Shown: one piece after another, positions 1-64,000 of the stretch | How the letters are laid out: every line of letters starts with the position of its first letter | Numbering within the stretch: the first letter of the stretch is position 1 | DNA from: Nitrosomonadales bacterium | Lineage (GTDB): Bacteria > Pseudomonadota > Gammaproteobacteria > Burkholderiales > Gallionellaceae | Direction of reading: 5' to 3' | Assembly (NCBI GenBank): GCA_016199835.1 | Contig: JACQFX010000012.1 | Span: 1 to 64,000, forward strand | DNA length: 64,000 nt | Notes under the pieces: model-generated | The model's database searches: none | Told to the model about the DNA's origin: nothing | What the model saw: the letters and a program-made list of their open reading frames with translations, nothing else | Made by a program: the position numbers and the translations under genes

Positions 1-77
1 ACCCGAGCCAGAAGACTGGCGCTCAGATAATCGCTCAACCGTGCTCCGGCTCCCAAGATTGCTTTGGTTCGTGCCAT
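1..77 (-). mobile_element. IS4-type transposase, N-terminal fragment at window edge
   Basis: The reverse strand opens with an ATG at 77 and reads through the left edge. The first residues (MARTKAILGAGARLSDYL) match, from memory, the conserved N-terminus of IS4-family transposases. Only about 25 codons are visible, so integrity and the far end of the element cannot be judged. The 35 nt between this start and the stop of the next gene would hold the element's end, but no inverted repeat can be paired from here. Confidence 0.6.
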
Positions 78-112
78 CTCCGCCCCCGTTTGGATGATGG
101 TCAAAGCATAAC

Positions 113-994
113 CTAAATTTTCCTAACCGAACAGTATTGAGCCAGGTCATCGTCGGAAAGACCGAGCAAGCGCATGCAGGCCTCCCCCGCCTTGAACCAT
201 TCCTGCGTCCGTTCCCAGGCCAGGTTGTGGCGCAGGAATATCTGCTCTGCGACCTGTGCGTTGGCGATCAGCCCCAGTGTGGTCGTGGATAGCCCGCTGG
301 AGCTGCCTTGTTCAAGCAGATGGAAGTCGTGGTGGTGGCGGATCGCCAGCGAGGTCTCATCCGGCAGCCACCAGCCTTGTGCCAACAGGCCGCCCACCAG
401 CGCGTGGTTGGTGGTGCACAAATTATCCTCTACGGCGGTGAAGGTCAGCACTTTTTCCTGGCCGGCCATGTTCATGACTTCAGGGTAATGGCTGAAACGT
501 TTCAGCATGAGGGGGATGCCGCAATCGCGGAACAGGCCGAAGGTGTAGGCGTCATCGGGGCTTACCCTGATACCGCTGATAGCCTGCTGTGCCAGCCAGC
601 CGGATAACCTGGCGATGGATGCTGAGGCGTGCCAGAAACGTTCCAGGCCCAGAGTGGTGGGCGGGAACATCCTGCGCAGAACCAGTCCCGCAACGGCCCG
701 GCTGGCCACATCCAGGCCGAGCATCATCAGTGCCTCATTGACCGAACGCACGCGGTTCCTCAAACCGAAGAAGGGCGAGTTGGTGATGGTGATCAGGCCA
801 GCTGCGATACCGACATCGGAGCTGATAATGCGGGTAAGGTGTTTGAAGTCCGGTTCGCTCTTGCCCATTTCCGTATGGATGTCTTCGAGGATGGTCGGGC
901 AGGGCGGGATGCCGATGTCGCGTATCGCGCTTTCGAGCAAGTCGCCGATACGGTCGGGGTCTGTCTCGGGGGAGGAGTGAAGAGGGGCGGTCAT
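113..994 (-). CDS. HDOD-domain signalling protein
   Basis: A 293-residue protein, almost all of it an HDOD domain. This is an HD-related, usually non-catalytic output domain found in bacterial signalling proteins. Visible features are the early IPPCPTILEDI segment, the SDVGIAAGLITITNSPFFG helix typical of HDOD proteins, and a later GLFRDCGIPLML/HHH segment. There is no signal peptide or membrane segment, so it should be cytosolic. It lies 40 nt downstream of a GGDEF-EAL gene on the same strand, which suggests a role in c-di-GMP-linked behaviour, but its target is unknown. Confidence 0.8.
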   Translation of the reverse strand: MTAPLHSSPETDPDRIGDLLESAIRDIGIPPCPTILEDIHTEMGKSEPDFKHLTRIISSDVGIAAGLITITNSPFFGLRNRVRSVNEALMMLGLDVASRAVAGLVLRRMFPPTTLGLERFWHASASIARLSGWLAQQAISGIRVSPDDAYTFGLFRDCGIPLMLKRFSHYPEVMNMAGQEKVLTFTAVEDNLCTTNHALVGGLLAQGWWLPDETSLAIRHHHDFHLLEQGSSSGLSTTTLGLIANAQVAEQIFLRHNLAWERTQEWFKAGEACMRLLGLSDDDLAQYCSVRKI

Positions 995-1033
995 GTCAGT
1001 CTCTATTTTTTGAGAGGCGGATTGGGCGCTTGC

Positions 1034-4000
1034 TCAGGTGGATGTTATTAGCGTATTCGAAAGATATTGGGCAAATTCGTCGGCTGGCAAGGGACGTGCG
1101 AAGTGGTATCCCTGTGCTTCGTCACAATACTGAAGGCGCAGAAAGGCCGCAAGGTGTTCGTTCTCGACACCTTCGGCGATGGTTTTCAGGTTGAGGCTGC
1201 GGGCCATCTGTATGATGGCTCTGACTATGATGGCATCGTTTGGGTTGTTGAGCATGTCGCGCACAAAAGATTGGTCTATCTTTAACTTGTCCACGCTGAA
1301 ACGTTTCAGATAGGACAGGCTGGAATAGCCTGTTCCAAAATCATCTATCGAGAACATGATGCCGAGAGACTTGAGCCGCCGCACCGTTTCCAGCACCGTC
1401 TCGGGGTTCTGGATCATGATGGATTCGGTCAGTTCAAGCTCCAGGCAGGTAGGCGGCAATCCGGATTCATCCAGTGCCGCCATGACGCTCTGCTCCAGGC
1501 CGCCGCGCTTGAACTGCATGGCCGAGATATTCACCGCCATCAACAGTTCAGGCAGGCCGGCCTTGCGCCATGCGGCTGCCTGCCGACAGGCTTCGCGCAA
1601 CACCCAGTCTCCCATCGGTACGATAAGTCCGCTTTCTTCCGCGACCGGGATGAAGCGCCCTGGCGCCACCAGTCCAAGTTCAGGATGGTTCCAGCGGATC
1701 AGTGCTTCGGCCCCGACCACGGCGCCGGAAGAGAGGTCGATCTGCGGCTGGTAGTAAAGCACGAACTCATCGCGTTCTATGGCACGCCGCAGGCCGACAC
1801 GAATGCGCTGATTTTCCACAGCATCGATATTCATCTGCTCGGTATAGAACTGGTAGGTGTTCTTGCCGGCTTCCTTGGCATGGCACATGGCTTTATCCGC
1901 GAACTTGAGCAGCGTGTTGACGTCCTTGCTGTCGTCGGGATAAACGGCGATCCCGATGGACAGGGAGGTGGATATCTCCTGGCCCGCGATGAGAAAGGTT
2001 TCTTCCAGGCTGGCGAGTATCTTTTCCGTCACGTTGGTGATGGAGTCATTGTCATTCACGTTGGTGAGCAGGATCAGGAACTCGTCACCGCCCTGGCGGC
2101 TGACTGTATCCGTATCGGGCACACAAGAGCACAGGCACCGGCTGACGGCTTTCAGCAGGTCATCGCCGACGCCGTGGCCGAATGAGTCGTTGATGGTCTT
2201 GAAATTATCGAGATCGAGCAGAAGGAGCGCAGCCTTGGTTTTTGCCCGATCCGCATAAGCGAATGCGAGCACGATATGATCGATGGCCAGCCGCCGGTTG
2301 GGCAGGCCGGTCAGGGCATCGTGATAGGCCAGGAATTCTATTTGCGCCTCGGCGGCCTTACGTTCGGTGATGTCTGAAGAGATGCCGATATAGTTGGTGA
2401 TCTGCCCGGCGGCATTCTTTACTGCCGACATGCTGAGCCATTCCGGATAGATGTCGCCGTTCTTGCGTTTGTTCCATATTTCGCCTTGCCAGTGTCCGGT
2501 GCTTTGCAGGGCTTGCCATATCTTGCGGTAAAAATTCGCAGCGTGCCGTCCCGAACTCATCATGCGCGGCGTCTGGCCGATGACTTCCTCGGGGCTGTAT
2601 CCGGTCACTGCGGTAAAGGCCTTGTTTACCATCAGGATGCGTTCATTGGAGTCGGTGATGATGATGCACTCTCCGCCGCTCTCGAATACTTTGGCCGAGA
2701 GTTTCAATTGTTCTTCTGCATACTTGCGGCTGGTGATGTTTTCGATTTCGGCCATGAATTGCATGGGGTTGTCCACATTCCCTCTCAACAAGGAGACGGT
2801 AAACTGGGTCCATACGGCTTGCCCATCCTTGCGGATAAAACGCGATTCGATCTGGTATGAACCGACTTCTCCGTCCAGCAGTTGTTTGGCGTGCTTTGCA
2901 TGGCTGGCGAGATCGTCCGGGTGGGTGATTTCGCTGGCGGTCAACTGCATGAGTTCATATTTGTCATAGCCCAGAATCTGGCACAGGGCATAATTGACCT
3001 GCATGAAACGGCCTCCGAGGGAAATGATGGACATCCCGATCGGGGCGTACGCCAGCATGTTCTGGAAGCGCTCTTCGCTGTTTTGCAACGAGTCATAAGC
3101 GCTGCGCTGGCGATTCCAGCTACGGTAGACGAACCAGGTCAGGGCCAGCGTGCTGAACAGGAAGATCGCTGCCAGCGCGGCTGTCTTCCCGGCCTCGGCA
3201 CGCCAGCCGGCAAGATAATCGTCAGGAGCCATGCCCAACTCGATATATAGCGGGAATTTTTCAAGCTTGCGGAACGAATAATGTCTCTCGATAAGATCGG
3301 GAGCTGAGCTGTCGCTGTATGCCCCGTTGTTGTTGCCGGCAAGGATGAATTGCTGGAGCTGCTGCGACGCCAGTCTTTTTCCGATCAGCCTGGCAAGGCT
3401 TAGTGGCTCAGGATAGCGCGTGGCCAGGATGTTGAGGTTGCGATCTATGAGGCTGGCGTTCCCATAAGCGCCGATCTCCAGGGTGGAAAACGTTTCCACG
3501 ATATGGTTGACGGAAAGGTTGGCGTAAATTATCCCGAGAAAACTTCCATCGGGATAGTTCAGGCGGCGGGAGATGGGCACGATCCATTGCTTGTCGCGGG
3601 CGGCAAGCAATGGTTTGTCGAACCATAATCCGGCGTTTGCCGTGTCACGCTGATGTGCGAAGTATTTCTGATCCGCGACGTCGAGGGGGGAAGCGCTGGT
3701 ATCCGTCCCATATTTTATCCTGCCCTGGGCATCGGACACCCAGATTCCCGTGAGTTCGGGCAGGCGGGGCAGTTGTCGCGCGAGCGACGTATTCAAGGTT
3801 TGCCCATCGATATAGCCCAGGCTTACCTGTCGTTCGATTTCATCGGCGCAGATCTTCAAGGCCAGGTCGGTCTTGTCTATGTCGCCGCTGATTTCTTCCA
3901 CGAGGACACGCGACAGGTTCTGGGTCGTGGCCGTGGCGATTTCCTGATATTGCAGCCAGCTCTGGCGCAGGGAGAGTCCGGACAGTGCGATGACGAACAG

Positions 4001-4087
4001 GTTGGCCAGCAACACGGCCGCTCCAAATTGTTTGATACTGACTGTGGGGCGCGCCCCTGAATAAGGAGCTTCGTATCGTCCCCTCAT
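1034..4087 (-). CDS. Membrane PAS-GGDEF-EAL c-di-GMP signalling protein
   Basis: A 1017-residue sensor. A TM helix near residues 20-42 and another near 300-325 enclose a PDC/dCACHE-like periplasmic domain. Two PAS domains (about 335-460 and 465-585) follow, then GGDEF (about 590-755) and EAL (about 770-1010). The GGDEF motif is intact, but the residues four to nine before it (PDTD) lack the Arg of an RxxD inhibitory site. The EAL signature is present as EALIRW, with later DDFGTG and KIDQSF motifs expected for an active phosphodiesterase. Net activity (synthesis or hydrolysis of c-di-GMP) cannot be told from sequence. Confidence 0.9.
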   Translation of the reverse strand: MRGRYEAPYSGARPTVSIKQFGAAVLLANLFVIALSGLSLRQSWLQYQEIATATTQNLSRVLVEEISGDIDKTDLALKICADEIERQVSLGYIDGQTLNTSLARQLPRLPELTGIWVSDAQGRIKYGTDTSASPLDVADQKYFAHQRDTANAGLWFDKPLLAARDKQWIVPISRRLNYPDGSFLGIIYANLSVNHIVETFSTLEIGAYGNASLIDRNLNILATRYPEPLSLARLIGKRLASQQLQQFILAGNNNGAYSDSSAPDLIERHYSFRKLEKFPLYIELGMAPDDYLAGWRAEAGKTAALAAIFLFSTLALTWFVYRSWNRQRSAYDSLQNSEERFQNMLAYAPIGMSIISLGGRFMQVNYALCQILGYDKYELMQLTASEITHPDDLASHAKHAKQLLDGEVGSYQIESRFIRKDGQAVWTQFTVSLLRGNVDNPMQFMAEIENITSRKYAEEQLKLSAKVFESGGECIIITDSNERILMVNKAFTAVTGYSPEEVIGQTPRMMSSGRHAANFYRKIWQALQSTGHWQGEIWNKRKNGDIYPEWLSMSAVKNAAGQITNYIGISSDITERKAAEAQIEFLAYHDALTGLPNRRLAIDHIVLAFAYADRAKTKAALLLLDLDNFKTINDSFGHGVGDDLLKAVSRCLCSCVPDTDTVSRQGGDEFLILLTNVNDNDSITNVTEKILASLEETFLIAGQEISTSLSIGIAVYPDDSKDVNTLLKFADKAMCHAKEAGKNTYQFYTEQMNIDAVENQRIRVGLRRAIERDEFVLYYQPQIDLSSGAVVGAEALIRWNHPELGLVAPGRFIPVAEESGLIVPMGDWVLREACRQAAAWRKAGLPELLMAVNISAMQFKRGGLEQSVMAALDESGLPPTCLELELTESIMIQNPETVLETVRRLKSLGIMFSIDDFGTGYSSLSYLKRFSVDKLKIDQSFVRDMLNNPNDAIIVRAIIQMARSLNLKTIAEGVENEHLAAFLRLQYCDEAQGYHFARPLPADEFAQYLSNTLITST

Positions 4088-4210
4088 ATACCGCTCCCGG
4101 AATGCGCTGTTGTTATTTGTTGGGTCAAGTAACTATTCTTTCTCGTGATACTGGCGGCTATTTTTAACGGACTTGTTCGGCACGGATAAAATATCAGGTA
4201 ACGTCAATTA

Positions 4211-4253
4211 CCGGCTCTGTGCCGATTTGTAAGTCGAATGCGACCAGAGCCGG
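4211..4253. terminator. Long-stem hairpin after pgl
   Basis: Perfect 9-bp inverted repeat (CCGGCTCTG / CAGAGCCGG) around a 25-nt loop, immediately beyond the stop of the minus-strand pgl gene. There is no clear U-tract, so it may be only a 3' stabilising hairpin. The GGDEF-EAL gene starts about 120 nt further on in the same direction. Confidence 0.35.
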
Positions 4254-4255
4254 CG

Positions 4256-4957
4256 TCAATAGTTCAATAATGCTGCTTCCAGATAGATATCGGCTCCGCC
4301 GGCTGGGGCGATGCATGCTGCGGGGATGCCGGAGCCGTTGCGCCAGTCGCGTATCGCTTGCCGTTTGGATTCCCCGGTCACAAGAAATATGACTTGTTGT
4401 GCGGCACTCAGGCGTCGTGCGCTCAGCGAGACGCGGTCGGGCGGCGGTTTGGGGGCGTCGTGTACTGCGAGGGCGGCGGGCGAGTCTGGCATCGTGCCCC
4501 AGGCGTGATGCGGGAACAGGCTGGCGGTGTGGCCATCTTCGCCCAGGCCCAGCAACACCAGGTCGAATGAATCTATGCCGCGCAACGTTTGCGTGTAAGC
4601 GGCGGCGGCAGCTTCTGCGCCTGTCTCCGCCTGAATGGGATGGATCTGCGCTTTCGGGATGGCGACGTGATCCAGCCACGCTTGCGCGGCCATGCGGCTG
4701 TTGCGCTCGGCATGGTCGGGTGGCAGGCAGCGTTCGTCGCCGAAATATATATGCCATGCAGCCCAGTCGGTATTCGTCTGGCGCAGCAGCTCGTACACAC
4801 GGCGCGGAGTGGTGCCTCCGGCCAGCACGATATGGAACGCGCCGCGCAGGGCGATGGCTTGTTGCGCGGCGTGAGATATGGTTTGCAGGGCCGCCTGTTC
4901 CAGTTCTGCGGCGGTGCTGAAAGTGTGCCAGCGCGGCTGATGGCCTGATGAAGTCAT
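4256..4957 (-). CDS. pgl: 6-phosphogluconolactonase
   Basis: 233 residues, the usual length for the bacterial DevB/Pgl type. It hydrolyses 6-phosphoglucono-1,5-lactone to 6-phosphogluconate in the oxidative pentose phosphate pathway. The family motifs are visible: LAGGTTPRRVYELL near the N-terminus, YFGDERCLPPDHAERNS, and LLGLGEDGHTASLFP. The ATG at 4957 fits these; the reading frame continues upstream without homology. It is transcribed divergently from gnd-zwf-glk, with only 66 nt between start codons, so the two units probably share a promoter region. Confidence 0.92.
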   Translation of the reverse strand: MTSSGHQPRWHTFSTAAELEQAALQTISHAAQQAIALRGAFHIVLAGGTTPRRVYELLRQTNTDWAAWHIYFGDERCLPPDHAERNSRMAAQAWLDHVAIPKAQIHPIQAETGAEAAAAAYTQTLRGIDSFDLVLLGLGEDGHTASLFPHHAWGTMPDSPAALAVHDAPKPPPDRVSLSARRLSAAQQVIFLVTGESKRQAIRDWRNGSGIPAACIAPAGGADIYLEAALLNY

Positions 4958-5023
4958 GTGGTTTATCCGGTAGTATGCTGCCCTTGAGCCGCTGGGGCGG
5001 CCAGATTTTTTCTGGGGGATGGT

Positions 5024-5938
5024 ATGAGAATCGCAATGATAGGGCTGGGCAAGATGGGTGGCAACATGGTACGCCGTATGCGCCGCAACGGCGTCGAGGT
5101 GGTGGGCTACGATAGGGCCGCCGATGTCGTGCAGCAACTGGCGGGCGAGAGCGGCATGGTCGCGGCGAATTCGGTGGAAGATGCCGTGAGCAAATTGTCC
5201 GCGCCGCGCATCGTGTGGCTGATGCTGCCCAGCGGCGATCCGACCGAGCAGCAGATACGCGCGCTGGTTCCACTGCTGTCGCAAGGCGACATCGTGATAG
5301 ACGGCGGCAACTCGAATTACCACGACAGTCAGCGGCGCGGTGCATGGCTGGCGGAGCAGGGCATAGGCTTCATGGACTCCGGCACCTCGGGCGGCATCTG
5401 GGGGCTGGAGAACGGTTACTGCCTGATGGTGGGTGCGACGCCGGAAGTGGCGCAGACGGTGACGCCGATCTTGCAGGCGCTGGCGCCCGCAGCAGATCGC
5501 GGCTGGGCGCATGTCGGGCCGGTGGGCGCGGGACACTTCACCAAGATGATACACAACGGCATCGAGTACGGCATGATGCAGGCCTTCGCCGAAGGGCTGG
5601 AACTGCTGCGCGGCAAACGGGAGTTCGACCTCGACCTGGCGCAGATCACCGAACTGTGGCGCCACAGTTCGGTGGTGCGCAGCTGGCTGCTCGATCTCAC
5701 GGCCGAAGCATTGAAGCACGATCAGGAACTCGCGAACATCGCGCCTTATGTGCCGGATTCCGGCGAGGGCCGCTGGACGGTTGTCGAGGCCGTGGATCAG
5801 GGCGTGGCGGCACCAGTGCTGACACTGGCCTTGCAGATGCGCTTCAACAGCCAGAGCGAGACCGGCTACGGTTATCGACTGTTATCCACCATGCGCAATG
5901 CTTTCGGCGGCCACGCCGTCAAACACTCGGGCAAGTAA
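5024..5938 (+). CDS. gnd: 6-phosphogluconate dehydrogenase, decarboxylating (short type)
   Basis: 304 residues, the short GndA/YqeC-type length rather than the ~470-residue E. coli type. It oxidises and decarboxylates 6-phosphogluconate to ribulose 5-phosphate. The N-terminal GLGKMGGNMVRRM is a Rossmann nucleotide-binding fingerprint. DGGNSNYHDS, GTSGGIWGLENGYCLMVG and the catalytic-Lys region KMIHNGIEYGMMQ are intact. The short type is often NAD-dependent, but cofactor choice is not decided here. It is followed by zwf after a single-base gap, so the two are probably translationally coupled. Confidence 0.92.
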   Translation: MRIAMIGLGKMGGNMVRRMRRNGVEVVGYDRAADVVQQLAGESGMVAANSVEDAVSKLSAPRIVWLMLPSGDPTEQQIRALVPLLSQGDIVIDGGNSNYHDSQRRGAWLAEQGIGFMDSGTSGGIWGLENGYCLMVGATPEVAQTVTPILQALAPAADRGWAHVGPVGAGHFTKMIHNGIEYGMMQAFAEGLELLRGKREFDLDLAQITELWRHSSVVRSWLLDLTAEALKHDQELANIAPYVPDSGEGRWTVVEAVDQGVAAPVLTLALQMRFNSQSETGYGYRLLSTMRNAFGGHAVKHSGK

Positions 5939-5939
5939 A

Positions 5940-7445
5940 ATGAAAACCCTGGAACCCTGTACTCTGGTGATATTTGGCGCGGGCGGAAATCTGGTGCGCG
6001 TCAAACTGATCCCGTCCCTGTTCCGTCTCGAGATGGCGAACCGCTTGCCGCCGCAGATGACTATTGTTGCCGCGAGCCGTGCCGTGCGCAGCCGCGAACA
6101 ATGGATAGGCGAAGTCGTGGACATGCTCAAGGCCAAGTATCCGCAAGGTTACGACGAGCAGGCGTTCGAGCGTTTCTGCCAGCGCCTGCATTACCATTCC
6201 AATCCGCCGGACGACAAGGATGCCTACCGGCGTCTGCAGGCCATGCTGGACGACAATCCTGCATTCTCTCCCAACGTGGTGTTCTACATGGCGGTGCCGC
6301 CCTCCGAGTTCTCGGGGTTCATCGAGCATCTGGGCAACACGGGACTGCTCAAGGAAAAGAACGGCTGGCGCCGTATCGTGATCGAGAAACCTTTTGGTTA
6401 CGACCTGTTGAGCGCGCAGACTTTGCAGGCCAGCCTGTATCGCCACCTGAACGAGCCGCAGATCTACCGCATCGACCATTATCTGGGCAAAGGCACGGTG
6501 CAGAACGTGATGGTGTTCCGCTTCGCCAACATATTGCTTGAACCCTTGTGGAACCATCACTACATCGACCATGTGCAGATCAGCCATGCCGAGACCCTGG
6601 GCGTCGGTGGTCGCGCGGGTTACTACGAAGGCTCCGGTGCTTTGCGCGACATGATACAGAGCCATCTGCTGCAACTGATGGCGCTGGTGGCGATGGAGCC
6701 GCCGGTGAGCATGACTGCCGAACATCTGCGCGACGAGAAAGTGAAAGTGCTGAAAGCGATACGCCCGATCACACAGAACTCGGTGCATGCCCATGCATTT
6801 CGCGGGCAGTACACCAGCGGCAGCATAGACGGGAAAGCCGTTCCCGGTTATCTGGAAGAGCCGGATGTGCAGGAAGGCAGCACCACGGAAACCTATGCGG
6901 CGGTCAAATTGTTCGTGGATAACTGGCGCTGGGCGGGTGTGCCGTTCTATCTGCGCACGGGCAAGCGCATGGCGGAAAACAGTTCGGCCATCTGCATCCG
7001 TTTCAAGACGCCGCCGCAGGATCTGTTGCGCCACACGCGCCACGGCCCGCCGCAGCCGAACTGGATCATGCTGGGCATACAGCCCGACGATTGCCTGAAA
7101 ATGGAAATGCAGGTCAAGGTGCCGGGGCTGGATCTGCACACGCGCACATTGAGTCTGGACGCCACTTACCGCAAGGCAGGCGACGATGATTTCGACGCGT
7201 ATGCGGGCCTGCTGCTGGACGTGATGCAGGGCGACCATTCGCTGTTCCTGCGCATAGACGAAGTGGAGGCAGCATGGCGCGTGGTGGATCCCATCCTCAA
7301 GGTATGGGCGATGGAACGCGACTTCATCAACGGCTACCAGGCAGGCAGTTGGGGGCCGCGCGGCACCTATCGCCTGTTCGACCACGACGACCAGTTCTGG
7401 CGCCATTCGCTGAATCCGGACGGGGCAAATCTCCAGGCATATTGA
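5940..7445 (+). CDS. zwf: Glucose-6-phosphate 1-dehydrogenase
   Basis: 501 residues. It oxidises glucose 6-phosphate to the lactone, the first step of the oxidative pentose phosphate pathway. The active-site signature RIDHYLGK is intact, and EKPFGYDL and the C-terminal half look standard. The N-terminal nucleotide-binding segment reads GAGGNLVRVK where the family usually has GxxGDLxxRK, so the usual Asp is Asn and the basic pair is altered. The ATG at 5940 follows the gnd stop directly. Its stop overlaps the glk start (TGATG). Confidence 0.93.
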   Translation: MKTLEPCTLVIFGAGGNLVRVKLIPSLFRLEMANRLPPQMTIVAASRAVRSREQWIGEVVDMLKAKYPQGYDEQAFERFCQRLHYHSNPPDDKDAYRRLQAMLDDNPAFSPNVVFYMAVPPSEFSGFIEHLGNTGLLKEKNGWRRIVIEKPFGYDLLSAQTLQASLYRHLNEPQIYRIDHYLGKGTVQNVMVFRFANILLEPLWNHHYIDHVQISHAETLGVGGRAGYYEGSGALRDMIQSHLLQLMALVAMEPPVSMTAEHLRDEKVKVLKAIRPITQNSVHAHAFRGQYTSGSIDGKAVPGYLEEPDVQEGSTTETYAAVKLFVDNWRWAGVPFYLRTGKRMAENSSAICIRFKTPPQDLLRHTRHGPPQPNWIMLGIQPDDCLKMEMQVKVPGLDLHTRTLSLDATYRKAGDDDFDAYAGLLLDVMQGDHSLFLRIDEVEAAWRVVDPILKVWAMERDFINGYQAGSWGPRGTYRLFDHDDQFWRHSLNPDGANLQAY

Positions 7446-8413
7446 TGGCTCACTTTCTCGCGGGCGACATAGGCGGCACCAAGACCTTGCTGCAACTCAG
7501 CCGCGAGGATGGCTCGACGCTGCTGCAAAAGTCCTACGCAAGCGCGGCCTGCGCGGGGCTGGCAGAGATGCTGGACGAGTTCCTGCGCGAGGCCGGCATT
7601 CCTGACATCGCTGCCGCCTGCTTCGCGCTGGCGGGGCCGGTGTTCGGCAGGAAAGTGCAACTGACCAATCTGCCGTGGGCCGTGGATGCGGATGCAATCG
7701 CCGCGCGTTTCGGCATTGCCCAGGTGATGCTCATCAATGATTTCGAAGCGGTCGGGCGCAGCATCGCGGCATTGCACACGAACGATCTGCTGACCCTGCA
7801 AGCGGGCGCGCCACAGGAGCGCGGCGCACGTGTAGTGGCAGGGGCGGGCACCGGGCTGGGCGTGGGCTGGCTGACCTGGGCGCACGGGCGCTACATCGTG
7901 CATGCTTCCGAAGGCGGACACATGGATTTCGCCCCGGCCGATGCGTTGCAATATGAATTGCTGCGCTATCTGCAACTGCGCCACGGCCATGTTTCCTGTG
8001 AACGCATCGTGTCGGGGCCGGGGCTGGTGGCGATATATGAATTCCTGCGCGACAGCGGCCATGCCCGGCCATCGGCGCCTCTTGTCGCCGCCATGCTGGA
8101 AGGCGATGCTGCCGCATCCATCGCGCGCTTTGCGCAGCATGAGACTGAGCCCATCGCGCGCATGGCGCTGGAACTGTTCGTTGCCGTCTACGGCGCATTC
8201 GTCGGCAATCTCGCGCTGCTCATGCTGCCGCGCGGCGGCATTTATCTTGCAGGCGGCATTGCGGCGAAGATACCTGCTGCCATGCAGGGCGGCGCCTTCA
8301 TGCATGCCTTTCTGGCCAAAGGGCGCTATGCCGATTTGCTGGAAACCTTGCCGGTGCATGTTGTGCTCAACCCGCATGTCGGGTTGCTGGGAGCACGTCT
8401 GGCTGTACAATAA
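7445..8413 (+). CDS. glk: Glucokinase
   Basis: 322 residues, standard for proteobacterial Glk. It phosphorylates glucose with ATP to glucose 6-phosphate, feeding zwf encoded just upstream. The N-terminal phosphate-binding motif AGDIGGTKTLLQL is intact, followed by LINDFEAVG and the GAGTGLGVGWL adenosine-binding stretch. The ATG overlaps the zwf stop codon by one base, so this is the third gene of a gnd-zwf-glk operon. With glgP and glgA nearby, the region links glycogen turnover to NADPH formation. Confidence 0.92.
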   Translation: MAHFLAGDIGGTKTLLQLSREDGSTLLQKSYASAACAGLAEMLDEFLREAGIPDIAAACFALAGPVFGRKVQLTNLPWAVDADAIAARFGIAQVMLINDFEAVGRSIAALHTNDLLTLQAGAPQERGARVVAGAGTGLGVGWLTWAHGRYIVHASEGGHMDFAPADALQYELLRYLQLRHGHVSCERIVSGPGLVAIYEFLRDSGHARPSAPLVAAMLEGDAAASIARFAQHETEPIARMALELFVAVYGAFVGNLALLMLPRGGIYLAGGIAAKIPAAMQGGAFMHAFLAKGRYADLLETLPVHVVLNPHVGLLGARLAVQ

Positions 8414-8418
8414 CCGGG

Positions 8419-10413
8419 ATGAGCGTTCCAGCCCCCTCCTTCACACCATCTGCCCCGTCTCGTTTTGTGCGAGTGCGTGAGTGGTATCGTTTCGGGCGTT
8501 TATTGCCGTGGCTGGTGTTGGCGGCTGCGCTATTTGCCACTTACCAGATGTGGCAGAACGAGCGCCAGAACGCCATGAAGGATCAGCAGATCGATTTCGA
8601 TTTCCGCGTGCGCGAAGCCAGCAGCAACATAGCGCAGCGCATGCATGCTTACGAGCAGATATTACGCGGTGCGCGCGGCTTGTTCGCCGCATCGGGGAAT
8701 GTTGCGCACGAGACTTTCCTGACTTATCTCGACTCCCTGCACCTTGCGGCCAATTATCCCGGCACCCGGGGCATAGGATATGCCGTGGTCGTGCCGGGCA
8801 TGCATGACGGCGCCGCTGCCGTCCATACGCTGGTCACGCACCTGGAGCCGCCGTTGAACGGCACGCCGGACTCCATCGGCCAGGACATGTTCGCCGATCC
8901 GGTGCGCCGTGCCGCCATGGAGCTGGCGCGCGACAGGGGACATGTGGCGATTTCCGGCCGGGTATTGCTGCCGCTTGATGCCAGTGAGGATGCACGCATA
9001 CAGCCCGGCTTCCTGATGTACCTGCCGGTCTATCGTGGCGGAGCCGCGCACGAAACACTGGAGCAGCGCCGCGCCAACATCCGGGGCTGGGTGTATGCGC
9101 CGTTCCGCATGATAGATCTGATGTCCGGCATACTCGGCGAAGAGGCGAGCGAGGTCGACATCGAGATCCATGACGGAGTGGACATGACGGACGCAACGAT
9201 GATGTACGATCCGGATGTCAGCGGCTCCGGCGGCAATCCGAATGCCCTGTTCAAGAGCGTCAGCAATATCGAGGTTGCCGGACGCATCTGGGCGATTTCC
9301 ATCCGCTCGCTGTATGGCTTCGAGTCGCGTCTGGATCGCAAGAAGCCGCAGTTCGTCGCCTATGCGGGCATAGGCGCGAGCGTGTTGCTTGCGCTGCTTA
9401 CCTGGCTGCTGGTGTACGGGCGCGCGCGCGCGTTGCAGGCCGCGCAGGAGATCGATTGTGAACTGGCCGAGCGCAAGCGGGCGGAAGAAGGGCTGCGTCT
9501 GGCTGCCACCGTACTCAAAACCGTGGAGGAAGCCGTGCTGGTGACCGATGCTGACAACAATATCATCTCGGTCAATCCGGCCTTCACTACTATCAGCGGT
9601 TATGCTCCAGGCGACGTGATCGGCAAGAATCCGCGCATATTTGCATCCGGCAAACACTCGCGCGAGTTCTACAAGGAAATGTGGGACACCCTGCTGACCA
9701 CCGGCACCTGGCACGGCGAGATTTGGGACAAACGCAAGAGTGGCGAACCCTACGTCAAGTGGCTGTCGATCAAACTCGTGCGCGCCGAAAGCGGCCAGCT
9801 CACCCATTATGTTGCGGTGTTCTCCGACATCAGCGAACGCAAGGCAGCGGAAGAGCGCATGCAATACATGGCGCACCACGACCTGCTGACCGGCTTGCCC
9901 AACCGCCTGTTGCTTGCCGTGCACTTGCAGCAGGCATTGGCCCAGGCCCGGCGCGACAAGACGCATCTTGCGCTGATGTTCATAGACCTCGACAAATTCA
10001 AGCCGATCAACGACAACCTCGGGCATGAAGTCGGCGACATGTTGCTGAAAGAGGTGGCGAAGCGCCTGGAGCTTTGCGTGCGCGAATCGGATACGGTTGC
10101 GCGTGTCGGCGGGGACGAGTTCGTCGTGCTGCTCACGATCATCGAGGAAGAGCCGGATGTCGTGGTGGTGGCAGGAAAGATACTGCACGCGCTCGGGCTA
10201 ACCTTTGAGCTGGCCGGACATAGCCTGCATATATCGGCGAGCATAGGTATTGCCGTTTATCCGGAGCATGGCGAGGATGAAAAAATGCTGACCAGAAATG
10301 CGGATATCGCCATGTACTATGCCAAAGGCGACGGGCGCAATAACGCCAAAATATATGCCCAACAGGAAATGCGCGAGATATCCAATCCGGATGGCGGGGT
10401 CTGCGAGCTATAA
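8419..10413 (+). CDS. CHASE-PAS-GGDEF diguanylate cyclase
   Basis: 664 residues. A TM helix near 28-46, an extracytoplasmic CHASE ligand-binding domain (about 75-290), a second TM near 313-335, a PAS domain (about 360-475) and a C-terminal GGDEF domain (about 480-650). The GGDEF motif is intact. RESD lies five residues before it, so the RxxD product-inhibition site is present, unlike in the GGDEF-EAL protein at 1034. No EAL follows. The predicted role is c-di-GMP synthesis in response to an unknown periplasmic signal. It starts only 5 nt after glk. Confidence 0.9.
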   Translation: MSVPAPSFTPSAPSRFVRVREWYRFGRLLPWLVLAAALFATYQMWQNERQNAMKDQQIDFDFRVREASSNIAQRMHAYEQILRGARGLFAASGNVAHETFLTYLDSLHLAANYPGTRGIGYAVVVPGMHDGAAAVHTLVTHLEPPLNGTPDSIGQDMFADPVRRAAMELARDRGHVAISGRVLLPLDASEDARIQPGFLMYLPVYRGGAAHETLEQRRANIRGWVYAPFRMIDLMSGILGEEASEVDIEIHDGVDMTDATMMYDPDVSGSGGNPNALFKSVSNIEVAGRIWAISIRSLYGFESRLDRKKPQFVAYAGIGASVLLALLTWLLVYGRARALQAAQEIDCELAERKRAEEGLRLAATVLKTVEEAVLVTDADNNIISVNPAFTTISGYAPGDVIGKNPRIFASGKHSREFYKEMWDTLLTTGTWHGEIWDKRKSGEPYVKWLSIKLVRAESGQLTHYVAVFSDISERKAAEERMQYMAHHDLLTGLPNRLLLAVHLQQALAQARRDKTHLALMFIDLDKFKPINDNLGHEVGDMLLKEVAKRLELCVRESDTVARVGGDEFVVLLTIIEEEPDVVVVAGKILHALGLTFELAGHSLHISASIGIAVYPEHGEDEKMLTRNADIAMYYAKGDGRNNAKIYAQQEMREISNPDGGVCEL

Positions 10414-10550
10414 GTTTCTCTGCGCCGCACCACGCCAGCGGTGCCTACCATGTTTTGCGCCGGTTTCCTAGATGGCGCTTGCATTCTCTTCGAGTGGTCC
10501 GCGAATTTTGTTATAGTCGCAGGCTGGAAAAGCCAACCCGGAGAATTGCC

Positions 10551-13100
10551 ATTAACGCTATCAAACATTTTGTCGTCAGCAAGACTGCACCTGGGCTTGC
10601 CAGCCTTCCATCGTTGAGCATGGACGGTGACAGCATCGTCCACGATTTCCGCAGTTATTTCAGCCACACGCTGGGACGCGAAAATTTCAACCTGTCCGCC
10701 TACCATGTCTATACCTCGCTCGCCCTCGCCATGCGCGACCGGCTGGTCGAACGCTGGAAGCGCACCAAGGCAAGCCATTATGAAAACGATTGCAAGCATG
10801 TGTATTACCTGTCGCTGGAGTTCCTGATGGGCAGGGCGCTGGGCAACGCCATGCTGAATCTGGATGTGGAGCCGGCTACCGCCGATGCCTTGCGCAAACT
10901 TGGCCTGGTGCTGGAAGAAATTGCCGATCAGGAACACGATGCGGGCCTGGGCAATGGTGGCCTGGGTCGCCTGGCTGCGTGTTTCCTCGACAGTTGCGCC
11001 ACGCTGCAATTGCCGGTCATGGGCTACGGCCTGCGTTACGAATATGGCATGTTCCGCCAGAAACTGGAGAACGGCCATCAGCTCGAAGAGCCTGATCACT
11101 GGTTGCGCAATGGCAATCCGTGGGAGATCGAACGTCCCGAGTTCGCCGTGCGCGTCAAGTTCGGCGGAAGAACCGAGCTGCATCAGGATGCCGATGGCAA
11201 GCTGCATGCCTACTGGAAATATACCAATGACGTAATGGCCGTGCCTTACGACGTGCCTATCCCCGGCTATCGTAATGGCACGGTCAATACCTTGCGCCTG
11301 TGGAAGTCCACCGCCACCGAAGAATTCGACCTCGGCGAATTCAACGCGGGCAGTTATGCCGAATCCGTCGCCGCGAAGAATGCCGCCGAGCACATCACCA
11401 TGGTGCTGTATCCCAACGACGCCAGCGAGAACGGCAAGGAGTTGCGCCTGCGCCAGCAATATTTTCTCGCCTCGGCCAGTTTGCAGGATGTATTGCGGCA
11501 ATGGATGAGCAGGCACGGCAAGGACTTCAGCAAGTTCGCCGAAAAGAATTTTTTCCAGTTGAACGACACCCATCCGACCTGCGCGGTGCCGGAGCTCATG
11601 CGCCTGCTGATGGACGAGCACGGACTGGGCTGGGACGAGGCATGGAACATCACCAGCCGCACCGTCGCCTACACCAATCACACGCTGTTGCCGGAAGCGC
11701 TGGAGCGCTGGTCGGTCAGCATGTTCGGCCGCCTGTTGCCGCGTTTGCTGGAGATCATCCAGGAGATCAATGCGCGTTTCATGCGCGTCGTGGCGCAGCG
11801 CTGGCCGGGCGATGTCGAGCGCCAGCGGCGCATGTCCATCATCGAGGAAGGTCACGAGCAGCATGTGCGCATGGCTTATCTGGCGGTGGTGGCCAGCATG
11901 TCGGTGAACGGAGTGGCGGAACTGCATTCGCAGTTGCTGCAACAGCACCTGTTCCACGATTTCCACGAACTGTGGCCGGAAAAATTCAACAACAAGACCA
12001 ACGGCGTCACGCCGCGCCGCTGGATGGCGTGGAGCAACCCGGCGCTGAGCGACCTGATCACGCGCGCCATAGGCGGCAACTGGATTTCCAATCTGGTGGG
12101 GAGCGATTCCGGCAAGCATTGGCTCACCGATATGTCCAAGCTCAAGCTGCTCGCGCCGCATGCCGACGATGCGGAATTCCGTGCCGAGTGGCGTGCGATC
12201 AAACAGGCCAACAAGGTGCGGCTGGCGGAACTGGTGCTGCGCGATTGCGGCGTGGCGTTCGACACCAATGCCTTGTTCGACGTACAGGTGAAGCGCATAC
12301 ACGAATACAAGCGGCAATTGCTCAACGTTTTGCACGTCATCCATCTGTACGACCGCATCAAGCGCGGCGACACGGCGAACTGGACGCCGCGTTGCGTGCT
12401 GATCGGCGGCAAGGCTGCGCCCGGTTACCAGATGGCCAAGCGCATCATCAAGCTGGTGAATGCGGTGGCGCAGGTGATCAATGAGGATGCGGATACGGCG
12501 GGCAAGCTGCGATTGGCGTTCCTGCCCGATTACCGGGTGACGGCGATGGAAGTGATCTGCGCCGGAGCGGAGTTGTCGGAGCAGATTTCGACTGCGGGCA
12601 AGGAAGCCTCCGGCACCGGCAACATGAAGTTCATGATGAATGGCGCGCTGACCATAGGCACCCTCGACGGCGCCAATATCGAGATACGCGAAGAAGCTGG
12701 CGCGGAGAATTTCTTTCTGTTCGGCCTGACCACGGAAGAGGCCGAGGCGCGGCGCGGGCGTTACAACCCGAACGCCATCATCGATGGGGACGAAGATCTG
12801 CAACGCGTGATGCAATTGCTGGAAAGCGGCCACTTCAACATGTTCGAGCCAGGCATCTTCGATTCCGTCATCCAGTCTATCCGCAGTGCGCAAGACCCCT
12901 GGCTGACGGCGGCGGATTTCCGCAGTTACGTCGAAGCGCAATGCCAGGTGGCGGAGGCTTATCTCGACACCGAGCGCTGGACGCGCATAAGCATCCTCAA
13001 TGCGGCGGCCAGCGGCAAGTTCTCCAGCGATCGCACCATACTGGATTACAACAACGACATCTGGCATCTGCCGCAGATCGCACCGAAGGCGGCGGGATAA
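10551..13100 (+). CDS. glgP: Glycogen/starch phosphorylase
   Basis: Phosphorolyses alpha-1,4-glucan to glucose 1-phosphate. The PLP-lysine region EASGTGNMKF...TIGTLDGANIEI, the glucan-site motif GNGGLGRLAACFLDS and RWMAWSNP are all present. The start is uncertain. The first in-frame ATG (10620; 826 aa) has no visible Shine-Dalgarno sequence. An in-frame ATT at 10551 lies 7 nt after GGAG and gives 849 aa. A TTG at 10455 seems too far upstream and lies before a TATAGT -10-like sequence (10512-10517). I give the ATT coordinate tentatively. glgA follows after a repeat-containing gap. Confidence 0.92.
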   Translation: MNAIKHFVVSKTAPGLASLPSLSMDGDSIVHDFRSYFSHTLGRENFNLSAYHVYTSLALAMRDRLVERWKRTKASHYENDCKHVYYLSLEFLMGRALGNAMLNLDVEPATADALRKLGLVLEEIADQEHDAGLGNGGLGRLAACFLDSCATLQLPVMGYGLRYEYGMFRQKLENGHQLEEPDHWLRNGNPWEIERPEFAVRVKFGGRTELHQDADGKLHAYWKYTNDVMAVPYDVPIPGYRNGTVNTLRLWKSTATEEFDLGEFNAGSYAESVAAKNAAEHITMVLYPNDASENGKELRLRQQYFLASASLQDVLRQWMSRHGKDFSKFAEKNFFQLNDTHPTCAVPELMRLLMDEHGLGWDEAWNITSRTVAYTNHTLLPEALERWSVSMFGRLLPRLLEIIQEINARFMRVVAQRWPGDVERQRRMSIIEEGHEQHVRMAYLAVVASMSVNGVAELHSQLLQQHLFHDFHELWPEKFNNKTNGVTPRRWMAWSNPALSDLITRAIGGNWISNLVGSDSGKHWLTDMSKLKLLAPHADDAEFRAEWRAIKQANKVRLAELVLRDCGVAFDTNALFDVQVKRIHEYKRQLLNVLHVIHLYDRIKRGDTANWTPRCVLIGGKAAPGYQMAKRIIKLVNAVAQVINEDADTAGKLRLAFLPDYRVTAMEVICAGAELSEQISTAGKEASGTGNMKFMMNGALTIGTLDGANIEIREEAGAENFFLFGLTTEEAEARRGRYNPNAIIDGDEDLQRVMQLLESGHFNMFEPGIFDSVIQSIRSAQDPWLTAADFRSYVEAQCQVAEAYLDTERWTRISILNAAASGKFSSDRTILDYNNDIWHLPQIAPKAAG

Positions 13101-13136
13101 GATGCGGCAAATAAGCAGCTACAACATGTATTGCGC

Positions 13137-13212
13137 CTCTACCCCCACCCTGCAAAGGGAAAGGAACTGTGTTTCCGCCCCCTTGCAGGGGGAGAGCCAA
13201 GGAGGGGGTAGA
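13137..13212. repeat. C/G-rich inverted-repeat element between glgP and glgA
   Basis: The gap holds a C-rich stretch starting CTCTACCCCCACCC and a G-rich stretch ending GGAGGGGGTAGA, with CCTTTGCAGGG-like cores between them, forming a long imperfect palindrome. It resembles the C-rich intergenic repeats at 50887 (inside dsrN) and 59409 (between dsrH and dsrF). No gene fits here. The RNA hairpin could reduce glgA relative to glgP expression. Confidence 0.5.
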
Positions 13213-13241
13213 AGCTGTAAGGTAATTAACGATTTCTCCCA

Positions 13242-14690
13242 ATGATTATGCGTGTTCTATATGTCACTTCCGAAATCGCTCCGCTGATCAAGACCGGCGG
13301 GCTGGCCGATGTCAGTGCCGCCTTGCCGGCAGCCCTGATCGCAGCCGGTGTGGATGTGCGCGTGCTGGTGCCCGGCTATCCGCAGATATTGCGCGCCTTG
13401 CCGCAACTCAACGATGTCGCATTGTTCGCGCTGCATGATTTTCCTTGTGCCAGCCTGCTGGCCGCTGTGCTGCCGGATGGCGTGAGGATCTGGGTGCTGG
13501 ACTGTCCCGAGTTATACCAGCGTGGCGGCGGCCCCTACCAGGATGAACACGGGCATGACTGGCCGGACAATGCGCAGCGCTTCGGCCTGCTGTCCAAGGT
13601 CGCCGCCGTGCTGGGTAGCAGCGATTCTTCGCTGGGCTGGAAACCGGATGTGGTGCATTGCAACGACTGGCAGACCGGCCTGACCCCGGCTTACCTGCAT
13701 TTTGCCAACAAGGCCGCGCCTTGCGTGATGGCCATCCACAACCTCGCGTTCCAGGGCGTGTTCCCGCCGGATTGCGTCGCGGAACTGGGCCTGCCCGCGC
13801 AGAGCTTCCAGATGGAAGGTGTGGAATATTACGGCAGCCTGTCCTTCCTCAAGGCGGGCGCGTATTACGCCGATCACATCTCCACGGTGAGCCCGTCTTA
13901 TGCCGAAGAGATACAGGACGAAGCGCTGGGTTTCGGCATGCAGGGCCTGCTGGCACAGCGGCACGAGGTGTTGAGCGGGATACTGAACGGCGTGGATTAC
14001 ACGGAGTGGAACCCGGGCTGCGATACCCGGCTCGCGCAGGAATACACGGCTGGCGACCTGCGCGGCAAACTCGCCAACAAGATCGAATTGCAGATGCGCA
14101 TGGGTTTGCGCGTTGATCCCGAAGTGCCCTTGTTCGGCATGGTAAGCCGTTTCACTTTTCAGAAAGGTCTCGACCTGGTGCTGGAGATCGCGCCCGAATT
14201 GCTGGCGATGCCCGCGCAACTCGTGCTGCTGGGCACGGGCGATGCGGACATGCAACGCGCGGCGCTGGAATTGCTGCACAAATACTCCGGGCAGGTCGGC
14301 GTGTATGTGGGCTTCAACGAAGAGTTGTCACACCTGGTCGAAGCGGGCGCGGATGTTTTCCTGATGCCCTCGCGCTTCGAGCCTTGCGGCCTCAACCAGA
14401 TGTACAGCCAGCGCTATGGCACGCCGCCTGTGGTGCATGCGACCGGCGGCTTGAAAGACACCGTGGTGGATTGCAACGTGGCGACGCTGGCGGATGGCAC
14501 GGCCAGCGGATTCGTATTCAGCCCGGCGGACGCAGACAGCTTGCTGCTTGCCGTGCGCCGGGCGGTGGATGCATATTATGATAAGAAAATCTGGCATGCC
14601 CTGCAGATGAACGGCATGAGCAAGGATTTCAGTTGGGGCAAGAGCGCGGCTGCGTACATCGAAATTTATGAACGCCTGATGCGGCGGTGA
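13242..14690 (+). CDS. glgA: Glycogen synthase (ADP-glucose type)
   Basis: 482 residues, the usual GlgA (GT5) length. It transfers glucose from ADP-glucose to the growing alpha-1,4-glucan. The N-terminal substrate-loop motif KTGGLADVSAALP, HNLAFQG, and the C-terminal MPSRFEPCGLNQMYSQRYGTPP signature are intact. Two in-frame ATGs (13242 and 13248) are possible starts. It sits downstream of glgP on the same strand; glgC and glgB are not in the window. It ends before a hairpin at 14693. Confidence 0.93.
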   Translation: MIMRVLYVTSEIAPLIKTGGLADVSAALPAALIAAGVDVRVLVPGYPQILRALPQLNDVALFALHDFPCASLLAAVLPDGVRIWVLDCPELYQRGGGPYQDEHGHDWPDNAQRFGLLSKVAAVLGSSDSSLGWKPDVVHCNDWQTGLTPAYLHFANKAAPCVMAIHNLAFQGVFPPDCVAELGLPAQSFQMEGVEYYGSLSFLKAGAYYADHISTVSPSYAEEIQDEALGFGMQGLLAQRHEVLSGILNGVDYTEWNPGCDTRLAQEYTAGDLRGKLANKIELQMRMGLRVDPEVPLFGMVSRFTFQKGLDLVLEIAPELLAMPAQLVLLGTGDADMQRAALELLHKYSGQVGVYVGFNEELSHLVEAGADVFLMPSRFEPCGLNQMYSQRYGTPPVVHATGGLKDTVVDCNVATLADGTASGFVFSPADADSLLLAVRRAVDAYYDKKIWHALQMNGMSKDFSWGKSAAAYIEIYERLMRR

Positions 14691-14692
14691 TA

Positions 14693-14712
14693 CATACGCC
14701 TCATGGCGTATG
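14693..14712 (+). terminator. Hairpin after glgA
   Basis: Perfect 8-bp stem (CATACGCC / GGCGTATG) with a 4-nt loop, 3 nt after the glgA stop. There is no U-run, so factor-independent termination is uncertain. The rest of the gap to 14911 holds an A-rich tract (about 14768-14788) and another imperfect hairpin (14813-14845). I see no gene in it. Confidence 0.4.
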
Positions 14713-14910
14713 ATGGCCGGGGCTTACGCGTAAAGGCAGTCCGGTCTTGCCGGAATGGAATAGAACGAAAATAAAAAAAATAAAAAACCACATCATTTCC
14801 GCGCATAAGCAGCGACCGAGCTGGCGTATTTTGTCAGCTTGGTCGAATGGCAGGTAGTTCCATCAGGCGGGAATGACGAGATCACCCAGCTTGGGCAGGA
14901 GGAGAGTCGC

Positions 14911-17856
14911 ATGAAATTGACGCGCATCATGATGTGGTTAAGCATCGCAGGACAGGTCTTGACGACAGCAGCAGTTCAGGCCGCCGATGAAGATGCATTT
15001 CTGGAGCAACTCCGGCCTGCGTCGGAGCAGACCATGGGCCTGGGGCAGACGGCGCTGTGGACTTTGCCGCTGGTGGCGACTCAATATCAACCCGCGCAAC
15101 CCACGCCCGTGATGCAGCAAGCCGCGCAGGCGCAGGACGAGGGCCGTTTCCTCGATGCGCTGATACTGCTCGACGACGCGGGCAAGGCCGGACCAGCCAG
15201 CGCCGAACTGGATTTGTTGCGCGCGAGTTTCCTGCTGCAAGACAACCAGCCGCAGCAGGCGCTGGACAAGCTCTCCGCTTTGCAAGCCAGCCCGCAATAT
15301 GCTGCCGATGCCTATGCGCTGACCGCCATGGCGTATTTGCATCAGGGGCAGATGCAGCCAGCGCTGGAAGCCGCGCAACAGGCGCGCGCTGCCGGAAGCG
15401 ATGCCTTGTCGCATCTGGCCCTGTCTTATGCCTTGCAAAGCGCAGGGCATCTGGAGCAAGCGCGCGCAGCGATGCGCGATTTCAATACCCGTACACCGCA
15501 AGCCATCCCCCTCGCGCGCGAAGCCGAACTCGCGCTGACGCTGGGCCAGACGCAGGCGGCGGAAGCGCTGCTGAGGCGGGCTCAGGCCATGGATGCCGCA
15601 CACCCCTATGTTCTCGCGGTGGACGGCCTGGCCGACCTGATACAGGGGGAGACCGCCGAGGCCAGGGATGAATTCACCAAAGTGCTCAAGCGCGACCCCA
15701 AAGACGCCAAGGCATTATTGGGTATGGGTCTGGCCGAAATAAAACTCGGCAACATCCAGGCCGGACAAAAAAGATTGCAGGCGGCGAACGAAGCCGAGCC
15801 CGGCAACGCGCTGATACTCACTTATCTCGGGCGCTCGCAACAGCAAACCGGGCAAGGCAGCGAGGCGCTGGCAAGCTGGCGCAGGGCGCAGCAAGCCGAT
15901 CCCAGAGATCCCGCGCCGTGGCTGTACCAGGCGCAAGCCGAATTGCAGGCCAACCATTTGCAGCAAGCGCAAGACAGCCTGCGCGAAGCACAAGCGCGCC
16001 TGGCTAATCGTTCGGTGTATCGCGGCGCGCAGCTGTTGCAGGAAGACGAACAACTGCTGCAGGCCAACCTCGCCGAGACACAGCGTCGCCTGGGGCTGGA
16101 TAATCTCGCGCTGCACACGCTATCCGACACGGTAGGCGAACAGAGCGCGGCCAATCTGAGGAATCAGGCCGACCTGCTGCAAGGCCAGCGCTTCGGCGAA
16201 TCGGCGCGGCGCAGCCTGCTGCTGCAAAGCCTGTTCAATGCACAGCCGGGCAGCCTGCCCGCAGAGCAGGACATCTACGGCGACGGCGCGGGACAGACCG
16301 GCGCCTCGGTGCCGCAACATGGCGCGATCAGCGGGCTCAATGCGCAGCAGGCCAGCTTCAATAATTACGATGCGTTGTTCACGCCGCGCACCCAGCTGGA
16401 AGCCGACGTCTCGGGCGGAAGCCGGAATACTCATGGCGAGCAGATTCGCCTGGCCACAGGCAGCGATACGCTGGGGCTGAGTGTTGCTGGGATGCAATTC
16501 AGGACCGACGGCTTTGCGCCGTTTGACAATCTCGACAACCGCGAGGCGCAGGCCATCGCGCAATGGCGTCCTTTCCAGTCCACGCAGGCATTCATGTCGT
16601 ACCAGACATTCAATTCGAAGCATGGGGAAATATCGTGTCCGGCGGATCCCATCAGCTGTGCGGTCAATCACCAGTATGACGAGGGCAGCATACTCACGCG
16701 TCTGGGCTTGCGCCAGGAATTGAATGGCAACAGCGAGTGGCGCGGTTTGCTGAGCTACCAGCACACGCATCAGACCGACAACTGGCAATGGACGAGCGAT
16801 TTTCTGCCGCTGGCAGACGGCGGCACCACCCCACAGCAAGATACCTCCTTTGGCATAGACCATAACACCAGCACGGCCTCTGGCCTGGAGCTGCAATACC
16901 GCCGCCACGGTTCGGACTATGCCGCACAGTTGGGGCTGAGCTCGGTGCATGCGCCGCTCAACGTGCCAAGATCCTTTAGTGGTGCCATATTGACCAATGT
17001 CGCGCAGCAAGCCTATGTGGACTGGCAGCAGACGCTGAACTCTCAATGGCAAGTGCAAGCGGGGCTGGTCTGGGGCAAAAACGATAAGCTTTATGCCCCA
17101 GGCAGTACACATCTCCAGCGCTGGCTGCCCAGGCTGGGCGCAGTTTACACGCCGGATAGCGCGACGCATGTGCGCCTCGCCGCGTGGAAACATCTGGACG
17201 ATGCGGCGGTGGGCAACGCGGCGCTGGCCCCGGTCACGCTGGCGGGTATAACGTTGAACCGCCCCAACGATATCTACAAACTGATGCGCGGCGTGGCGCT
17301 GGGCGCGGACAAGCAACTCAACACCGATTGGCTGCTGGAAGGGCTGGCGCAGCGACGCTGGACCGAAGAGCCGTATTTTGCGGGCGAGCAGGGGATGCTT
17401 CTGTCCGGGCTTGACGAATCCCGCCTGGTCTTGCATTGGCAGCCCGCCGATCGCGCCCTGAACCTGATTCTGGCGTATGACGACGAATACGTCTGGAGAG
17501 ATCCGATTGTGCATACACCGGATTCAGTGCAGCAGCAGCATTTGCGCTCGCTGCAACTTGGGTCGCGCTGGCAGGCCGTTCCGCAATGCACGGTAAAACT
17601 GGAATGGAGCCATAACCTGCTTACTGCTATACAGCAATCATCGGATACCAGCTTCAACCACATCCTGCTCGATGTGCGCGACAGCTTCAACCAGACGGAC
17701 GCCAGCCTGAGCTGGCAACTTAAGCGTATGGGTTCCCTGGACCTTGGTGTGCGTAACGCCACGGGCAGGAGCTCGCAGTACGTCGAGATAGACCCGCTGG
17801 TTCCGCGCTTCAACAACGGGCGGCTGTGGTATGGCAAGCTTAAATTGCTCTGGTGA
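14911..17856 (+). CDS. Exported TPR protein with C-terminal outer-membrane beta-barrel
   Basis: 981 residues. The start at 14911 has a strong Shine-Dalgarno sequence (AGGAGGAGA) and opens a signal peptide ending near AVQAA. Residues of about 60-420 are Ala/Gln-rich TPR-like repeats. The remaining half alternates as amphipathic strands and ends in an aromatic residue (LKLLW), as in outer-membrane barrels. This TPR-plus-barrel design recalls PgaA/BcsC exopolysaccharide porins and NfrA, but no family is certain. The small Cys-rich exported protein at 17951 lies 94 nt downstream on the same strand, so the two may work together. Confidence 0.7.
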   Translation: MKLTRIMMWLSIAGQVLTTAAVQAADEDAFLEQLRPASEQTMGLGQTALWTLPLVATQYQPAQPTPVMQQAAQAQDEGRFLDALILLDDAGKAGPASAELDLLRASFLLQDNQPQQALDKLSALQASPQYAADAYALTAMAYLHQGQMQPALEAAQQARAAGSDALSHLALSYALQSAGHLEQARAAMRDFNTRTPQAIPLAREAELALTLGQTQAAEALLRRAQAMDAAHPYVLAVDGLADLIQGETAEARDEFTKVLKRDPKDAKALLGMGLAEIKLGNIQAGQKRLQAANEAEPGNALILTYLGRSQQQTGQGSEALASWRRAQQADPRDPAPWLYQAQAELQANHLQQAQDSLREAQARLANRSVYRGAQLLQEDEQLLQANLAETQRRLGLDNLALHTLSDTVGEQSAANLRNQADLLQGQRFGESARRSLLLQSLFNAQPGSLPAEQDIYGDGAGQTGASVPQHGAISGLNAQQASFNNYDALFTPRTQLEADVSGGSRNTHGEQIRLATGSDTLGLSVAGMQFRTDGFAPFDNLDNREAQAIAQWRPFQSTQAFMSYQTFNSKHGEISCPADPISCAVNHQYDEGSILTRLGLRQELNGNSEWRGLLSYQHTHQTDNWQWTSDFLPLADGGTTPQQDTSFGIDHNTSTASGLELQYRRHGSDYAAQLGLSSVHAPLNVPRSFSGAILTNVAQQAYVDWQQTLNSQWQVQAGLVWGKNDKLYAPGSTHLQRWLPRLGAVYTPDSATHVRLAAWKHLDDAAVGNAALAPVTLAGITLNRPNDIYKLMRGVALGADKQLNTDWLLEGLAQRRWTEEPYFAGEQGMLLSGLDESRLVLHWQPADRALNLILAYDDEYVWRDPIVHTPDSVQQQHLRSLQLGSRWQAVPQCTVKLEWSHNLLTAIQQSSDTSFNHILLDVRDSFNQTDASLSWQLKRMGSLDLGVRNATGRSSQYVEIDPLVPRFNNGRLWYGKLKLLW

Positions 17857-17950
17857 TACAGGGCTTGACCTAATCCGGATAGGTAGCCAGAAACATCCGG
17901 AACGAGGAGGGGAGTAGCGGATTTTTCAACCAAGCAGAAAGGGAGTAAAC

Positions 17951-18247
17951 ATGAAAAAAATACTGTTGTTATTGTTGGCCTTGAGCATTGCGCCTGTCTG
18001 GGCGGCGGACAAGGCGGAAGCGCCTGCCAAGCCGGCCGCTGCGGCAAGTTCCACCAAGGCCGAGGCTGCGCCTGATGCCGATGCGGCCAAGGCAGCGCCC
18101 AAGAAGAAGGGCAAGAAAGTCAGGAAGAGCAAAGCGGCGAAGGCTGCGACGCCTGCCACTGCGACTTCATGCCTTAGCCCCTGTTCTATTCAGGTGTGTG
18201 GCGGCGTTTCTGGATGCTTCAAGTCTCGTTGCGGCGGTGCCTGCTAA
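17951..18247 (+). CDS. Small exported Ala/Lys-rich protein with a six-Cys tail
   Basis: 98 residues, with Shine-Dalgarno AAAGGGAG before the ATG. A clear signal peptide ends near VWAA (residue 19). The middle (about 20-72) is Ala/Lys/Pro-rich, low complexity and basic. The last 25 residues hold six cysteines at 74, 78, 83, 89, 94 and 98, with spacing 3-4-5-4-3 and ending on Cys. No family is recognised. The tail could be disulfide-knotted or bind metal in the periplasm. It is followed by a strong terminator, and the TPR/barrel gene is the only likely operon partner. Confidence 0.65.
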   Translation: MKKILLLLLALSIAPVWAADKAEAPAKPAAAASSTKAEAAPDADAAKAAPKKKGKKVRKSKAAKAATPATATSCLSPCSIQVCGGVSGCFKSRCGGAC

Positions 18248-18260
18248 CAAGTTGGGGTAG

Positions 18261-18285
18261 GCTGGGGTAAGGAACGCACCCCAGC
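18261..18285. repeat. GCTGGGGT/ACCCCAGC inverted repeat
   Basis: Perfect 8-bp inverted repeat with a 9-nt loop after the Cys-rich gene. The same ACCCCAGC word recurs at 18371-18378 and, inverted, at 18401-18408, on the far side of the terminator. Confidence 0.5.
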
Positions 18286-18312
18286 GGTTCACAAACCACT
18301 GCTCTCGATCAA

Positions 18313-18346
18313 AGGCCAAGCCCATCAGGCTTGGCCTTTTTAATTT
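18313..18346 (+). terminator. Rho-independent terminator
   Basis: Perfect 10-bp stem AGGCCAAGCC / GGCTTGGCCT with a 5-nt loop, followed by TTTTTAATTT. It is the clearest intrinsic terminator in the window. It ends the 14911-18247 unit and separates it from the aldolase/SDR cluster. Confidence 0.88.
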
Positions 18347-18371
18347 CAGTTTGCCGGGGTTCGCGAGCTCA

Positions 18372-18407
18372 CCCCAGCCACCAGCCACGAAGCTATCTTC
18401 GCTGGGG
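18372..18407 (+). terminator. Second compound hairpin ahead of the aldolase/SDR gene
   Basis: Outer stem CCCCAGC/GCTGGGG and inner stem CGAAG-CTAT-CTTCG, followed by TTTATT. It may be a back-up terminator or a leader hairpin in the 130-nt region before the next start at 18478. Confidence 0.4.
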
Positions 18408-18477
18408 TTTATTGAGCCGATCTCCTTTTCTTGTTATTGTTCGGAAGTTTTTGAATTCGGACTCAGGGAAAAGCACG

Positions 18478-20454
18478 ATGCATAGTTTGTGGAACGATGC
18501 CGGGGCGGCGGCTTGCGGCAGTGAGATTGAACGGCGCATTTATACTTCGCGTCTGCTCGGGCAGGATAAATCGCTGGTGCTGCATGGCGGCGGCAATACC
18601 TCAGTGAAACTTACCGAGCAGAACATCCTCGGCGAAGACGAGCAGATACTCTACGTCAAAGGCAGCGGCTGGGACCTGGAGACCATCGCCGCTGCGGGGT
18701 TTGCGCCGGTGCGGCTGGAGCACCTGAAAAAGCTGGCGCAACTGTCCGAGCTATCCGACCCCGAGATGGTCAATCAACTGGTCACGCACCAGACCCGCGC
18801 TACGGCGCCGGTGCCTTCGGTGGAAGCCATCCTGCACGCCATCCTGCCTTATCCTTATGTGGATCACACCCACGCCGATGCCATCGTCTCGATCACCAAC
18901 ACGGCGGACGGCGAAGCGCGCATACGCGAAATTTACGGCGACACCATGGTGGTGATTCCCTATGTGATGCCGGGCTTCGATCTCGCCAGATTATGTGCGG
19001 CGCGTTTCGCTGCCGATGCGGGGCCGAATACCATAGGCATGGTGTTGCTGAATCACGGCATCTTTACTTTCGGGCAGAGCGCCAAGGAATCCTATGAGCG
19101 CATGATCGCGCAGGTGGGCCGCGCCGAGGAATATCTGAAGCGCAATAAGGCATGGGATTTTGCGCCTGCTGCCGTGACCGCTGCGCATGGCATCGAGCTG
19201 GCAAGTGTACAGGCAAGGCTGCGCGCCGATATTTCCAAAGCGGCGGGCTTCCCCGTCATCGTCGCGCGTCATGCGAATGACAAGAGCCTGGCGTTCGCCA
19301 GTCGCACCGATATTTCCACCATCGCGCAGCAAGGCCCGGCCACGCCGGATCACGTGATCCGCACCAAGCGGCTGCCGCTGATCGGGCGCGACGTGGCGGC
19401 GTATGTGGAGGGCTATAAAAAATATTTTATCGAGATCGAAGTGCAAGCCAAGGAGCGCAAGACCATGCTCGATCCCGCGCCGCGCGTGGTGCTGGATAGC
19501 GAACTCGGTTTGTGTGCGGTGGGCAAGAGCGCGCAGGATGCAGGCATCGTCGCCGACATCTACGATCACACCATGGACATTATTTCGCGCGCCACGGCCT
19601 TGGGTGGCTATCGGGCGCTGCCCGCGAAAGATATTTTCGATGTCGAGTATTGGGATCTCGAACAGGCCAAGCTGCGCAAGGGCGGCAAGCCGCTGCCGTT
19701 CACGGGCGAAGTGGCGCTGGTCACGGGCGCGGCATCCGGCATAGGCAAGGCCTGCGTCGAATCGCTGCTGGCGCGCGGTGCGGCAGTCGTGGCGCTCGAT
19801 CTTGCCGCATCCGTGGTCAGCATGAAGAGCGGCGCTAATTTCCTCGGCCTGCAATGCGACCTGACCGATGAAGCGCAATTCAAACAGGCATTGGTGCAGG
19901 CCGTGGAAAAATTTGGCGGCCTCGACATGCTGGTGCTCAACGCGGGCATTTTCCCCGGTGGCTGTCGCATAGATTCGTTGAAGACCGAGGAATGGCAAAA
20001 GGTCATGCGCATCAATCTGGATGCCAACCTGATGCTGATGCGCGAATGCCATGCCTTCATGAAACTTGCACCATGCGGCGGGCGCGTGGTGGTGATCGGC
20101 TCCAAGAACGTGCCTGCGCCCGGCCCCGGTGCCGCCGCCTATTCCGCATCCAAGGCCGCGCTCAACCAGCTCGCGCGCGTCGCCGCCTTGGAGTGGGGCA
20201 GCGACAATATCCGCATCAACTCGCTGCATCCGAATGCGGTATTCGACACCGGATTGTGGACGCCCGAAGTACTGGCTGCGCGCGCCAAGCATTACGGCAT
20301 GAGCGTGGAAGAATACAAGACCAACAACGTGCTCAAGACCGAAGTCACCAGCCGCGATGTGGCCGAACTGACGGCAGAGATGTGCGGGCCGTTGTTCGCC
20401 AAGACCACGGGCGCGTGGCTGCCGGTGGATGGCGGGAATGACCGGGTAATCTAA
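18478..20454 (+). CDS. Bifunctional class II aldolase / short-chain dehydrogenase
   Basis: 658 residues, in the YuxG/RhaEW-like architecture. The N-terminal class II aldolase/adducin domain (about 1-390) shows LHGGGNTSVK, the metal-site HTHADAI and LLNHGIFTFG. The C-terminal SDR domain (about 410-655) shows TGAASGIGKA, NAGIFPG and the YSASKAA active site. Known relatives cleave rhamnulose 1-phosphate to DHAP and lactaldehyde and oxidise the aldehyde. Here the neighbours are mtnP, apt and mtnA, so I infer that the substrate is 5-methylthioribulose 1-phosphate. That would give DHAP and methylthioacetaldehyde, the latter handled by the SDR half. The start at 18478 has GGGAAAA upstream. Confidence 0.85.
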   Translation: MHSLWNDAGAAACGSEIERRIYTSRLLGQDKSLVLHGGGNTSVKLTEQNILGEDEQILYVKGSGWDLETIAAAGFAPVRLEHLKKLAQLSELSDPEMVNQLVTHQTRATAPVPSVEAILHAILPYPYVDHTHADAIVSITNTADGEARIREIYGDTMVVIPYVMPGFDLARLCAARFAADAGPNTIGMVLLNHGIFTFGQSAKESYERMIAQVGRAEEYLKRNKAWDFAPAAVTAAHGIELASVQARLRADISKAAGFPVIVARHANDKSLAFASRTDISTIAQQGPATPDHVIRTKRLPLIGRDVAAYVEGYKKYFIEIEVQAKERKTMLDPAPRVVLDSELGLCAVGKSAQDAGIVADIYDHTMDIISRATALGGYRALPAKDIFDVEYWDLEQAKLRKGGKPLPFTGEVALVTGAASGIGKACVESLLARGAAVVALDLAASVVSMKSGANFLGLQCDLTDEAQFKQALVQAVEKFGGLDMLVLNAGIFPGGCRIDSLKTEEWQKVMRINLDANLMLMRECHAFMKLAPCGGRVVVIGSKNVPAPGPGAAAYSASKAALNQLARVAALEWGSDNIRINSLHPNAVFDTGLWTPEVLAARAKHYGMSVEEYKTNNVLKTEVTSRDVAELTAEMCGPLFAKTTGAWLPVDGGNDRVI

Positions 20455-20457
20455 GTT

Positions 20458-20509
20458 GTAGGGCGGGTTTTGCCCGCCGGATAAAATTGTCGGGCGAAGC
20501 CCGACCTAC
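20458..20509. repeat. REP/REPIN-type repeat (GTAG...CTAC pair)
   Basis: Two GC-rich hairpins, each of the form GTAGG-GCGGG/TCGGG...CCCGA-CCTAC, in inverted orientation between the aldolase/SDR gene and mtnP. The GTAG end is typical of REP elements mobilised by REP-associated tyrosine transposases (RAYT). Related copies occur at 21407, 49610, 50074, 51687, 52913, 54099, 56174, 58971 and 60247. Confidence 0.8.
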
Positions 20510-20527
20510 GAATAATCGGGGAGAATA

Positions 20528-21403
20528 ATGAGCAATTCCATACTCGGCATCATCGGCGGCAGCGGGGTGTATGACATCGACGGTCTCGTCAACAAGCGTT
20601 GGGAGAAAGTGTCTTCGTCATTCGGCGAGCCCTCTGATGAACTGCTGTTCGGCGAACTCGACGGCCAGCAGTTGGTCTTTCTGCCGCGCCATGGCAGAGG
20701 ACACAAGATACCGCCGTCCGAGATCAACTTCCGCGCAAATATAGATGCGCTCAAACGCGCGGGCGTGACCGATGTGATCTCGGTGAGCGCGGTCGGCTCG
20801 CTGCGCGAACACCTGAAGCCCGGCATGTTCGTGATCGTGGACCAGTTCATAGACCGCACTTTTGCGCGCAATAAATCCTTTTTCGGCAGCGGCCTCGTCG
20901 CGCATGTCTCGATGGCGCATCCGGTGTGCTCGCGCCTAGGCGACCACATCGAAGCGGCGGCGAACGAGGCAGGCATCGTCGCGATGCGCGGCGGAACCTA
21001 TTTAGTCATGGAAGGCCCGCAGTTCTCCAGCCTGGCCGAATCCGAGCTGTATCGCTCCTGGGGCTGTGACGTGATCGGCATGACCAACATGCCCGAAGCC
21101 AAACTCGCGCGCGAAGCCGAGCTGTGCTATGCCACGGTGGCGATGGTGACCGACTACGACTGCTGGCATCCGGATCACGACGACGTGACGGTGGAGCAGA
21201 TCATCAAGGTGTTGCTGGCCAACGCGGACAAGGCGCGCGCACTGGTGAAACAGGTCGCACCGAAAGTGATCGGCGATGCACATGGCACGGGATGCTCCTG
21301 TCGCAGTGCGCTCGAATACGCCATCATCACCGCACCACAAGCACGCGATGCGGCGATGCTGGAGAAACTGGATGCCGTGGCCGGGCGCGTACTTAACAGA
21401 TAA
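20528..21403 (+). CDS. mtnP: S-methyl-5'-thioadenosine phosphorylase
   Basis: 291 residues. It phosphorolyses methylthioadenosine, the by-product of polyamine and acyl-homoserine lactone synthesis, to adenine and 5-methylthioribose 1-phosphate. GIIGGSGVYD at the N-terminus, FLPRHGRGH, and the EGPQFSSLAES/GMTNMPEAKLAREAELCYA core are characteristic. The ATG follows GGGGAGAATA. It is flanked by the aldolase/SDR gene and apt on the same strand with REP elements in both gaps. apt recycles its adenine and mtnA its sugar phosphate. Confidence 0.93.
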   Translation: MSNSILGIIGGSGVYDIDGLVNKRWEKVSSSFGEPSDELLFGELDGQQLVFLPRHGRGHKIPPSEINFRANIDALKRAGVTDVISVSAVGSLREHLKPGMFVIVDQFIDRTFARNKSFFGSGLVAHVSMAHPVCSRLGDHIEAAANEAGIVAMRGGTYLVMEGPQFSSLAESELYRSWGCDVIGMTNMPEAKLAREAELCYATVAMVTDYDCWHPDHDDVTVEQIIKVLLANADKARALVKQVAPKVIGDAHGTGCSCRSALEYAIITAPQARDAAMLEKLDAVAGRVLNR

Positions 21404-21406
21404 AGC

Positions 21407-21456
21407 GTAGGTCGGGCTTCGCCCGACGTGACCAAGGCGGGCAGAGCCCGCCCTAC
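21407..21456. repeat. REP/REPIN-type repeat
   Basis: GTAGGTCGGGCTTCGCCCGAC hairpin followed by an inverted GGCGGGCAGAGCCCGCCCTAC-type unit, filling the mtnP-apt gap. Same family as the copy at 20458. Confidence 0.8.
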
Positions 21457-21476
21457 AAAAAACAGGGAGAAATTGT

Positions 21477-22004
21477 ATGCCAGTCAAATCCAGAATCCGC
21501 ACCGTTCCGCATTATCCCAAGCAGGGCATCATGTTCCGCGACATTACCACTTTGCTCAAGGACCCCGCTGGCCTGCGCGCCACCGTGGATGAGCTGGCAG
21601 CGCGTTATGCCGATATGAAAATAGACAAGATCGCGGGCATAGAGTCGCGCGGTTTCATCGTGGGCGCACCGCTGGCGTATGTGATGAACAAGGGCTTCGT
21701 GCCGATCCGCAAGAAAGGCAAACTGCCTGCCGCCACCATAGGCCACGACTACGAACTCGAATACGGCACCGACCGCATCGAGATTCACACCGATGCGATC
21801 GCGCCGGGCGAGCGCGTGCTGCTGGTGGACGACCTCATCGCTACCGGTGGCACGGCGGAAGCAGCCTGCACGCTGATCGAAAAGATTGGCGGCGAGATCG
21901 TGGAATGCTGCTTCATCATCGACCTGCCCGACATCGGCGGCCGCGCGCGGCTGGAGAAGCACGGGCACAAGGTGTTTGCGCTGTGCGAGTTTGAGGGAGA
22001 TTAA
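21477..22004 (+). CDS. apt: Adenine phosphoribosyltransferase
   Basis: 175 residues. It converts adenine and PRPP to AMP in the cytosol. The PRPP-binding signature VLLVDDLIATGGTAEAA is intact, and ESRGFIVGAPLAY and the N-terminal PHYPKQGIMFRDITTLL are standard. The start at 21477 is preceded by CAGGGAGAAATTGT. Its place between mtnP and mtnA means that the adenine from methylthioadenosine is salvaged by the same cluster. Confidence 0.94.
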   Translation: MPVKSRIRTVPHYPKQGIMFRDITTLLKDPAGLRATVDELAARYADMKIDKIAGIESRGFIVGAPLAYVMNKGFVPIRKKGKLPAATIGHDYELEYGTDRIEIHTDAIAPGERVLLVDDLIATGGTAEAACTLIEKIGGEIVECCFIIDLPDIGGRARLEKHGHKVFALCEFEGD

Positions 22005-22087
22005 ACGCGGGAATGGATGCGTGCAAAGCGTCGGATGCTGTGCATCCGGCCTGCGAAACTGCGATGTTATCTATGGGAAATGCACAA

Positions 22088-23125
22088 ATGAAAATCGAAA
22101 CTCTACGCTGGGTAGACAACAAGCTGGAAATGATAGACCAGCGCATCCTGCCCGCTTCGTTTGAATACATAGCCTACGATTCCGCCGCTTCGGTGGCCGA
22201 GGGCATACGCAGCATGGTGGTGCGCGGTGCGCCGGCCATCGGTGTGGCGGCGGCGTATGGCGTGGCGCTGGAGGCGTTGCGCTTGCAGGATGCGTCGCTG
22301 ATTGATTTCCACAGCGGCATGGAAACTGGATTCGTCGTGCTGGAACGCAGCCGTCCGACGGCGGTGAATCTGTTCTGGGCGCTGCAACGCATGCGCGCGG
22401 TGTGGATAGTTGCGAGAGGGAAATCCAGCGCCGCCGTGGCGCAGCGCTTGCTGGAAGAGGCGCACGAGATATTGGCCGAGGACATTCGCATCAATAAGGC
22501 CATGGGCGCATTCGGTGCGGAGCTGTTGCCGGACGGCGCGCGCGTGCTGACGCATTGCAACGCGGGCGCACTGGCGACGGCAGGCTGGGGCACTGCGCTC
22601 GGCGTGTTCCGCTCTGCGGTCGAGGTGGGCAAGAAGATTTTCGTGATTGCCGACGAGACGCGTCCCTTCCTGCAAGGCGCGCGGCTGACCGCGTGGGAGA
22701 TGGTGCAGGAGAAAATTCCGGTCACGCTGATTACCGACAACATGGCGGGCTTCATGATGTCGCGCGGCGAGGTGGATGCGGTGGTGGTGGGCACGGATCG
22801 TGTGGCGTCCAACGGCGATGTGGCGAACAAGATCGGCACTTACATGGTGGCGGTGCTGGCGCGGCGGCATAACATCCCGTTCTATGTCGCGTGCCCGCTT
22901 TCGACCATAGACATGAGCATCGCCAGCGGCGCGGACATTCCCATCGAGGAGCGTTCTGTCGATGAGGTCAAGGGTTTCCGCGATTACCATTGGGCGGCGG
23001 AGGGGGTGAAGATACGCAATCCTTCATTCGACGTGACGCCCGCCGAACTCGTGAGCGGACTCATCACCGAGAAGGGCGTGGTGCTGCAACCTGACAATGC
23101 CAAGCTGCGCGCGCTGTTCGAATAA
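22088..23125 (+). CDS. mtnA: S-methyl-5-thioribose-1-phosphate isomerase
   Basis: About 345 residues. It isomerises methylthioribose 1-phosphate to methylthioribulose 1-phosphate. Motifs include VVRGAPAIGVAAAYG, the catalytic-Cys region LTHCNAGALAT, and the Asp region GTDRVASNGDVANKIGTY. The homologous part begins at MKIETLRW (22088); an earlier in-frame ATG at 22073 is possible. No mtnB, mtnC or mtnD is present, so the upstream class II aldolase is the best candidate for the next enzyme. Confidence 0.92.
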   Translation: MKIETLRWVDNKLEMIDQRILPASFEYIAYDSAASVAEGIRSMVVRGAPAIGVAAAYGVALEALRLQDASLIDFHSGMETGFVVLERSRPTAVNLFWALQRMRAVWIVARGKSSAAVAQRLLEEAHEILAEDIRINKAMGAFGAELLPDGARVLTHCNAGALATAGWGTALGVFRSAVEVGKKIFVIADETRPFLQGARLTAWEMVQEKIPVTLITDNMAGFMMSRGEVDAVVVGTDRVASNGDVANKIGTYMVAVLARRHNIPFYVACPLSTIDMSIASGADIPIEERSVDEVKGFRDYHWAAEGVKIRNPSFDVTPAELVSGLITEKGVVLQPDNAKLRALFE

Positions 23126-23150
23126 GCGGGCTGCCGCCGCCTGAAATTGC

Positions 23151-24479
23151 ATGATAGGACTGATACAGCGCGTCAGCGAAGCAAGCGTGAAAGTGGAGGG
23201 ACGCATCGTCGGACAGATCGCGCGCGGCCTGCTGGTGCTGGTCGGCGTGGAGAAGCATGACGACCAGGCGAACGCGCAGCGCCTGCTCGAACGTCTGCTG
23301 GGCTACCGCGTGTTTCCCGACGAATCCGGCAAGATGAATCTGTCGCTTGCCGACATCGGCGGGGATTTGCTGCTGGTGCCGCAATTCACGCTCGCGGCCG
23401 ACACGCGCAAGGGCACGCGCCCGAGTTTTTCTTCTGCGGCCGCGCCCGAACTCGGCGCAGAACTGTTCGAATACTTCGTTGCGGCAGCGCGCGAGCGTTG
23501 CGCCAGGGTGGAGACCGGCGTGTTCGGCGCGGACATGAAGGTGAGCCTCGTCAACGATGGCCCGGTGACGTTCTGTGCAGGTTGGAAAGCAATGAGGCTG
23601 GGCGTCGATCTCGGCGGCACCAAGATCGAGATCGTCGCGCTCGACGATGCGGGCAAGCAGTTGCTGCGCCGCCGTGTGGTGACTCCCAAAGATAATTACC
23701 ACAAGACCTTGCAGGTCATCGCCGCGCTGGTTCACGCTGCCGAAGCGGAACTCGGCCAACACGGTTCGCTTGGCATAGGCACGCCCGGTTCACTTTCCAG
23801 AGCCACGGGTCGCCTCAAGAATTCCAACTCGGTCGTGTTCAACGGCCAGCCCATCCAGCAAGACCTCGAAGCCCTGCTGCAACGTCCGGTGCAGATCAGC
23901 AACAACGCCAACTGCTTCGCACTGTCCGAGGCGGTGGATGGCGCAGCAGCGGGAGCGGAAGTGGTGTTCGGCGTGATCCTCGGCACTGGCGTAGGCGCGG
24001 GCATTGTCGTCAACGGCCACGTGCTCACCGGCCCTAACGGCATCGCCGGCGAATGGGGCCACAATCCGTTGCCCTGGCCCGAGGCGCACGAACTGCCAGG
24101 CCCATCTTGTTATTGCGGCAAGCAAGGCTGTGTCGAAACCTTCCTCTCCGGGTCGGGTATGGCGAAGCTGCATCAGATGGAAACCGGCATATCGCTTGGC
24201 GCCGAAGAGATTGTGGCGCGCGCGGAACAGGGCGATACCACCTGCGAGAGCAGCCTGCAAACTTTCGAAAACCGTCTCGCACGTTCCCTCGCACACGTCA
24301 TCAACATCCTCGATCCGGACGTCATAGTGCTGGGCGGCGGCATGTCCAACATCGAGCGCTTGTATGCGAACGTGCCTGCGCAGTGGGGGCGGTGGGTGTT
24401 CTCGGACCGGGTGGATACGAAGCTGGTGAAGAACCAGTACGGCGATTCCAGCGGGGTGCGAGGGGCGGCGTGGCTGTGA
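23151..24479 (+). CDS. dtd: D-aminoacyl-tRNA deacylase fused in frame to a ROK sugar kinase
   Basis: The first ~141 residues are a normal Dtd (removes D-amino acids from tRNA), ending [11 protein letters not shown] as usual a few residues before the stop. No stop follows. The frame continues into a full ROK kinase (from residue 148) with [26 protein letters not shown] and the zinc-type [15 protein letters not shown] motif, probably for fructose, glucose or N-acetylhexosamine. In the +1 frame a TGA at 23593 overlaps an ATG at 23592 (ATGA), the normal coupling of two separate genes. The fusion may therefore come from an indel or read error near 23572. Confidence 0.8.
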
Positions 24480-24544
24480 TTGGTGCGGCAAGCCGGGTGA
24501 TGTATGATGCGTGATGTTTGATGCATATTTCCATGAGGTGCAAG

Positions 24545-24778
24545 ATGAGAACAACCCTGACCATAGATGATGATGTGCTCGCCGCCGCCAAAGGTTTGGC
24601 GGCCTTGCAACGCAAGAGCGTGGGCGAGGTGATCTCGGAGCTTACGCGGCAGGCGTTGCGACCCGGCGTGCAGAAAAGCAGGTCACGCAACGGCGTACCT
24701 TTATTGCCGGTGCGCGCCGGGGTTGCGGCAGTGACGCCGGAACTGGTGAACCAGTTGCGCGACGAGTTGCCGGGATGA
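24545..24778 (+). CDS. VapB-type antitoxin
   Basis: 77 residues starting MRTTLTIDDDVLAAAK, a ribbon-helix-helix-like N-terminus common in VapB antitoxins of PIN-domain toxins. The C-terminal half is basic and then Val/Pro-rich and would wrap the toxin. Its stop overlaps the ATG of the PIN protein by 4 nt, the usual antitoxin-toxin coupling. It probably represses its own promoter in the 65-nt gap after the kinase gene. Confidence 0.82.
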   Translation: MRTTLTIDDDVLAAAKGLAALQRKSVGEVISELTRQALRPGVQKSRSRNGVPLLPVRAGVAAVTPELVNQLRDELPG

Positions 24779-25206
24779 GTTTCCTGCTGGACGTAAACGT
24801 GCTGGTCGCGCTGATCGATCCTGCGCATGTCCAGCACGACGCGGCACACGACTGGTTCGCCAAACAGGGGAAGAAATCCTGGGCTACCTGTCCGCTTACT
24901 GAAAATGGCGTGCTGCGCATCGTCGGTCATGCACGTTACCCCAACTCGCCGGGCACCCCGGCTGCGGTGGCGCAGTTGATGTCAGGCCTGCGCGCGTTGC
25001 CCGGCCATGTGTTCTGGCCGGACGACATCAGCCTGCTGGATACAAAAAAACTCGACGCCTCGCGCCTGCTGAATTCTGCCCAGGTAACTGACAGCTATCT
25101 GCTGGCTCTTGCCATCACCCACGGCGGCAAGCTGGCGACCTTTGACCGTCGCCTGGTGGTGGATGCGGTGCGGGACGGGATCAAGGCCCTGCACTTGATC
25201 GCCTGA
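24775..25206 (+). CDS. PIN-domain toxin (VapC family)
   Basis: 143 residues. It is a probable Mg-dependent ribonuclease. The PIN acidic residues can be placed in FLLDVNVLVALID near the N-terminus, in the TENGVLRI segment, in QVTDSYLLALA, and in LATFDRRL near the end. It overlaps the VapB-like antitoxin gene by 4 nt. The pair lies just before the uvrB duplication and could stabilise this part of the chromosome. Confidence 0.85.
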   Translation: MSFLLDVNVLVALIDPAHVQHDAAHDWFAKQGKKSWATCPLTENGVLRIVGHARYPNSPGTPAAVAQLMSGLRALPGHVFWPDDISLLDTKKLDASRLLNSAQVTDSYLLALAITHGGKLATFDRRLVVDAVRDGIKALHLIA

Positions 25207-25265
25207 TCAGCAAAGTTGCAGGACGAACAATGACATGAGTTTGCCGGTAGAATGCGCCCCTCACC

Positions 25266-26061
25266 ATGACCATCATCACCTTCCCCGACAGCCCCTTCAT
25301 CCTGCACCAGCCGTTCGAACCGGCGGGCGATCAGCCCACGGCTATCGCGCAACTGGTGGAGGGGATCAATGACGGTCTGGCGTTTCAGACGCTGCTCGGG
25401 GTGACCGGCTCCGGCAAGACGTTCACCATGGCGAATGTCATCGCGCGGCTGGGTCGCCCGGCGATGGTGATGGCGCCGAACAAGACGCTGGCGGCGCAGT
25501 TGTATTCCGAGTTGCGCGATTTCTTTCCCGAGAACGCGGTGGAGTATTTTGTTTCCTACTACGACTATTACCAGCCCGAGGCGTATGTGCCGTCGCGCGA
25601 TGTGTTTATCGAGAAGGATTCGTCCATCAGCAAGCAGATCGAGCAAATGCGGCTGTCGGCCACCAAATCTTTGCTGGAGCGGCAGGATGTGGTGATCGTG
25701 GCGACGGTGTCGGCGATCTACGGCATCGGCGATCCGGTGGATTACCACGGCATGATCCTGCATCTGGTGGCCATGACACGGCGTTGCGAAGCATCCGGGG
25801 CGGGAGTGGACACGACACACACGCTCTCGCAATCCGAAGGCTCCGCTGCTAACGTGGCGCGGGGTGTTCCGCGTGCGCGGCGACGTGATCGACATCTTCC
25901 CGGCAGAAAACAGCGAACACGCGCTGCGCCTGACGCTGTTCGACGACGAGGTGGAATCGCTGTCGCTGTTCGACCCGCTCACCGGCCACATCCTCACCCG
26001 CGTGGACATGACTGCCGCCAATTTAACATCAGAGCGTGTGGCGAAGATTGCTAGGCAGTAA
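25266..26061 (+). pseudogene. uvrB: uvrB copy 1: truncated and rearranged 5' part
   Basis: Residues 1-167 read as the UvrB N-terminus, including the Walker [15 protein letters not shown] and [15 protein letters not shown]. After GMILHL, about 90 nt of unrelated sequence replace the expected ~82 nt. The frame is then lost, and a 142-bp stretch (25864-26005) follows that is identical to copy 2. Homology stops at the LTRV codons, just where copy 2 has a deletion. The first 500 bp differ from copy 2 at roughly 5% of positions by eye. It cannot make a working nucleotide-excision helicase. Confidence 0.88.
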
Positions 26062-26788
26062 CCGATAACCCGGAGTCGTTGGTACTGCTGTCGAAACTGC
26101 TGTATGCATGCATGAGATCCATGATCTGTTTCAATACCCTGGCATCGCTGTTCGCAGAAGTTGATGACACGCTGGCCTCGCCGGATGCGGAGGATGCCGA
26201 TGCCTTATCCTGCTTTGCCTGCGCGTAGGCAATTCTCTCCTGCTCACTGACTGTTCCATCTTGGTTGGCATCTGCGGGATCATATGTTTTCGTGGTGCTG
26301 TTTGACTGAGTGGAGCTCGTGCTACTTGTTCCTGACGTGGAGTTCGCGCCGCCAGAGCCGGATGGGGGCGGAGGCATGCCACCGGGTGGAGGAGCGCCAC
26401 CACCTTTGCCTGCCTGTGCCGTGCCTTTATCCCCCTGTGACATGCCGTTCATACGCATTTGATTGAACTGGCTGTCGAGTGCGTCGGCAAGTTTTTTCAT
26501 GCCGCTGGACATTTCATCCTTGGTTATTTTGCCATCGCTATTGCCATCCAGCTTTTTGAATATCTCGTCTACATTTGTCGAACTGCTTGTACTGCTGCTG
26601 CCACTTGAACTGCCAGAACCGGACAACTGGCTTAATGCCGATTGCAGGTCGCTTTTTTCCAGATAACCCTTGTTCGTGGTGTCGAGTTTGGAAAACAGGT
26701 TATCCACCATTTGGGATGGGTCCGGACGTTTCATGCCGGACATCATCATCGAGAATCCGCCTCCGCTGATACTGTTGATGCTGCTCAT
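26051..26788 (-). CDS. Ser/Gly-rich EF-hand protein A
   Basis: 245 residues without a signal peptide; it begins [12 protein letters not shown]. Three EF-hand-like loops are visible: [12 protein letters not shown] (about 36-47, imperfect), [12 protein letters not shown] (about 79-90, canonical) and [12 protein letters not shown] (about 174-185, canonical). Between them are Ser/Thr-rich linkers and a proline patch. It probably binds calcium; its location is unknown. Its strong RBS (AAAGGAGCAAATC) supports the start. It is divergent from the CpxR-like gene, and a GTAAA-N5-GTAAA box lies 111 nt upstream. The proteins at 29116 and 32389 share its N-terminal MSxI style and Ser-rich make-up. Confidence 0.82.
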
Positions 26789-26898
26789 GATTTGCTCCTT
26801 TCGTATTTGACGACTGGTGGTCGTGACAGTTAACTCTATGCAATGGTTCGCATGATTTAGGTATCGGCATTACGAATTTATATTGCAGCGCCCTTGGT

Positions 26899-26913
26899 GT
26901 AAAAGCGGGTAAA
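26899..26913 (+). promoter_or_regulatory. CpxR-type box 1 (GTAAA-N5-GTAAA)
   Basis: Exact GTAAA-AGCGG-GTAAA, the consensus arrangement for CpxR. It lies in the 414-nt divergent region between EF-hand gene A and the CpxR-like gene, nearer to gene A. No gene fits in this region (26789-27202). Confidence 0.65.
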
Positions 26914-27074
26914 ACTTTGTTAAGAGGTAATCTTTAGCTTCACTGGGAAGGGCTTTAATCATGGGCAAAATTCGCCTCGAATCCATCTGCCTGTTTGCGG
27001 TTTCTCCACTATGGAGCGACCATCGAGTGGCCGCCATTCTCGGGGCCGCTGCTGTAAAGTGCCGTTAACCATGG

Positions 27075-27089
27075 GTAAATCCATGTAAA
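27075..27089 (+). promoter_or_regulatory. CpxR-type box 2 (GTAAA-N5-GTAAA)
   Basis: Exact GTAAA-TCCAT-GTAAA, 114 nt before the response-regulator start. Another lone GTAAA lies at 27054-27058. Confidence 0.68.
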
Positions 27090-27112
27090 TGATTTTTTTA
27101 GCAGCGCCAGAT

Positions 27113-27127
27113 GTAAATGTTTGTAAA
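27113..27127 (+). promoter_or_regulatory. CpxR-type box 3 (GTAAA-N5-GTAAA)
   Basis: Exact GTAAA-TGTTT-GTAAA. A TAGAAT -10-like sequence lies at 27166-27171 with no good -35, as expected of an activator-dependent promoter. The box would be centred near -58, which fits autoactivation of the downstream two-component genes. Confidence 0.7.
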
Positions 27128-27202
27128 TGCTGGGGCTGTGGCTGTGCCAGGCGGACGGGCTTAACTAGAATGGCCGAGGTGGGATTATTGAAAACGCACA
27201 CG

Positions 27203-27892
27203 ATGAAAACAAAAGTCTTGCTAGTTGATGACGATGTCGAGCTTGCCGGGATGCTGCGGGCTTATCTGGAGGGAGAAGGCTTCGAAGTAAAAGCGGTGCA
27301 CGATGGCGAAACAGGCATCGCGGAAGCGTTGCATGGACACCATGATATTGTCGTGCTGGACGTGATGATGCCGGGCAAAAGCGGCATCGATGTACTCGTC
27401 CAGATACGCGCCCATGGGGCGATGCCGGTGTTGATGTTGACTGCCAGGGGCGACGATACCGACCGTATTGTCGGTCTCGAACTGGGGGCGGACGACTATG
27501 TGCCCAAGCCTTGCACCCCGCGCGAACTGACGGCCCGTATCCGCGCCATCCTGCGCCGTAGCGGCACTGCGGAATCGACTTCGTCCCCAGCACCGATCAT
27601 TGTCGGCGCCCTGTCCATCTGGCCGGAACAGCGACGCGCCGAGTGGGCAGGCAAGCCGCTGGAACTGACCAGTACCGAATTCAATCTGCTTGAGGCTTTG
27701 GCGCGCAACGCCGGACGAGTGGTGAGTAAATCGGAGCTGTCGGAACAGGCGCTGGGGCGGTCGCTCGCGCGTTTCGACCGCAGCATCGATGTCCATATCA
27801 GCAGCATACGTCGCAAACTGGAGCCGTTGCCGGATGGTCGCTCCCGCATACTGGCCGTGTTCAATAAGGGTTACCAGTTCATCAAGGAGTAG
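27203..27892 (+). CDS. CpxR-like response regulator
   Basis: 229 residues, OmpR/PhoB family. The receiver domain (1-115) has DDD near the N-terminus, the phospho-acceptor Asp53 in VVLDVMMPGKSG, and Lys in DDYVPKPC. A winged-helix DNA-binding domain (about 130-228) follows. The start at MKTKVLLVDDD is chosen from the family; the frame is open further upstream. Three GTAAA-N5-GTAAA boxes in the upstream region match the CpxR consensus and suggest autoregulation. The kinase gene begins 3 nt after its stop, with the RBS (AAGGAG) inside its last codons. Confidence 0.9.
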   Translation: MKTKVLLVDDDVELAGMLRAYLEGEGFEVKAVHDGETGIAEALHGHHDIVVLDVMMPGKSGIDVLVQIRAHGAMPVLMLTARGDDTDRIVGLELGADDYVPKPCTPRELTARIRAILRRSGTAESTSSPAPIIVGALSIWPEQRRAEWAGKPLELTSTEFNLLEALARNAGRVVSKSELSEQALGRSLARFDRSIDVHISSIRRKLEPLPDGRSRILAVFNKGYQFIKE

Positions 27893-27895
27893 GGC

Positions 27896-29008
27896 GTGGG
27901 ACGACTGTTCTGGAAATTTTTTATTTTTTTCTGGCTGGCGCAGGTTACCACTGTCATCGGCGTCGGCATGGCGATGTGGTTGCGCCACCCCGGGATGGAG
28001 CAATTCCGCGCTCCCCCGCCTGCGCCTTCTGGTGTTGTATTCGCGCCTCCTGCCTACCCGCCACCGGATGGCCGCATGAAACCGCCGCCACCCGACAGAG
28101 GCATGTTGCCGCCGCTCATGCCGTTGCTGGCAGGAGGAGTGGTCAGTCTTTTTTTTGCGGCTTTGCTGGCCTGGTATTTCTCCAAGCCGATACGCATACT
28201 CCGCTCTGCTTTTGAGGCGGTTGCCAATGGTCATCTGGATGTGCGGCTTGCGCCAGTGATGGGAAAGCGGCGTGACGAACTGGCCGATCTTGGACGGGAT
28301 TTCGACAGCATGGCGCAACGTCTCCAGCAATTGATGGATGGTCAGCGCAGGGTGCTGCACGATGTTTCGCACGAACTACGTTCGCCGCTGGCACGGCTTC
28401 AGGCGGCAATCGGGCTGGCGCGGCAACAGCCGGAACAGACTGAAAATTCCATGGCGCGCATCGAGCGGGAGTCCGTGCGCATGGATGCCCTGGTCAGCGA
28501 GTTGCTGACGCTTTCCCGGCTGGAAGCGGGCATGGCGGGCAAGCTGGATGAGGCTGTCGATCTGAACGAGCTGGTATCAAATGTGGTGGAAGATGCACGC
28601 TTTGAGGCCGAAGCGAACCATTGTCGCATCGAGTTCGAAGACTGCCGCCAGGCCGTTGTCCGGGGCAATGCGGAGTTGCTGCACCGTGCGGTGGAGAATG
28701 TTGTGCGCAACGCCGTGAAGCACTCGCCGTCCGGTGGTTTGATCGGCATCAAGATGCAAGAAAATGACGATCAAACGATTTGTATTGGTATCTCGGATGA
28801 AGGCTCCGGCGTTCCGGAAGCGGATAGGTTATCCATATTCGAGCCCTTCTTCCGCAGCGGCCAAACGAAAGTTTCAGATGGTCATGGTTTGGGGCTGGCA
28901 ATTTCGCACCGTGTTGTTACTGCGCATCATGGCAGCATTCTCGCCAGCAATCGTGTGGATGGAGGGCTGTGCATAACGATTACCTTGCCAGTCTGGCTTG
29001 TTGCGTGA
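27896..29008 (+). CDS. CpxA-like sensor histidine kinase with a short Pro-rich sensor loop
   Basis: 370 residues with a GTG start. TM1 (about 5-28) and TM2 (about 78-98) enclose only ~50 periplasmic residues, very rich in Pro (PPPAPSG, PPAYPPP, KPPPPDRG). This is much smaller than the sensor domain of E. coli CpxA. HAMP (about 99-150), the H-box HDVSHELRSPLARLQ, the N-box (ENVVRNAVKHSP) and G-boxes (DEGSGVP, GHGLGLAI) are intact. It should phosphorylate the upstream CpxR-like regulator in response to an envelope signal. It converges with EF-hand gene B through a shared hairpin. Confidence 0.9.
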   Translation: MGRLFWKFFIFFWLAQVTTVIGVGMAMWLRHPGMEQFRAPPPAPSGVVFAPPAYPPPDGRMKPPPPDRGMLPPLMPLLAGGVVSLFFAALLAWYFSKPIRILRSAFEAVANGHLDVRLAPVMGKRRDELADLGRDFDSMAQRLQQLMDGQRRVLHDVSHELRSPLARLQAAIGLARQQPEQTENSMARIERESVRMDALVSELLTLSRLEAGMAGKLDEAVDLNELVSNVVEDARFEAEANHCRIEFEDCRQAVVRGNAELLHRAVENVVRNAVKHSPSGGLIGIKMQENDDQTICIGISDEGSGVPEADRLSIFEPFFRSGQTKVSDGHGLGLAISHRVVTAHHGSILASNRVDGGLCITITLPVWLVA

Positions 29009-29061
29009 GTCGTAACTGTCGTTGATTTATCGCTATTCCGCAATAAGGATCAAAATAGAAA

Positions 29062-29094
29062 ACACCGGCGCAACCCTAATGGTCAGGCCGGTGT
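29062..29094. terminator. Bidirectional hairpin between convergent genes
   Basis: Perfect 8-bp stem ACACCGGC / GCCGGTGT around a 17-nt loop, between the kinase stop (29008) and the EF-hand B stop (29116). An A-rich flank on its left would give U-richness for the minus-strand transcript. Confidence 0.5.
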
Positions 29095-29115
29095 CGGGTG
29101 CTGCGGTTTCCTGAA

Positions 29116-29955
29116 TTACACTTTCGTGTTCACAATATTTCCGGAATTGCCAGAACCCTCAAGGTTGCTGGCCAGATTCGTCAGAAAGTTCTCCAGCGTT
29201 GCCGTACTCGAGTTGCTTGCCCCGCCCAGCGCAGTGAGTAAGCTCTGGAAACTCTTCTGCAAATCGGACTGAGTAGAATTGCTTGAGTTCGACGAGCTTG
29301 AGTCGGAACTGGATGAAGAAGACAACTGCTGAATCAGGCTCTGAATGTCGGCTGAGATATTCGGCCCACCTTGATACGCTGATGCGCTTGAGCTGTTTGT
29401 ACTGCTTGAACTACTCGAATTGGCTTGGTCAAAAGTCATCGCTTCTTTACCGTCGATCTTGCCATCGCCGTTGGTATCGGCCTTGTCGAAGTTGGCTGCC
29501 AGGTTGGATAGCTTTTCAGAGGCTTTGCTATTCGAGGAAGCAACCTCTTTGGACATGCTGATCAGTTGATCTTGGGTGAATGCCGGGCCACCGGTTGAAT
29601 CAACGCCGCCAAGGTCAGGTGGCGGCGGCATGTCGGAGTTACCGCTGCCACTAGCCTGCTGCAGCGCTGCCATCAGGTTTTGCAGGAATGACATCACTGC
29701 CTGAGCCCCTTGAGCGGAGTCGGTGGAATCGGTTGATGATGCCGAGGATGAAGAAGAGGAAGAACTTGTACCGCCGACGCCTAGCTGAGCAAACGCTTTC
29801 TCAATGGCTTGCAGAAAATTGGAGCTTTTGCTTTTAACGCTGCTAGCCACGCCATCATCGCCATCGGAATCGTTTCCTCTGCTGGAACGCACACTGGATG
29901 TTGACTGCAAATTTGATAGGGCGCTGACGCTTGATGCCCCGCTGATTGTAGACAT
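29116..29955 (-). CDS. Ser-rich EF-hand protein B
   Basis: 279 residues from the ATG at 29955, which has a perfect AGGAGG upstream. It begins MSTISGASSVSALSNL. It holds a DSDGDDG patch near residue 30, Ser runs, a PPPPDLGG patch and one canonical EF-hand (DTNGDGKIDGKEA, about 177-189). Helical segments (SNFLQAIEKAFAQLG, ADIQSLIQQLS, ATLENFLTNLASNL) align with protein C at 32389, so the two are paralogues. No signal peptide is present and the function is unknown. A CpxR-type box lies 127 nt upstream of the start on the same strand. Confidence 0.82.
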   Translation of the reverse strand: MSTISGASSVSALSNLQSTSSVRSSRGNDSDGDDGVASSVKSKSSNFLQAIEKAFAQLGVGGTSSSSSSSSASSTDSTDSAQGAQAVMSFLQNLMAALQQASGSGNSDMPPPPDLGGVDSTGGPAFTQDQLISMSKEVASSNSKASEKLSNLAANFDKADTNGDGKIDGKEAMTFDQANSSSSSSTNSSSASAYQGGPNISADIQSLIQQLSSSSSSDSSSSNSSNSTQSDLQKSFQSLLTALGGASNSSTATLENFLTNLASNLEGSGNSGNIVNTKV

Positions 29956-30081
29956 GGAAGCCTCCTGAGTAAATTGACTGCTCATCAAGTGATGAGTGAT
30001 GCTTAATATAGGTAGTATGAAAAGGCGCAAAGACTGGAAACGGGGGGTAAACACGTGGCTATTAACCAAGCTGAACGTGTC

Positions 30082-30096
30082 TTTACACGGCTTTAC
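30082..30096 (-). promoter_or_regulatory. CpxR-type box 4 upstream of EF-hand gene B
   Basis: TTTAC-ACGGC-TTTAC on the plus strand, which is GTAAA-N5-GTAAA read toward gene B. It lies in a 348-nt gap (29956-30303) that also carries single TTTAC (30111) and GTAAA (30047) half-sites and the upstream sequence of uvrB copy 2. No gene is seen in the gap. Confidence 0.65.
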
Positions 30097-30303
30097 ATGC
30101 TTAACAAAAATTTACCTCGGGATTCCGGTCAGGACAGGCCGACAAGTCATTAAGCGTGGCGTGATTTGTTTCGTCTGAGCTGTGGGGGCAGCCCTTGAGC
30201 AGCGCAATTGTTTTTTCGTGTTTGTTCTTTTCTGGGAGGTGCAGCGGCGTGACGCCATCCTGTTTAGCAATCGCCCCATTCCCCGTACAATACGCCCCTC
30301 ACC

Positions 30304-32170
<1,867 letters not shown>

Positions 32171-32388
32171 TTGCGGTTGTTTTTATCGCATTGATGGAGT
32201 AGCGAATTTTTCGAGATGACCGAACAGGAGTTCCTTGAACTCAAGGGCGATGCGCTGGCGCATTTGAATGGCGAGTAGCGGCCTGCCCGGGTTGGGTTTG
32301 CCGGATACAATTTTCTACCCAATTCTTCCATGAATAGACCCATAATTCGCAACGGTTCATAACTGCTATTTTTCGAGGAGGTCTCAGC

Positions 32389-33081
32389 ATGAGCACAATC
32401 GGCAGCATTTCAGGTTTGAGCAACTTGTCCTATACGCAGGCTGTATCCGGAGCGACCCAGTCGCCTGGCCGTGATTCGGATGGCGATACCGATGGCAGTG
32501 GCGGCGCCGGGCGCGTAGGCAAGTCGAATTTTTTCCAGGCTGTTCTGCAATCGATAAGCCAGAGTCTGGGGACGAATGGTTCTACTGCCTCGTCGGCGAA
32601 TCCGGCATCCAGCTCCAGCGCTTCTTCCAATGCAACTACCGCCGGCACGCAGCAGGATCCCATCGCTGCCTTGCAAGCTTTCATGCAAAGCCTGGTTGCT
32701 GCTTTGCACCAGAACAGCGGGAATAGCGCCGGTTCTACCGGTGCCGATAGCGACGGGGATGGCAACGGCAGTGGGGTCAGTTCCGGTGTCGGCAATAGCG
32801 GTGGCGCCAATATGGCCGCCAGGATACAAACTCTGTTGCAGCAGCTTTCGGCAAACAACCAGAGCAGTTTGACGAACTCATCGGACACGACTCAGGGAAA
32901 CACAACGGATGCGCTCAGCAATCTGAATTCGAGCTTCCAGAATTTGTTGGACACGCTGAATCCCTCTCAGGATTCTGCAAATTCCAGCCAGGCTACCTTG
33001 CAGTCGTTCTTGCAGAATCTGGCGCAGAACCTGGGTAATGGTCAAAACATCGCGGGTGCGCTGGTAAGTACCCAAGCCTGA
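32389..33081 (+). CDS. Ser/Asn-rich protein C, paralogue of EF-hand protein B
   Basis: 230 residues, strong RBS (CGAGGAGGT). It begins MSTIGSISGLSNLSYTQ and shares with protein B the helical blocks SNFFQAVLQSISQSLG, ALQAFMQSLVAALHQ, ARIQTLLQQLS and ATLQSFLQNLAQNLG. The central canonical EF-hand of B is missing. Instead there are two Asp/Gly patches (DSDGDTDGSG and DSDGDGNGSG). No signal peptide is present. It lies 218 nt after uvrB copy 2. No GTAAA box is visible upstream. The function is unknown; the trio looks like a local gene family. Confidence 0.78.
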   Translation: MSTIGSISGLSNLSYTQAVSGATQSPGRDSDGDTDGSGGAGRVGKSNFFQAVLQSISQSLGTNGSTASSANPASSSSASSNATTAGTQQDPIAALQAFMQSLVAALHQNSGNSAGSTGADSDGDGNGSGVSSGVGNSGGANMAARIQTLLQQLSANNQSSLTNSSDTTQGNTTDALSNLNSSFQNLLDTLNPSQDSANSSQATLQSFLQNLAQNLGNGQNIAGALVSTQA

Positions 33082-33098
33082 TATCTGAACCAGTAAAA

Positions 33099-33118
33099 CC
33101 TCCGGCGTGTGCCGGAGG
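33099..33118 (+). terminator. GC-rich hairpin after protein C gene
   Basis: Perfect 8-bp stem CCTCCGGC / GCCGGAGG with loop GTGT, 17 nt after the stop. No U-tract follows on this strand; a short AAAA precedes it. The remaining sequence to 33315 holds no recognisable gene. Confidence 0.5.
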
Positions 33119-33314
33119 GGCCGCGCTGATAATGTTTGCCCCGCTATGCAATTGACAAACATGCCTTATGAGTGCGGATAATATTTTGTTGAAAATTCGC
33201 CTGAAAATCTGAACTATTGCGGGTGTTTTGTTTCCAATCGCACTGATGTATCGGTGCCGGACATGGTACATTCTTCCCGCTGGATATATGAACTGAATAA
33301 TAAGGAGCCCCAAC

Positions 33315-33932
33315 ATGAAAAATATCGTCGCTGTCGCTTTGCTTTCCGCAGTATTTGCAGCCCCGGCCTTTGCCGATGATGCCGCAGCCGTAACACCCGC
33401 GCAGAAGAACGCCCATGCAAAATTCCAGGCGCATAAACATGCCCACAAGATGGCGGGCATGAAAGAGGAGTGCGATACCAAACATAAGGAAATGGTCGCT
33501 CATGAACCAGGGATGATGATGGGCGAACATGGCAGGGGCATGATGGGTGGGCACGCTATGGGTATGATGGGTGGCAACATGGAGATGATGATGGAACCCG
33601 ATCGGCATCTGCTCGACGCGCTGAATCTCAGCGAAGAGCAGCGCGCGAAAGTCAACAAACTCGCCGACGAACTGCGCCACAACAACTGGAGCACGCAAGG
33701 CTTGATCAACGACGAAACGGCCAGGCTGCGCGATCTTTATGAAGCCGACAAACGCGACCCGGCTGCCATTGGCAAGGAATACCAGAAAGTGTTCGACTTG
33801 AAGCGCCAGATGATAGAAACCTATCTGGACACGCAGAACCGTATCGAAGAAGTGCTGACGGATGAACAACGCGCCCGCATGAAGGAAGAGCGCCGCCACA
33901 TGCGTTCCGTATATGGGCACGGAATGCATTGA
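33315..33932 (+). CDS. Spy/CpxP-like periplasmic protein with a Met/His-rich insert
   Basis: 205 residues with an N-terminal signal peptide (cleavage near APAFA-DD). Two LTxxQ-like motifs, LSEEQRAK (about 99-106) and LTDEQRAR (about 180-187), mark the Spy/CpxP fold. Such proteins act as periplasmic chaperones or envelope-stress sensors. Unlike E. coli Spy, residues of about 55-95 form a Met/Gly/His-rich stretch with repeated GMM/GGHAM units, suggesting copper or other soft-metal binding. It lies between the CpxRA/EF-hand region and the efflux operon on the same strand, but no CpxR-type box is visible in front of it. Confidence 0.85.
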   Translation: MKNIVAVALLSAVFAAPAFADDAAAVTPAQKNAHAKFQAHKHAHKMAGMKEECDTKHKEMVAHEPGMMMGEHGRGMMGGHAMGMMGGNMEMMMEPDRHLLDALNLSEEQRAKVNKLADELRHNNWSTQGLINDETARLRDLYEADKRDPAAIGKEYQKVFDLKRQMIETYLDTQNRIEEVLTDEQRARMKEERRHMRSVYGHGMH

Positions 33933-34014
33933 CCGGCTGTAGTTGTGCGGGCGGCGGCGCCCGCACTTGTTGTTATACTTGATTTCTTCGTTCAGGAAGA
34001 TTTATCCCGGTTCC

Positions 34015-35395
34015 ATGAGGCGATATTACGCAGGATTTGTCTTGGCGTTGTTCGAGTGCACCTTGCTGGTCTGGCCGTTGCAGGCGCGGGCCAGTCTCGA
34101 CCTGTTCGCTACCCAGCGTTATGCGGCCTCCGGGCCGTTCGCCAGCACCAGCGAAGTTTGCCCTAAGGACCGGATACAGCAGCCGCTGGCTTTGACGGAT
34201 GTGATCGAGCTGGCTCTGTGCAACAACCCGCAGACCCACGCCCTGTGGGCGGTTTCACGGGCCCAGGCGGCGCAACTGGGCGCCAGCCTATCCTCCTATC
34301 TGCCTACCTTTTCCGGGCCGATCTCGGTATTGAACAACCGCAACCTGACGGCAGAGACCAGCACCAGCACCAGAAGCATACGCGTGGACATCAGCTATCT
34401 GCTGTATGACTTCGGCGGGCGTGAGGCCGGAGTCGAGAGCGCCAAGCAATTGCTGGTTGCAGCCAATGCCACGCGCGATGCGACCTTGCAATCCGTTTAT
34501 TTGAACGCAGTCCAGTCTTATTACACGCTGCTTGCTGCGCGTGCCAGCGTGCAGGCTTACCAGTCTGCCGAGACGGCGGCAGAGCGCAGTCTTGAGGCTG
34601 CAAAGGCTCGTCAGCAGGCTGGCAGCGGCACCCCCCGCAGACCGCTTGCAGGCACAAACCGCATTGTCGCAGGCGACGCTGAGCCGTATCCGCGCCGAAG
34701 GCGATTCGGCCACCGCGCAAGGCGTACTGGCCAACGCCATGGGTTTCGATGCGATGCAGCCATTCGAACTGGCGCCGGCGGCAGGGCCCGATACGGACGC
34801 AGTGGCGGAGCAGGGCATAGGCAAGTTGATCGACGAGGCGCGACGCAACCGCCCCGATTTGCTGGCAGCGGACGCGCAGATCAAAGCAGCGGAAGCGAAT
34901 TTGGCCGCCACGAAGGCGGCTGGATTGCCGAGCATTAGCCTGAACGGCGCTTTCTCCCGTTCCGATCAGGGCGGCATAACCCGTCAAAGCAGTCTGGGGG
35001 TATCGGTCAGCATGCCGTGGTTCAGCGGCTACCGCGACACCTATAACAATCGTGCCGTGCAGGCGCAACTGGATGGCAAAGTGGCCGAGCGCGACCGCGT
35101 GGCAAACCAGATCGCACTGGATGTGTGGAAGGCTTACCAGACGTTGCTGACCAACAGTCAGGCCTTGCGCGCGGCGGATGATCTGCTGGCTTCGGCGGAG
35201 CAATCGGAAAAAGTCGCATCGGGGCGTTATCAGGCCGGGCTGGGCAGCGTGCTGGATGTGTTGAATGCGCAAAGTGCGCTGGCCAATGCGCGGCAGCAAC
35301 GTGTCAGTGCGCTATACGCCTTCCAGGCGAGCCGCTTCACCCTGGCGCAAGCCATGGGACAACTCGATCTCACGCTGGTTGGCGTAAAAAACTGA
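34015..35395 (+). pseudogene. TolC-like outer-membrane efflux protein, frameshifted
   Basis: The signal peptide and N-terminal OEP half read from 34015 to about 34630; the second half continues one frame over to 35395. The break is at a run of six C (34631-34636). With five C the frame would run on as GSGTPADRLQAQTALSQ, exactly the expected OEP helix. If corrected, the protein is about 460 residues, with two outer-membrane-factor repeats. It is the first gene of an efflux block with macA, macB and an RND pump. The extra C may be a real mutation, a slippage site or a sequencing error. Confidence 0.85.
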
Positions 35396-35405
35396 GGCAT
35401 GGTTG

Positions 35406-36611
35406 ATGAGCAAACTGATTAAGGGAAGTCTGTGGATAGTGCTGGCGCTGGGTGCGGCCGGCGCTGCCGCATGGTGGCTTGCGCCGAAAAAAATATCGGC
35501 GGAGGCGCGCTATGCGACGGCAGCACTGGAGCGCGGCGCGATCACCCAGACAGTGTCGGCGAACGGTACGCTGAATCCAGTGACGCTGGTGAGCATAGGC
35601 AGCCAGGTCTCCGGCATCGTGAAAAAACTGCATGCCGATTTCAACGATCATGTGAAAGCAGGACAGGTGCTGCTGGAACTCGATCCTGCGCTGATCGAGG
35701 CGCAGGTGTGGCAGAGCGATGCCAGCGTGGCGAGCGCGAATGCCTCGCTGGAGCTGGCTCAGGCCAATGAGGCACGCATGCGCAGCCTCTATGCGCAGGA
35801 GTACGTTTCGAAACAGGAACTGGACCAGACAGTGCAGGCGCTCAAGGCGGCGCAGGCGCAGCTTGCGGTGGCGCAGGCGCAGGCCGCGCGCGACCGCACC
35901 AACCTCGGCTATACGGTGATCCGCTCGCCAGTATCCGGCGTGGTGGTGTCGCGCGATGTGGATATCGGCCAGACTGTGGCGGCGAGCTTCCAGACGCCGA
36001 CGCTGTTCAAGATTGCGCAGGATCTCTCGCATATGCAAATAGACACGAGTTATGCCGAGGCGGACGTGGGCAACATCCGCGTGGGTCAGCAGGCGACGTT
36101 CCGCGTGGACGCATTTCCCAACCGCACTTTCCACGGCGAAGTGCGCCAGGTGCGTCTCAATCCGACCACGCAGCAGAACGTGGTGACATATGACGTGGTC
36201 GTATCGGTGGACAATCCGGAACAGGTGCTCATGCCGGGCATGACGGCGTACGTGAACATCCTGATTGCCCAGCGCAAGGATGTGTTGATGGTGCCCAATG
36301 CCGCCTTGCGTTTCCGCCCGAGCGATGCGGGCGCGCGCCAGGACAAGGCGCGCAGCAACGGCGACAAACCCGCTGGCGAGCGCGGCCCCAGAGGTGAGCA
36401 TGGCAAGGACAAGGGCGATGCGATGCCCATGGGCACGGTGTATGTGCTGGAAAACGGTCAGCCCAAGCCGGTGCGCATACCCGTCGGCATCACCGACAAC
36501 CGCATGACCGAAGTGTCAGGCGGCGAACTCAAGGAAGGCGACACGGTCATCGTCGAAGACCGCCAGCCGCCAGAGAAGAAGGGCGGCGGGGCGGGCATGA
36601 GATTGTTCTGA
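35406..36611 (+). CDS. macA: MacA-like periplasmic adaptor
   Basis: 401 residues. An N-terminal signal anchor (about 5-25) is followed by a lipoyl/barrel-sandwich half-motif (TVSANGTLNPVTLVSIGSQVSG), an alpha-hairpin (about 95-165), the second lipoyl half (TVIRSPVSGVVVSRDV) and beta-barrel domains. A basic, low-complexity linker (about 310-345, RQDKARSNGDKPAGERG) interrupts the C-terminal part. It would connect the MacB-type ABC transporter to a TolC-type channel. TTG at 35403 is another possible start; the ATG at 35406 is chosen. The order tolC-macA-macB supports the assignment. Confidence 0.87.
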   Translation: MSKLIKGSLWIVLALGAAGAAAWWLAPKKISAEARYATAALERGAITQTVSANGTLNPVTLVSIGSQVSGIVKKLHADFNDHVKAGQVLLELDPALIEAQVWQSDASVASANASLELAQANEARMRSLYAQEYVSKQELDQTVQALKAAQAQLAVAQAQAARDRTNLGYTVIRSPVSGVVVSRDVDIGQTVAASFQTPTLFKIAQDLSHMQIDTSYAEADVGNIRVGQQATFRVDAFPNRTFHGEVRQVRLNPTTQQNVVTYDVVVSVDNPEQVLMPGMTAYVNILIAQRKDVLMVPNAALRFRPSDAGARQDKARSNGDKPAGERGPRGEHGKDKGDAMPMGTVYVLENGQPKPVRIPVGITDNRMTEVSGGELKEGDTVIVEDRQPPEKKGGGAGMRLF

Positions 36612-36637
36612 TGAGAGCCTTGGGAAATGCAAGTGCC

Positions 36638-36784
36638 GTCATTCCAGCGAAAACGAGCGTAGCGAAGTTTCGAGCTTGCGGCCAAGCGGGAATCCGGCTA
36701 AAGAAAAAATCTACCCGCAACGCGGGGGCAAATTCGCAGGCGTATTGGATAAAGCCACTGGATTCCCGCTTTTGCGGGAATGAC
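36638..36784. repeat. Small element with GTCATTCC terminal inverted repeats
   Basis: About 147 nt bounded by GTCATTCCAGCGAAAA and TTTTGCGGGAATGAC, an imperfect 15-bp terminal inverted repeat, in the 193-nt macA-macB gap. It holds no gene. A single end of the same type (TTCGCGGGAATGAC) occurs at about 49667-49680. It resembles a non-autonomous intergenic repeat (MITE or REP-like). Confidence 0.6.
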
Positions 36785-36804
36785 GAATCACATAGAGTGT
36801 CCTG

Positions 36805-37533
36805 ATGACTTCCGATCCCGTCATCCGCATCGAGCGCCTGTACAAGGAATACGTCACCGATGCCGGCGCCGTGCCGGTGCTCAAGGACGTGGCGATGGCC
36901 GTGATGCCGGGCGAATTCGTCGCCATCATGGGGCCGTCCGGCTCCGGCAAATCCACTTTCATGAATATACTCGGCTGCCTCGATGTGGCGACCGGCGGCA
37001 ATTATTTTCTCAATGGCCGCGACGTGAGCGCGCAAAACCGCGACGAGCTCGCGCACCTGCGCAACCAGGTGATCGGCTTCGTGTTCCAGGGGTTTAATTT
37101 ATTGCCGCGCGCCAGTCTCGAAGACAACGTCGCCCTGCCGCTGATCTATCGCGGCACGCCGCGCGCCGAACGTATCGCGCGCGCCAACGAGATGCTGGAA
37201 AAGGTCGGTCTCGCGCAATACCGCAACTCGCGCCCCAATCAGATTTCCGGCGGCCAGCAGCAGCGCGTCGCCATTGCGCGCGCGCTGGTGAATAATCCCA
37301 AGCTATTGCTGGCCGACGAACCGACCGGCAATCTGGATACGCACACCAGCCAGGAAATCATGGCGCTGTTTTCCGAACTCAACCGGCGCGACGGCATCAC
37401 CGTCGTGCTTATCACGCACGAGCCCGACATCGCTGCCCATGCGCAGCGGCTGGTGCGTTTGTCCGATGGGCGCATTGTGTATGATGGCCCGGTGGCACAT
37501 GCCGCGCCGTCTCATCTGGAGGCAACGAGGTGA
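36805..37533 (+). CDS. MacB-type ABC transporter, ATPase
   Basis: 242 residues. The Walker A motif GPSGSGKST, Q-loop FVFQGFNLLPR, signature ISGGQQQRVAIARAL, Walker B LLADEPTGNLD and H-loop ITHEPD are all intact. It belongs to the LolD/MacB/FtsE-type ATPases. In E. coli, MacB carries ATPase and permease in one chain; here they are separate genes with a 4-nt overlap (GTGA). It probably powers export, together with the MacA-like adaptor, of a macrolide-like compound, lipid or peptide not identifiable from sequence. Confidence 0.9.
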   Translation: MTSDPVIRIERLYKEYVTDAGAVPVLKDVAMAVMPGEFVAIMGPSGSGKSTFMNILGCLDVATGGNYFLNGRDVSAQNRDELAHLRNQVIGFVFQGFNLLPRASLEDNVALPLIYRGTPRAERIARANEMLEKVGLAQYRNSRPNQISGGQQQRVAIARALVNNPKLLLADEPTGNLDTHTSQEIMALFSELNRRDGITVVLITHEPDIAAHAQRLVRLSDGRIVYDGPVAHAAPSHLEATR

Positions 37534-38750
37534 TTGCCGCCATGCTCAGCGAAGCCTGGACGGCGATGGGCGCGAACCGTTTGCGCACCGTGCTCACCAT
37601 GCTCGGCATGGTGATCGGCGTGGGGGCGGTGATCCTGATGCTGGCCGTGGGGCAGGGGGCGCAGCAGCAGGTGCAGGTTTCCATCGAATCCATGGGCAGC
37701 AATCTGTTCATCATCCTGTCCGGTTCCACCACGTCGGGCGGCGCGCGCATGGGCGGTGGAGCTGCGCCGACGCTGACTGTGGCCGATGCGCAGGCTATCG
37801 AGGAATTGTCTGTCATCTCTGCGGCGGCGCCGTCTTCGCCGGGCTCGGCGCAGCTCGTGTATGGCCCGAACAACTGGAGTACGCAGATAGCGGGCGTCAC
37901 GCCGAGTTTCCTCAAGGTGCGCGACTGGCAGATAGCCGCAGGCTATCCCTTCACCGATTCGGACGTGCGTTCGGCCACCCAGGTTGCGTTGCTGGGACAG
38001 ACCGTAGTGCAGAACCTGTTCGGCGACGAAGACCCGGTGGGCAAGACCATACGCATCAAGAACAGCCCCTATGTTGTCCTCGGCGTGCTGGCGGCGAAAG
38101 GCCAGAGCCTGGACGGGCGCGACCAGGACGACACCGTGCTGGTGCCGGTAACGACCGCACAGCGCAAGCTGTTTGGCACGCGCTTTGGCGGTGCGGTCAG
38201 GTTCATCATGGCACAGGCCGCGTCGGCTGATGCCATGCCATCGGCGGAGCGCTCCATCAATGCGCTATTGCGCCAGCGCCACCGCATACGCGAGGGCGAG
38301 GACAACGATTTTTCCGTGCGCAACCTCACGGCCATGGCCAATACCGCCGCCGAGACTTCGCAAACCATGTCGCTGATGCTGGGTGCCATCGCGTCGATCT
38401 CGCTGCTGGTCGGCGGCATCGGCATCATGAACATCATGCTGGTGTCGGTGACCGAGCGCACGCGCGAGATCGGCATCCGCATGGCCATAGGTGCGCGCGG
38501 CAAGGACGTGCTGCTGCAATTCCTGCTGGAGGCCATTATCATCTCCGTTATCGGCTGCCTGATCGGCGTGTTGCTTGGCGTCGGCGGCGCACTCGCGGTA
38601 CATAAATTGACCGGCATGGAAGTGCTGGTGACCGTGACTTCCATCGTCACGGCTTTTGTCGTCGCGGCTGCGGTCGGGATATTCTTCGGCTGGTATCCGG
38701 CGCGCAAGGCATCCATGCTCAGGCCGATTGATGCGCTGCGCTATCAGTAG
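37530..38750 (+). CDS. MacB-type ABC transporter, permease
   Basis: 406 residues with a GTG start overlapping the ATPase stop. It has an N-terminal TM (about 20-45), a large periplasmic MacB-PCD domain (about 50-270) and three C-terminal TMs (about 285-400), the FtsX-fold layout. Conserved GIMNIMLVSVTERTREIGIRMAIGAR is present. It works with the ATPase and adaptor encoded just upstream. The outer-membrane channel would be the frameshifted TolC-like protein, or one encoded elsewhere. Confidence 0.9.
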   Translation: MIAAMLSEAWTAMGANRLRTVLTMLGMVIGVGAVILMLAVGQGAQQQVQVSIESMGSNLFIILSGSTTSGGARMGGGAAPTLTVADAQAIEELSVISAAAPSSPGSAQLVYGPNNWSTQIAGVTPSFLKVRDWQIAAGYPFTDSDVRSATQVALLGQTVVQNLFGDEDPVGKTIRIKNSPYVVLGVLAAKGQSLDGRDQDDTVLVPVTTAQRKLFGTRFGGAVRFIMAQAASADAMPSAERSINALLRQRHRIREGEDNDFSVRNLTAMANTAAETSQTMSLMLGAIASISLLVGGIGIMNIMLVSVTERTREIGIRMAIGARGKDVLLQFLLEAIIISVIGCLIGVLLGVGGALAVHKLTGMEVLVTVTSIVTAFVVAAAVGIFFGWYPARKASMLRPIDALRYQ

Positions 38751-38773
38751 ACAAATTCAACCGGGGATTTTGA

Positions 38774-39982
38774 ATGGAAGCCATGTCACAAACAGGAATT
38801 CCGGCGCGCAATAATCGCGGCAAGCCGATCGTGGTTGCTGCCGTTCTGTTTGCCGCGCTGGGCGCGGGCGTGTGGGCGTGGCTCGCGCAGAAATCGCCAG
38901 CCAATGCCAGGGGGGCGGGGCCGCTTCAGGTGGTGAGCGCGCAGGTCGGGCAGACGGATGTGCCGGTAAAGCTGACTACTGATGGCACGGTGACTGCGGT
39001 GCAGACCGTCGAGATACGCCCGCAGATAAACGCCACGATCAGGGCCGTGCATATCAGGGAAGGGCAGTTCGTGCGCAAGGGCGAGCGCCTGTTCAGCCTC
39101 GATGCGCGCACGGAGGAAGCCAACCTCAACAAAGCCACGGCGCAGGTGGACAAGGACAGGGCCGACCTAGCGAATGCCGAGCGCAATCTCGAGCGCCAGC
39201 GCGAGCTGTTGCGCCAGGAATACATATCGCGCTCGGAATTCGATACGGCGCAAAATGCGGTGGACGGTTTGCGCAACCAGCTTGCGGCGGATCAGGCTGC
39301 CGTGGAAGCGAGCCGCGTGGCGCGCAGCTTCAACGAGATTGCGGCGCCGATCAGCGGACGTTCCGGCGCCATTGCGGTTTATCCGGGCAGCCTGGTGCAG
39401 ACCAGCGGCGCCGCATTGGTCAGCATTGCGCAGGTTGACCCGATCGACGTCAGTTTCACTTTACCGGAGCGCGAACTCGCGGGTTTGCAACAGTCGCTGG
39501 CCAAGGGCGCAGTGCCGGTGAGCGCAAAGCCGGATGCAACTGGAGAGGAATCCATCAAGGGGCGCCTGATCTTTATTGATAACGCGGTGGACACGGCCAG
39601 TGGCACCATCCGGCTTAAAGCGGAATTCCCCAATGCCGCGCATCGCCTGTGGCCCGGCATGTTTGTCACGGTGGCGCTGGAGCCGCGCATATTGGTGGAC
39701 GCGCTTACCGTTCCGGCGCAGGCGGTGCAGACCGGGCCGGAAAATAAATTCGTGTATGTGATAGCGGAAGACAGCAAGGTGGCTGCCGTCCCGGTCAAGC
39801 TGCGGCTGATCCAGGATGGGCGCGCCGTGATCGAGGGGGCAGCATCGGGGGCGCGCGTCGTCGTGGAAGGCGCGCAGAATCTGCGTCCGGGCAGCGTGGT
39901 GGCCGAGGCGGAAAAGAAACCGAAGGTCGAGGACAGGCAAGGCAAGGGCAGCGGAAAACCCGACGGCGCAGGCAAGCAATGA
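38774..39982 (+). CDS. RND efflux periplasmic adaptor
   Basis: 402 residues, HlyD/MexA/MdtA type. An N-terminal membrane anchor (about 20-37) is followed by TVEIRPQINATIRAVHIREGQFVRKGERLFSL (lipoyl half), an alpha-hairpin (about 110-170), NEIAAPISGRSGAIAVYPGSLV (second half) and beta-barrel domains. The tail is Lys/Gly-rich. It overlaps the RND pump gene by 4 nt (ATGA) and is 24 nt after the MacB permease, so both systems are probably on one transcript. Confidence 0.9.
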   Translation: MEAMSQTGIPARNNRGKPIVVAAVLFAALGAGVWAWLAQKSPANARGAGPLQVVSAQVGQTDVPVKLTTDGTVTAVQTVEIRPQINATIRAVHIREGQFVRKGERLFSLDARTEEANLNKATAQVDKDRADLANAERNLERQRELLRQEYISRSEFDTAQNAVDGLRNQLAADQAAVEASRVARSFNEIAAPISGRSGAIAVYPGSLVQTSGAALVSIAQVDPIDVSFTLPERELAGLQQSLAKGAVPVSAKPDATGEESIKGRLIFIDNAVDTASGTIRLKAEFPNAAHRLWPGMFVTVALEPRILVDALTVPAQAVQTGPENKFVYVIAEDSKVAAVPVKLRLIQDGRAVIEGAASGARVVVEGAQNLRPGSVVAEAEKKPKVEDRQGKGSGKPDGAGKQ

Positions 39983-42900
39983 ACCTCTCCGAGCTATGTA
40001 TCCGCCGCCCGGTCATGACGGTGCTGTTGTCGCTCTCCGCCGTGCTGGCGGGGCTTATCGCTTACGGCTATATTCCCATCGCCGCCTTGCCGAGCTATGA
40101 CACGCCCACCATTTCGGTCAACGCATCGCTGCCCGGCGCGAGTCCGGAGACGATGGCGTCTTCGGTCGCCACACAACTCGAGCGCCAGTTCTCCACCATC
40201 TCCGGTCTGGCGGTCATCAGTTCGACGAATACGCTGGGCAATACCTCGATCACGCTGGAGTTCGACCAGGACCGCAACATAGACAGCGCGGCTCTGGACG
40301 TGCAGGCTGCGCTGCTGCGCGCGCAGCGCGCGCTGCCGACGGAGATGACTACGCCGCCGTCCTACCAGAAGGTCAATCCTGCCGATGCGCCTGTCATTTT
40401 CCTCTCGCTGACCTCGCCCTCGATGGCGCTGTCGGATCTGAACAGCTTCGCCAGCAATCTCATTTCTCCCACGCTGTCCACACTGCCCGGCGTCGCGCAG
40501 GTGAATATCAACGGGCAGAAAAAATACGCTGTGCGCATCCGCGTGCGCCCGCAAGCGCTGGCATCGCGCAACCTGACCCTGGACGACATCGCCAATGCGC
40601 TGCATAGCGCCAACGCCAATTCGCCGGTAGGCACGCTCGATGGGCCGCGCCAGACGCTGATCATCCAGGCCAATCGCCAGCTCGGCAATGCGGATGCCTT
40701 CGCCAATCTGGTCGTAGCCACCTCCCCGAATGGGGCACCGGTCAGGTTATCCGACGTGGCCGCAGTCGAAGACAGCGTGGAATCGGTGAAGACGGCAAGC
40801 TGGTCCAACGGTGAGCGCGCCATCACGCTGTCGGTGCAGCGCCAGCCCGGCGCCAATACTGTCGCGACGGTGGATGCGATCAAGGAGGCGATGCCCGGGC
40901 TCATCGCGCAGATGCCTTCGTCCGTGCAGCTCAAGTTGCGCAACGACCGCTCCGTTTCCATCCGCAATGCCATCCATGATGTGAAGATCACGCTGGCCAT
41001 CACCGTCGCCCTCGTCGTGCTGGTGATTTTCCTGTTCCTGCGCAAGGCCAGCGCTACGTTCATTCCGGCACTGTCGCTGCCGATCTCGTTGCTGGGTACG
41101 GTGGCGCTGATGGGCGCATTCGGCTACAGCATGGACAATATTTCACTGCTCGCCATCACGCTCGCCGTTGGCCTGGTGGTGGATGACGCCATCGTGATGC
41201 TGGAGAATATCGTGCGCCATGTCGAACACGGCATGCCGCCGTTGCAAGCCGCGCTACAGGGATCAAAAGAGATGAGCTTCACCATCATTTCTATATCTGT
41301 TTCGCTGGTCGCGGTGTTCATCCCTATCTTCTTCATGCCCGGTGTGATCGGCTTGCTGTTCCATGAGTTCGCCGCTGTGGTGGGCATCGCCGTGCTGGTG
41401 TCGGCGGCGGTATCGCTCACGCTGATCCCGATGCTGGCCAGCCGCTATCTGGTGCAGCACGAGACCGAAGGGCGCGGCATGAAAATGACCGCGTGGTTCG
41501 AGCGCGGCTTTGCCCGCGTGTTGTCTGCCTATGAAGGCGCGCTCGACTGGGCGCTGCAACACAGGCGCACGGTGCTCGGCATCGCCATTGGCACCTTGGC
41601 GCTCACCGTCGCATTGTTCATGGCCTTGCCCAAGGGTTTTTTTCCGAACGAAGATATAGGCCAGGCTTTGATCACGGTGGAAGCGGTCGAGGATATTTCT
41701 TTTCCGGCGATGACTGAATTGTTGCAGCGCACGGGCGCAGTGATACGCGCCAATCCCGCCGTGGATACGCTCATCGTCAACGCGAACGACAGCAACAGCG
41801 GGCGCTTGTTCATGACGCTCAAGCCGCGTGGCGAGCGTCCGCCCATGGATAAAGTGGTCGAACAATTGCGCCGCGAAGTGCGCGCCGTTCCGGGCGTCAA
41901 CGTCTATATCAATCCGATCCAGAACCTCAGGCTCGGCGGCCGCGTCAGCAAGAGCCGCTACCAGTACGTCATGCGCAGCGTGCGCGCCGAGGAATTGCGC
42001 GCGGCGGCAAACGGCCTGATGGCGAAGATGGCGGAGGATGCCATTTTCCGCGACGTCACCAGCGACTCGCAGCTGAAAGGGCTGCAAGCGCGCCTCAATA
42101 TCAACCGTGACAAGGCCAACCTGCTCGGCGTGCAGATCGCCGACATCCGCACGGCGCTGTACAGCGCATTCGGCGAGCGCCAGGTGTCGACCATCTACAC
42201 GGCTAGCGACAGCTACCAGGTCATCATGCAGGTTGCGGCGGAAGACCGCGCAGACGAAAGCGCCTTCGGCAAAATCCATGTGCGCGGCAAGAACGGCACG
42301 CTGGTCGCGCTGACCAGTATTGCGAGCGTAGCACGCGAAGTGGGGCCGTTGTCCATTAATCACACGGGTCAGATCAACGCGCTGACGGTCTCGTTCAATC
42401 TCGCGCCCGGCGCGGCGCTGGGCGATGCCTCGCAGCGCATCGAGAACTTCAGGAGCGAACTCAATATGCCGGTGAGCATCCTCACCAGCTATGGCGGCGA
42501 TGCGGCGGCATTCCGGTCGTCGCAATCGAGCCAGCTCGTGCTGATCATGGCCGCCTTGCTGGTGATCTATGTGCTGCTGGGCGTGCTGTACGAGAGTTAC
42601 ATCCATCCGGTCACGATACTTTCCGGACTGCCCTCGGCGGCGGTCGGCGCGCTGGCGATGCTGTGGCTGTTCGACATGGAGCTTTCGATCATCGCGATGA
42701 TAGGCATCCTGATGCTGATCGGCATCGTCAAGAAGAACGCCATCATGATGATAGATTTCGCGCTCAACGCGCAGCGCAACGAGAACATGGCGCCAAGTGT
42801 GGCGATACGCACCGCCTGCCTGCTGCGTTTCCGTCCGATCATGATGACCACCTCGGCGGCGCTGATGGGTGCGCTGCCGATCGCCATCGGTTTCGGCGCG

Positions 42901-43050
42901 GGTGCGGAATTGCGCCAGCCGCTGGGGCTGGCCGTAGTCGGCGGCTTGCTATTTTCGCAGGTGATCACGCTGTTCATTACGCCGGTGATCTACCTCTATC
43001 TCGATCGATTTTCCGGGAGCGGGCCACTCAAGCTGGCAGGTGAAGCCTGA
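39979..43050 (+). CDS. RND multidrug efflux pump, HAE1 type
   Basis: 1023 residues with twelve predicted TMs and two large periplasmic loops, the AcrB/MexB/MdtB design. The proton-relay residues are visible: the Asp pair in GLVVDDAIVMLENI (TM4) and the Lys in VKKNAIMMIDFA (TM10). It exports hydrophobic drugs or bile-like compounds by proton antiport through the adaptor encoded upstream. The actual substrate is unknown. It is the last gene of the block, 69 nt before the convergent histidine-kinase gene. Confidence 0.93.
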   Translation: MNLSELCIRRPVMTVLLSLSAVLAGLIAYGYIPIAALPSYDTPTISVNASLPGASPETMASSVATQLERQFSTISGLAVISSTNTLGNTSITLEFDQDRNIDSAALDVQAALLRAQRALPTEMTTPPSYQKVNPADAPVIFLSLTSPSMALSDLNSFASNLISPTLSTLPGVAQVNINGQKKYAVRIRVRPQALASRNLTLDDIANALHSANANSPVGTLDGPRQTLIIQANRQLGNADAFANLVVATSPNGAPVRLSDVAAVEDSVESVKTASWSNGERAITLSVQRQPGANTVATVDAIKEAMPGLIAQMPSSVQLKLRNDRSVSIRNAIHDVKITLAITVALVVLVIFLFLRKASATFIPALSLPISLLGTVALMGAFGYSMDNISLLAITLAVGLVVDDAIVMLENIVRHVEHGMPPLQAALQGSKEMSFTIISISVSLVAVFIPIFFMPGVIGLLFHEFAAVVGIAVLVSAAVSLTLIPMLASRYLVQHETEGRGMKMTAWFERGFARVLSAYEGALDWALQHRRTVLGIAIGTLALTVALFMALPKGFFPNEDIGQALITVEAVEDISFPAMTELLQRTGAVIRANPAVDTLIVNANDSNSGRLFMTLKPRGERPPMDKVVEQLRREVRAVPGVNVYINPIQNLRLGGRVSKSRYQYVMRSVRAEELRAAANGLMAKMAEDAIFRDVTSDSQLKGLQARLNINRDKANLLGVQIADIRTALYSAFGERQVSTIYTASDSYQVIMQVAAEDRADESAFGKIHVRGKNGTLVALTSIASVAREVGPLSINHTGQINALTVSFNLAPGAALGDASQRIENFRSELNMPVSILTSYGGDAAAFRSSQSSQLVLIMAALLVIYVLLGVLYESYIHPVTILSGLPSAAVGALAMLWLFDMELSIIAMIGILMLIGIVKKNAIMMIDFALNAQRNENMAPSVAIRTACLLRFRPIMMTTSAALMGALPIAIGFGAGAELRQPLGLAVVGGLLFSQVITLFITPVIYLYLDRFSGSGPLKLAGEA

Positions 43051-43118
43051 TCCTGTTCTTCGATGTCCGCGACTTCGTGTGGCATCGCCAATTGGATGTG
43101 ATATGTTTGCCGGGCTGG

Positions 43119-44471
43119 TCAGTGCAGAAAACGGAGTTTCACGCTCAGTCCGCCCAGAGTGGAACGGTCGAAGGTGAGCGCTGCGTGATGGATTTCCGCG
43201 ATACGTTGCACGATGGATAGTCCCAGGCCAACACCGTCTGTTGTGCCCGGAGCGATGCGATGGAAGCGCTGGCCGAGCAGGGCGAGTTGTTCCTCGGAGA
43301 CGCCGCTGCCGCTGTCGGCGATCTCGAGTTCAGTCTGCGCATCGTCGGCAAGGCATAGCTTTACTTCCACGCGACCGCCAGGCGGCGTATAGCGGATGGC
43401 GTTGTCCAGCAGGTTGCGCAGCAGTATGCGCAACATGTCGGGCGCCCCGGCGATCTGCGCCATGGTTTGCGACGAGAAACCGATTTCGATGTTTCTGGCA
43501 AGCGCATCCGCACCCAGCTCTGCGCAGCATTCGCGCACGAGCTCTTCCAGATCCACGTGTTTCGGGTCGACCTGTGGCGCGGCCTCGTCGAGCCGCGACA
43601 GCGTGAGCAGTTGACCGACCAGATGCGCCATGCGCTCCGCACCCTGCAAGGCCTTGGCGAGGCATTCCTTGCGTTCGTCATCGTCGGTGGATAATTGTGC
43701 TGCCTGGACTTGTGCCTGTAGCGCGGCGAGCGGTGTGCGCAGTTCGTGCGAGGCGTCTGCGGTGAAACGCCGCTCGTTTTCCATGGCGCGTGCGATGCGG
43801 CCGAGCAACTTGTTCAGTGCCTCGACCACCGGTCCGATCTCTTGTGGCGCATCGCGCAGCGTCACCGGATTGAGCTGTTCCGGGCTGAGGCTGTGCAGAG
43901 AGTCGGTCAGATTGCGCAAGGGGTGCAGGCCGAAGCGCACGGCCAGCACGGCCAGCACAGCCAGCACGGGCAGGCCGAACAGAAAGGGAGCGATGTTGTG
44001 CCAGGCTACTTCTCCGGCCAGTTCGTTGCGCGCGCGGTCGCTTTGCCCGACCAGCACATCGAGGCCGCGCTGCGTGTCGCGCTGCCGGTAATAGCGCCAG
44101 TGTTCTCCCTGCCACTCGCCGCCGCTGTATCCTTCCGCCACCTGTAGCGCGGATATCATGCCGGAGGCGTTGGAGGAGCGCAGCAGTTCGCGCGGATATT
44201 CACGGTTCGTGTTCCACACCTGGAACGCCAGTGTTTGCTGATATTTATGTGCGTGCGGCGGCATTGCTTCCGCCTCATCGTCGTTGTCGGAGTGGGTTGC
44301 GACAACCATCAGGTTTTGCGCGTACTGGGCGAGTTGCGCATCGAACAACTGGTCTGCCTCGTACATGGCATTCTTGTAGCTTTCATATCCGGCCAGCAGG
44401 CCGAACAGCAGCACAGAACCGAGCACCAGCAGCGTGAGTCGGGTTTGCAGGGAGAATTTGTGCGAGCTCAT
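43119..44471 (-). CDS. QseC/PmrB-like sensor histidine kinase
   Basis: 450 residues. TM1 (about 12-32), a ~130-residue periplasmic domain with an acidic/His patch (HSDNDDEAEAMPPHAH), TM2 (about 162-182), HAMP, and the H-box TADASHELRTPLAALQAQ. The N-box (RNLLDNAIRYTPPGG) and G-boxes (DSGSGVS, GVGLGLSI) are intact. The acidic periplasmic patch could bind metal cations. Its ATG overlaps the response-regulator stop by 4 nt. The pair lies divergent from the SHP/DHC cytochrome genes, which it probably controls. Confidence 0.9.
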   Translation of the reverse strand: MSSHKFSLQTRLTLLVLGSVLLFGLLAGYESYKNAMYEADQLFDAQLAQYAQNLMVVATHSDNDDEAEAMPPHAHKYQQTLAFQVWNTNREYPRELLRSSNASGMISALQVAEGYSGGEWQGEHWRYYRQRDTQRGLDVLVGQSDRARNELAGEVAWHNIAPFLFGLPVLAVLAVLAVRFGLHPLRNLTDSLHSLSPEQLNPVTLRDAPQEIGPVVEALNKLLGRIARAMENERRFTADASHELRTPLAALQAQVQAAQLSTDDDERKECLAKALQGAERMAHLVGQLLTLSRLDEAAPQVDPKHVDLEELVRECCAELGADALARNIEIGFSSQTMAQIAGAPDMLRILLRNLLDNAIRYTPPGGRVEVKLCLADDAQTELEIADSGSGVSEEQLALLGQRFHRIAPGTTDGVGLGLSIVQRIAEIHHAALTFDRSTLGGLSVKLRFLH

Positions 44472-45130
44472 GTTTCGCGCCCCACGCTGTAACCTATGCC
44501 GCGCAGAGTGCGGATGAAATCGCTGCCGAGTTTCCTGCGCAAGTGGTGGATGAAGACTTCCACGGTGTTGCTGTCCGCGCTGTCGCTCCATCCATACAGG
44601 CTTTGTTCCAGTTGCGCGCGGGTCAGCACCCGGCCCGCATTCTGCATAAGCAGTTCGAGTACGGCGAATTCCTTGGCGGAGAGCTCGACCTGTTTGCCGT
44701 CGCACCAGGCGAGCCGCGCATCCGGATCAATCTCTACTGCGCCTATGCACAGATGCGGGGCGGAACGTCCGGCGGAGCGGCGAATCAAGGCGCGCAAGCG
44801 GGCGGCAAGCTCTTCCATGTCTATGGGTTTCACCACGTAATCATCTGCGCCCAGGCCGAAGCCTTTGAGCTTGTCGGTTTTGCTGTCGCGTGCGGTCAGG
44901 ATCAGGATGGGCGTGTGCAGCCCTTTGTCGCGCACCGCTTGCAGCAGCGCCAAACCATCCTGTTGCGGCAGGCCGAGATCGAGCACCACGGCGGCGTACT
45001 CTTCGCCGTCCAGGGCATTTTCTCCCTGCCGTCCATCGCGCATCCAGTCTACCGTAAAGCCCAGATGGCCCAAGCTCTTCTGCATGCCATCGCCGAGCAG
45101 CGCGTCGTCTTCCACCAGCAGTATGCGCAT
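44468..45130 (-). CDS. QseB/PmrA-like response regulator
   Basis: About 220 residues, OmpR family. The receiver has VEDDALLGDGMQ, the phospho-Asp in VVLDLGLPQQDG and Lys in VVKPID. The C-terminal winged helix ends RGIGYSVGRE. Two ATGs are adjacent (45133 and 45130); the second is better spaced from GGAG. A CTTAAT-N5-CTTAAT box lies 26 nt upstream, so it probably controls itself and the divergent cytochrome operon. Confidence 0.9.
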   Translation of the reverse strand: MRILLVEDDALLGDGMQKSLGHLGFTVDWMRDGRQGENALDGEEYAAVVLDLGLPQQDGLALLQAVRDKGLHTPILILTARDSKTDKLKGFGLGADDYVVKPIDMEELAARLRALIRRSAGRSAPHLCIGAVEIDPDARLAWCDGKQVELSAKEFAVLELLMQNAGRVLTRAQLEQSLYGWSDSADSNTVEVFIHHLRRKLGSDFIRTLRGIGYSVGRET

Positions 45131-45155
45131 CATCGCTCCGAATTATTTTGCATCC

Positions 45156-45172
45156 ATTAAGCCACGATTAAG
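45156..45172 (-). promoter_or_regulatory. PmrA/QseB-type box (CTTAAT-N5-CTTAAT)
   Basis: Exact direct repeat CTTAAT-CGTGG-CTTAAT on the minus strand, between the regulator gene and the divergent cytochrome gene at 45244. It matches the known PmrA box and the related QseB site. Confidence 0.68.
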
Positions 45173-45243
45173 ACTGGTTTGCCATAGTGCGTTCACAGCA
45201 CGGCACATGCCAAAGCCGGACTTAACGAAAAGGAGCTTTAATC

Positions 45244-45657
45244 ATGAACGCGAAAAGTTTTTGCCTCACATTGATGCTTTTGACTGGCGCAAGTTCAGTA
45301 TTCGCTGAAACTCCGGCCAGCCTGGTTTCTTCTTATGCTGCGGATGCGGCTAAAAGCACGCCGGGATTCGCGCCTTCCGCCCAGCGCGGCCAGGTGTTCT
45401 TTAACAAGGATTGGGGCGTGTCGCAGAAGATGGGAAATTGCACGGTCTGCCACAGCAAGAACCTGAAGGTAGCGGGGAAACACGTGGTCACCGACAAGCC
45501 GATAGATCCGCTTGCGCCGTTAGCCAATCCTGAGCGTTTCACCAGTCTCAAAAAAGCGGAGAAGTGGTTCAAACGCAATTGCACGGAAGTGGTAGGACGT
45601 GAATGCACCGCAGCAGAAAAGGCTGACTTTATTCAATTCGTTTCACAAGGAGTTTAA
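45244..45657 (+). CDS. SHP-like monohaem cytochrome c (DUF1924)
   Basis: 137 residues with a signal peptide (cleavage near VFA-ET). One haem site, CTVCH (residues of about 60-64), and the later NCTEVVGRECTAAEK segment are as in the sphaeroides haem protein (SHP), where an Asn is the sixth ligand and O2 or NO can bind. It is periplasmic. It lies 2 nt before the dihaem cytochrome gene and then a cytochrome b gene. This three-gene set is known from other proteobacteria, often with a QseBC-like pair. Confidence 0.82.
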   Translation: MNAKSFCLTLMLLTGASSVFAETPASLVSSYAADAAKSTPGFAPSAQRGQVFFNKDWGVSQKMGNCTVCHSKNLKVAGKHVVTDKPIDPLAPLANPERFTSLKKAEKWFKRNCTEVVGRECTAAEKADFIQFVSQGV

Positions 45658-45659
45658 TC

Positions 45660-46148
45660 ATGAAAGCAAATAAGACATTGGTGACGTGGTTCACAGCGCT
45701 GGGTTTTGTTGTGGGCAGCACGCTGGCGCATGCGGAGAGGGAAGGCTTGTCTGTCCCGCAGAATCCGAAATGGAAAGAGGAGTGCGGCAGTTGCCACATC
45801 GCCTATCCGCCGCAATTGTTGACGGCGGATAGCTGGGAGCAAGTCATGGGCAATCTGGGCAAGCATTTTGGCGCGAATGCCAGCATGGATGCCAAGGATG
45901 CCAGCGACATACTCGACTATTTGAAGCGCCATGCGGGCAGCGGCGACAGGCATAGCGCAGCTAGTCTGCGCATCAGCGATACGCAATGGTTCAAGCGCGA
46001 GCATCGCGAAGTGCCGCGCAATTATTGGGCAGACAAGCGGATCAAGAGTGCATCGAATTGCACGGCCTGCCACGTCAATGCCGCACGCGGCGATTGGTCG
46101 GAGCATGGCATACGCATGCCGAGCGGAATGCGCATGGAAGACGATTGA
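45660..46148 (+). CDS. DHC-like dihaem cytochrome c
   Basis: 162 residues with a signal peptide (cleavage near LAHA-ER). Two haem sites, CGSCH (about 41-45) and CTACH (about 139-143), fit the DHC family, the electron donor to SHP. It overlaps neither neighbour but is packed between the SHP-like gene (2-nt gap) and the cytochrome b gene (38-nt gap), so all three are probably one operon. Confidence 0.87.
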   Translation: MKANKTLVTWFTALGFVVGSTLAHAEREGLSVPQNPKWKEECGSCHIAYPPQLLTADSWEQVMGNLGKHFGANASMDAKDASDILDYLKRHAGSGDRHSAASLRISDTQWFKREHREVPRNYWADKRIKSASNCTACHVNAARGDWSEHGIRMPSGMRMEDD

Positions 46149-46186
46149 GATCGGAGTGCAGCTAAACTCGGAACGAGGATAAGGTC

Positions 46187-46795
46187 ATGGAAAAAATACT
46201 GGTCTGGGATATTCCTACGCGCATCGGACACTGGTTGCTGGTCACGGCTTTCGCGGTGTCCTACCTGTCGGGCGACAGCGAAACCTGGCGGCTGGTGCAT
46301 GTGACGGCAGGCTTCGCGGTGGGCGGCGTGCTGGCCTTCCGCCTGTTCTGGGGCATGGCCGGCACACGCTATGCGCGCTTCTCCTCCTTCCTGTTTTCGC
46401 CGCGCGAGGTGTTCTCCTACCTGCGTGGATTGCTGCAAGGAAAACCCGGCCATTGGGTCGGGCACAACCCTGCGGGAAGCTATGCGATCTATGCGCTGCT
46501 GTTACTGGGCCTGGCCGTGGTGGGCAGCGGCTGGGCCGTGTATGCCGACGTCGGCGGCGACTGGCTGGAAGAAGTGCATGACACGCTGTCTTACGTCATG
46601 CTGGGCGTGGTCGGCATACATGTGGCGGGCGTGGCGGTGAGCAGCCGTTTGCACCACGAGAACCTGGTGCGCAGCATGATCACCGGCTACAAAAATGGAA
46701 GACGCGAAGAGGGCATCGCATCCGGCAAAGGATTATGGATCATCCTGTTGCTGGGGCTGGTGATGTCGGCTGCGGCGGCGGGCTTGTTAAGTTAA
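46187..46795 (+). CDS. Cytochrome b561-type membrane protein
   Basis: 202 residues with about four or five TM helices and His residues in GHWLLVTAF, LVHVTAGFAVG, EVHDTLSYVMLG and GIHVAGVAV that can ligate two b haems. It belongs to the Ni/Fe-hydrogenase or thiosulfate-reductase cytochrome b superfamily. It most likely carries quinol electrons to DHC and then SHP. The final 25 residues form an extra C-terminal TM. Confidence 0.88.
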   Translation: MEKILVWDIPTRIGHWLLVTAFAVSYLSGDSETWRLVHVTAGFAVGGVLAFRLFWGMAGTRYARFSSFLFSPREVFSYLRGLLQGKPGHWVGHNPAGSYAIYALLLLGLAVVGSGWAVYADVGGDWLEEVHDTLSYVMLGVVGIHVAGVAVSSRLHHENLVRSMITGYKNGRREEGIASGKGLWIILLLGLVMSAAAAGLLS

Positions 46796-46843
46796 CGTTG
46801 CCGTCCCGATGTTCCGCGTCGTTGTAGCTGATCTATTTTCCCG

Positions 46844-47824
46844 CTACAAATAAGACTGGTTACGCTTCCGCCATAATTCATGCGCCAGTCGTTGCGCTGC
46901 TTCCGTGCTGTCTGCGCGCCCCAATGCCCGCAGCGCAATGGCAGCCGTGCCGGTCACGGCGGCTAGTCCATATTCATCTTCGATCCCGCCACGCCATAGT
47001 TGCAGCAGGCGCGCTGCATCCATGCTTTCGTCCTTCAAATGTTTACTGGCGAACAGTGCCGGCCATTTTTCTTCCATGACCTGGCCTGCGCGCAACATCT
47101 TCACGCTGCATGCGGCATCGGGGTTGCGTTCGGCTTCGCCGCCTTCGCCCTTGAACACCGCGAGATTCTGTTCGTCCAGCAGCGCGCCCGCCTGCTGATG
47201 CGTGTCGTCGTAACCGGGATGGAAGATGCCCATGATGGAGGCGGAAGCGTGGAACGGATTCAGCATGCGGATGATGGTATGGATGGGCGAGCGCAGGCCG
47301 AGCAACGACTTGAGATCGAGGATGCGTTCAAGTTCGGCGCTCAATACGTTTAGCGGCACGTAGGCGAATTTCGTTTTGTTGATGTTGTCTGCCGCTTCGC
47401 TCAGCGAACCGCAGGGCTTGAGGCCGAGTGCGGCGAGCGCCTGCGGGATGTAGATGCGCCCATCCACGCCGCCTATGCCGTGCATCAGCACCGGCATGCC
47501 GTGGCTGGCGAGCAGCAGCGCCGACAGCAGATACCAGGGCAACTGGCGGCGCTTGCCGGCGTAGCTCGGCCAATCGAAATCAACGCGGGGCAGATTGTCG
47601 GGCAGTGTGAGCGAAGCGCGCGCCGCCTGCACGAAGCCCGCGACTTCCGCGCCGGTCTCTTCTTTGACGCGCATCAGCATCAGGAAAGCGCCGAGCTGGA
47701 TGGGTTCGACCTCATGGGCGAGGATCATTTTCAATGCGTCGCGCGCCTCGTCCTGCGTCAGGTCGCGTGCGCCGTTCTGGCCTTTGCCGAGCATCTGGAT
47801 GTATTTTGCGAAGGGATGTTCCAT
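46844..47824 (-). CDS. ybiB: YbiB/TrpD2-like phosphoribosyltransferase-fold protein
   Basis: 326 residues, related to anthranilate phosphoribosyltransferase but of the TrpD2/YbiB branch, for which nucleic-acid binding rather than Trp synthesis has been reported. The N-terminal helical domain (YIQMLGKGQNGARDLTQDEARDALKMIL) and the LMHGIGGVDGRIYIPQALAALGL segment replace the usual TrpD glycine loop. No other tryptophan gene is near. It converges with the cytochrome b gene. The gap to the next start holds nothing recognisable. Confidence 0.8.
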   Translation of the reverse strand: MEHPFAKYIQMLGKGQNGARDLTQDEARDALKMILAHEVEPIQLGAFLMLMRVKEETGAEVAGFVQAARASLTLPDNLPRVDFDWPSYAGKRRQLPWYLLSALLLASHGMPVLMHGIGGVDGRIYIPQALAALGLKPCGSLSEAADNINKTKFAYVPLNVLSAELERILDLKSLLGLRSPIHTIIRMLNPFHASASIMGIFHPGYDDTHQQAGALLDEQNLAVFKGEGGEAERNPDAACSVKMLRAGQVMEEKWPALFASKHLKDESMDAARLLQLWRGGIEDEYGLAAVTGTAAIALRALGRADSTEAAQRLAHELWRKRNQSYL

Positions 47825-47887
47825 GTGATTTCCAAGTTAACGTTTATTTTTGAGAATAGTTACCGACGTGCGGTTGAGAATGATCTG

Positions 47888-48823
47888 CTAAGGTGAGGGC
47901 GAGACAGTTCTAACTAATGAGATTTCTGCAGATCCGTTAATGATGGATGATTTCTCATTCAGTCCATTAATAGTTAAGGGAATAGTTATGTCCAAAGGTT
48001 TTGCATCGCATCGGCATTTCAACTTTATATGAATTTTTGCCATATCTTTCCCGGAAAGACTCATGACTTCCTTAGATAATTCTTCAGGATAGTTTTCTTT
48101 ATCAAGGTTAAATTCGGACAGCCACCATTCTTCGGTTCCAAGTTGGCCTTCTCCAAGAATGGATATTGTCTCGACAACTGAGAGCCGATTGGCAAGAAAA
48201 ATTGTACCGATTGCCTTTGTAGGGGTTTGGGGAGTTGAAGCAATATTGTCTTCGGCAGAAATAAAGCGCGCCTCCACAACACCTTGTGAATCATAACGAT
48301 CCACAAAGTCCACTTTGAGCAATGGGGCGGAGGATAGGCGCTCTGATGTGGTAGAACCAATCAGCCTGCCAGTTTCCAGACTGAAAAACTTGGAGGTTTT
48401 AGCTGCACTACAGCAACCAGGCATATCAACGCGATAGACTCCATGGAGTACACTGCCTAGGACATCACCGGATATACCTTCTGTAGTGAATGACCAAAGT
48501 TCTTTTTTGTCAACGCCGCCGAATTTTGCATCTAAATGTTTTGCGCTAACTGAAACCTTGGCGGGGCTATAACCTTCAAAGCAACCACGTCCGACATCAA
48601 ACTGTTGCTCAATCAATACATGATGTCCGGTTTGATATGGGGAGAGTTGGTAAATTGAATAGCGCGAGAAATGCTCTGTCAAAGTTGGTTCACAGCTATC
48701 TGCTGTTTTTGTATCCAGAATGGCGAGGTTACTCGACTGGCCTATGGCAATTAGGCTCCCCGCCTGAGCAGTGATAACACAGAAGGTATAAAGAAAAGCT
48801 ACAAGCCAAGAGCGCATTTTCAT
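47888..48823 (-). CDS. Secreted protein of unknown function, AT-richer
   Basis: 311 residues with a signal peptide (cleavage near TAQA-GS). There are six cysteines in the mature part, including a CC pair, and many predicted beta strands. No family is recognised. The base composition is clearly lower in GC than its neighbours, suggesting recent transfer. Its first ATG overlaps the hicB stop (ATGA); a second ATG at 48817 is also possible. It looks like the third gene of the hicA-hicB transcript, and so may be an accessory passenger. Confidence 0.7.
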   Translation of the reverse strand: MKMRSWLVAFLYTFCVITAQAGSLIAIGQSSNLAILDTKTADSCEPTLTEHFSRYSIYQLSPYQTGHHVLIEQQFDVGRGCFEGYSPAKVSVSAKHLDAKFGGVDKKELWSFTTEGISGDVLGSVLHGVYRVDMPGCCSAAKTSKFFSLETGRLIGSTTSERLSSAPLLKVDFVDRYDSQGVVEARFISAEDNIASTPQTPTKAIGTIFLANRLSVVETISILGEGQLGTEEWWLSEFNLDKENYPEELSKEVMSLSGKDMAKIHIKLKCRCDAKPLDITIPLTINGLNEKSSIINGSAEISLVRTVSPSP

Positions 48824-49143
48824 GCAGCGAGCTTCGCGCTCACCAAGCGGTTGATGCTAACTCCTTGTTCCGCTGCTTCAACCGCAAGGGTGCGGTGCAG
48901 CAGGGGCGGCACGCGCACGACGAAGCGTCCGCTGTACGGGCGGTCTGCCAGCGGCACCGGCACCGGCTCTTTGCTGGCGCGCATGTCTTTCACCACTTCT
49001 CCGACCAGCTTGCGGATGCCCGTCAATGCCTTGTCCGGCGTGGGTGCGAGAAACGACAGCGAGGGGAATTCCGCGCACAGGCCGACGTGTTCGCCGTCTT
49101 CGGGCGACCAGGTGACGCGGTAGGTGTAGTGGTTCGGGTTCAT
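48820..49143 (-). CDS. hicB: HicB-type antitoxin
   Basis: 107 residues. The N-terminal half (YTYRVTWSPEDGEHVGLCAEFPSLSFLAPTPDKAL) is the partial RNase H-like HicB fold. The C-terminal half (GRFVVRVPPLLHRTLAVEAAEQGVSINRLV) is a ribbon-helix-helix-type DNA-binding tail. It overlaps hicA by 4 nt and the secreted-protein gene by 4 nt. It should neutralise HicA and repress the operon. Confidence 0.87.
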   Translation of the reverse strand: MNPNHYTYRVTWSPEDGEHVGLCAEFPSLSFLAPTPDKALTGIRKLVGEVVKDMRASKEPVPVPLADRPYSGRFVVRVPPLLHRTLAVEAAEQGVSINRLVSAKLAA

Positions 49144-49388
49144 GGTTTGACTCCTAACTTGTCTATTGCCAGCAGCACCTGGTGCACCTTATAGGCCTTG
49201 GCTTTGCCCTTGTCATTCTGGATGTTGATGCGCGGGTCGCCTTGCCATGGGGTCTTGAATATCAGGTGGCTGCTGCCGCTGTTACGCGGTTTGCCGAAAT
49301 ACGCCTCGCACACCTTGCGCAAATCGGCGAAGCGGACATTCGCGGGTTCGCGCTGCATCTGCTCAAGGATTTTGTCCGGTGCTGGCAT
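49140..49388 (-). CDS. hicA: HicA-type mRNA interferase toxin
   Basis: 82 residues. It has the double-stranded-RNA-binding-like fold with the expected catalytic His in GSSHLIFKTP. It is a putative ribosome-independent mRNA endonuclease held inactive by HicB. Toxin-first order is typical for hicAB. Start ATG at 49388. Confidence 0.87.
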   Translation of the reverse strand: MPAPDKILEQMQREPANVRFADLRKVCEAYFGKPRNSGSSHLIFKTPWQGDPRINIQNDKGKAKAYKVHQVLLAIDKLGVKP

Positions 49389-49440
49389 GGGGGAATGGTA
49401 TCACTATTGGCACTTAAGCTTCCAGTATGCGTTGAGCAAC

Positions 49441-49482
49441 GCGATACCCATCATTTGGCTTTGTTGGGTATCGCTATTTTTT
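49441..49482 (+). terminator. Hairpin with T-run upstream of hicA
   Basis: Perfect 10-bp stem GCGATACCCA / TGGGTATCGC with a 14-nt loop, followed by TATTTTTT on the plus strand. No plus-strand gene precedes it closely, so its role is unclear. The inverted repeat could instead be an operator for HicB. The whole gap 49389-49687 has no gene; it also holds a REPIN (49610) and a GTCATTCC-type repeat end. Confidence 0.45.
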
Positions 49483-49609
49483 CATGAATATTGGTGTTGC
49501 CGCGTTCGATCTTGCTCATTTCGCTTTCCTGAAATACATGGCCGTCATTCTAACTCGAACGATGCGGTTCCTGCCTCATCGCATAACGGCAAGCGGTGGA
49601 ATGCGGCTC

Positions 49610-49653
49610 GTAGGTCGGGCTATGCCCGACGCGGCGGGTATAGCCCGACCTAC
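49610..49653. repeat. REP/REPIN-type repeat
   Basis: GTAGGTCGGGCTATGCCCGAC followed by an inverted unit ending GACCTAC, between hicA and the DsrC paralogue gene. A GGATTCCAGCTTTCGCGGGAATGAC-type repeat end follows directly to 49680. Confidence 0.78.
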
Positions 49654-49687
49654 TGGATTCCAGCTTTCGCGGGAATGACGATATTCT

Positions 49688-50041
49688 TTAATGCTCGCCC
49701 TTGGTTCGCAACAACCCCGCCAACCTATTCCCCTGTTTCTGTGGCCCGCCGATGGGGAACAGTTCGTGCAGGTAGTGGTTTGTGCCTTTCTCCGCGCCCC
49801 ACAGTTCTTGGAAGTGCGGGATCATCACGCGGACTTGCGCTTGCACGCTGTGCTCCTGATAGTAGTCGCGCAGGTAGCGGATCACTTGCCAGTGCTCGTC
49901 GGTCAGTTCCAACCCTTCTTCCTTTGCGCGTACGACGGCGAATGCTTCCGACCATTCGGCCAGATTTTTGATGCAGCCCTCGGCGTCGGTTTCGATCGGC
50001 TTGCCGTTCACCAGCAGGGTACGGGTCAATGGGCCGGTCAT
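49688..50041 (-). CDS. DsrC/TusE-family paralogue lacking C-terminal cysteines
   Basis: 117 residues with a clear DsrC fold: GKPIETDAEGCIKNLAEWSEAF, LTDEHWQVIRYLRDYYQEH, LWGAEKGTNHYLHELFP. The C-terminal arm reads KQGNRLAGLLRTKGEH where true DsrC has two redox cysteines, so both are missing; only Cys23 remains. It cannot carry a trisulfide like DsrC and may be regulatory. The start ATG at 50041 is chosen over an upstream TTG. It is the last gene of the dsr cluster, separated from dsrN by a REPIN. Confidence 0.87.
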   Translation of the reverse strand: MTGPLTRTLLVNGKPIETDAEGCIKNLAEWSEAFAVVRAKEEGLELTDEHWQVIRYLRDYYQEHSVQAQVRVMIPHFQELWGAEKGTNHYLHELFPIGGPQKQGNRLAGLLRTKGEH

Positions 50042-50073
50042 AATGCTGTTTCTTTCGGTGTAAACCAACTCTT

Positions 50074-50117
50074 GTAGGTCGGGCTACGCCCGACGCGGCG
50101 GGCAAAGCCCGCCCTAC
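50074..50117. repeat. REP/REPIN-type repeat
   Basis: GTAGGTCGGGCTACGCCCGAC and an inverted unit ending GCCCTAC, in the gap between dsrN and the DsrC paralogue. Confidence 0.8.
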
Positions 50118-50153
50118 GATGAGTGTCATGGATTATCAGCTTCGAGAAGCCAC

Positions 50154-51644
50154 TCATAGCACCGCCATCAAAGGCTGCGCTTCCGCCCCCTGCTTGACTC
50201 GCCGCACAAAGGCGACAAAACGTGCCGCCCAGTAGCAACTGCCTATGGTGCGCAGATGGGTATAGGAGGCGAGCAGGTTGTGCAGGACGAGGCCGTCGTG
50301 CTTGCCATCTATGCCGTGGCCGCGCGTGACGCGGTAGGCGAATTTTGAATCGGGCGGCAGGTTCTCCAGGCTGGAGTAGTGGAACTCGTGCGCGCGAATT
50401 TCCTTGGCGGGGACATTCGGGCGCGGCCACGGATGTTCTGTATTCTCGGCAAGATGCACGTAGCCACGTCCGACCGGTTTGTTGTGCATCACCACGTCGC
50501 CGGGGATGGCGCCGACCATAGGGTAAGTCTTGTCCTGATAACTGATCTGCCGCGTCAGATACATCAGACCGCCGCATTCGGCATAGGTTGGCATGCCGCC
50601 TTCGATGGCGCGTTTGATCTCGGCGCGCAGCGAGGTGTTGGCGGCGAGTTCGGCGGCGCAGACTTCGGGGAAGCCGCCGCCTATGTACAGCCCATCCACG
50701 TCGGGCAGGTGCGCATCGTTGATCGCGTCGAACGGAACCAGTTCGGCTCCGGCGTCGGTGAGCGCGTCGAGGTCGTCGGCGTAGTAGAAACCGAAGGCGC
50801 GGTCGCGCGCGATGCCGATGCGAATCTTTTCCTGCGACGGGAGGGCCGTGATCTCGGCAGGAGATTGAAAAATGCTTTTTACGATTGCCCCTTCTCCCCC
50901 AGCCCCTCTCCCGCGAAGGGGGGAGGGGAGCAGTGGGAGAGGGTTGGGGAGAGGGCTAGGGGGCAGCGCTTCCTTGGTGGTGAGCGCGAGCAGCCGGTCG
51001 AGGTCGACCTGTTCCGCGATGGCCGCTCCAATCTGCTGGATGCGCTTGCTGGCTTCGCCCGATTCATTGCTCGGCATCAGGCCAAGATGGCGTTCGACTA
51101 TCATCAATCGCTCATCGTGTTGGATCGCGCCTATCACCGGCACATCGGTGTAATGTTCGATGACTTCGCGCAGCTTGGCTTCGTGGCGTGAGCCACCGAG
51201 GTTGTTGAGGATGACGCCTGCGATGTGGATGTCCGGGTCGAATGCCTGATAGCCGAGGATCAGGGGTGCGATGCCGCGCGTCATGCCGCGCGCGTCTATC
51301 ACCAGCACCACGGGCAGGTCGAGCAGCTTGGCCAGTTCGGCGTTGCTGTTGCTGCCGTCGAGTGCGAGGCCGTCATACAGCCCTTTGTTGCCTTCGACGA
51401 TGTTGATATCGGAGTTGTGACGCACGAAGGTGGAGACCACATCGTCGCGTTCCATCAGGTACAGGTCGAGGTTGCGGCAGGCGTGGCCGCAGGCTTGCGA
51501 TAGCCACATCGGGTCGATGTAGTCAGGGCCTTTTTTGTAGGGCTGCACCGACAGTCCGCGTGCGCTGAGCGCTGCGCACAAACCTATGCTGATCGTCGTC
51601 TTGCCCGAAGATTTGTGGGCGGCGGAGATCAGCATGCGGTTCAT
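50154..51644 (-). CDS. dsrN: DsrN, cobyrinic acid a,c-diamide synthase homologue
   Basis: 496 residues, CbiA/CobB family. It probably amidates sirohydrochlorin or sirohaem to the amide form used by DsrAB. The N-terminal P-loop region SAAHKSSGKTTISIGLCAAL and the C-terminal glutamine-amidotransferase triad region with Cys in MPTYAECGGLMYLT are present. Between the two domains (about residues 225-255) lies a Pro/Leu/Gly-rich in-frame insert encoded by a C/G-rich intergenic-type repeat. Siroamide use is known for A. vinosum Dsr; the exact reaction here is inferred. Confidence 0.9.
   Translation of the reverse strand: MNRMLISAAHKSSGKTTISIGLCAALSARGLSVQPYKKGPDYIDPMWLSQACGHACRNLDLYLMERDDVVSTFVRHNSDINIVEGNKGLYDGLALDGSNSNAELAKLLDLPVVLVIDARGMTRGIAPLILGYQAFDPDIHIAGVILNNLGGSRHEAKLREVIEHYTDVPVIGAIQHDERLMIVERHLGLMPSNESGEASKRIQQIGAAIAEQVDLDRLLALTTKEALPPSPLPNPLPLLPSPLRGRGAGGEGAIVKSIFQSPAEITALPSQEKIRIGIARDRAFGFYYADDLDALTDAGAELVPFDAINDAHLPDVDGLYIGGGFPEVCAAELAANTSLRAEIKRAIEGGMPTYAECGGLMYLTRQISYQDKTYPMVGAIPGDVVMHNKPVGRGYVHLAENTEHPWPRPNVPAKEIRAHEFHYSSLENLPPDSKFAYRVTRGHGIDGKHDGLVLHNLLASYTHLRTIGSCYWAARFVAFVRRVKQGAEAQPLMAVL
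50887..50963. repeat. C/G-rich palindromic repeat inserted within dsrN
   Basis: A long imperfect palindrome of CCCCTCTCCC and GGGAGAGGG blocks lies inside dsrN and encodes the odd Pro-Leu-rich linker. It resembles the intergenic elements at 13137 and 59409. The length keeps the frame open. Confidence 0.7.
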
Positions 51645-51686
51645 TTCAGGATTCCTTTTTTACCGGTACGCATACGAAGAAATTTC

Positions 51687-51707
51687 GTAGGTCGGGCTAC
51701 GCCCGAC
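51687..51707. repeat. REP-type repeat, single unit
   Basis: GTAGGTCGGGCTACGCCCGAC, one hairpin unit in the 70-nt gap between dsrP and dsrN. Confidence 0.78.
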
Positions 51708-51714
51708 GGTAGAT

Positions 51715-52908
51715 CTAATGATTATCCTTGCGCCGATCCGGCGCATCGTGCGGCAGCAGCGAATCGATCACCCGCACGCCTATGATGGTGGTCAAAAACG
51801 CGATGGCGAGGCCGCCGAAACCGAGCAGGAATTCGGGCAGGGAAGGGTGGTAGCTTGCGATCTGCCCGTCGCCGAAGCTGCTGCTGACTTCATAGCCGGG
51901 GAAGATGGAAAGCGGGAAGACCTGGCCGCCGATGATGAAGACATAGAGCAGGGCGAAGCTGCCGAGGATAACCAGCAGCGATGCGGCGACGACGAATCGG
52001 GGTTTCCCCAGACTGGGGAGGTAGATCAACAGCAACGGCAGCAAACTGCCGAACACGACATAGCCGCCCCAGAACAAACAGGGGAAGATGCCGCCATCGC
52101 GCAGGATGAAATGCTCGAATGCCGTCTGCCTGGCGAAATACAGGTTAGTCAGGTGGTAAGCCGCGACCAGATAGAGTGTGCCGATGACGAAGATGCCCAA
52201 CAGGTTTCTCATGCGTTGCAGGATCGCCGGGTCATGCACTTTGCCGTTCCACGCATACATCGCCGATTGCACGACATGGAACACGGCCAGCCCCCAGGTG
52301 AAGGACATGACCAGGAACATCGGCGGCAGTATTGCCGAGGCGTAAGCCTGGCGCGCGACGAGGAAGGCGAAGATCAGCCCGGTGCCGGTGGTGAGGATGA
52401 TGCGCCAGGTGAACACCGCGAGACCGATGGGCTTGACCCAGTGGTTCATGCGCTGTTCCAGCAAAGTCCACATGTAGAGCGAGACGAAAAAGAACAATCC
52501 GCTGTACAGCGGCAGGTTCCACGCGAACACCGAGGTCGGGTTGAAATTGGTCGCGGCGACGATCACGCGCTCGGGGCGTCCGAGATCGAGCATGAGGACG
52601 GCAAGACCGCCTGCCAGCATCGCGATTGAGAGCATGCCGGCCAGGGGTGCGCGCCCTTTGTAAGCGACTTTGCCGAATACCGAGCCGATGGCGGCGACGT
52701 TGAGCACGCCGGAGGCAGCGACGATCATGAAGATGGCGAACACATGCGGCATGCCCCACACCACCTGCTGGTTCATGCCGGTGACGACGTGGCCGTGCTC
52801 TTCCATGTAGTGCGCGGCGCCGAACCCCATGGCGGCGATGAACAGGCCGAACGCGACCAGCAGGTAGAAGTAACGGGATTCGGATTGGCCGAAAGTTTTT
52901 TGTGTCAT
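51715..52908 (-). CDS. dsrP: DsrP, NrfD-like membrane subunit
   Basis: 397 residues with about ten TM helices of the NrfD/PsrC fold. It is part of the DsrMKJOP membrane complex, where DsrP exchanges electrons with the quinone pool. The start at MTQKTFGQSESRY (52908) is chosen because the open frame upstream is REP-derived. It follows dsrO across a REPIN-filled gap. Helices such as FAIFMIVAASGVLNVAAIGS and AFLVARQAYASAILPPMF are typical. Confidence 0.92.
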   Translation of the reverse strand: MTQKTFGQSESRYFYLLVAFGLFIAAMGFGAAHYMEEHGHVVTGMNQQVVWGMPHVFAIFMIVAASGVLNVAAIGSVFGKVAYKGRAPLAGMLSIAMLAGGLAVLMLDLGRPERVIVAATNFNPTSVFAWNLPLYSGLFFFVSLYMWTLLEQRMNHWVKPIGLAVFTWRIILTTGTGLIFAFLVARQAYASAILPPMFLVMSFTWGLAVFHVVQSAMYAWNGKVHDPAILQRMRNLLGIFVIGTLYLVAAYHLTNLYFARQTAFEHFILRDGGIFPCLFWGGYVVFGSLLPLLLIYLPSLGKPRFVVAASLLVILGSFALLYVFIIGGQVFPLSIFPGYEVSSSFGDGQIASYHPSLPEFLLGFGGLAIAFLTTIIGVRVIDSLLPHDAPDRRKDNH

Positions 52909-52912
52909 GAGC

Positions 52913-52964
52913 GTAGGTCGGGCTTTGCCCGACAATTTGTTTCGGCGGGCAGAGCCCGACCTAC
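52913..52964. repeat. REP/REPIN-type repeat
   Basis: GTAGGTCGGGCTTTGCCCGAC and an inverted unit ending GACCTAC, in the dsrO-dsrP gap. Confidence 0.8.
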
Positions 52965-52996
52965 ATGGTTCGTGATGATTGATTTGTGGATCATGT

Positions 52997-53734
52997 TCAT
53001 AGCCCCACAAACGAAATGCCGGGATTCAACCCGAGGTCGGCGCGCAGTTGCGAGGTGGTGACGCTGCGGATGCGCAGGTAGATTTCGCTGTTCGGGTCGT
53101 TGAGGTCGCCGAACAGGATGGCTCTATGCCCGGCCTTGGCGCAGGCTTCGACGCATGCAGGTGTTCCGCCTTTATCCACGCGATGCACACACAGCGTGCA
53201 ACTCTCCACCGTGCCCTTGCCGCGCGGCATGTCGGAATCGTGATCCAGCACCGGCTCATGCACGAACGAACGCGCCTTGTACGGGCAGGCCATCATGCAG
53301 TAACGGCAGCCGATGCAGCGGTGCTTGTCCACCAGCACGATGCCGTCGGCGCGCTTGAACGAGGCATTGGTCGGGCACACGTCCACGCAGGGCGGCTCGG
53401 CGCAGTGCTGGCACATCATGGGCAGGGAAGACTGTCGCCCGGTGGATAGCTGTTTCAGGTCCACCTTGCGTATCCATTGCACGTCGGTCGAGGTCCTGGC
53501 TTCTGGCCAGCCGTTCTCCTTGCTGCATGCGCTCACGCATTCGTTGCAGCCTGTCTCGCATTGGGTGGTGTCGATCAACATGCCCCAGCGCACGGTGCTC
53601 GATGCAGGTTCGCCCAGCGGGCGCCCGTGGGCGAAGTCGAACAGCAGCATGCCTGGCGCGATGGCGATGCCAGCGACGGCAGCCGATGCCTTGGTTAAAA
53701 ACTGCCGGCGGTTGAGATTTACTTCGTCGCTCAT
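52997..53734 (-). CDS. dsrO: DsrO, periplasmic Tat-exported ferredoxin subunit
   Basis: 245 residues. The N-terminal NRRQFLTKASAAVAG is a Tat signal, so it acts in the periplasm. Four [4Fe-4S] Cys clusters are visible: CETGCNECVSAC, CQHCAEPPCVDVCP, CIGCRYCMMACP and CTLCVHR...CVEAC. It passes electrons between DsrJ and DsrP in the DsrMKJOP complex. Its ATG overlaps the dsrJ stop (ATGA). Confidence 0.93.
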   Translation of the reverse strand: MSDEVNLNRRQFLTKASAAVAGIAIAPGMLLFDFAHGRPLGEPASSTVRWGMLIDTTQCETGCNECVSACSKENGWPEARTSTDVQWIRKVDLKQLSTGRQSSLPMMCQHCAEPPCVDVCPTNASFKRADGIVLVDKHRCIGCRYCMMACPYKARSFVHEPVLDHDSDMPRGKGTVESCTLCVHRVDKGGTPACVEACAKAGHRAILFGDLNDPNSEIYLRIRSVTTSQLRADLGLNPGISFVGL

Positions 53735-54087
53735 TTGGCGGCCTCCGCGACTGCTTTGCGTTTGCTGGAATGGCACTCGAAACAATCCGGTTTCACTGCG
53801 GCGTATTCGTGGCAGCCCTGGCAGAAATGCTCGCTGCTGCCGAGCACGTTGTCGTCCTTCTTGCTGGCGTGGCAGTTCACACATTCGGCGAGGCTGTATT
53901 TGCCGCCGCGTATGCCGAGTCGCATGGTGTCGTCGCGTTGATGCACGATCATCTTCATGTGGTTCTTGCGCATGAACTTTGGATCGTCTACGCACTGTCC
54001 GCCACGGCCGATGTCGAGCTTGGGCGCGAGCGAGCCAGCCCAGGCGGACGTTATGGCGAGCAGCAGGATGAATAAAACAATTCTCAT
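53731..54087 (-). CDS. dsrJ: DsrJ, periplasmic trihaem cytochrome c
   Basis: 118 residues with an uncleaved-type signal anchor (MRIVLFILLLAITSAWA). Exactly three haem sites are present: CVNCH, CQGCH and CFECH, as in A. vinosum DsrJ. A Cys in GGQCVDDPKF may be the unusual haem ligand described for DsrJ. It belongs to the DsrMKJOP complex. The start at 54087 is chosen because the frame upstream is only REP and dsrL antisense sequence. Confidence 0.92.
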   Translation of the reverse strand: MRIVLFILLLAITSAWAGSLAPKLDIGRGGQCVDDPKFMRKNHMKMIVHQRDDTMRLGIRGGKYSLAECVNCHASKKDDNVLGSSEHFCQGCHEYAAVKPDCFECHSSKRKAVAEAAK

Positions 54088-54098
54088 ATTGGCTTTTC

Positions 54099-54150
54099 GT
54101 AGGTCGGGCTGTGCCCGACAAATCGTTCCGGCGGGCAGAGCCCGCCCTAC
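54099..54150. repeat. REP/REPIN-type repeat
   Basis: GTAGGTCGGGCTGTGCCCGAC and an inverted GGCGGGCAGAGCCCGCCCTAC unit, in the dsrL-dsrJ gap. Confidence 0.8.
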
Positions 54151-54154
54151 AAAA

Positions 54155-56116
54155 TTATTCTCCGAGTCCCATTTGTATATACCCCGTCGGACACACATCC
54201 TTGCAGATGTGGCAACCGATGCATTTGTCGTAATCGGTGTCCACGTAACGCCCCACGGATGCCTTTGACTTCGGCACACGATACACGGCGGTCTGCGGGC
54301 AGTACACCACGCAGTTGTCGCACTCGAAACACAGGCCGCAGCTCATGCAGCGCTTGGCTTCGGCCACGGCTTCGGCTTCGCTCAAGGGATTCAGGCGCTC
54401 TTCGAAATTGCCCAGCGCGGTCTTCTCGTCCAGCGTGATGACGTGGCGATGTTTGCGCTCGGTGTAAGCAAAATGGCCGAGGAACAGTTCTTCGTGCGGG
54501 ATCACATAGCGGCCGGAACGGTTGTCGAAGTTGTGTACGGCCATGTCCGAGTTGCAGGTGCCGCGCATCGGTTCTTCCGCTTCCTTCACGGTCAATCCCT
54601 TTTCTGCCATCTTGCGCATGATGTCGAAGGTATGCACGTCTATCTTCGGGCGTTTCTCCAGCTCTTCGCCTGCCAGGAAGCGGTCTATGCCTTCCGCCGC
54701 AATCGCGCCGTGGCCGATGGCCGTGGTCAGCAGGTGCGGGCGGATCACGTCGCCGCCCGCGAAGGTGCCGGGCGTGTTGGCGATCTGGTAATTCTTGTCG
54801 GCGTTGATCGCGCCGCGCCCGTTGTCGAATTCTTCGAGGCCGGTGAAGTCCACGGCCTGGCCGATGGCGGACACGATCAAGTCAGCAGCGATGTCCTGCT
54901 CGCTGCCGGCCTTCTGGTTGATCTCAAGCTTGCCGCCCACGAACTTGGCTTCGCATTCCGCGACGCGCAACGCGGTGGCGCGACCGTTGGAGTCCTTCAC
55001 GATACCGACCGGCACCATGCTGCCGCGTATCGCGATGCCTTCGGCCAGGGCTTGTTCGATCTCGTGCTTGTTGGCCTGCATCTTGTCTATAGCGAACACC
55101 GAAGTCAGCGTGACATCCGCGCCTTGCTTGGCGGAGATGTCAGCCACATCCTGCGCCAGGCGTCCGGCGATGGCGTGTTCGGCATCGGTCGGTTTGGCAT
55201 GTTCGATGTGGCCCAGACGGCGCGCTACGGTGGCCACGTCTATCGAAGTATCGCCGCCACCCACCACCACCACGCGCTTGCCCACATGCTGCAAACGCCC
55301 GTCGTTGAAGGCGCGCAGGAAAGCCGTCGCGGTGACCACGTTGGGGGCTACACTGTCCGGTGTGGGCAGTGCGCGACCGGCTTGTGCGCCCATGCCGAGG
55401 AATACCGCGTCGTAGTCCTTGCGGATTTGTTCCAGCGTGATGTCTTTGCCGATGTGGCAATTCAATTTCGCTTCGACGCCGAGGTCGAGGATGCGCTGTA
55501 TCTCTGCATCCAGCACCTTGCGCGGCGTGCGGAAGCCGGGGATGCCGTAGCGCATCATGCCGCCGAGGAATTCATGCTCGTCGAAGATGGTGACGGCATG
55601 GCCCTTCATCACCAACTGATAAGCGCAAGACAGGCTGGCCGGGCCGCCGCCGATGAGGGCGACTTTCTTGCCGGAAGGTTTCACATCCGGCTTGTTGAAT
55701 TTAAGGTTGTTGGCGATCGCGTATTCGCCGAGGAAATGTTCGACCGAGTTGATGCCGACGTGGTCTTCCACTTCGTTGCGGTTGCAGCCGCTCTCGCATG
55801 GAGCTGGGCAGACGCGGCCCATCACCGAGGGGAAGGGATTGGCTTCGGTCAGCACGCGCCAGGCGTATTCCTGCCAGGGCATAGACCTTCCATCAGCCCC
55901 GAGCGGCGGCTTTTCCATGCCGCGCGCGATCTGCAAGTAGCGGCGGATGTCTTCGCCCGCCGGGCAACTGCCCTGGCAGGGCGGTGTGGACTGGATGTAG
56001 GTCGGGCATTTGTAGCTATAGCCCGCCTGGAAAATTTTGTCGTGTGGGCGCACCTTGTTGTCGCCGTCTTTGTAACGGCGGAAGGTGAGTTTTGTTTCCT
56101 GTATGGGTGCTGACAT
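54155..56116 (-). CDS. dsrL: DsrL, NAD(P)H-dependent oxidoreductase partner of DsrAB
   Basis: 653 residues. The N-terminal glutamate-synthase-small-subunit-like domain has Cys motifs CQGSCPAGEDI and CPAPCESGCNR, and two nucleotide-binding folds (ALIGGGPASLSCAYQL for FAD; VVVGGGDTSIDVA for NAD(P)). The C-terminal ferredoxin domain has CMSCGLCFECDNCVVYCP and CIGCHICKDVCP. It accepts electrons released by DsrAB during sulfur oxidation. Its presence, with dsrEFH, marks the oxidative type. Two ATGs (56119 and 56116) are adjacent; the second is better spaced from AAGGAG. Confidence 0.93.
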   Translation of the reverse strand: MSAPIQETKLTFRRYKDGDNKVRPHDKIFQAGYSYKCPTYIQSTPPCQGSCPAGEDIRRYLQIARGMEKPPLGADGRSMPWQEYAWRVLTEANPFPSVMGRVCPAPCESGCNRNEVEDHVGINSVEHFLGEYAIANNLKFNKPDVKPSGKKVALIGGGPASLSCAYQLVMKGHAVTIFDEHEFLGGMMRYGIPGFRTPRKVLDAEIQRILDLGVEAKLNCHIGKDITLEQIRKDYDAVFLGMGAQAGRALPTPDSVAPNVVTATAFLRAFNDGRLQHVGKRVVVVGGGDTSIDVATVARRLGHIEHAKPTDAEHAIAGRLAQDVADISAKQGADVTLTSVFAIDKMQANKHEIEQALAEGIAIRGSMVPVGIVKDSNGRATALRVAECEAKFVGGKLEINQKAGSEQDIAADLIVSAIGQAVDFTGLEEFDNGRGAINADKNYQIANTPGTFAGGDVIRPHLLTTAIGHGAIAAEGIDRFLAGEELEKRPKIDVHTFDIMRKMAEKGLTVKEAEEPMRGTCNSDMAVHNFDNRSGRYVIPHEELFLGHFAYTERKHRHVITLDEKTALGNFEERLNPLSEAEAVAEAKRCMSCGLCFECDNCVVYCPQTAVYRVPKSKASVGRYVDTDYDKCIGCHICKDVCPTGYIQMGLGE

Positions 56117-56173
56117 CATCCGTCTCCTTCGTATCCTAAAAACCTTTTTTGCCACAGAGATCACAGCAAAAAC

Positions 56174-56225
56174 GCAGGTCGGGCTTCGCCCGACAATTCG
56201 TTCCGGCGGGCAGAGCCCGCCCTAC
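56174..56225. repeat. REP/REPIN-type repeat
   Basis: GCAGGTCGGGCTTCGCCCGAC (one base off GTAG) and an inverted unit ending GCCCTAC, in the dsrK-dsrL gap. Confidence 0.78.
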
Positions 56226-56257
56226 AAAATCGTTTGTGGCTATCATCGTTTCCATAT

Positions 56258-57790
56258 TTATTTATCTCCCAGCTTGATCGCATTACTCACCAACTGATGC
56301 ACCCCGCCGACCACGCGCCGGTCAAATCCATACATGGGCAGCACCTTGGTAAATTGCGCCTTGCAGATGGCGCAGATGGTCGCCATGAAATTCACGTCGT
56401 GTGAATCTTTTACTTGTTGCAGCGCTTCCATGCGCGGCAGCGCGCCCTTTACCCGCAGGTCGAGCAACTCGTCGGTGAGCAATCCGCCGCCGCCGCCGCA
56501 GCAGAAAGTTTGCTCGCGCGTCGCACCGTCGCGCATCTCGACGAAGTTGTTGGCGCAGGCCTTGATGATGTTGCGCGGAATCTCGAACTGGCCGCCCGCG
56601 AAGTCGCCCATGCGCGAGGCGCGCGCGACGTTGCACGAATCGTGGAAGGTGATGATGTGTTTGTCGTTGGCTTCTTTGTCGAACGACAGTCCGCCGCGTT
56701 CGATCAAATCCCAGGTGAATTCGCAGATATGCATAGGCTGCTTGTAGCGCAGGTCGAGCTGGTTCTGTAGCTGGATGGCGTAGGGATCGGAAGCGCCCGC
56801 GCCAACACCGATCAGCGTGTTCCAGAAGCTGTAGGCGACGCGCCAAGCATGGCCGCATTCGCCTACCACGATACGCTTCACGCCGAGTTCCAGCGCGGCT
56901 TCGCGCACGCGCAGTGCGATCTTGCGCAACTGCTCGTAGTTGCCGATGAACATGCCGAAGTTGCCCGCTTCCGAGGCCATCGAGGATAGCGTCCAGCTCA
57001 CGCCGGAAGCGTGGAATACCTTGGCGTAACCGATCAGGCTGTCGATGTGCGGCTCGGCGAAGAAGTCGGCAGAAGGCGTGATCAGCAACACTTCCGCGCC
57101 CTTCACATCAAGCGGGAAGCGCACGTCTATGCCGGTATCTTCCTTGACGTCTTCCTCCAGTCCTTCGAGCGTGTCGAGCAGCGCGGGTGGCGGCAGGCCG
57201 AGGTTGTTGCCGATCTTGTGTACCTTGCCGATGATCTCGTTGGAATATTTCTGGCCGTAGCCCACCGAGTCGAGGATTTCCTTGGCCGCCATGGTGATCT
57301 CGGCGGTATCAATTCCGTAAGGGCAGAACACCGAGCAGCGGCGGCATTCGGAGCACTGGTTGTAGTAACTGTACCACTCGTCCAGCACTTCCTTGGTCAG
57401 GTCGCGCGCACCGACCAGTTTGGGGAACAATTTTCCGGGCAGCGTGAAGTAACGCCGATACACGCTACGCATTAAATCCTGACGCGCGACCGGCATGTTC
57501 TTCGGGTCTTGCGTGCCGATGAAATAATGGCACTTGTCGGAGCAGGCGCCGCAATGTACGCAGGCATCGAGATAGACTTTCAGCGAGCGGTACTTGGACA
57601 GCAACTCGCCCATTTTGGCGATGACTGCATCGTGCGTTACCTGCCAGTCGTCGGCCAGCTTGCCGGGGAAGCCGATGGCTTCCTGTATTTTGTCGCTGGC
57701 GACATAAGGCTTGGACTCCACCATCGCATCCGGCTTCAGCGCAGGAATGATGGGGATGATGCGGTAGGCGGGGGCGGTGATCTCGGCCAT
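56258..57790 (-). CDS. dsrK: DsrK, HdrD-like iron-sulfur subunit
   Basis: 510 residues. Two ferredoxin-type clusters (CVHCGACSDKCH and CSECRRCSVFCP) precede CCG-domain motifs, including HDSCNVARASRMG and FCCGGGGGLL, which in HdrD-like proteins hold a noncubane cluster acting on disulfides. It is the likely site of DsrC persulfide/trisulfide chemistry on the cytoplasmic side of the DsrMKJOP complex. It starts directly after the dsrM stop codon, with no gap. Confidence 0.94.
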   Translation of the reverse strand: MAEITAPAYRIIPIIPALKPDAMVESKPYVASDKIQEAIGFPGKLADDWQVTHDAVIAKMGELLSKYRSLKVYLDACVHCGACSDKCHYFIGTQDPKNMPVARQDLMRSVYRRYFTLPGKLFPKLVGARDLTKEVLDEWYSYYNQCSECRRCSVFCPYGIDTAEITMAAKEILDSVGYGQKYSNEIIGKVHKIGNNLGLPPPALLDTLEGLEEDVKEDTGIDVRFPLDVKGAEVLLITPSADFFAEPHIDSLIGYAKVFHASGVSWTLSSMASEAGNFGMFIGNYEQLRKIALRVREAALELGVKRIVVGECGHAWRVAYSFWNTLIGVGAGASDPYAIQLQNQLDLRYKQPMHICEFTWDLIERGGLSFDKEANDKHIITFHDSCNVARASRMGDFAGGQFEIPRNIIKACANNFVEMRDGATREQTFCCGGGGGLLTDELLDLRVKGALPRMEALQQVKDSHDVNFMATICAICKAQFTKVLPMYGFDRRVVGGVHQLVSNAIKLGDK

Positions 57791-58510
57791 TTATTTCTCC
57801 AGATCCGCCGCCCACGGCGCGATATGGCGCTTCTCGCGCGGATTGTCGATCTGGTTGCGTGAGGGCGAGAAGAATACACCGGGTGCATGCAGCAATTTGC
57901 TGAACGGGAAGATCAGCATCAGCGCTGCGACCAGTAGCAGATGCAGGTAGAGCACGCCGTCTGCGGGCAAGGGTTGCAAATTTAAATGCATCATGCCCAG
58001 GAAGAAATTCTTCACGCCAACGATGTCAGTGTGCGAGATGAATTTCATGGACAGGCCTGAGGCGGCGATGGCAAGCAGCAGCGCCAGCATGAGATGATCC
58101 GACGGTGTTGAGATGTAACGGATGCGCTCGACGAAGATGCGCCGTATCCACAAGCCGCATAGTCCGGCGCCCATGAGCAAGCCGGCGTAGATGCCGAATG
58201 GCTGGATCAACGCGACCCACGACCAGACCGGTTCGGTGAAGTAGCGCAGATGACGGATCAGCACCAATGCCAGTCCGGCGTGGAACATCATGCCTGCCCC
58301 CCATATCCACAGATTGCTCTTGAACAGGCTCTCGAATAAAAAAACTTCGCGCGCCATGCGTAACGCAACTCCACCTTGGGTGGTCGGCGCCGGTGTCGTG
58401 GGGATGAGCAGTGGCGCCGGTGTACGCGCGAAGTCATAAACCTTGTACCCGAGTCCCAGTGCCAGCACGAGGATCGCGAGATAGAAAAGGAGGGCGAAGA
58501 GGAGGCTCAT
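57791..58510 (-). CDS. dsrM: DsrM, cytochrome b-like membrane subunit
   Basis: 239 residues with about five TM helices, related to the NarI gamma subunit, with His residues for two b haems (MMFHAGLALVLIRHLR, MKFISHTDIVG, HLLLVAAL). It anchors DsrK and links it to the quinone pool. The ATG at 58510 is preceded in frame by a GTG at 58513; neither has a strong RBS. The 97-nt gap to dsrC contains short AATCCTG-type direct repeats only. Confidence 0.91.
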   Translation of the reverse strand: MSLLFALLFYLAILVLALGLGYKVYDFARTPAPLLIPTTPAPTTQGGVALRMAREVFLFESLFKSNLWIWGAGMMFHAGLALVLIRHLRYFTEPVWSWVALIQPFGIYAGLLMGAGLCGLWIRRIFVERIRYISTPSDHLMLALLLAIAASGLSMKFISHTDIVGVKNFFLGMMHLNLQPLPADGVLYLHLLLVAALMLIFPFSKLLHAPGVFFSPSRNQIDNPREKRHIAPWAADLEK

Positions 58511-58607
58511 CACTCGGGATTCAGGATTAAAGACTCAGGATTCAGAAGGCGGGATTGAGGTGAAGCCACCAGCTAATCCCCAATCCTGCTCCTGCAATCC
58601 TGCTCTA

Positions 58608-58943
58608 TTAAACGCATCCGGTCGGCTTTGGCAAACCCGCGATCTTGCAAGCCTGTTTTGCCGGACCGTAGGGGAACAGGTCATACAGGTATTGGCTGTT
58701 GCCCTTTTCCGCGCCGAAACGCTTGCCTATGGCCTTGGTCAGCACGCGGACTGCCGGGGCGATCTGGTATTCGTCGTAGTACTCGCGCAGGAAATTCACG
58801 ACTTCCCAATGGTTGTCGGTCATGTTTACGTTCTCGCCTTTGGCGATGTAATCGGCAACATCCTTGTTCCATTCGGCGAGGTTGATCAGATAACCTTCTT
58901 CGTCTGTTTCGTAGCTCTTGCCGCTTACTTCGATGGTTGCCAT
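58608..58943 (-). CDS. dsrC: DsrC, sulfur-carrier protein
   Basis: 111 residues with both conserved C-terminal cysteines, Cys99 and Cys110, ten residues apart in the flexible arm KQACKIAGLPKPTGCV. It carries sulfur from DsrEFH to DsrAB and presents a trisulfide or disulfide to DsrK. RBS AGGAGAAG before the ATG at 58943. This is the functional DsrC of the cluster, in contrast to the Cys-less paralogue at 49688. Confidence 0.96.
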   Translation of the reverse strand: MATIEVSGKSYETDEEGYLINLAEWNKDVADYIAKGENVNMTDNHWEVVNFLREYYDEYQIAPAVRVLTKAIGKRFGAEKGNSQYLYDLFPYGPAKQACKIAGLPKPTGCV

Positions 58944-58970
58944 GTTTCTTCTCCTGTTGATGATTATCAT

Positions 58971-59014
58971 GTAGGTCGGGCTACGCCCGACATGGCGGGC
59001 AGAGCCCGCCCTAC
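58971..59014. repeat. REP/REPIN-type repeat
   Basis: GTAGGTCGGGCTACGCCCGAC and an inverted GGCGGGCAGAGCCCGCCCTAC unit, in the dsrH-dsrC gap. Confidence 0.8.
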
Positions 59015-59044
59015 GTTAAATGTGGGGTGTGTCCCCACCCTGCG

Positions 59045-59341
59045 TTAAAGCCATGACTGGCAATTCTTGTTGCTGGCGACGAGGTCTACAAAGCCGCCGT
59101 AATCTACCGTCGCAACGCCTTCGATGATGCGGTCGGCGAGGCCGCGCGCTTCGAGGTCGGGCAGCAGGACGAGAACCTTGAGTTTGTCCATCGCTTCTTT
59201 CATCTTGCCTTCGAGCGCGCTGCCTTTGGTTGCGGCATACACCGCGTCCTCGATCAGCAGGATTTCGCCGGATTCTGCGACGCGCAAACAGGAATCGAGT
59301 GCTCCGTTGCTTAAGGGGGATTTGTTGATGATGTGCAGCAT
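59045..59341 (-). CDS. dsrH: DsrH, sulfurtransferase subunit
   Basis: 98 residues, TusB/DsrH family. It forms the DsrE2F2H2 hexamer that relays sulfur to DsrC. Cys18 in ALDSCLRVAE corresponds to the conserved DsrH cysteine. The start at 59341 has GAGGAAAACAGAC upstream; the frame continues further but is not homologous. Confidence 0.92.
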   Translation of the reverse strand: MLHIINKSPLSNGALDSCLRVAESGEILLIEDAVYAATKGSALEGKMKEAMDKLKVLVLLPDLEARGLADRIIEGVATVDYGGFVDLVASNKNCQSWL

Positions 59342-59408
59342 GTCTGTTTTCCTCTCAAACGGGCTGGCACTAATGCAGCCCTTGATAATGTAATTCGTGA
59401 CGCCCGTT

Positions 59409-59450
59409 ACCCTCTCTCCAGCCCTCTCCCGCAAGCGGGCGAGAAGGATA
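59409..59450. repeat. C-rich intergenic repeat between dsrF and dsrH
   Basis: ACCCTCTCTCCAGCCCTCTCCC followed by GCAAGCGGGCGAGAAGG, the same type as the repeat inside dsrN. Confidence 0.6.
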
Positions 59451-59474
59451 AAGTCTCGCTACGCGAGTTTCACG

Positions 59475-59840
59475 TTAAAAGCTCAGGACTACGTCTTGTT
59501 GATCCATCAGTTCGCCTATTTCTTTCTTGCCCAGCACGGTGACATCCACCAGCAGGTCACCCTCAGAGAGGCCGCGCGCTTCCATGGATTCCTTTTCGAC
59601 ATACAGTTTCTCGATGTCGTAGCCTTCCAGCGCACGGTAAGTGGGAGAGAAGTTCTTGGTCTCTATGCCTTTGGTCTGCTGCCCCTTCTTTAACTGATAG
59701 ACGCCGTCGTCCATAAAGGCCAGCGACACTTCCTGGTCAAAAGCGGCGGTGATCAGCACGACTTCCAGCGATTCCAGCGCGTAGATGGTGCCGTAGGGCG
59801 CCTTGCGGTTGACGAACATGAATTTCTTGATATCGCTCAT
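59475..59840 (-). CDS. dsrF: DsrF, sulfurtransferase subunit
   Basis: 121 residues, TusC/DsrF family, starting MSDIKKFMFVNRKAPYGTIYALESLEV. It has no conserved catalytic Cys, which is normal for DsrF; it is structural in the DsrEFH hexamer. RBS TAGGAGAGATC spans the dsrE stop, so dsrE and dsrF are tightly coupled (8-nt gap). Confidence 0.93.
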   Translation of the reverse strand: MSDIKKFMFVNRKAPYGTIYALESLEVVLITAAFDQEVSLAFMDDGVYQLKKGQQTKGIETKNFSPTYRALEGYDIEKLYVEKESMEARGLSEGDLLVDVTVLGKKEIGELMDQQDVVLSF

Positions 59841-59848
59841 GATCTCTC

Positions 59849-60208
59849 CTAGTCGCCAAAGGTGACCATGCGGTCGGCCTGGATACCGGCTTCGACCAGT
59901 TGCCCCAGACCGGAGATGCGGAATCCCGGTGCGAGGTTCTCGTCCTTGATGCCGCGACGCAATGCTGCCGCCACGCACACCACCAGGTCTATCTTGTGCT
60001 CTTCCGCCAGCTTGCTCCAGCGTGCCACGATGTTGCGGTCGTCTTGCGGCGGCTCGGTCAGGCGCGAGGCGTTGTTCACGCCGTCGTGATAGAAGAACAC
60101 GCGGAAGATCTCGTGGCCTTTTTCCAGCGCGGCCTTGCAGAACAGGTAAGCGGTATCGCTTGCCTGGTGCTGGTAGGGGCCTTCGTTGATGACTATGCCG
60201 AATTTCAT
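59849..60208 (-). CDS. dsrE: DsrE, sulfurtransferase subunit
   Basis: 119 residues, TusD/DsrE family. Cys78 in HKIDLVVCVAAALRRG sits at the same position as the sulfur-binding Cys78 of A. vinosum DsrE. It passes sulfur to Cys of DsrC. It is separated from dsrB by a REPIN (60247). Confidence 0.94.
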   Translation of the reverse strand: MKFGIVINEGPYQHQASDTAYLFCKAALEKGHEIFRVFFYHDGVNNASRLTEPPQDDRNIVARWSKLAEEHKIDLVVCVAAALRRGIKDENLAPGFRISGLGQLVEAGIQADRMVTFGD

Positions 60209-60246
60209 TTTAATTCACCTTAAATCCGGATGAGCCGGAATCCAAT

Positions 60247-60290
60247 GTAGGTCGGACTTTGCCCGACATGGTGGGCAGAACCCACCCTAC
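60247..60290. repeat. REP/REPIN-type repeat
   Basis: GTAGGTCGGACTTTGCCCGAC and an inverted unit ending CACCCTAC, slightly degenerate, in the dsrB-dsrE gap. Confidence 0.76.
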
Positions 60291-60323
60291 AAAATCATGC
60301 AAAATTTCATACACTGCCATCGT

Positions 60324-61403
60324 TCAGAAACGAATATGCGTCGAAGAATTGAGGTTCGCCCGCGAACCTCTCCAGTCGTCTATCAGATACTTGGTGAACG
60401 GCAGCCCGGTTTTTTCGAAGAAGCGCGGCCAGCCGATGCGGTCGATCCAGTCGGCCATGCGCTCCCACGGACGGGCATCTTCCTTGTATGCGTAAAGAAT
60501 CTTCTTCACCTGCTCGGAAACTTCCGGCCAGCGCGGTGCGTTGTTGGGCAGGCCGGACGCGACCATTTTCATGAAGGTCGGCTTGCCGCGCGCGTTGGAG
60601 TTCTTGCCGCCGACCCAGATTGCCAGCTTGGAGTATTCCGGGTCGTTGATCTGCATCGGCGGGCAGGGTGGGTAGCAGGCGCCGCAGCACATACACTTGG
60701 CTTCGTCGATTTCCAGCGAAGGTTTGTCGTTCACCATGGCGGGGCGGATCGCCGCGACCGGGCAACGCGCCACCACCGCCGGACGCTCGCACACGTTGGC
60801 GACCAGGTCATGGTTGATCTTGGGCGGCTTGGTATGCTGCACGATGATGGCGAGGTCGGCCTGGCCGCCGCAGTTGATTTCGCAGCAGGAGGTCGAGATG
60901 TGCACGCGGTTGGGCATCTCTTCGCGCTTGAATTCATCGTACAGTTCGTCCATCAGCGCCTTCACCACGCCGGAAGCGTCGGTGCCGGGGATGTCGCAAT
61001 GCAGCCAGCCCTGGGTGTGGGCAATCATGGTCACCGAGTTGCCGGTGCCACCGACGGGGAAGCCATTTTTTTCGAGTTCGGCGATCAGCGGTGCAACCTT
61101 GCTCTCGTTCGACACCATGAATTCGATGTTGGAACGGATGGTGAAGCGCACGCGCCCTTCGGCGAAGGTATCGGCGATGTCGCACAGCTTGCGTATGGTG
61201 TACAGATCCATCTGGCGCTGCGTGCCGGCGCGCACCGACCACACTTCATCGCCCGTGTGCGAGACATGGTGCAGCACGCCGGGGCGCGGCCTGTCGTGAT
61301 ATTTCCAGTTGCCGTAATTCTTCGCCAGCAGCGGGTGCAGATATTTTTTGTTGTCGGGTACGCCAGTCTCTTTGGCGCGACGCATCTGTGCAGGTGCATT
61401 CAT
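60324..61403 (-). CDS. dsrB: DsrB, reverse dissimilatory sulfite reductase beta subunit
   Basis: 359 residues. The sirohaem/[4Fe-4S] region STSCCEINCGGQADLAI and the ferredoxin domain CMCCGACYPPCPPMQI are intact. With DsrA it forms the A2B2 enzyme that oxidises DsrC-bound sulfur to sulfite in the cytoplasm. It starts 11 nt after the dsrA stop. The oxidative direction is inferred from dsrL and dsrEFH nearby and the lack of dsrD. Confidence 0.95.
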   Translation of the reverse strand: MNAPAQMRRAKETGVPDNKKYLHPLLAKNYGNWKYHDRPRPGVLHHVSHTGDEVWSVRAGTQRQMDLYTIRKLCDIADTFAEGRVRFTIRSNIEFMVSNESKVAPLIAELEKNGFPVGGTGNSVTMIAHTQGWLHCDIPGTDASGVVKALMDELYDEFKREEMPNRVHISTSCCEINCGGQADLAIIVQHTKPPKINHDLVANVCERPAVVARCPVAAIRPAMVNDKPSLEIDEAKCMCCGACYPPCPPMQINDPEYSKLAIWVGGKNSNARGKPTFMKMVASGLPNNAPRWPEVSEQVKKILYAYKEDARPWERMADWIDRIGWPRFFEKTGLPFTKYLIDDWRGSRANLNSSTHIRF

Positions 61404-61414
61404 GTGTTATCTCC

Positions 61415-62710
61415 TCAGGCGGCTTTTTTGGCGGCGTTGATTTTGGCGACTTCGTCGTCCCAACCGTCGGTGCGGACGTAGGGGTTCATGCGCGGCGAGT
61501 TGACCATCGCAGGATCGGCAGGAACTTCCATCGCTTCGAGGAAATTGGCCAGACCGATGCGTTCTATCATCTCGCCGGTACGCTCATGTTCGAGCGCGTT
61601 CTCGGCGAAGAAGTCTATGGTGCGCTGCGCGAAGTCCACCAGTTTCTCCACGTCGTCATCGGTGTCCAGCTTGACGAACGGCAGGATCACGGTGCCCAGC
61701 AGGCCGCCGATCTTGAGGTGGCTTTTGCCGCCCACCAGCACAGTCGCGCCCTTGTCCTTGCCGGGAGCCAATGCACCGGTCATCACGTTGATGCAGTGCA
61801 TGCAGCGCACGCAGTCGCGGTTGTCGATTTCCACCGCATGGGTGTCGCTGACCTTGACGGAAGAAATGTGCTCGCCGTTTTTTACCTTGCCGATTTCCTT
61901 CAACTGAAAGGTCTTGGTCGGGCAGCGCGCCACGACGTCGTTTACCAGTTCGTCCATACCGTGTTTGGCGAACCATTTTTTCGCCAGCCCTTCGTCGGTG
62001 CGGATGTTGTCGCGCCAGGTGCCGATCACGGCCATGTCGGAGCGCTGGATCGAGTTCATGCAGTCGTTGGGGCACCCGGAGAATTTGAATTTGAACTTGT
62101 AGGGTAGAGAGGGGCGGTGGATATCGTCGAGGAATGTGTTGATGATCGCGCCGTGCACCTTGGCTTCGTCGTAGCAGGACTGCTCGCAGCGTGCAGCGCC
62201 CACGCAGGACATCGAAGTGCGTACCGCAGGGCCTGCGCCGCCGAGATCGAAACCCATTTCGTTGAATTCGTCGAAGGCCTTCTGCACGTTCTCGGTAGTC
62301 GCGCCCTGGAACATGATGTCGCCGGACTGGCCGTGGAAGGCGATCAAGCCTGAGCCATGCTTTTCCCATACGTCGCAGAATTTGCGCAGCGTGTCGGTGT
62401 CGTAGTGCATGCCGGGCGGAGGCATCACGCGCAGGGTGTGGAACTCGGCGGCGTCCTTGAATTTGGGCGTGCCGTCTTCATTTTTCAATTCGGTGAAACG
62501 CGGAATCACGCCGCCGCCATAGCCGAACACACCGACCGTGCCGCCTTTCCAGTAGCCCTTCTTGGTCTGGTAGGAGGTTTCAAGTTGGCCGAGCAAGTCA
62601 ACCGCCATGTCGCTTTCCTTGGCGAGTCGTTTGATGCCTGTGACAAAGCTGGGCCATGGCCCGCTCTCGAGCTGATCCAGATTCGGTGTATCATGCAGTT
62701 TCTTGGCCAT
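61415..62710 (-). CDS. dsrA: DsrA, reverse dissimilatory sulfite reductase alpha subunit
   Basis: 431 residues from MAKKLHDTPNLDQ (ATG at 62710; AAGGAAT upstream). The sirohaem-[4Fe-4S] Cys pairs are visible in SCVGAARCEQSCYDEA and FSGCPNDCMNS; the inserted ferredoxin domain has CVRCMHC. It is the first gene of the dsr cluster. The 207-nt divergent gap to 62918 carries a GTAAAT/ATTTAC palindrome and a G6/C6 hairpin. Confidence 0.96.
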   Translation of the reverse strand: MAKKLHDTPNLDQLESGPWPSFVTGIKRLAKESDMAVDLLGQLETSYQTKKGYWKGGTVGVFGYGGGVIPRFTELKNEDGTPKFKDAAEFHTLRVMPPPGMHYDTDTLRKFCDVWEKHGSGLIAFHGQSGDIMFQGATTENVQKAFDEFNEMGFDLGGAGPAVRTSMSCVGAARCEQSCYDEAKVHGAIINTFLDDIHRPSLPYKFKFKFSGCPNDCMNSIQRSDMAVIGTWRDNIRTDEGLAKKWFAKHGMDELVNDVVARCPTKTFQLKEIGKVKNGEHISSVKVSDTHAVEIDNRDCVRCMHCINVMTGALAPGKDKGATVLVGGKSHLKIGGLLGTVILPFVKLDTDDDVEKLVDFAQRTIDFFAENALEHERTGEMIERIGLANFLEAMEVPADPAMVNSPRMNPYVRTDGWDDEVAKINAAKKAA

Positions 62711-62773
62711 GAAGATTCCTTTCGTTTTGGTTCGTTTCAACCCCAAGTTCTATCTGGCTTGGCGGGCAATTCA

Positions 62774-62789
62774 GTAAATCCTAATTTAC
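62774..62789. promoter_or_regulatory. Palindrome upstream of dsrA, candidate operator
   Basis: Perfect inverted repeat GTAAAT-CCTA-ATTTAC, 64-79 nt before the dsrA start and in the divergent region shared with the Cas6-like operon. It is a candidate site for a dimeric regulator; no regulator gene is visible in the window. Confidence 0.45.
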
Positions 62790-62833
62790 GGCTATGTTGA
62801 CTTATCTGTCGGGCATGCGAAATAACCCGGATG

Positions 62834-62854
62834 GGGGGGTAGATCGCTCCCCCC
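62834..62854. other. G6/C6 hairpin with CTATAG repeats
   Basis: Six G and six C around a 9-nt loop, followed by CTATAG-G-CTATAG (62854-62866). It lies 64 nt before the 72-aa gene at 62918. It could be a leader hairpin of that operon. Confidence 0.4.
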
Positions 62855-62917
62855 TATAGGCTATAGACGCTGCCACCCCGGATTGCGCTCAATAGCGCCT
62901 GAATACACGGAGAAGAA

Positions 62918-63136
62918 ATGACGCAGACCACCACGCTGGACAAGTTCAGAATCCCGCTCGGCAATCAGGAGATCGAATTGCAGCAGATAGACCATGCTGA
63001 TGGCGGCATGAGCTTGCTACGCATTCGCATACGTGAAGCCCGGCGCTTCACCATTTTTGATATCGATCCGGCCACGGCGCTGCACTGGAGTGAGGTGATG
63101 CGCAGTTGGGCCGAGGCGCAGCAGGATGGGAAATAA
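62918..63136 (+). CDS. 72-residue protein of unknown function
   Basis: Starts with ACGGAGAAGAA before the ATG. The protein is small, acidic and soluble, with alternating strands and one helix (IPLGNQEIELQQIDHADGGMSLLRIRIRE). No family is recognised. It overlaps the Cas6-like gene by 11 nt, so the two are translationally coupled, and it is divergent from dsrA. It may be a partner of the Cas6-like protein or of Dsr; neither is shown. Confidence 0.68.
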   Translation: MTQTTTLDKFRIPLGNQEIELQQIDHADGGMSLLRIRIREARRFTIFDIDPATALHWSEVMRSWAEAQQDGK

Positions 63137-63728
63137 AATTCCGGACATGGTCGACATGGTGTTCGACCTGCGGGGCGGTCTCGTTCCAGCAGACTACGCC
63201 TTTGCTTTGTGGGATGAGGCCGCGTACATTCTGCCCTGGCTGGAGGCCGAGGAAACGGCTGGGATGCTGCCGCTGCGAGGCTCGGTGAGTGGCACGGACT
63301 GGTTGCTGCCGCAGCGTGCCAAGCTGGTATTGCGCCTGCCTGTTGGGGTCGCGTCGAAAGCTGTGGCGCTGTCTGGGCAGGAACTGGCTCTGGGTTCCTG
63401 CATGTTGCAGGTGGGCAAAGGCAAGGAGCGTCCTTTGCAGGCATATACGACGCTGCATGCGCAGATGGTGGAAAGTGCAGATGAAGAGGAAAGATTCCTC
63501 GCCGATATGGAAGAACAATTGCGCGCGCTGGAAGTTTCCTGCAAGTGGATCTGCGGCAAGCGTCATTCGGTAAGTGGAGCAGGGAGATCGCTCGACGGTT
63601 ATAGCCTGGTGCTGCATGACCTCAAGCCGGAAGCCTCGCTGCAAGTGCAGCGCGCCGGATTGGGTGGCAATCGCCGTTTCGGTTGTGGTGTGTTTGTGCC
63701 GTACAAGGACATATCCGGCCTGGATTGA
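63126..63728 (+). CDS. Stand-alone Cas6/Cmx6-like RNA-binding protein
   Basis: 200 residues. The layout matches the Cas6/Cmx6 (type I-MYXAN) group as I know it: MVDMVFDLRGGLVPADYAFALWDEA at the start, LPLRGS, an RLPV-type strand, a central helix and the C-terminal Gly-rich loop LQVQRAGLGGNRRFGCGVFVPYK. Cas6 proteins bind or cleave CRISPR repeat RNA. No CRISPR array or other cas gene is in the window. Where I recall a conserved His (after PxD), this protein has Tyr24; other His are at 111, 147 and 164. It may bind RNA without cutting. It lies between a 72-aa gene and a DsrC-like gene, opposite dsrA. Confidence 0.72.
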   Translation: MGNKIPDMVDMVFDLRGGLVPADYAFALWDEAAYILPWLEAEETAGMLPLRGSVSGTDWLLPQRAKLVLRLPVGVASKAVALSGQELALGSCMLQVGKGKERPLQAYTTLHAQMVESADEEERFLADMEEQLRALEVSCKWICGKRHSVSGAGRSLDGYSLVLHDLKPEASLQVQRAGLGGNRRFGCGVFVPYKDISGLD

Positions 63729-63752
63729 TTGTTTTTACAGATGGAGGTGAAT

Positions 63753-64000
63753 GTGGGATATATGATCGCAGGAGTGGAAGTTGAAACCGATGCAGAAGGT
63801 TATCTGCTGGAACCGGATTACAGCGACGAGATTGTGAATGTCATAGCGGCGGCGGACGGGATAGAATTGACGCCTGCGCATTGGCAGATCATCAATTATT
63901 TGCGTGAGCAGTATCGCGAACACGGGCATACGCCGAGTTTCCGCAATATGCTGAAAGACGTGCAGGCGTTCTGGCCTGAAGCAGACAGCAAGGCGCTGTA
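63753..64000 (+). CDS. DsrC/TusE-like protein, cut by window end
   Basis: About 82 visible residues: VEVETDAEGYLLEPDYSDEIVNVI, LTPAHWQIINYLREQYREHGHTPSFRNMLKDVQ, a clear DsrC/TusE fold. The C-terminal arm with its cysteines lies beyond the edge, so its chemistry is unknown. Possible starts are ATG 63741, GTG 63753 (GGAGGTG just before it) and ATG 63762. It is the third gene of the small operon with the Cas6-like gene, and the third DsrC-family gene in the window. Confidence 0.82.
   Translation, partial: MGYMIAGVEVETDAEGYLLEPDYSDEIVNVIAAADGIELTPAHWQIINYLREQYREHGHTPSFRNMLKDVQAFWPEADSKAL

Follow-up and report, generated by a model that had tools for sequence, protein, structure and literature searches.

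In one betaproteobacterial order, dsr+ genomes carry a Cas6 protein of the Cmx6 family at a fixed position next to dsrA. It forms one clade and occupies one place and one operon with no CRISPR parts beside it, and we consider it very probable that this Cas6 has been captured and domesticated into the dsr locus. The arrangement points to recruitment of an immunity protein into energy metabolism.

Organization of the locus

The DNA analyzed here, a stretch of 64,000 nucleotides from a Nitrosomonadales bacterium (the window), contains a dsr operon on the reverse strand and, divergent from it on the forward strand, the accessory operon that includes Cas6. The accessory operon is headed by a 72-aa DUF6967 protein (62918..63136), followed by the 200-aa dsr-associated Cas6/Cmx6-family protein (63126..63728) and by a DsrC-like gene, here DsrC2, which lacks the DsrC cysteines (63753..64000, running past the window end to a stop at contig position 64082; PF04358 E 3.3e-32 for the whole frame). 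The best start of DsrC2 is the GTG at 63753, directly 3' of a GGAGG. On the other side of a divergent intergenic region (62711..62917) lies dsrA (61415..62710, start at 62710; TIGR02064 E 2.0e-150), the head of the dsr operon. It is followed by open frames for dsrB, dsrE, dsrF, dsrH, dsrC, and dsrM (57791..61403), an order also seen in related loci wherever the contigs extend far enough and shared with the dsr operon of other sulfur bacteria (dsrABEFHCM). The remainder of the operon (49691..57790) encodes DsrK, a flavoprotein that we take to be DsrL-like from its gene position, DsrO, a DsrP-like NrfD protein, a CobB-type protein, and a further DsrC-family gene. The latter, at 49691-50068, marks the far end of the operon and brings the DsrC-family genes of the locus to three.

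An earlier, sequence-only reading of the window had described the forward-strand genes as a three-gene operon. We confirm its gene positions, the 11-nt overlap between DUF6967 and Cas6, the gap of about 24 nt to the DsrC-like frame, and the divergence from dsrA, but three genes proved too few. The contig extends 3.7 kb beyond the window, and this extension (extended locus L072) reveals the rest of the accessory operon, where TusA-TusA, a conserved protein of 198 aa, and a TauD-like dioxygenase are encoded.

Family identity and predicted fold

Cas6 proteins bind and cut CRISPR repeat RNA. The window protein matches the Cas6 profile PF09559 with an E value of 1.2e-49 and 169.3 bits (curated cut-off, 26.7) and TIGR02807 with 138.6 bits (equivalog cut-off, 98.85), and PADLOC also assigns it to Cas6. 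Its closest solved relative by sequence is the Cas6 of a type I-B CRISPR-associated transposon (CAST; phmmer E 8.1e-11). An AlphaFold2 model built with four sequences is of modest quality, with a mean pLDDT of 67.5, block means of 73-91 at residues 11-100, and values below 50 at residues 173-200. In a Foldseek search with this model, the type I-B CAST Cas6 chain 8fcu_B ranks first (E 8.5e-11), archaeal Cas6 chains come next, and each of the seven top hits is a Cas6 or a Cas6-related chain. Aligned to CAST Cas6 with VIA, the model gives a Z score of 13.9 over 172 residues (model residues 5..177) at an rmsd of 3.9. The family membership that had been proposed from the letters of the gene is borne out by both profiles and by the predicted fold, which, within the limits of a modest model, matches the tandem ferredoxin/RRM-like fold of Cas6.

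The likeness to the Cas6/Cmx6 of type I-MYXAN systems (TIGR02807, PF09559) therefore comprises profile scores above cut-off, the tandem-RRM fold, and the glycine-rich loop. Unlike type I-MYXAN Cas6/Cmx6, the dsr-linked protein adjoins no cas genes or array and is fixed beside dsrA. The CAST Cas6 (PDB 8fcj/8fcu, chain B) resembles it in serving outside adaptive immunity. According to its entry titles, however, CAST Cas6 still belongs to a guide-RNA effector complex, whereas the dsr locus has no such partner gene.

Distribution of the dsr-linked Cas6

We detected PF09559 in 58 of 300 genomes sampled from the window's order, as a single copy in each; it is present in 58/64 dsr+ genomes versus 0/236 dsr- genomes. 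The dsr+ genomes comprise 61 above the TIGR02064 cut-off and three whose matches are split, at 283-349 bits (G014, G161, and G261). Within the order, Cas6 is thus nearly as conserved as the dsr genes. Six dsr+ genomes are without it: four (G083, G132, G217, and G277) have DUF6967 beside dsrA, and in the other two the dsr contig stops inside dsrA (G145) or about 275 nt short (G122). DUF6967 itself is found in 54 of the 300 genomes, 50 of them with Cas6, and eight of the 58 Cas6 carriers are without DUF6967.

At the level of the phylum, PF09559 is present in 5 of 398 genomes, all within the window's order. TIGR02064 (E <= 1e-60) is present in 53 of 396 genomes, including 48 dsr+ genomes outside the order, and these counts come from two samples that may differ in membership. 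In this respect the locus differs from dsr operons outside the order. A search of viral contigs with the CAST Cas6 segment gave no relative. L146-L152, L155, and L156 contain additional dsrA genes that share about 67-79% identity with the window DsrA and for which no adjoining dsrB was found; the copy in L155 is cut at a contig end, and that in L156 is in two pieces, like the main dsrA of that genome.

All 58 Cas6 loci, as well as L001-L003, share one arrangement in tblastn searches with the window proteins: dsrA on one strand and, pointing away from it, DUF6967 where present, Cas6, and the DsrC-like gene. The opposite strand reads dsrM-C-H-F-E-B-A as far as the contigs reach. The conserved neighborhood that the earlier reading had asked for beside dsrA is thus present in 58/58 order loci. 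In three loci (L078, L117, and L125), 2-5 kb are inserted between dsrA and the accessory operon.

Absence of CRISPR parts beside the gene

A search for exact 20-mers that recur three times with a spacing of 45-100 nt revealed no array-like repeats in the window or in the 58 related dsr loci, each covered over up to 19.5 kb; the same search recovers the genome's real array. No cas gene is found among the recurrent neighbors of the 58 loci, which are genes of the dsr and accessory operons (not every frame is annotated). The earlier statement that no CRISPR array or other cas gene is present therefore holds within the window but not for the genome, which carries a Cas9-type CRISPR system on contig C56, made up of a Cas9 of 1217 aa that matches HNH_4 and RuvC_III, together with Cas1, Cas2, and an array whose period is 67 nt. 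In this locus (L073:5525-11440), the repeat 20-mer is present in 13 copies. One of the spacers is duplicated, and there are signs of array rearrangement near 10,910-11,060.

Could the dsr-linked Cas6 be the crRNA-processing enzyme for a CRISPR system elsewhere in the genome? Its score above the TIGR02807 equivalog cut-off and the Cas1 match in 18/58 PF09559 carriers would fit such a role. Against it, 40/58 carriers have no Cas1 match, and the place beside dsrA is constant in all 58. The window genome's own system, moreover, is of the Cas9 type, in which the RNA is processed by the external RNase III, as set out in a section of PMC6452270. A profile search of the window genome gave no match to PF01881, Cas6e (PF08798), or Csy4 (PF09618), and we see no sign that its CRISPR-Cas locus uses the 63126-63728 protein as its only Cas6. 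We regard this role as extremely unlikely. As the dsr-linked Cas6 shows, assignment to TIGR02807 is by itself not evidence of CRISPR immunity.

The accessory operon and its sulfur-transfer genes

Across the order, the accessory operon comprises DUF6967, Cas6, DsrC2, a TusA-TusA protein or rhodanese, a conserved protein, and a TauD-like dioxygenase. Among the 54 loci with at least 2.7 kb of sequence left, the conserved protein, which has no Pfam family (L072:14613-15209 in the extended locus), is found in all 54, TusA-TusA or a two-domain rhodanese in 47, and the TauD-like dioxygenase in 43. In many relatives, a rhodanese replaces the TusA-TusA of the window. A LuxR/NarL-type response regulator is encoded near the accessory operon in L129 (12903-13571), and its cluster occurs in four loci.

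DsrC2 resembles the DsrC/TusE family in scoring above the TIGR03342 cut-off (95.6 versus 53.5 bits). Unlike DsrC/TusE, it lacks the C-terminal Cys in 61/61 rows (L001-L003 included) and is paired with Cas6 in 58/58 loci. Both Cys are absent in 56/61 rows, the remaining five (L081, L091, L102, L105, and L109) retaining a Cys at the inner position, and the tail reads GKGGY in place of GCV in 58/61. In the window, the C terminus of DsrC2 is KQGAKVAGLPQPLGKGGY, while the canonical dsrC product of the same locus ends in KQACKIAGLPKPTGCV. The earlier assignment to the DsrC family is supported by PF04358, but DsrC2 is not a normal DsrC, because both DsrC cysteines are missing, and their loss argues against normal DsrC chemistry. 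Cysteine-less members of the DsrC/TusE family are called RspA.

DsrEFH, DsrC, and TusA are relatives of the TusBCDE-TusA relay of tRNA thiolation. For this reason we considered a route in which the Cas6-like protein would bind tRNA and couple tRNA thiolation to sulfur oxidation, a reading that the joint presence of TusA-TusA and a TusE/DsrC-family protein in one operon would favor. The cysteines that are gone from DsrC2 in those 56 rows are the ones required by the relay, and we judge this route very unlikely.

The DUF6967 protein of the window matches Pfam PF22295 (E 1.9e-30), an assignment found in Pfam only, as against NCBIfam. Its predicted fold is bbbb-alpha (pLDDT 86). In a comparison aimed at a PUR/Whirly-type nucleic-acid-binding fold, many of the top Foldseek hits are PUR-alpha repeats, but with E values of 0.56 or worse, and the best VIA Z scores are 6.7 for SAS-6, 6.4 for WGR-bearing PARP chains, and 5.4 for PUR.

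Conserved residues and charge

The alignment contains 58 dsr-linked Cas6 (57 of the 58 order genomes plus L001) and 9 comparison copies. It omits L002 and L003, judged to be copies of L128 and L104, and L124, which has a run of N. Eight of the comparison copies are PF09559-type proteins encoded on cyanobacterial plasmids, and the ninth is a segment of 202 residues taken from the CAST chain. Seven of the eight adjoin cas genes; the other, on a plasmid of Gloeobacter morelensis (L143:4971-7169), has no other annotated cas gene within 5 kb. Its neighbors are hypothetical genes and one of the PAPS-reductase family; it may represent another case of such a protein in non-CRISPR use.

The C-terminal glycine-rich loop, with the consensus GhGxxRxxGhG, is the RNA-contacting part of Cas6 proteins. 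The earlier reading had pointed out this loop in the 200-aa protein, and it proves near-invariant in dsr copies and comparison copies alike: among the dsr copies, G178, G186, and G188 are present in 58/58, G180 in 57/58, and R183 in 54/58. R70 is also kept. Position 24, at the start of helix 1 and usually the catalytic histidine, is His in 39, Tyr in 17, and Asn in 2 of the 58 dsr copies, so that a majority shares the beta1-alpha1 His of type I-MYXAN Cas6/Cmx6. In the 9 comparison copies it is His in 7, Asn in 1, and a gap in 1, the Asn being that of CAST Cas6, which like the window protein lacks the His.

The window Cas6 has Tyr24 and so no catalytic histidine. This Tyr had been read as a hint that cleavage was lost. 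The residue is real but specific to a clade, and the missing His does not settle a loss of cleavage. Cas6-1 of Sulfolobus solfataricus lacks the canonical His, so the residue is not strictly defining for Cas6, and a Cas6 lacking it can remain an enzyme, as described in part of PMC4041471.

Other features set the dsr copies apart. E121 and G144 are private invariants, present in 58/58 dsr copies versus 0/9 comparison copies; K194 occurs in 57/58 versus 0/9 and R64 in 57/58 versus 2/9. In a quick, unrooted maximum likelihood tree, one branch (SH-aLRT 99) separates the dsr copies from the 9 comparison copies. Although the split is unrooted, the tree would fit a single capture followed by inheritance with the dsr locus. 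The dsr copies are also mostly acidic or neutral, with a median pI of 6.4, values above 8 in only 4/58, and 5.3 in the window, whereas all 9 comparison copies have a pI of 9.3-10.2; for scale, the Cas9, Cas2, and Cas1 of the window genome have a pI of 9.5, 9.8, and 6.9. Low pI, private invariants, and a separate clade thus distinguish the dsr-linked protein from type I-MYXAN Cas6/Cmx6, and the low pI speaks against simple Cas6-like RNA binding.

The loss of basic charge favors a protein adaptor, in which the Cas6 fold would no longer bind RNA and would instead connect DsrC2, the TusA-TusA or rhodanese carrier, and the Dsr machinery, for example as a scaffold or chaperone. The sulfur carriers or transferases encoded downstream in 47/54 loci and the new invariant residues E121 and K194 point in the same direction, and the GKGGY tail of DsrC2 suggests a binding partner. 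An adaptor would not, however, need the glycine-rich loop, R70, or the His24 kept in most dsr copies. We see this role as a real, if rather doubtful, possibility.

Search for an RNA target

The gap between dsrB and dsrE carries a stem-loop signal, with a median z of -4.2 and 84% of values under -2 among the 31 gaps of at least 30 nt. Values of z are single-sequence values; a column-shuffle z was set aside, as it is inflated where shuffled alignments fold to near zero. The stem-loop is strong in eight families besides the window, although one f34 locus has a z of +0.5, and in the one family tested for covariation, 8/15 pairs are changed on both sides, a number reached in 1/500 shuffles. The gap between dsrC and dsrM is also structured (median z, -2.9; 45 gaps). 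In the window, the dsrB-dsrE gap is filled by a REP-like hairpin doublet (60240..60299), and the stem-loop at the same place in the eight other families is not of the REP type. REP-like doublets (GTAGGTCGGGCT..GCCCGAC) occur at eight places between 49610 and 60299, in or near gene gaps of the window's dsr operon (dsrB-dsrE and seven others). The region from 49.6 to 60.3 kb holds 14 of the window's 17 matches to the motif, which matches 163 times in the 2.81 Mb of the genome when up to 2 mismatches are allowed.

A dsr mRNA processing enzyme would cut at such border hairpins (dsrB-dsrE, dsrC-dsrM, and the REP doublets of the window) and leave protected 3' ends, resulting in unequal expression of dsrAB, dsrEFHC, and the later genes. 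The structured borders described above are in its favor, and so is the report, in part of PMC4041471, that Cas6-3 cleaves a non-CRISPR RNA in vitro.

Several observations run counter to this enzyme. In 24/53 carriers, the dsrB-dsrE spacing is below 30 nt and leaves no room for a hairpin. Tyr24 is found in 15 of these 24, but also in the window despite its hairpins. Across the 53 rows having both traits, His24 accompanies the hairpin in 26 of 29 rows with it and occurs in 9 of 24 rows without it (Fisher p 1e-4). On the DsrAB tree, however, the trait changes only four times, and independent pairs lend the link no support. Border hairpins also protect mRNA in many bacteria without Cas6. Controls from Cas6-less dsr operons outside the order are mixed, the dsrB-dsrE gaps giving z values of -4.8 (L160), -2.0 (L157), and +1.5 (L158), with no gap in L161. 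We consider a processing enzyme unlikely.

With the hairpin lacking in 24/53 carriers and no phylogenetically independent link with His24, we rejected the dsrB-dsrE hairpin as a common Cas6 target. The REP hairpins, which the sequence-only reading had proposed as a target, are indeed dense in the window's dsr operon but are not a conserved target: the motif is found in only 2/186 loci, both from the window's own genome. No stem sequence is common to more than 7 loci in the eight short gaps compared (dsrM-dsrC, dsrC-dsrH, dsrH-dsrF, dsrF-dsrE, dsrE-dsrB, dsrB-dsrA, DUF6967-Cas6, and Cas6-DsrC2; no shuffle control), and in 7 dsr loci Rfam at gathering score reports nothing but one tRNA. The borders of the dsr mRNA are thus predicted to be structured, with no common Cas6 target shown.

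The divergent intergenic region

An operator-like inverted repeat, (C)TACCC-N4/5-GGGTA, lies in the region that separates dsrA from the accessory operon. Perfect ACCC-N3..8-GGGT pairs occur in 41/56 intergenic regions, against 1.9 expected from dinucleotide shuffles; this count omits regions above 1000 nt (L078, L117, and L125), L002, L003, and four Cas6-less loci. Allowing one mismatch, TACCC..GGGTA is found in 54/63 regions (mononucleotide shuffles: mean, 3.1; largest, 6) and, outside the order, in 1/29 dsrA upstream regions. The window's copy (62824..62841) is degenerate, in one of the 9/63 regions that fail the one-mismatch test. As a Cas6-binding hairpin the repeat was rejected: it is not a Cas6 signature, because four Cas6-less loci of the order carry it too. 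It looks like a putative operator of the divergent promoters, and we take it to resemble NarL-type (LuxR/NarL regulator) sites.

Two small hairpins are predicted before the dsrA ribosome-binding site in family f37 (L086, L094, L099, L104, L110, L114, L121, and L128). Sequence changes there preserve pairing, and the first hairpin is missing in L086.

Proposed role

For the function of the dsr-linked Cas6, we prefer a specific RNA-binding regulator of dsr expression, a reading that we hold at slightly less than even confidence, because the RNA-contacting loop has been retained and the gene, which points away from dsr, has been inherited along with it. Also in favor of such a regulator, transcripts of dsrEFH and dsrC exceed that of dsrA in Allochromatium vinosum on sulfide (PMC3397948). 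Thiosulfate raises dsr genes in Sideroxydans ES-1 (PMC8788666), a strain whose genome is reported to be without CRISPR-related genes (PMC3770913). The protein would bind RNA in a structure-specific manner, with the glycine-rich loop making the contact, and would tune the divergent dsr operon post-transcriptionally, with the cysteine-less DsrC2 and DUF6967 as its likely partners. This role would not require cleavage at the beta1-alpha1 histidine, which has probably been lost in the window's clade. Counting against an RNA-binding regulator, the context of the accessory operon is sulfur transfer rather than RNA metabolism, Cas6-less dsr operons can also have a dsrB-dsrE hairpin, and DUF6967 is missing from eight carriers. 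The protein adaptor comes close behind on account of the low pI and the sulfur-transfer neighbors.

Significance

Where Cas proteins have been recruited outside immunity, mostly whole guide-RNA modules were taken (CAST, type IV). Reviews on the exaptation of CRISPR components list derivatives in transposons, plasmids, and Streptomyces, and the dsr-linked Cas6 is not mentioned in their passages on this subject (PMC6452270, PMC8730458). Neither Cas6 nor CRISPR was found in the text of a paper on dsr synteny (PMC10504309), and open-licence papers that name cas6, dsrC, and dsrA mention cas6, in the parts concerned, only for CRISPR loci. In the open-licence literature, we found no account of a dsr-linked Cas6, an orphan cas6, or DUF6967.

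Here, a single RNA-processing Cas component sits alone in a core energy-metabolism locus, as part of an unstudied accessory operon that adjoins a main sulfur-oxidation system. We tentatively picture, at well under even confidence, a CRISPR-free, domesticated protein that is dedicated to controlling dissimilatory sulfur oxidation at the RNA level and relies on a cysteine-less DsrC to sense the sulfur state. The dsr-linked Cas6 makes it testable what a Cas6 does without CRISPR.
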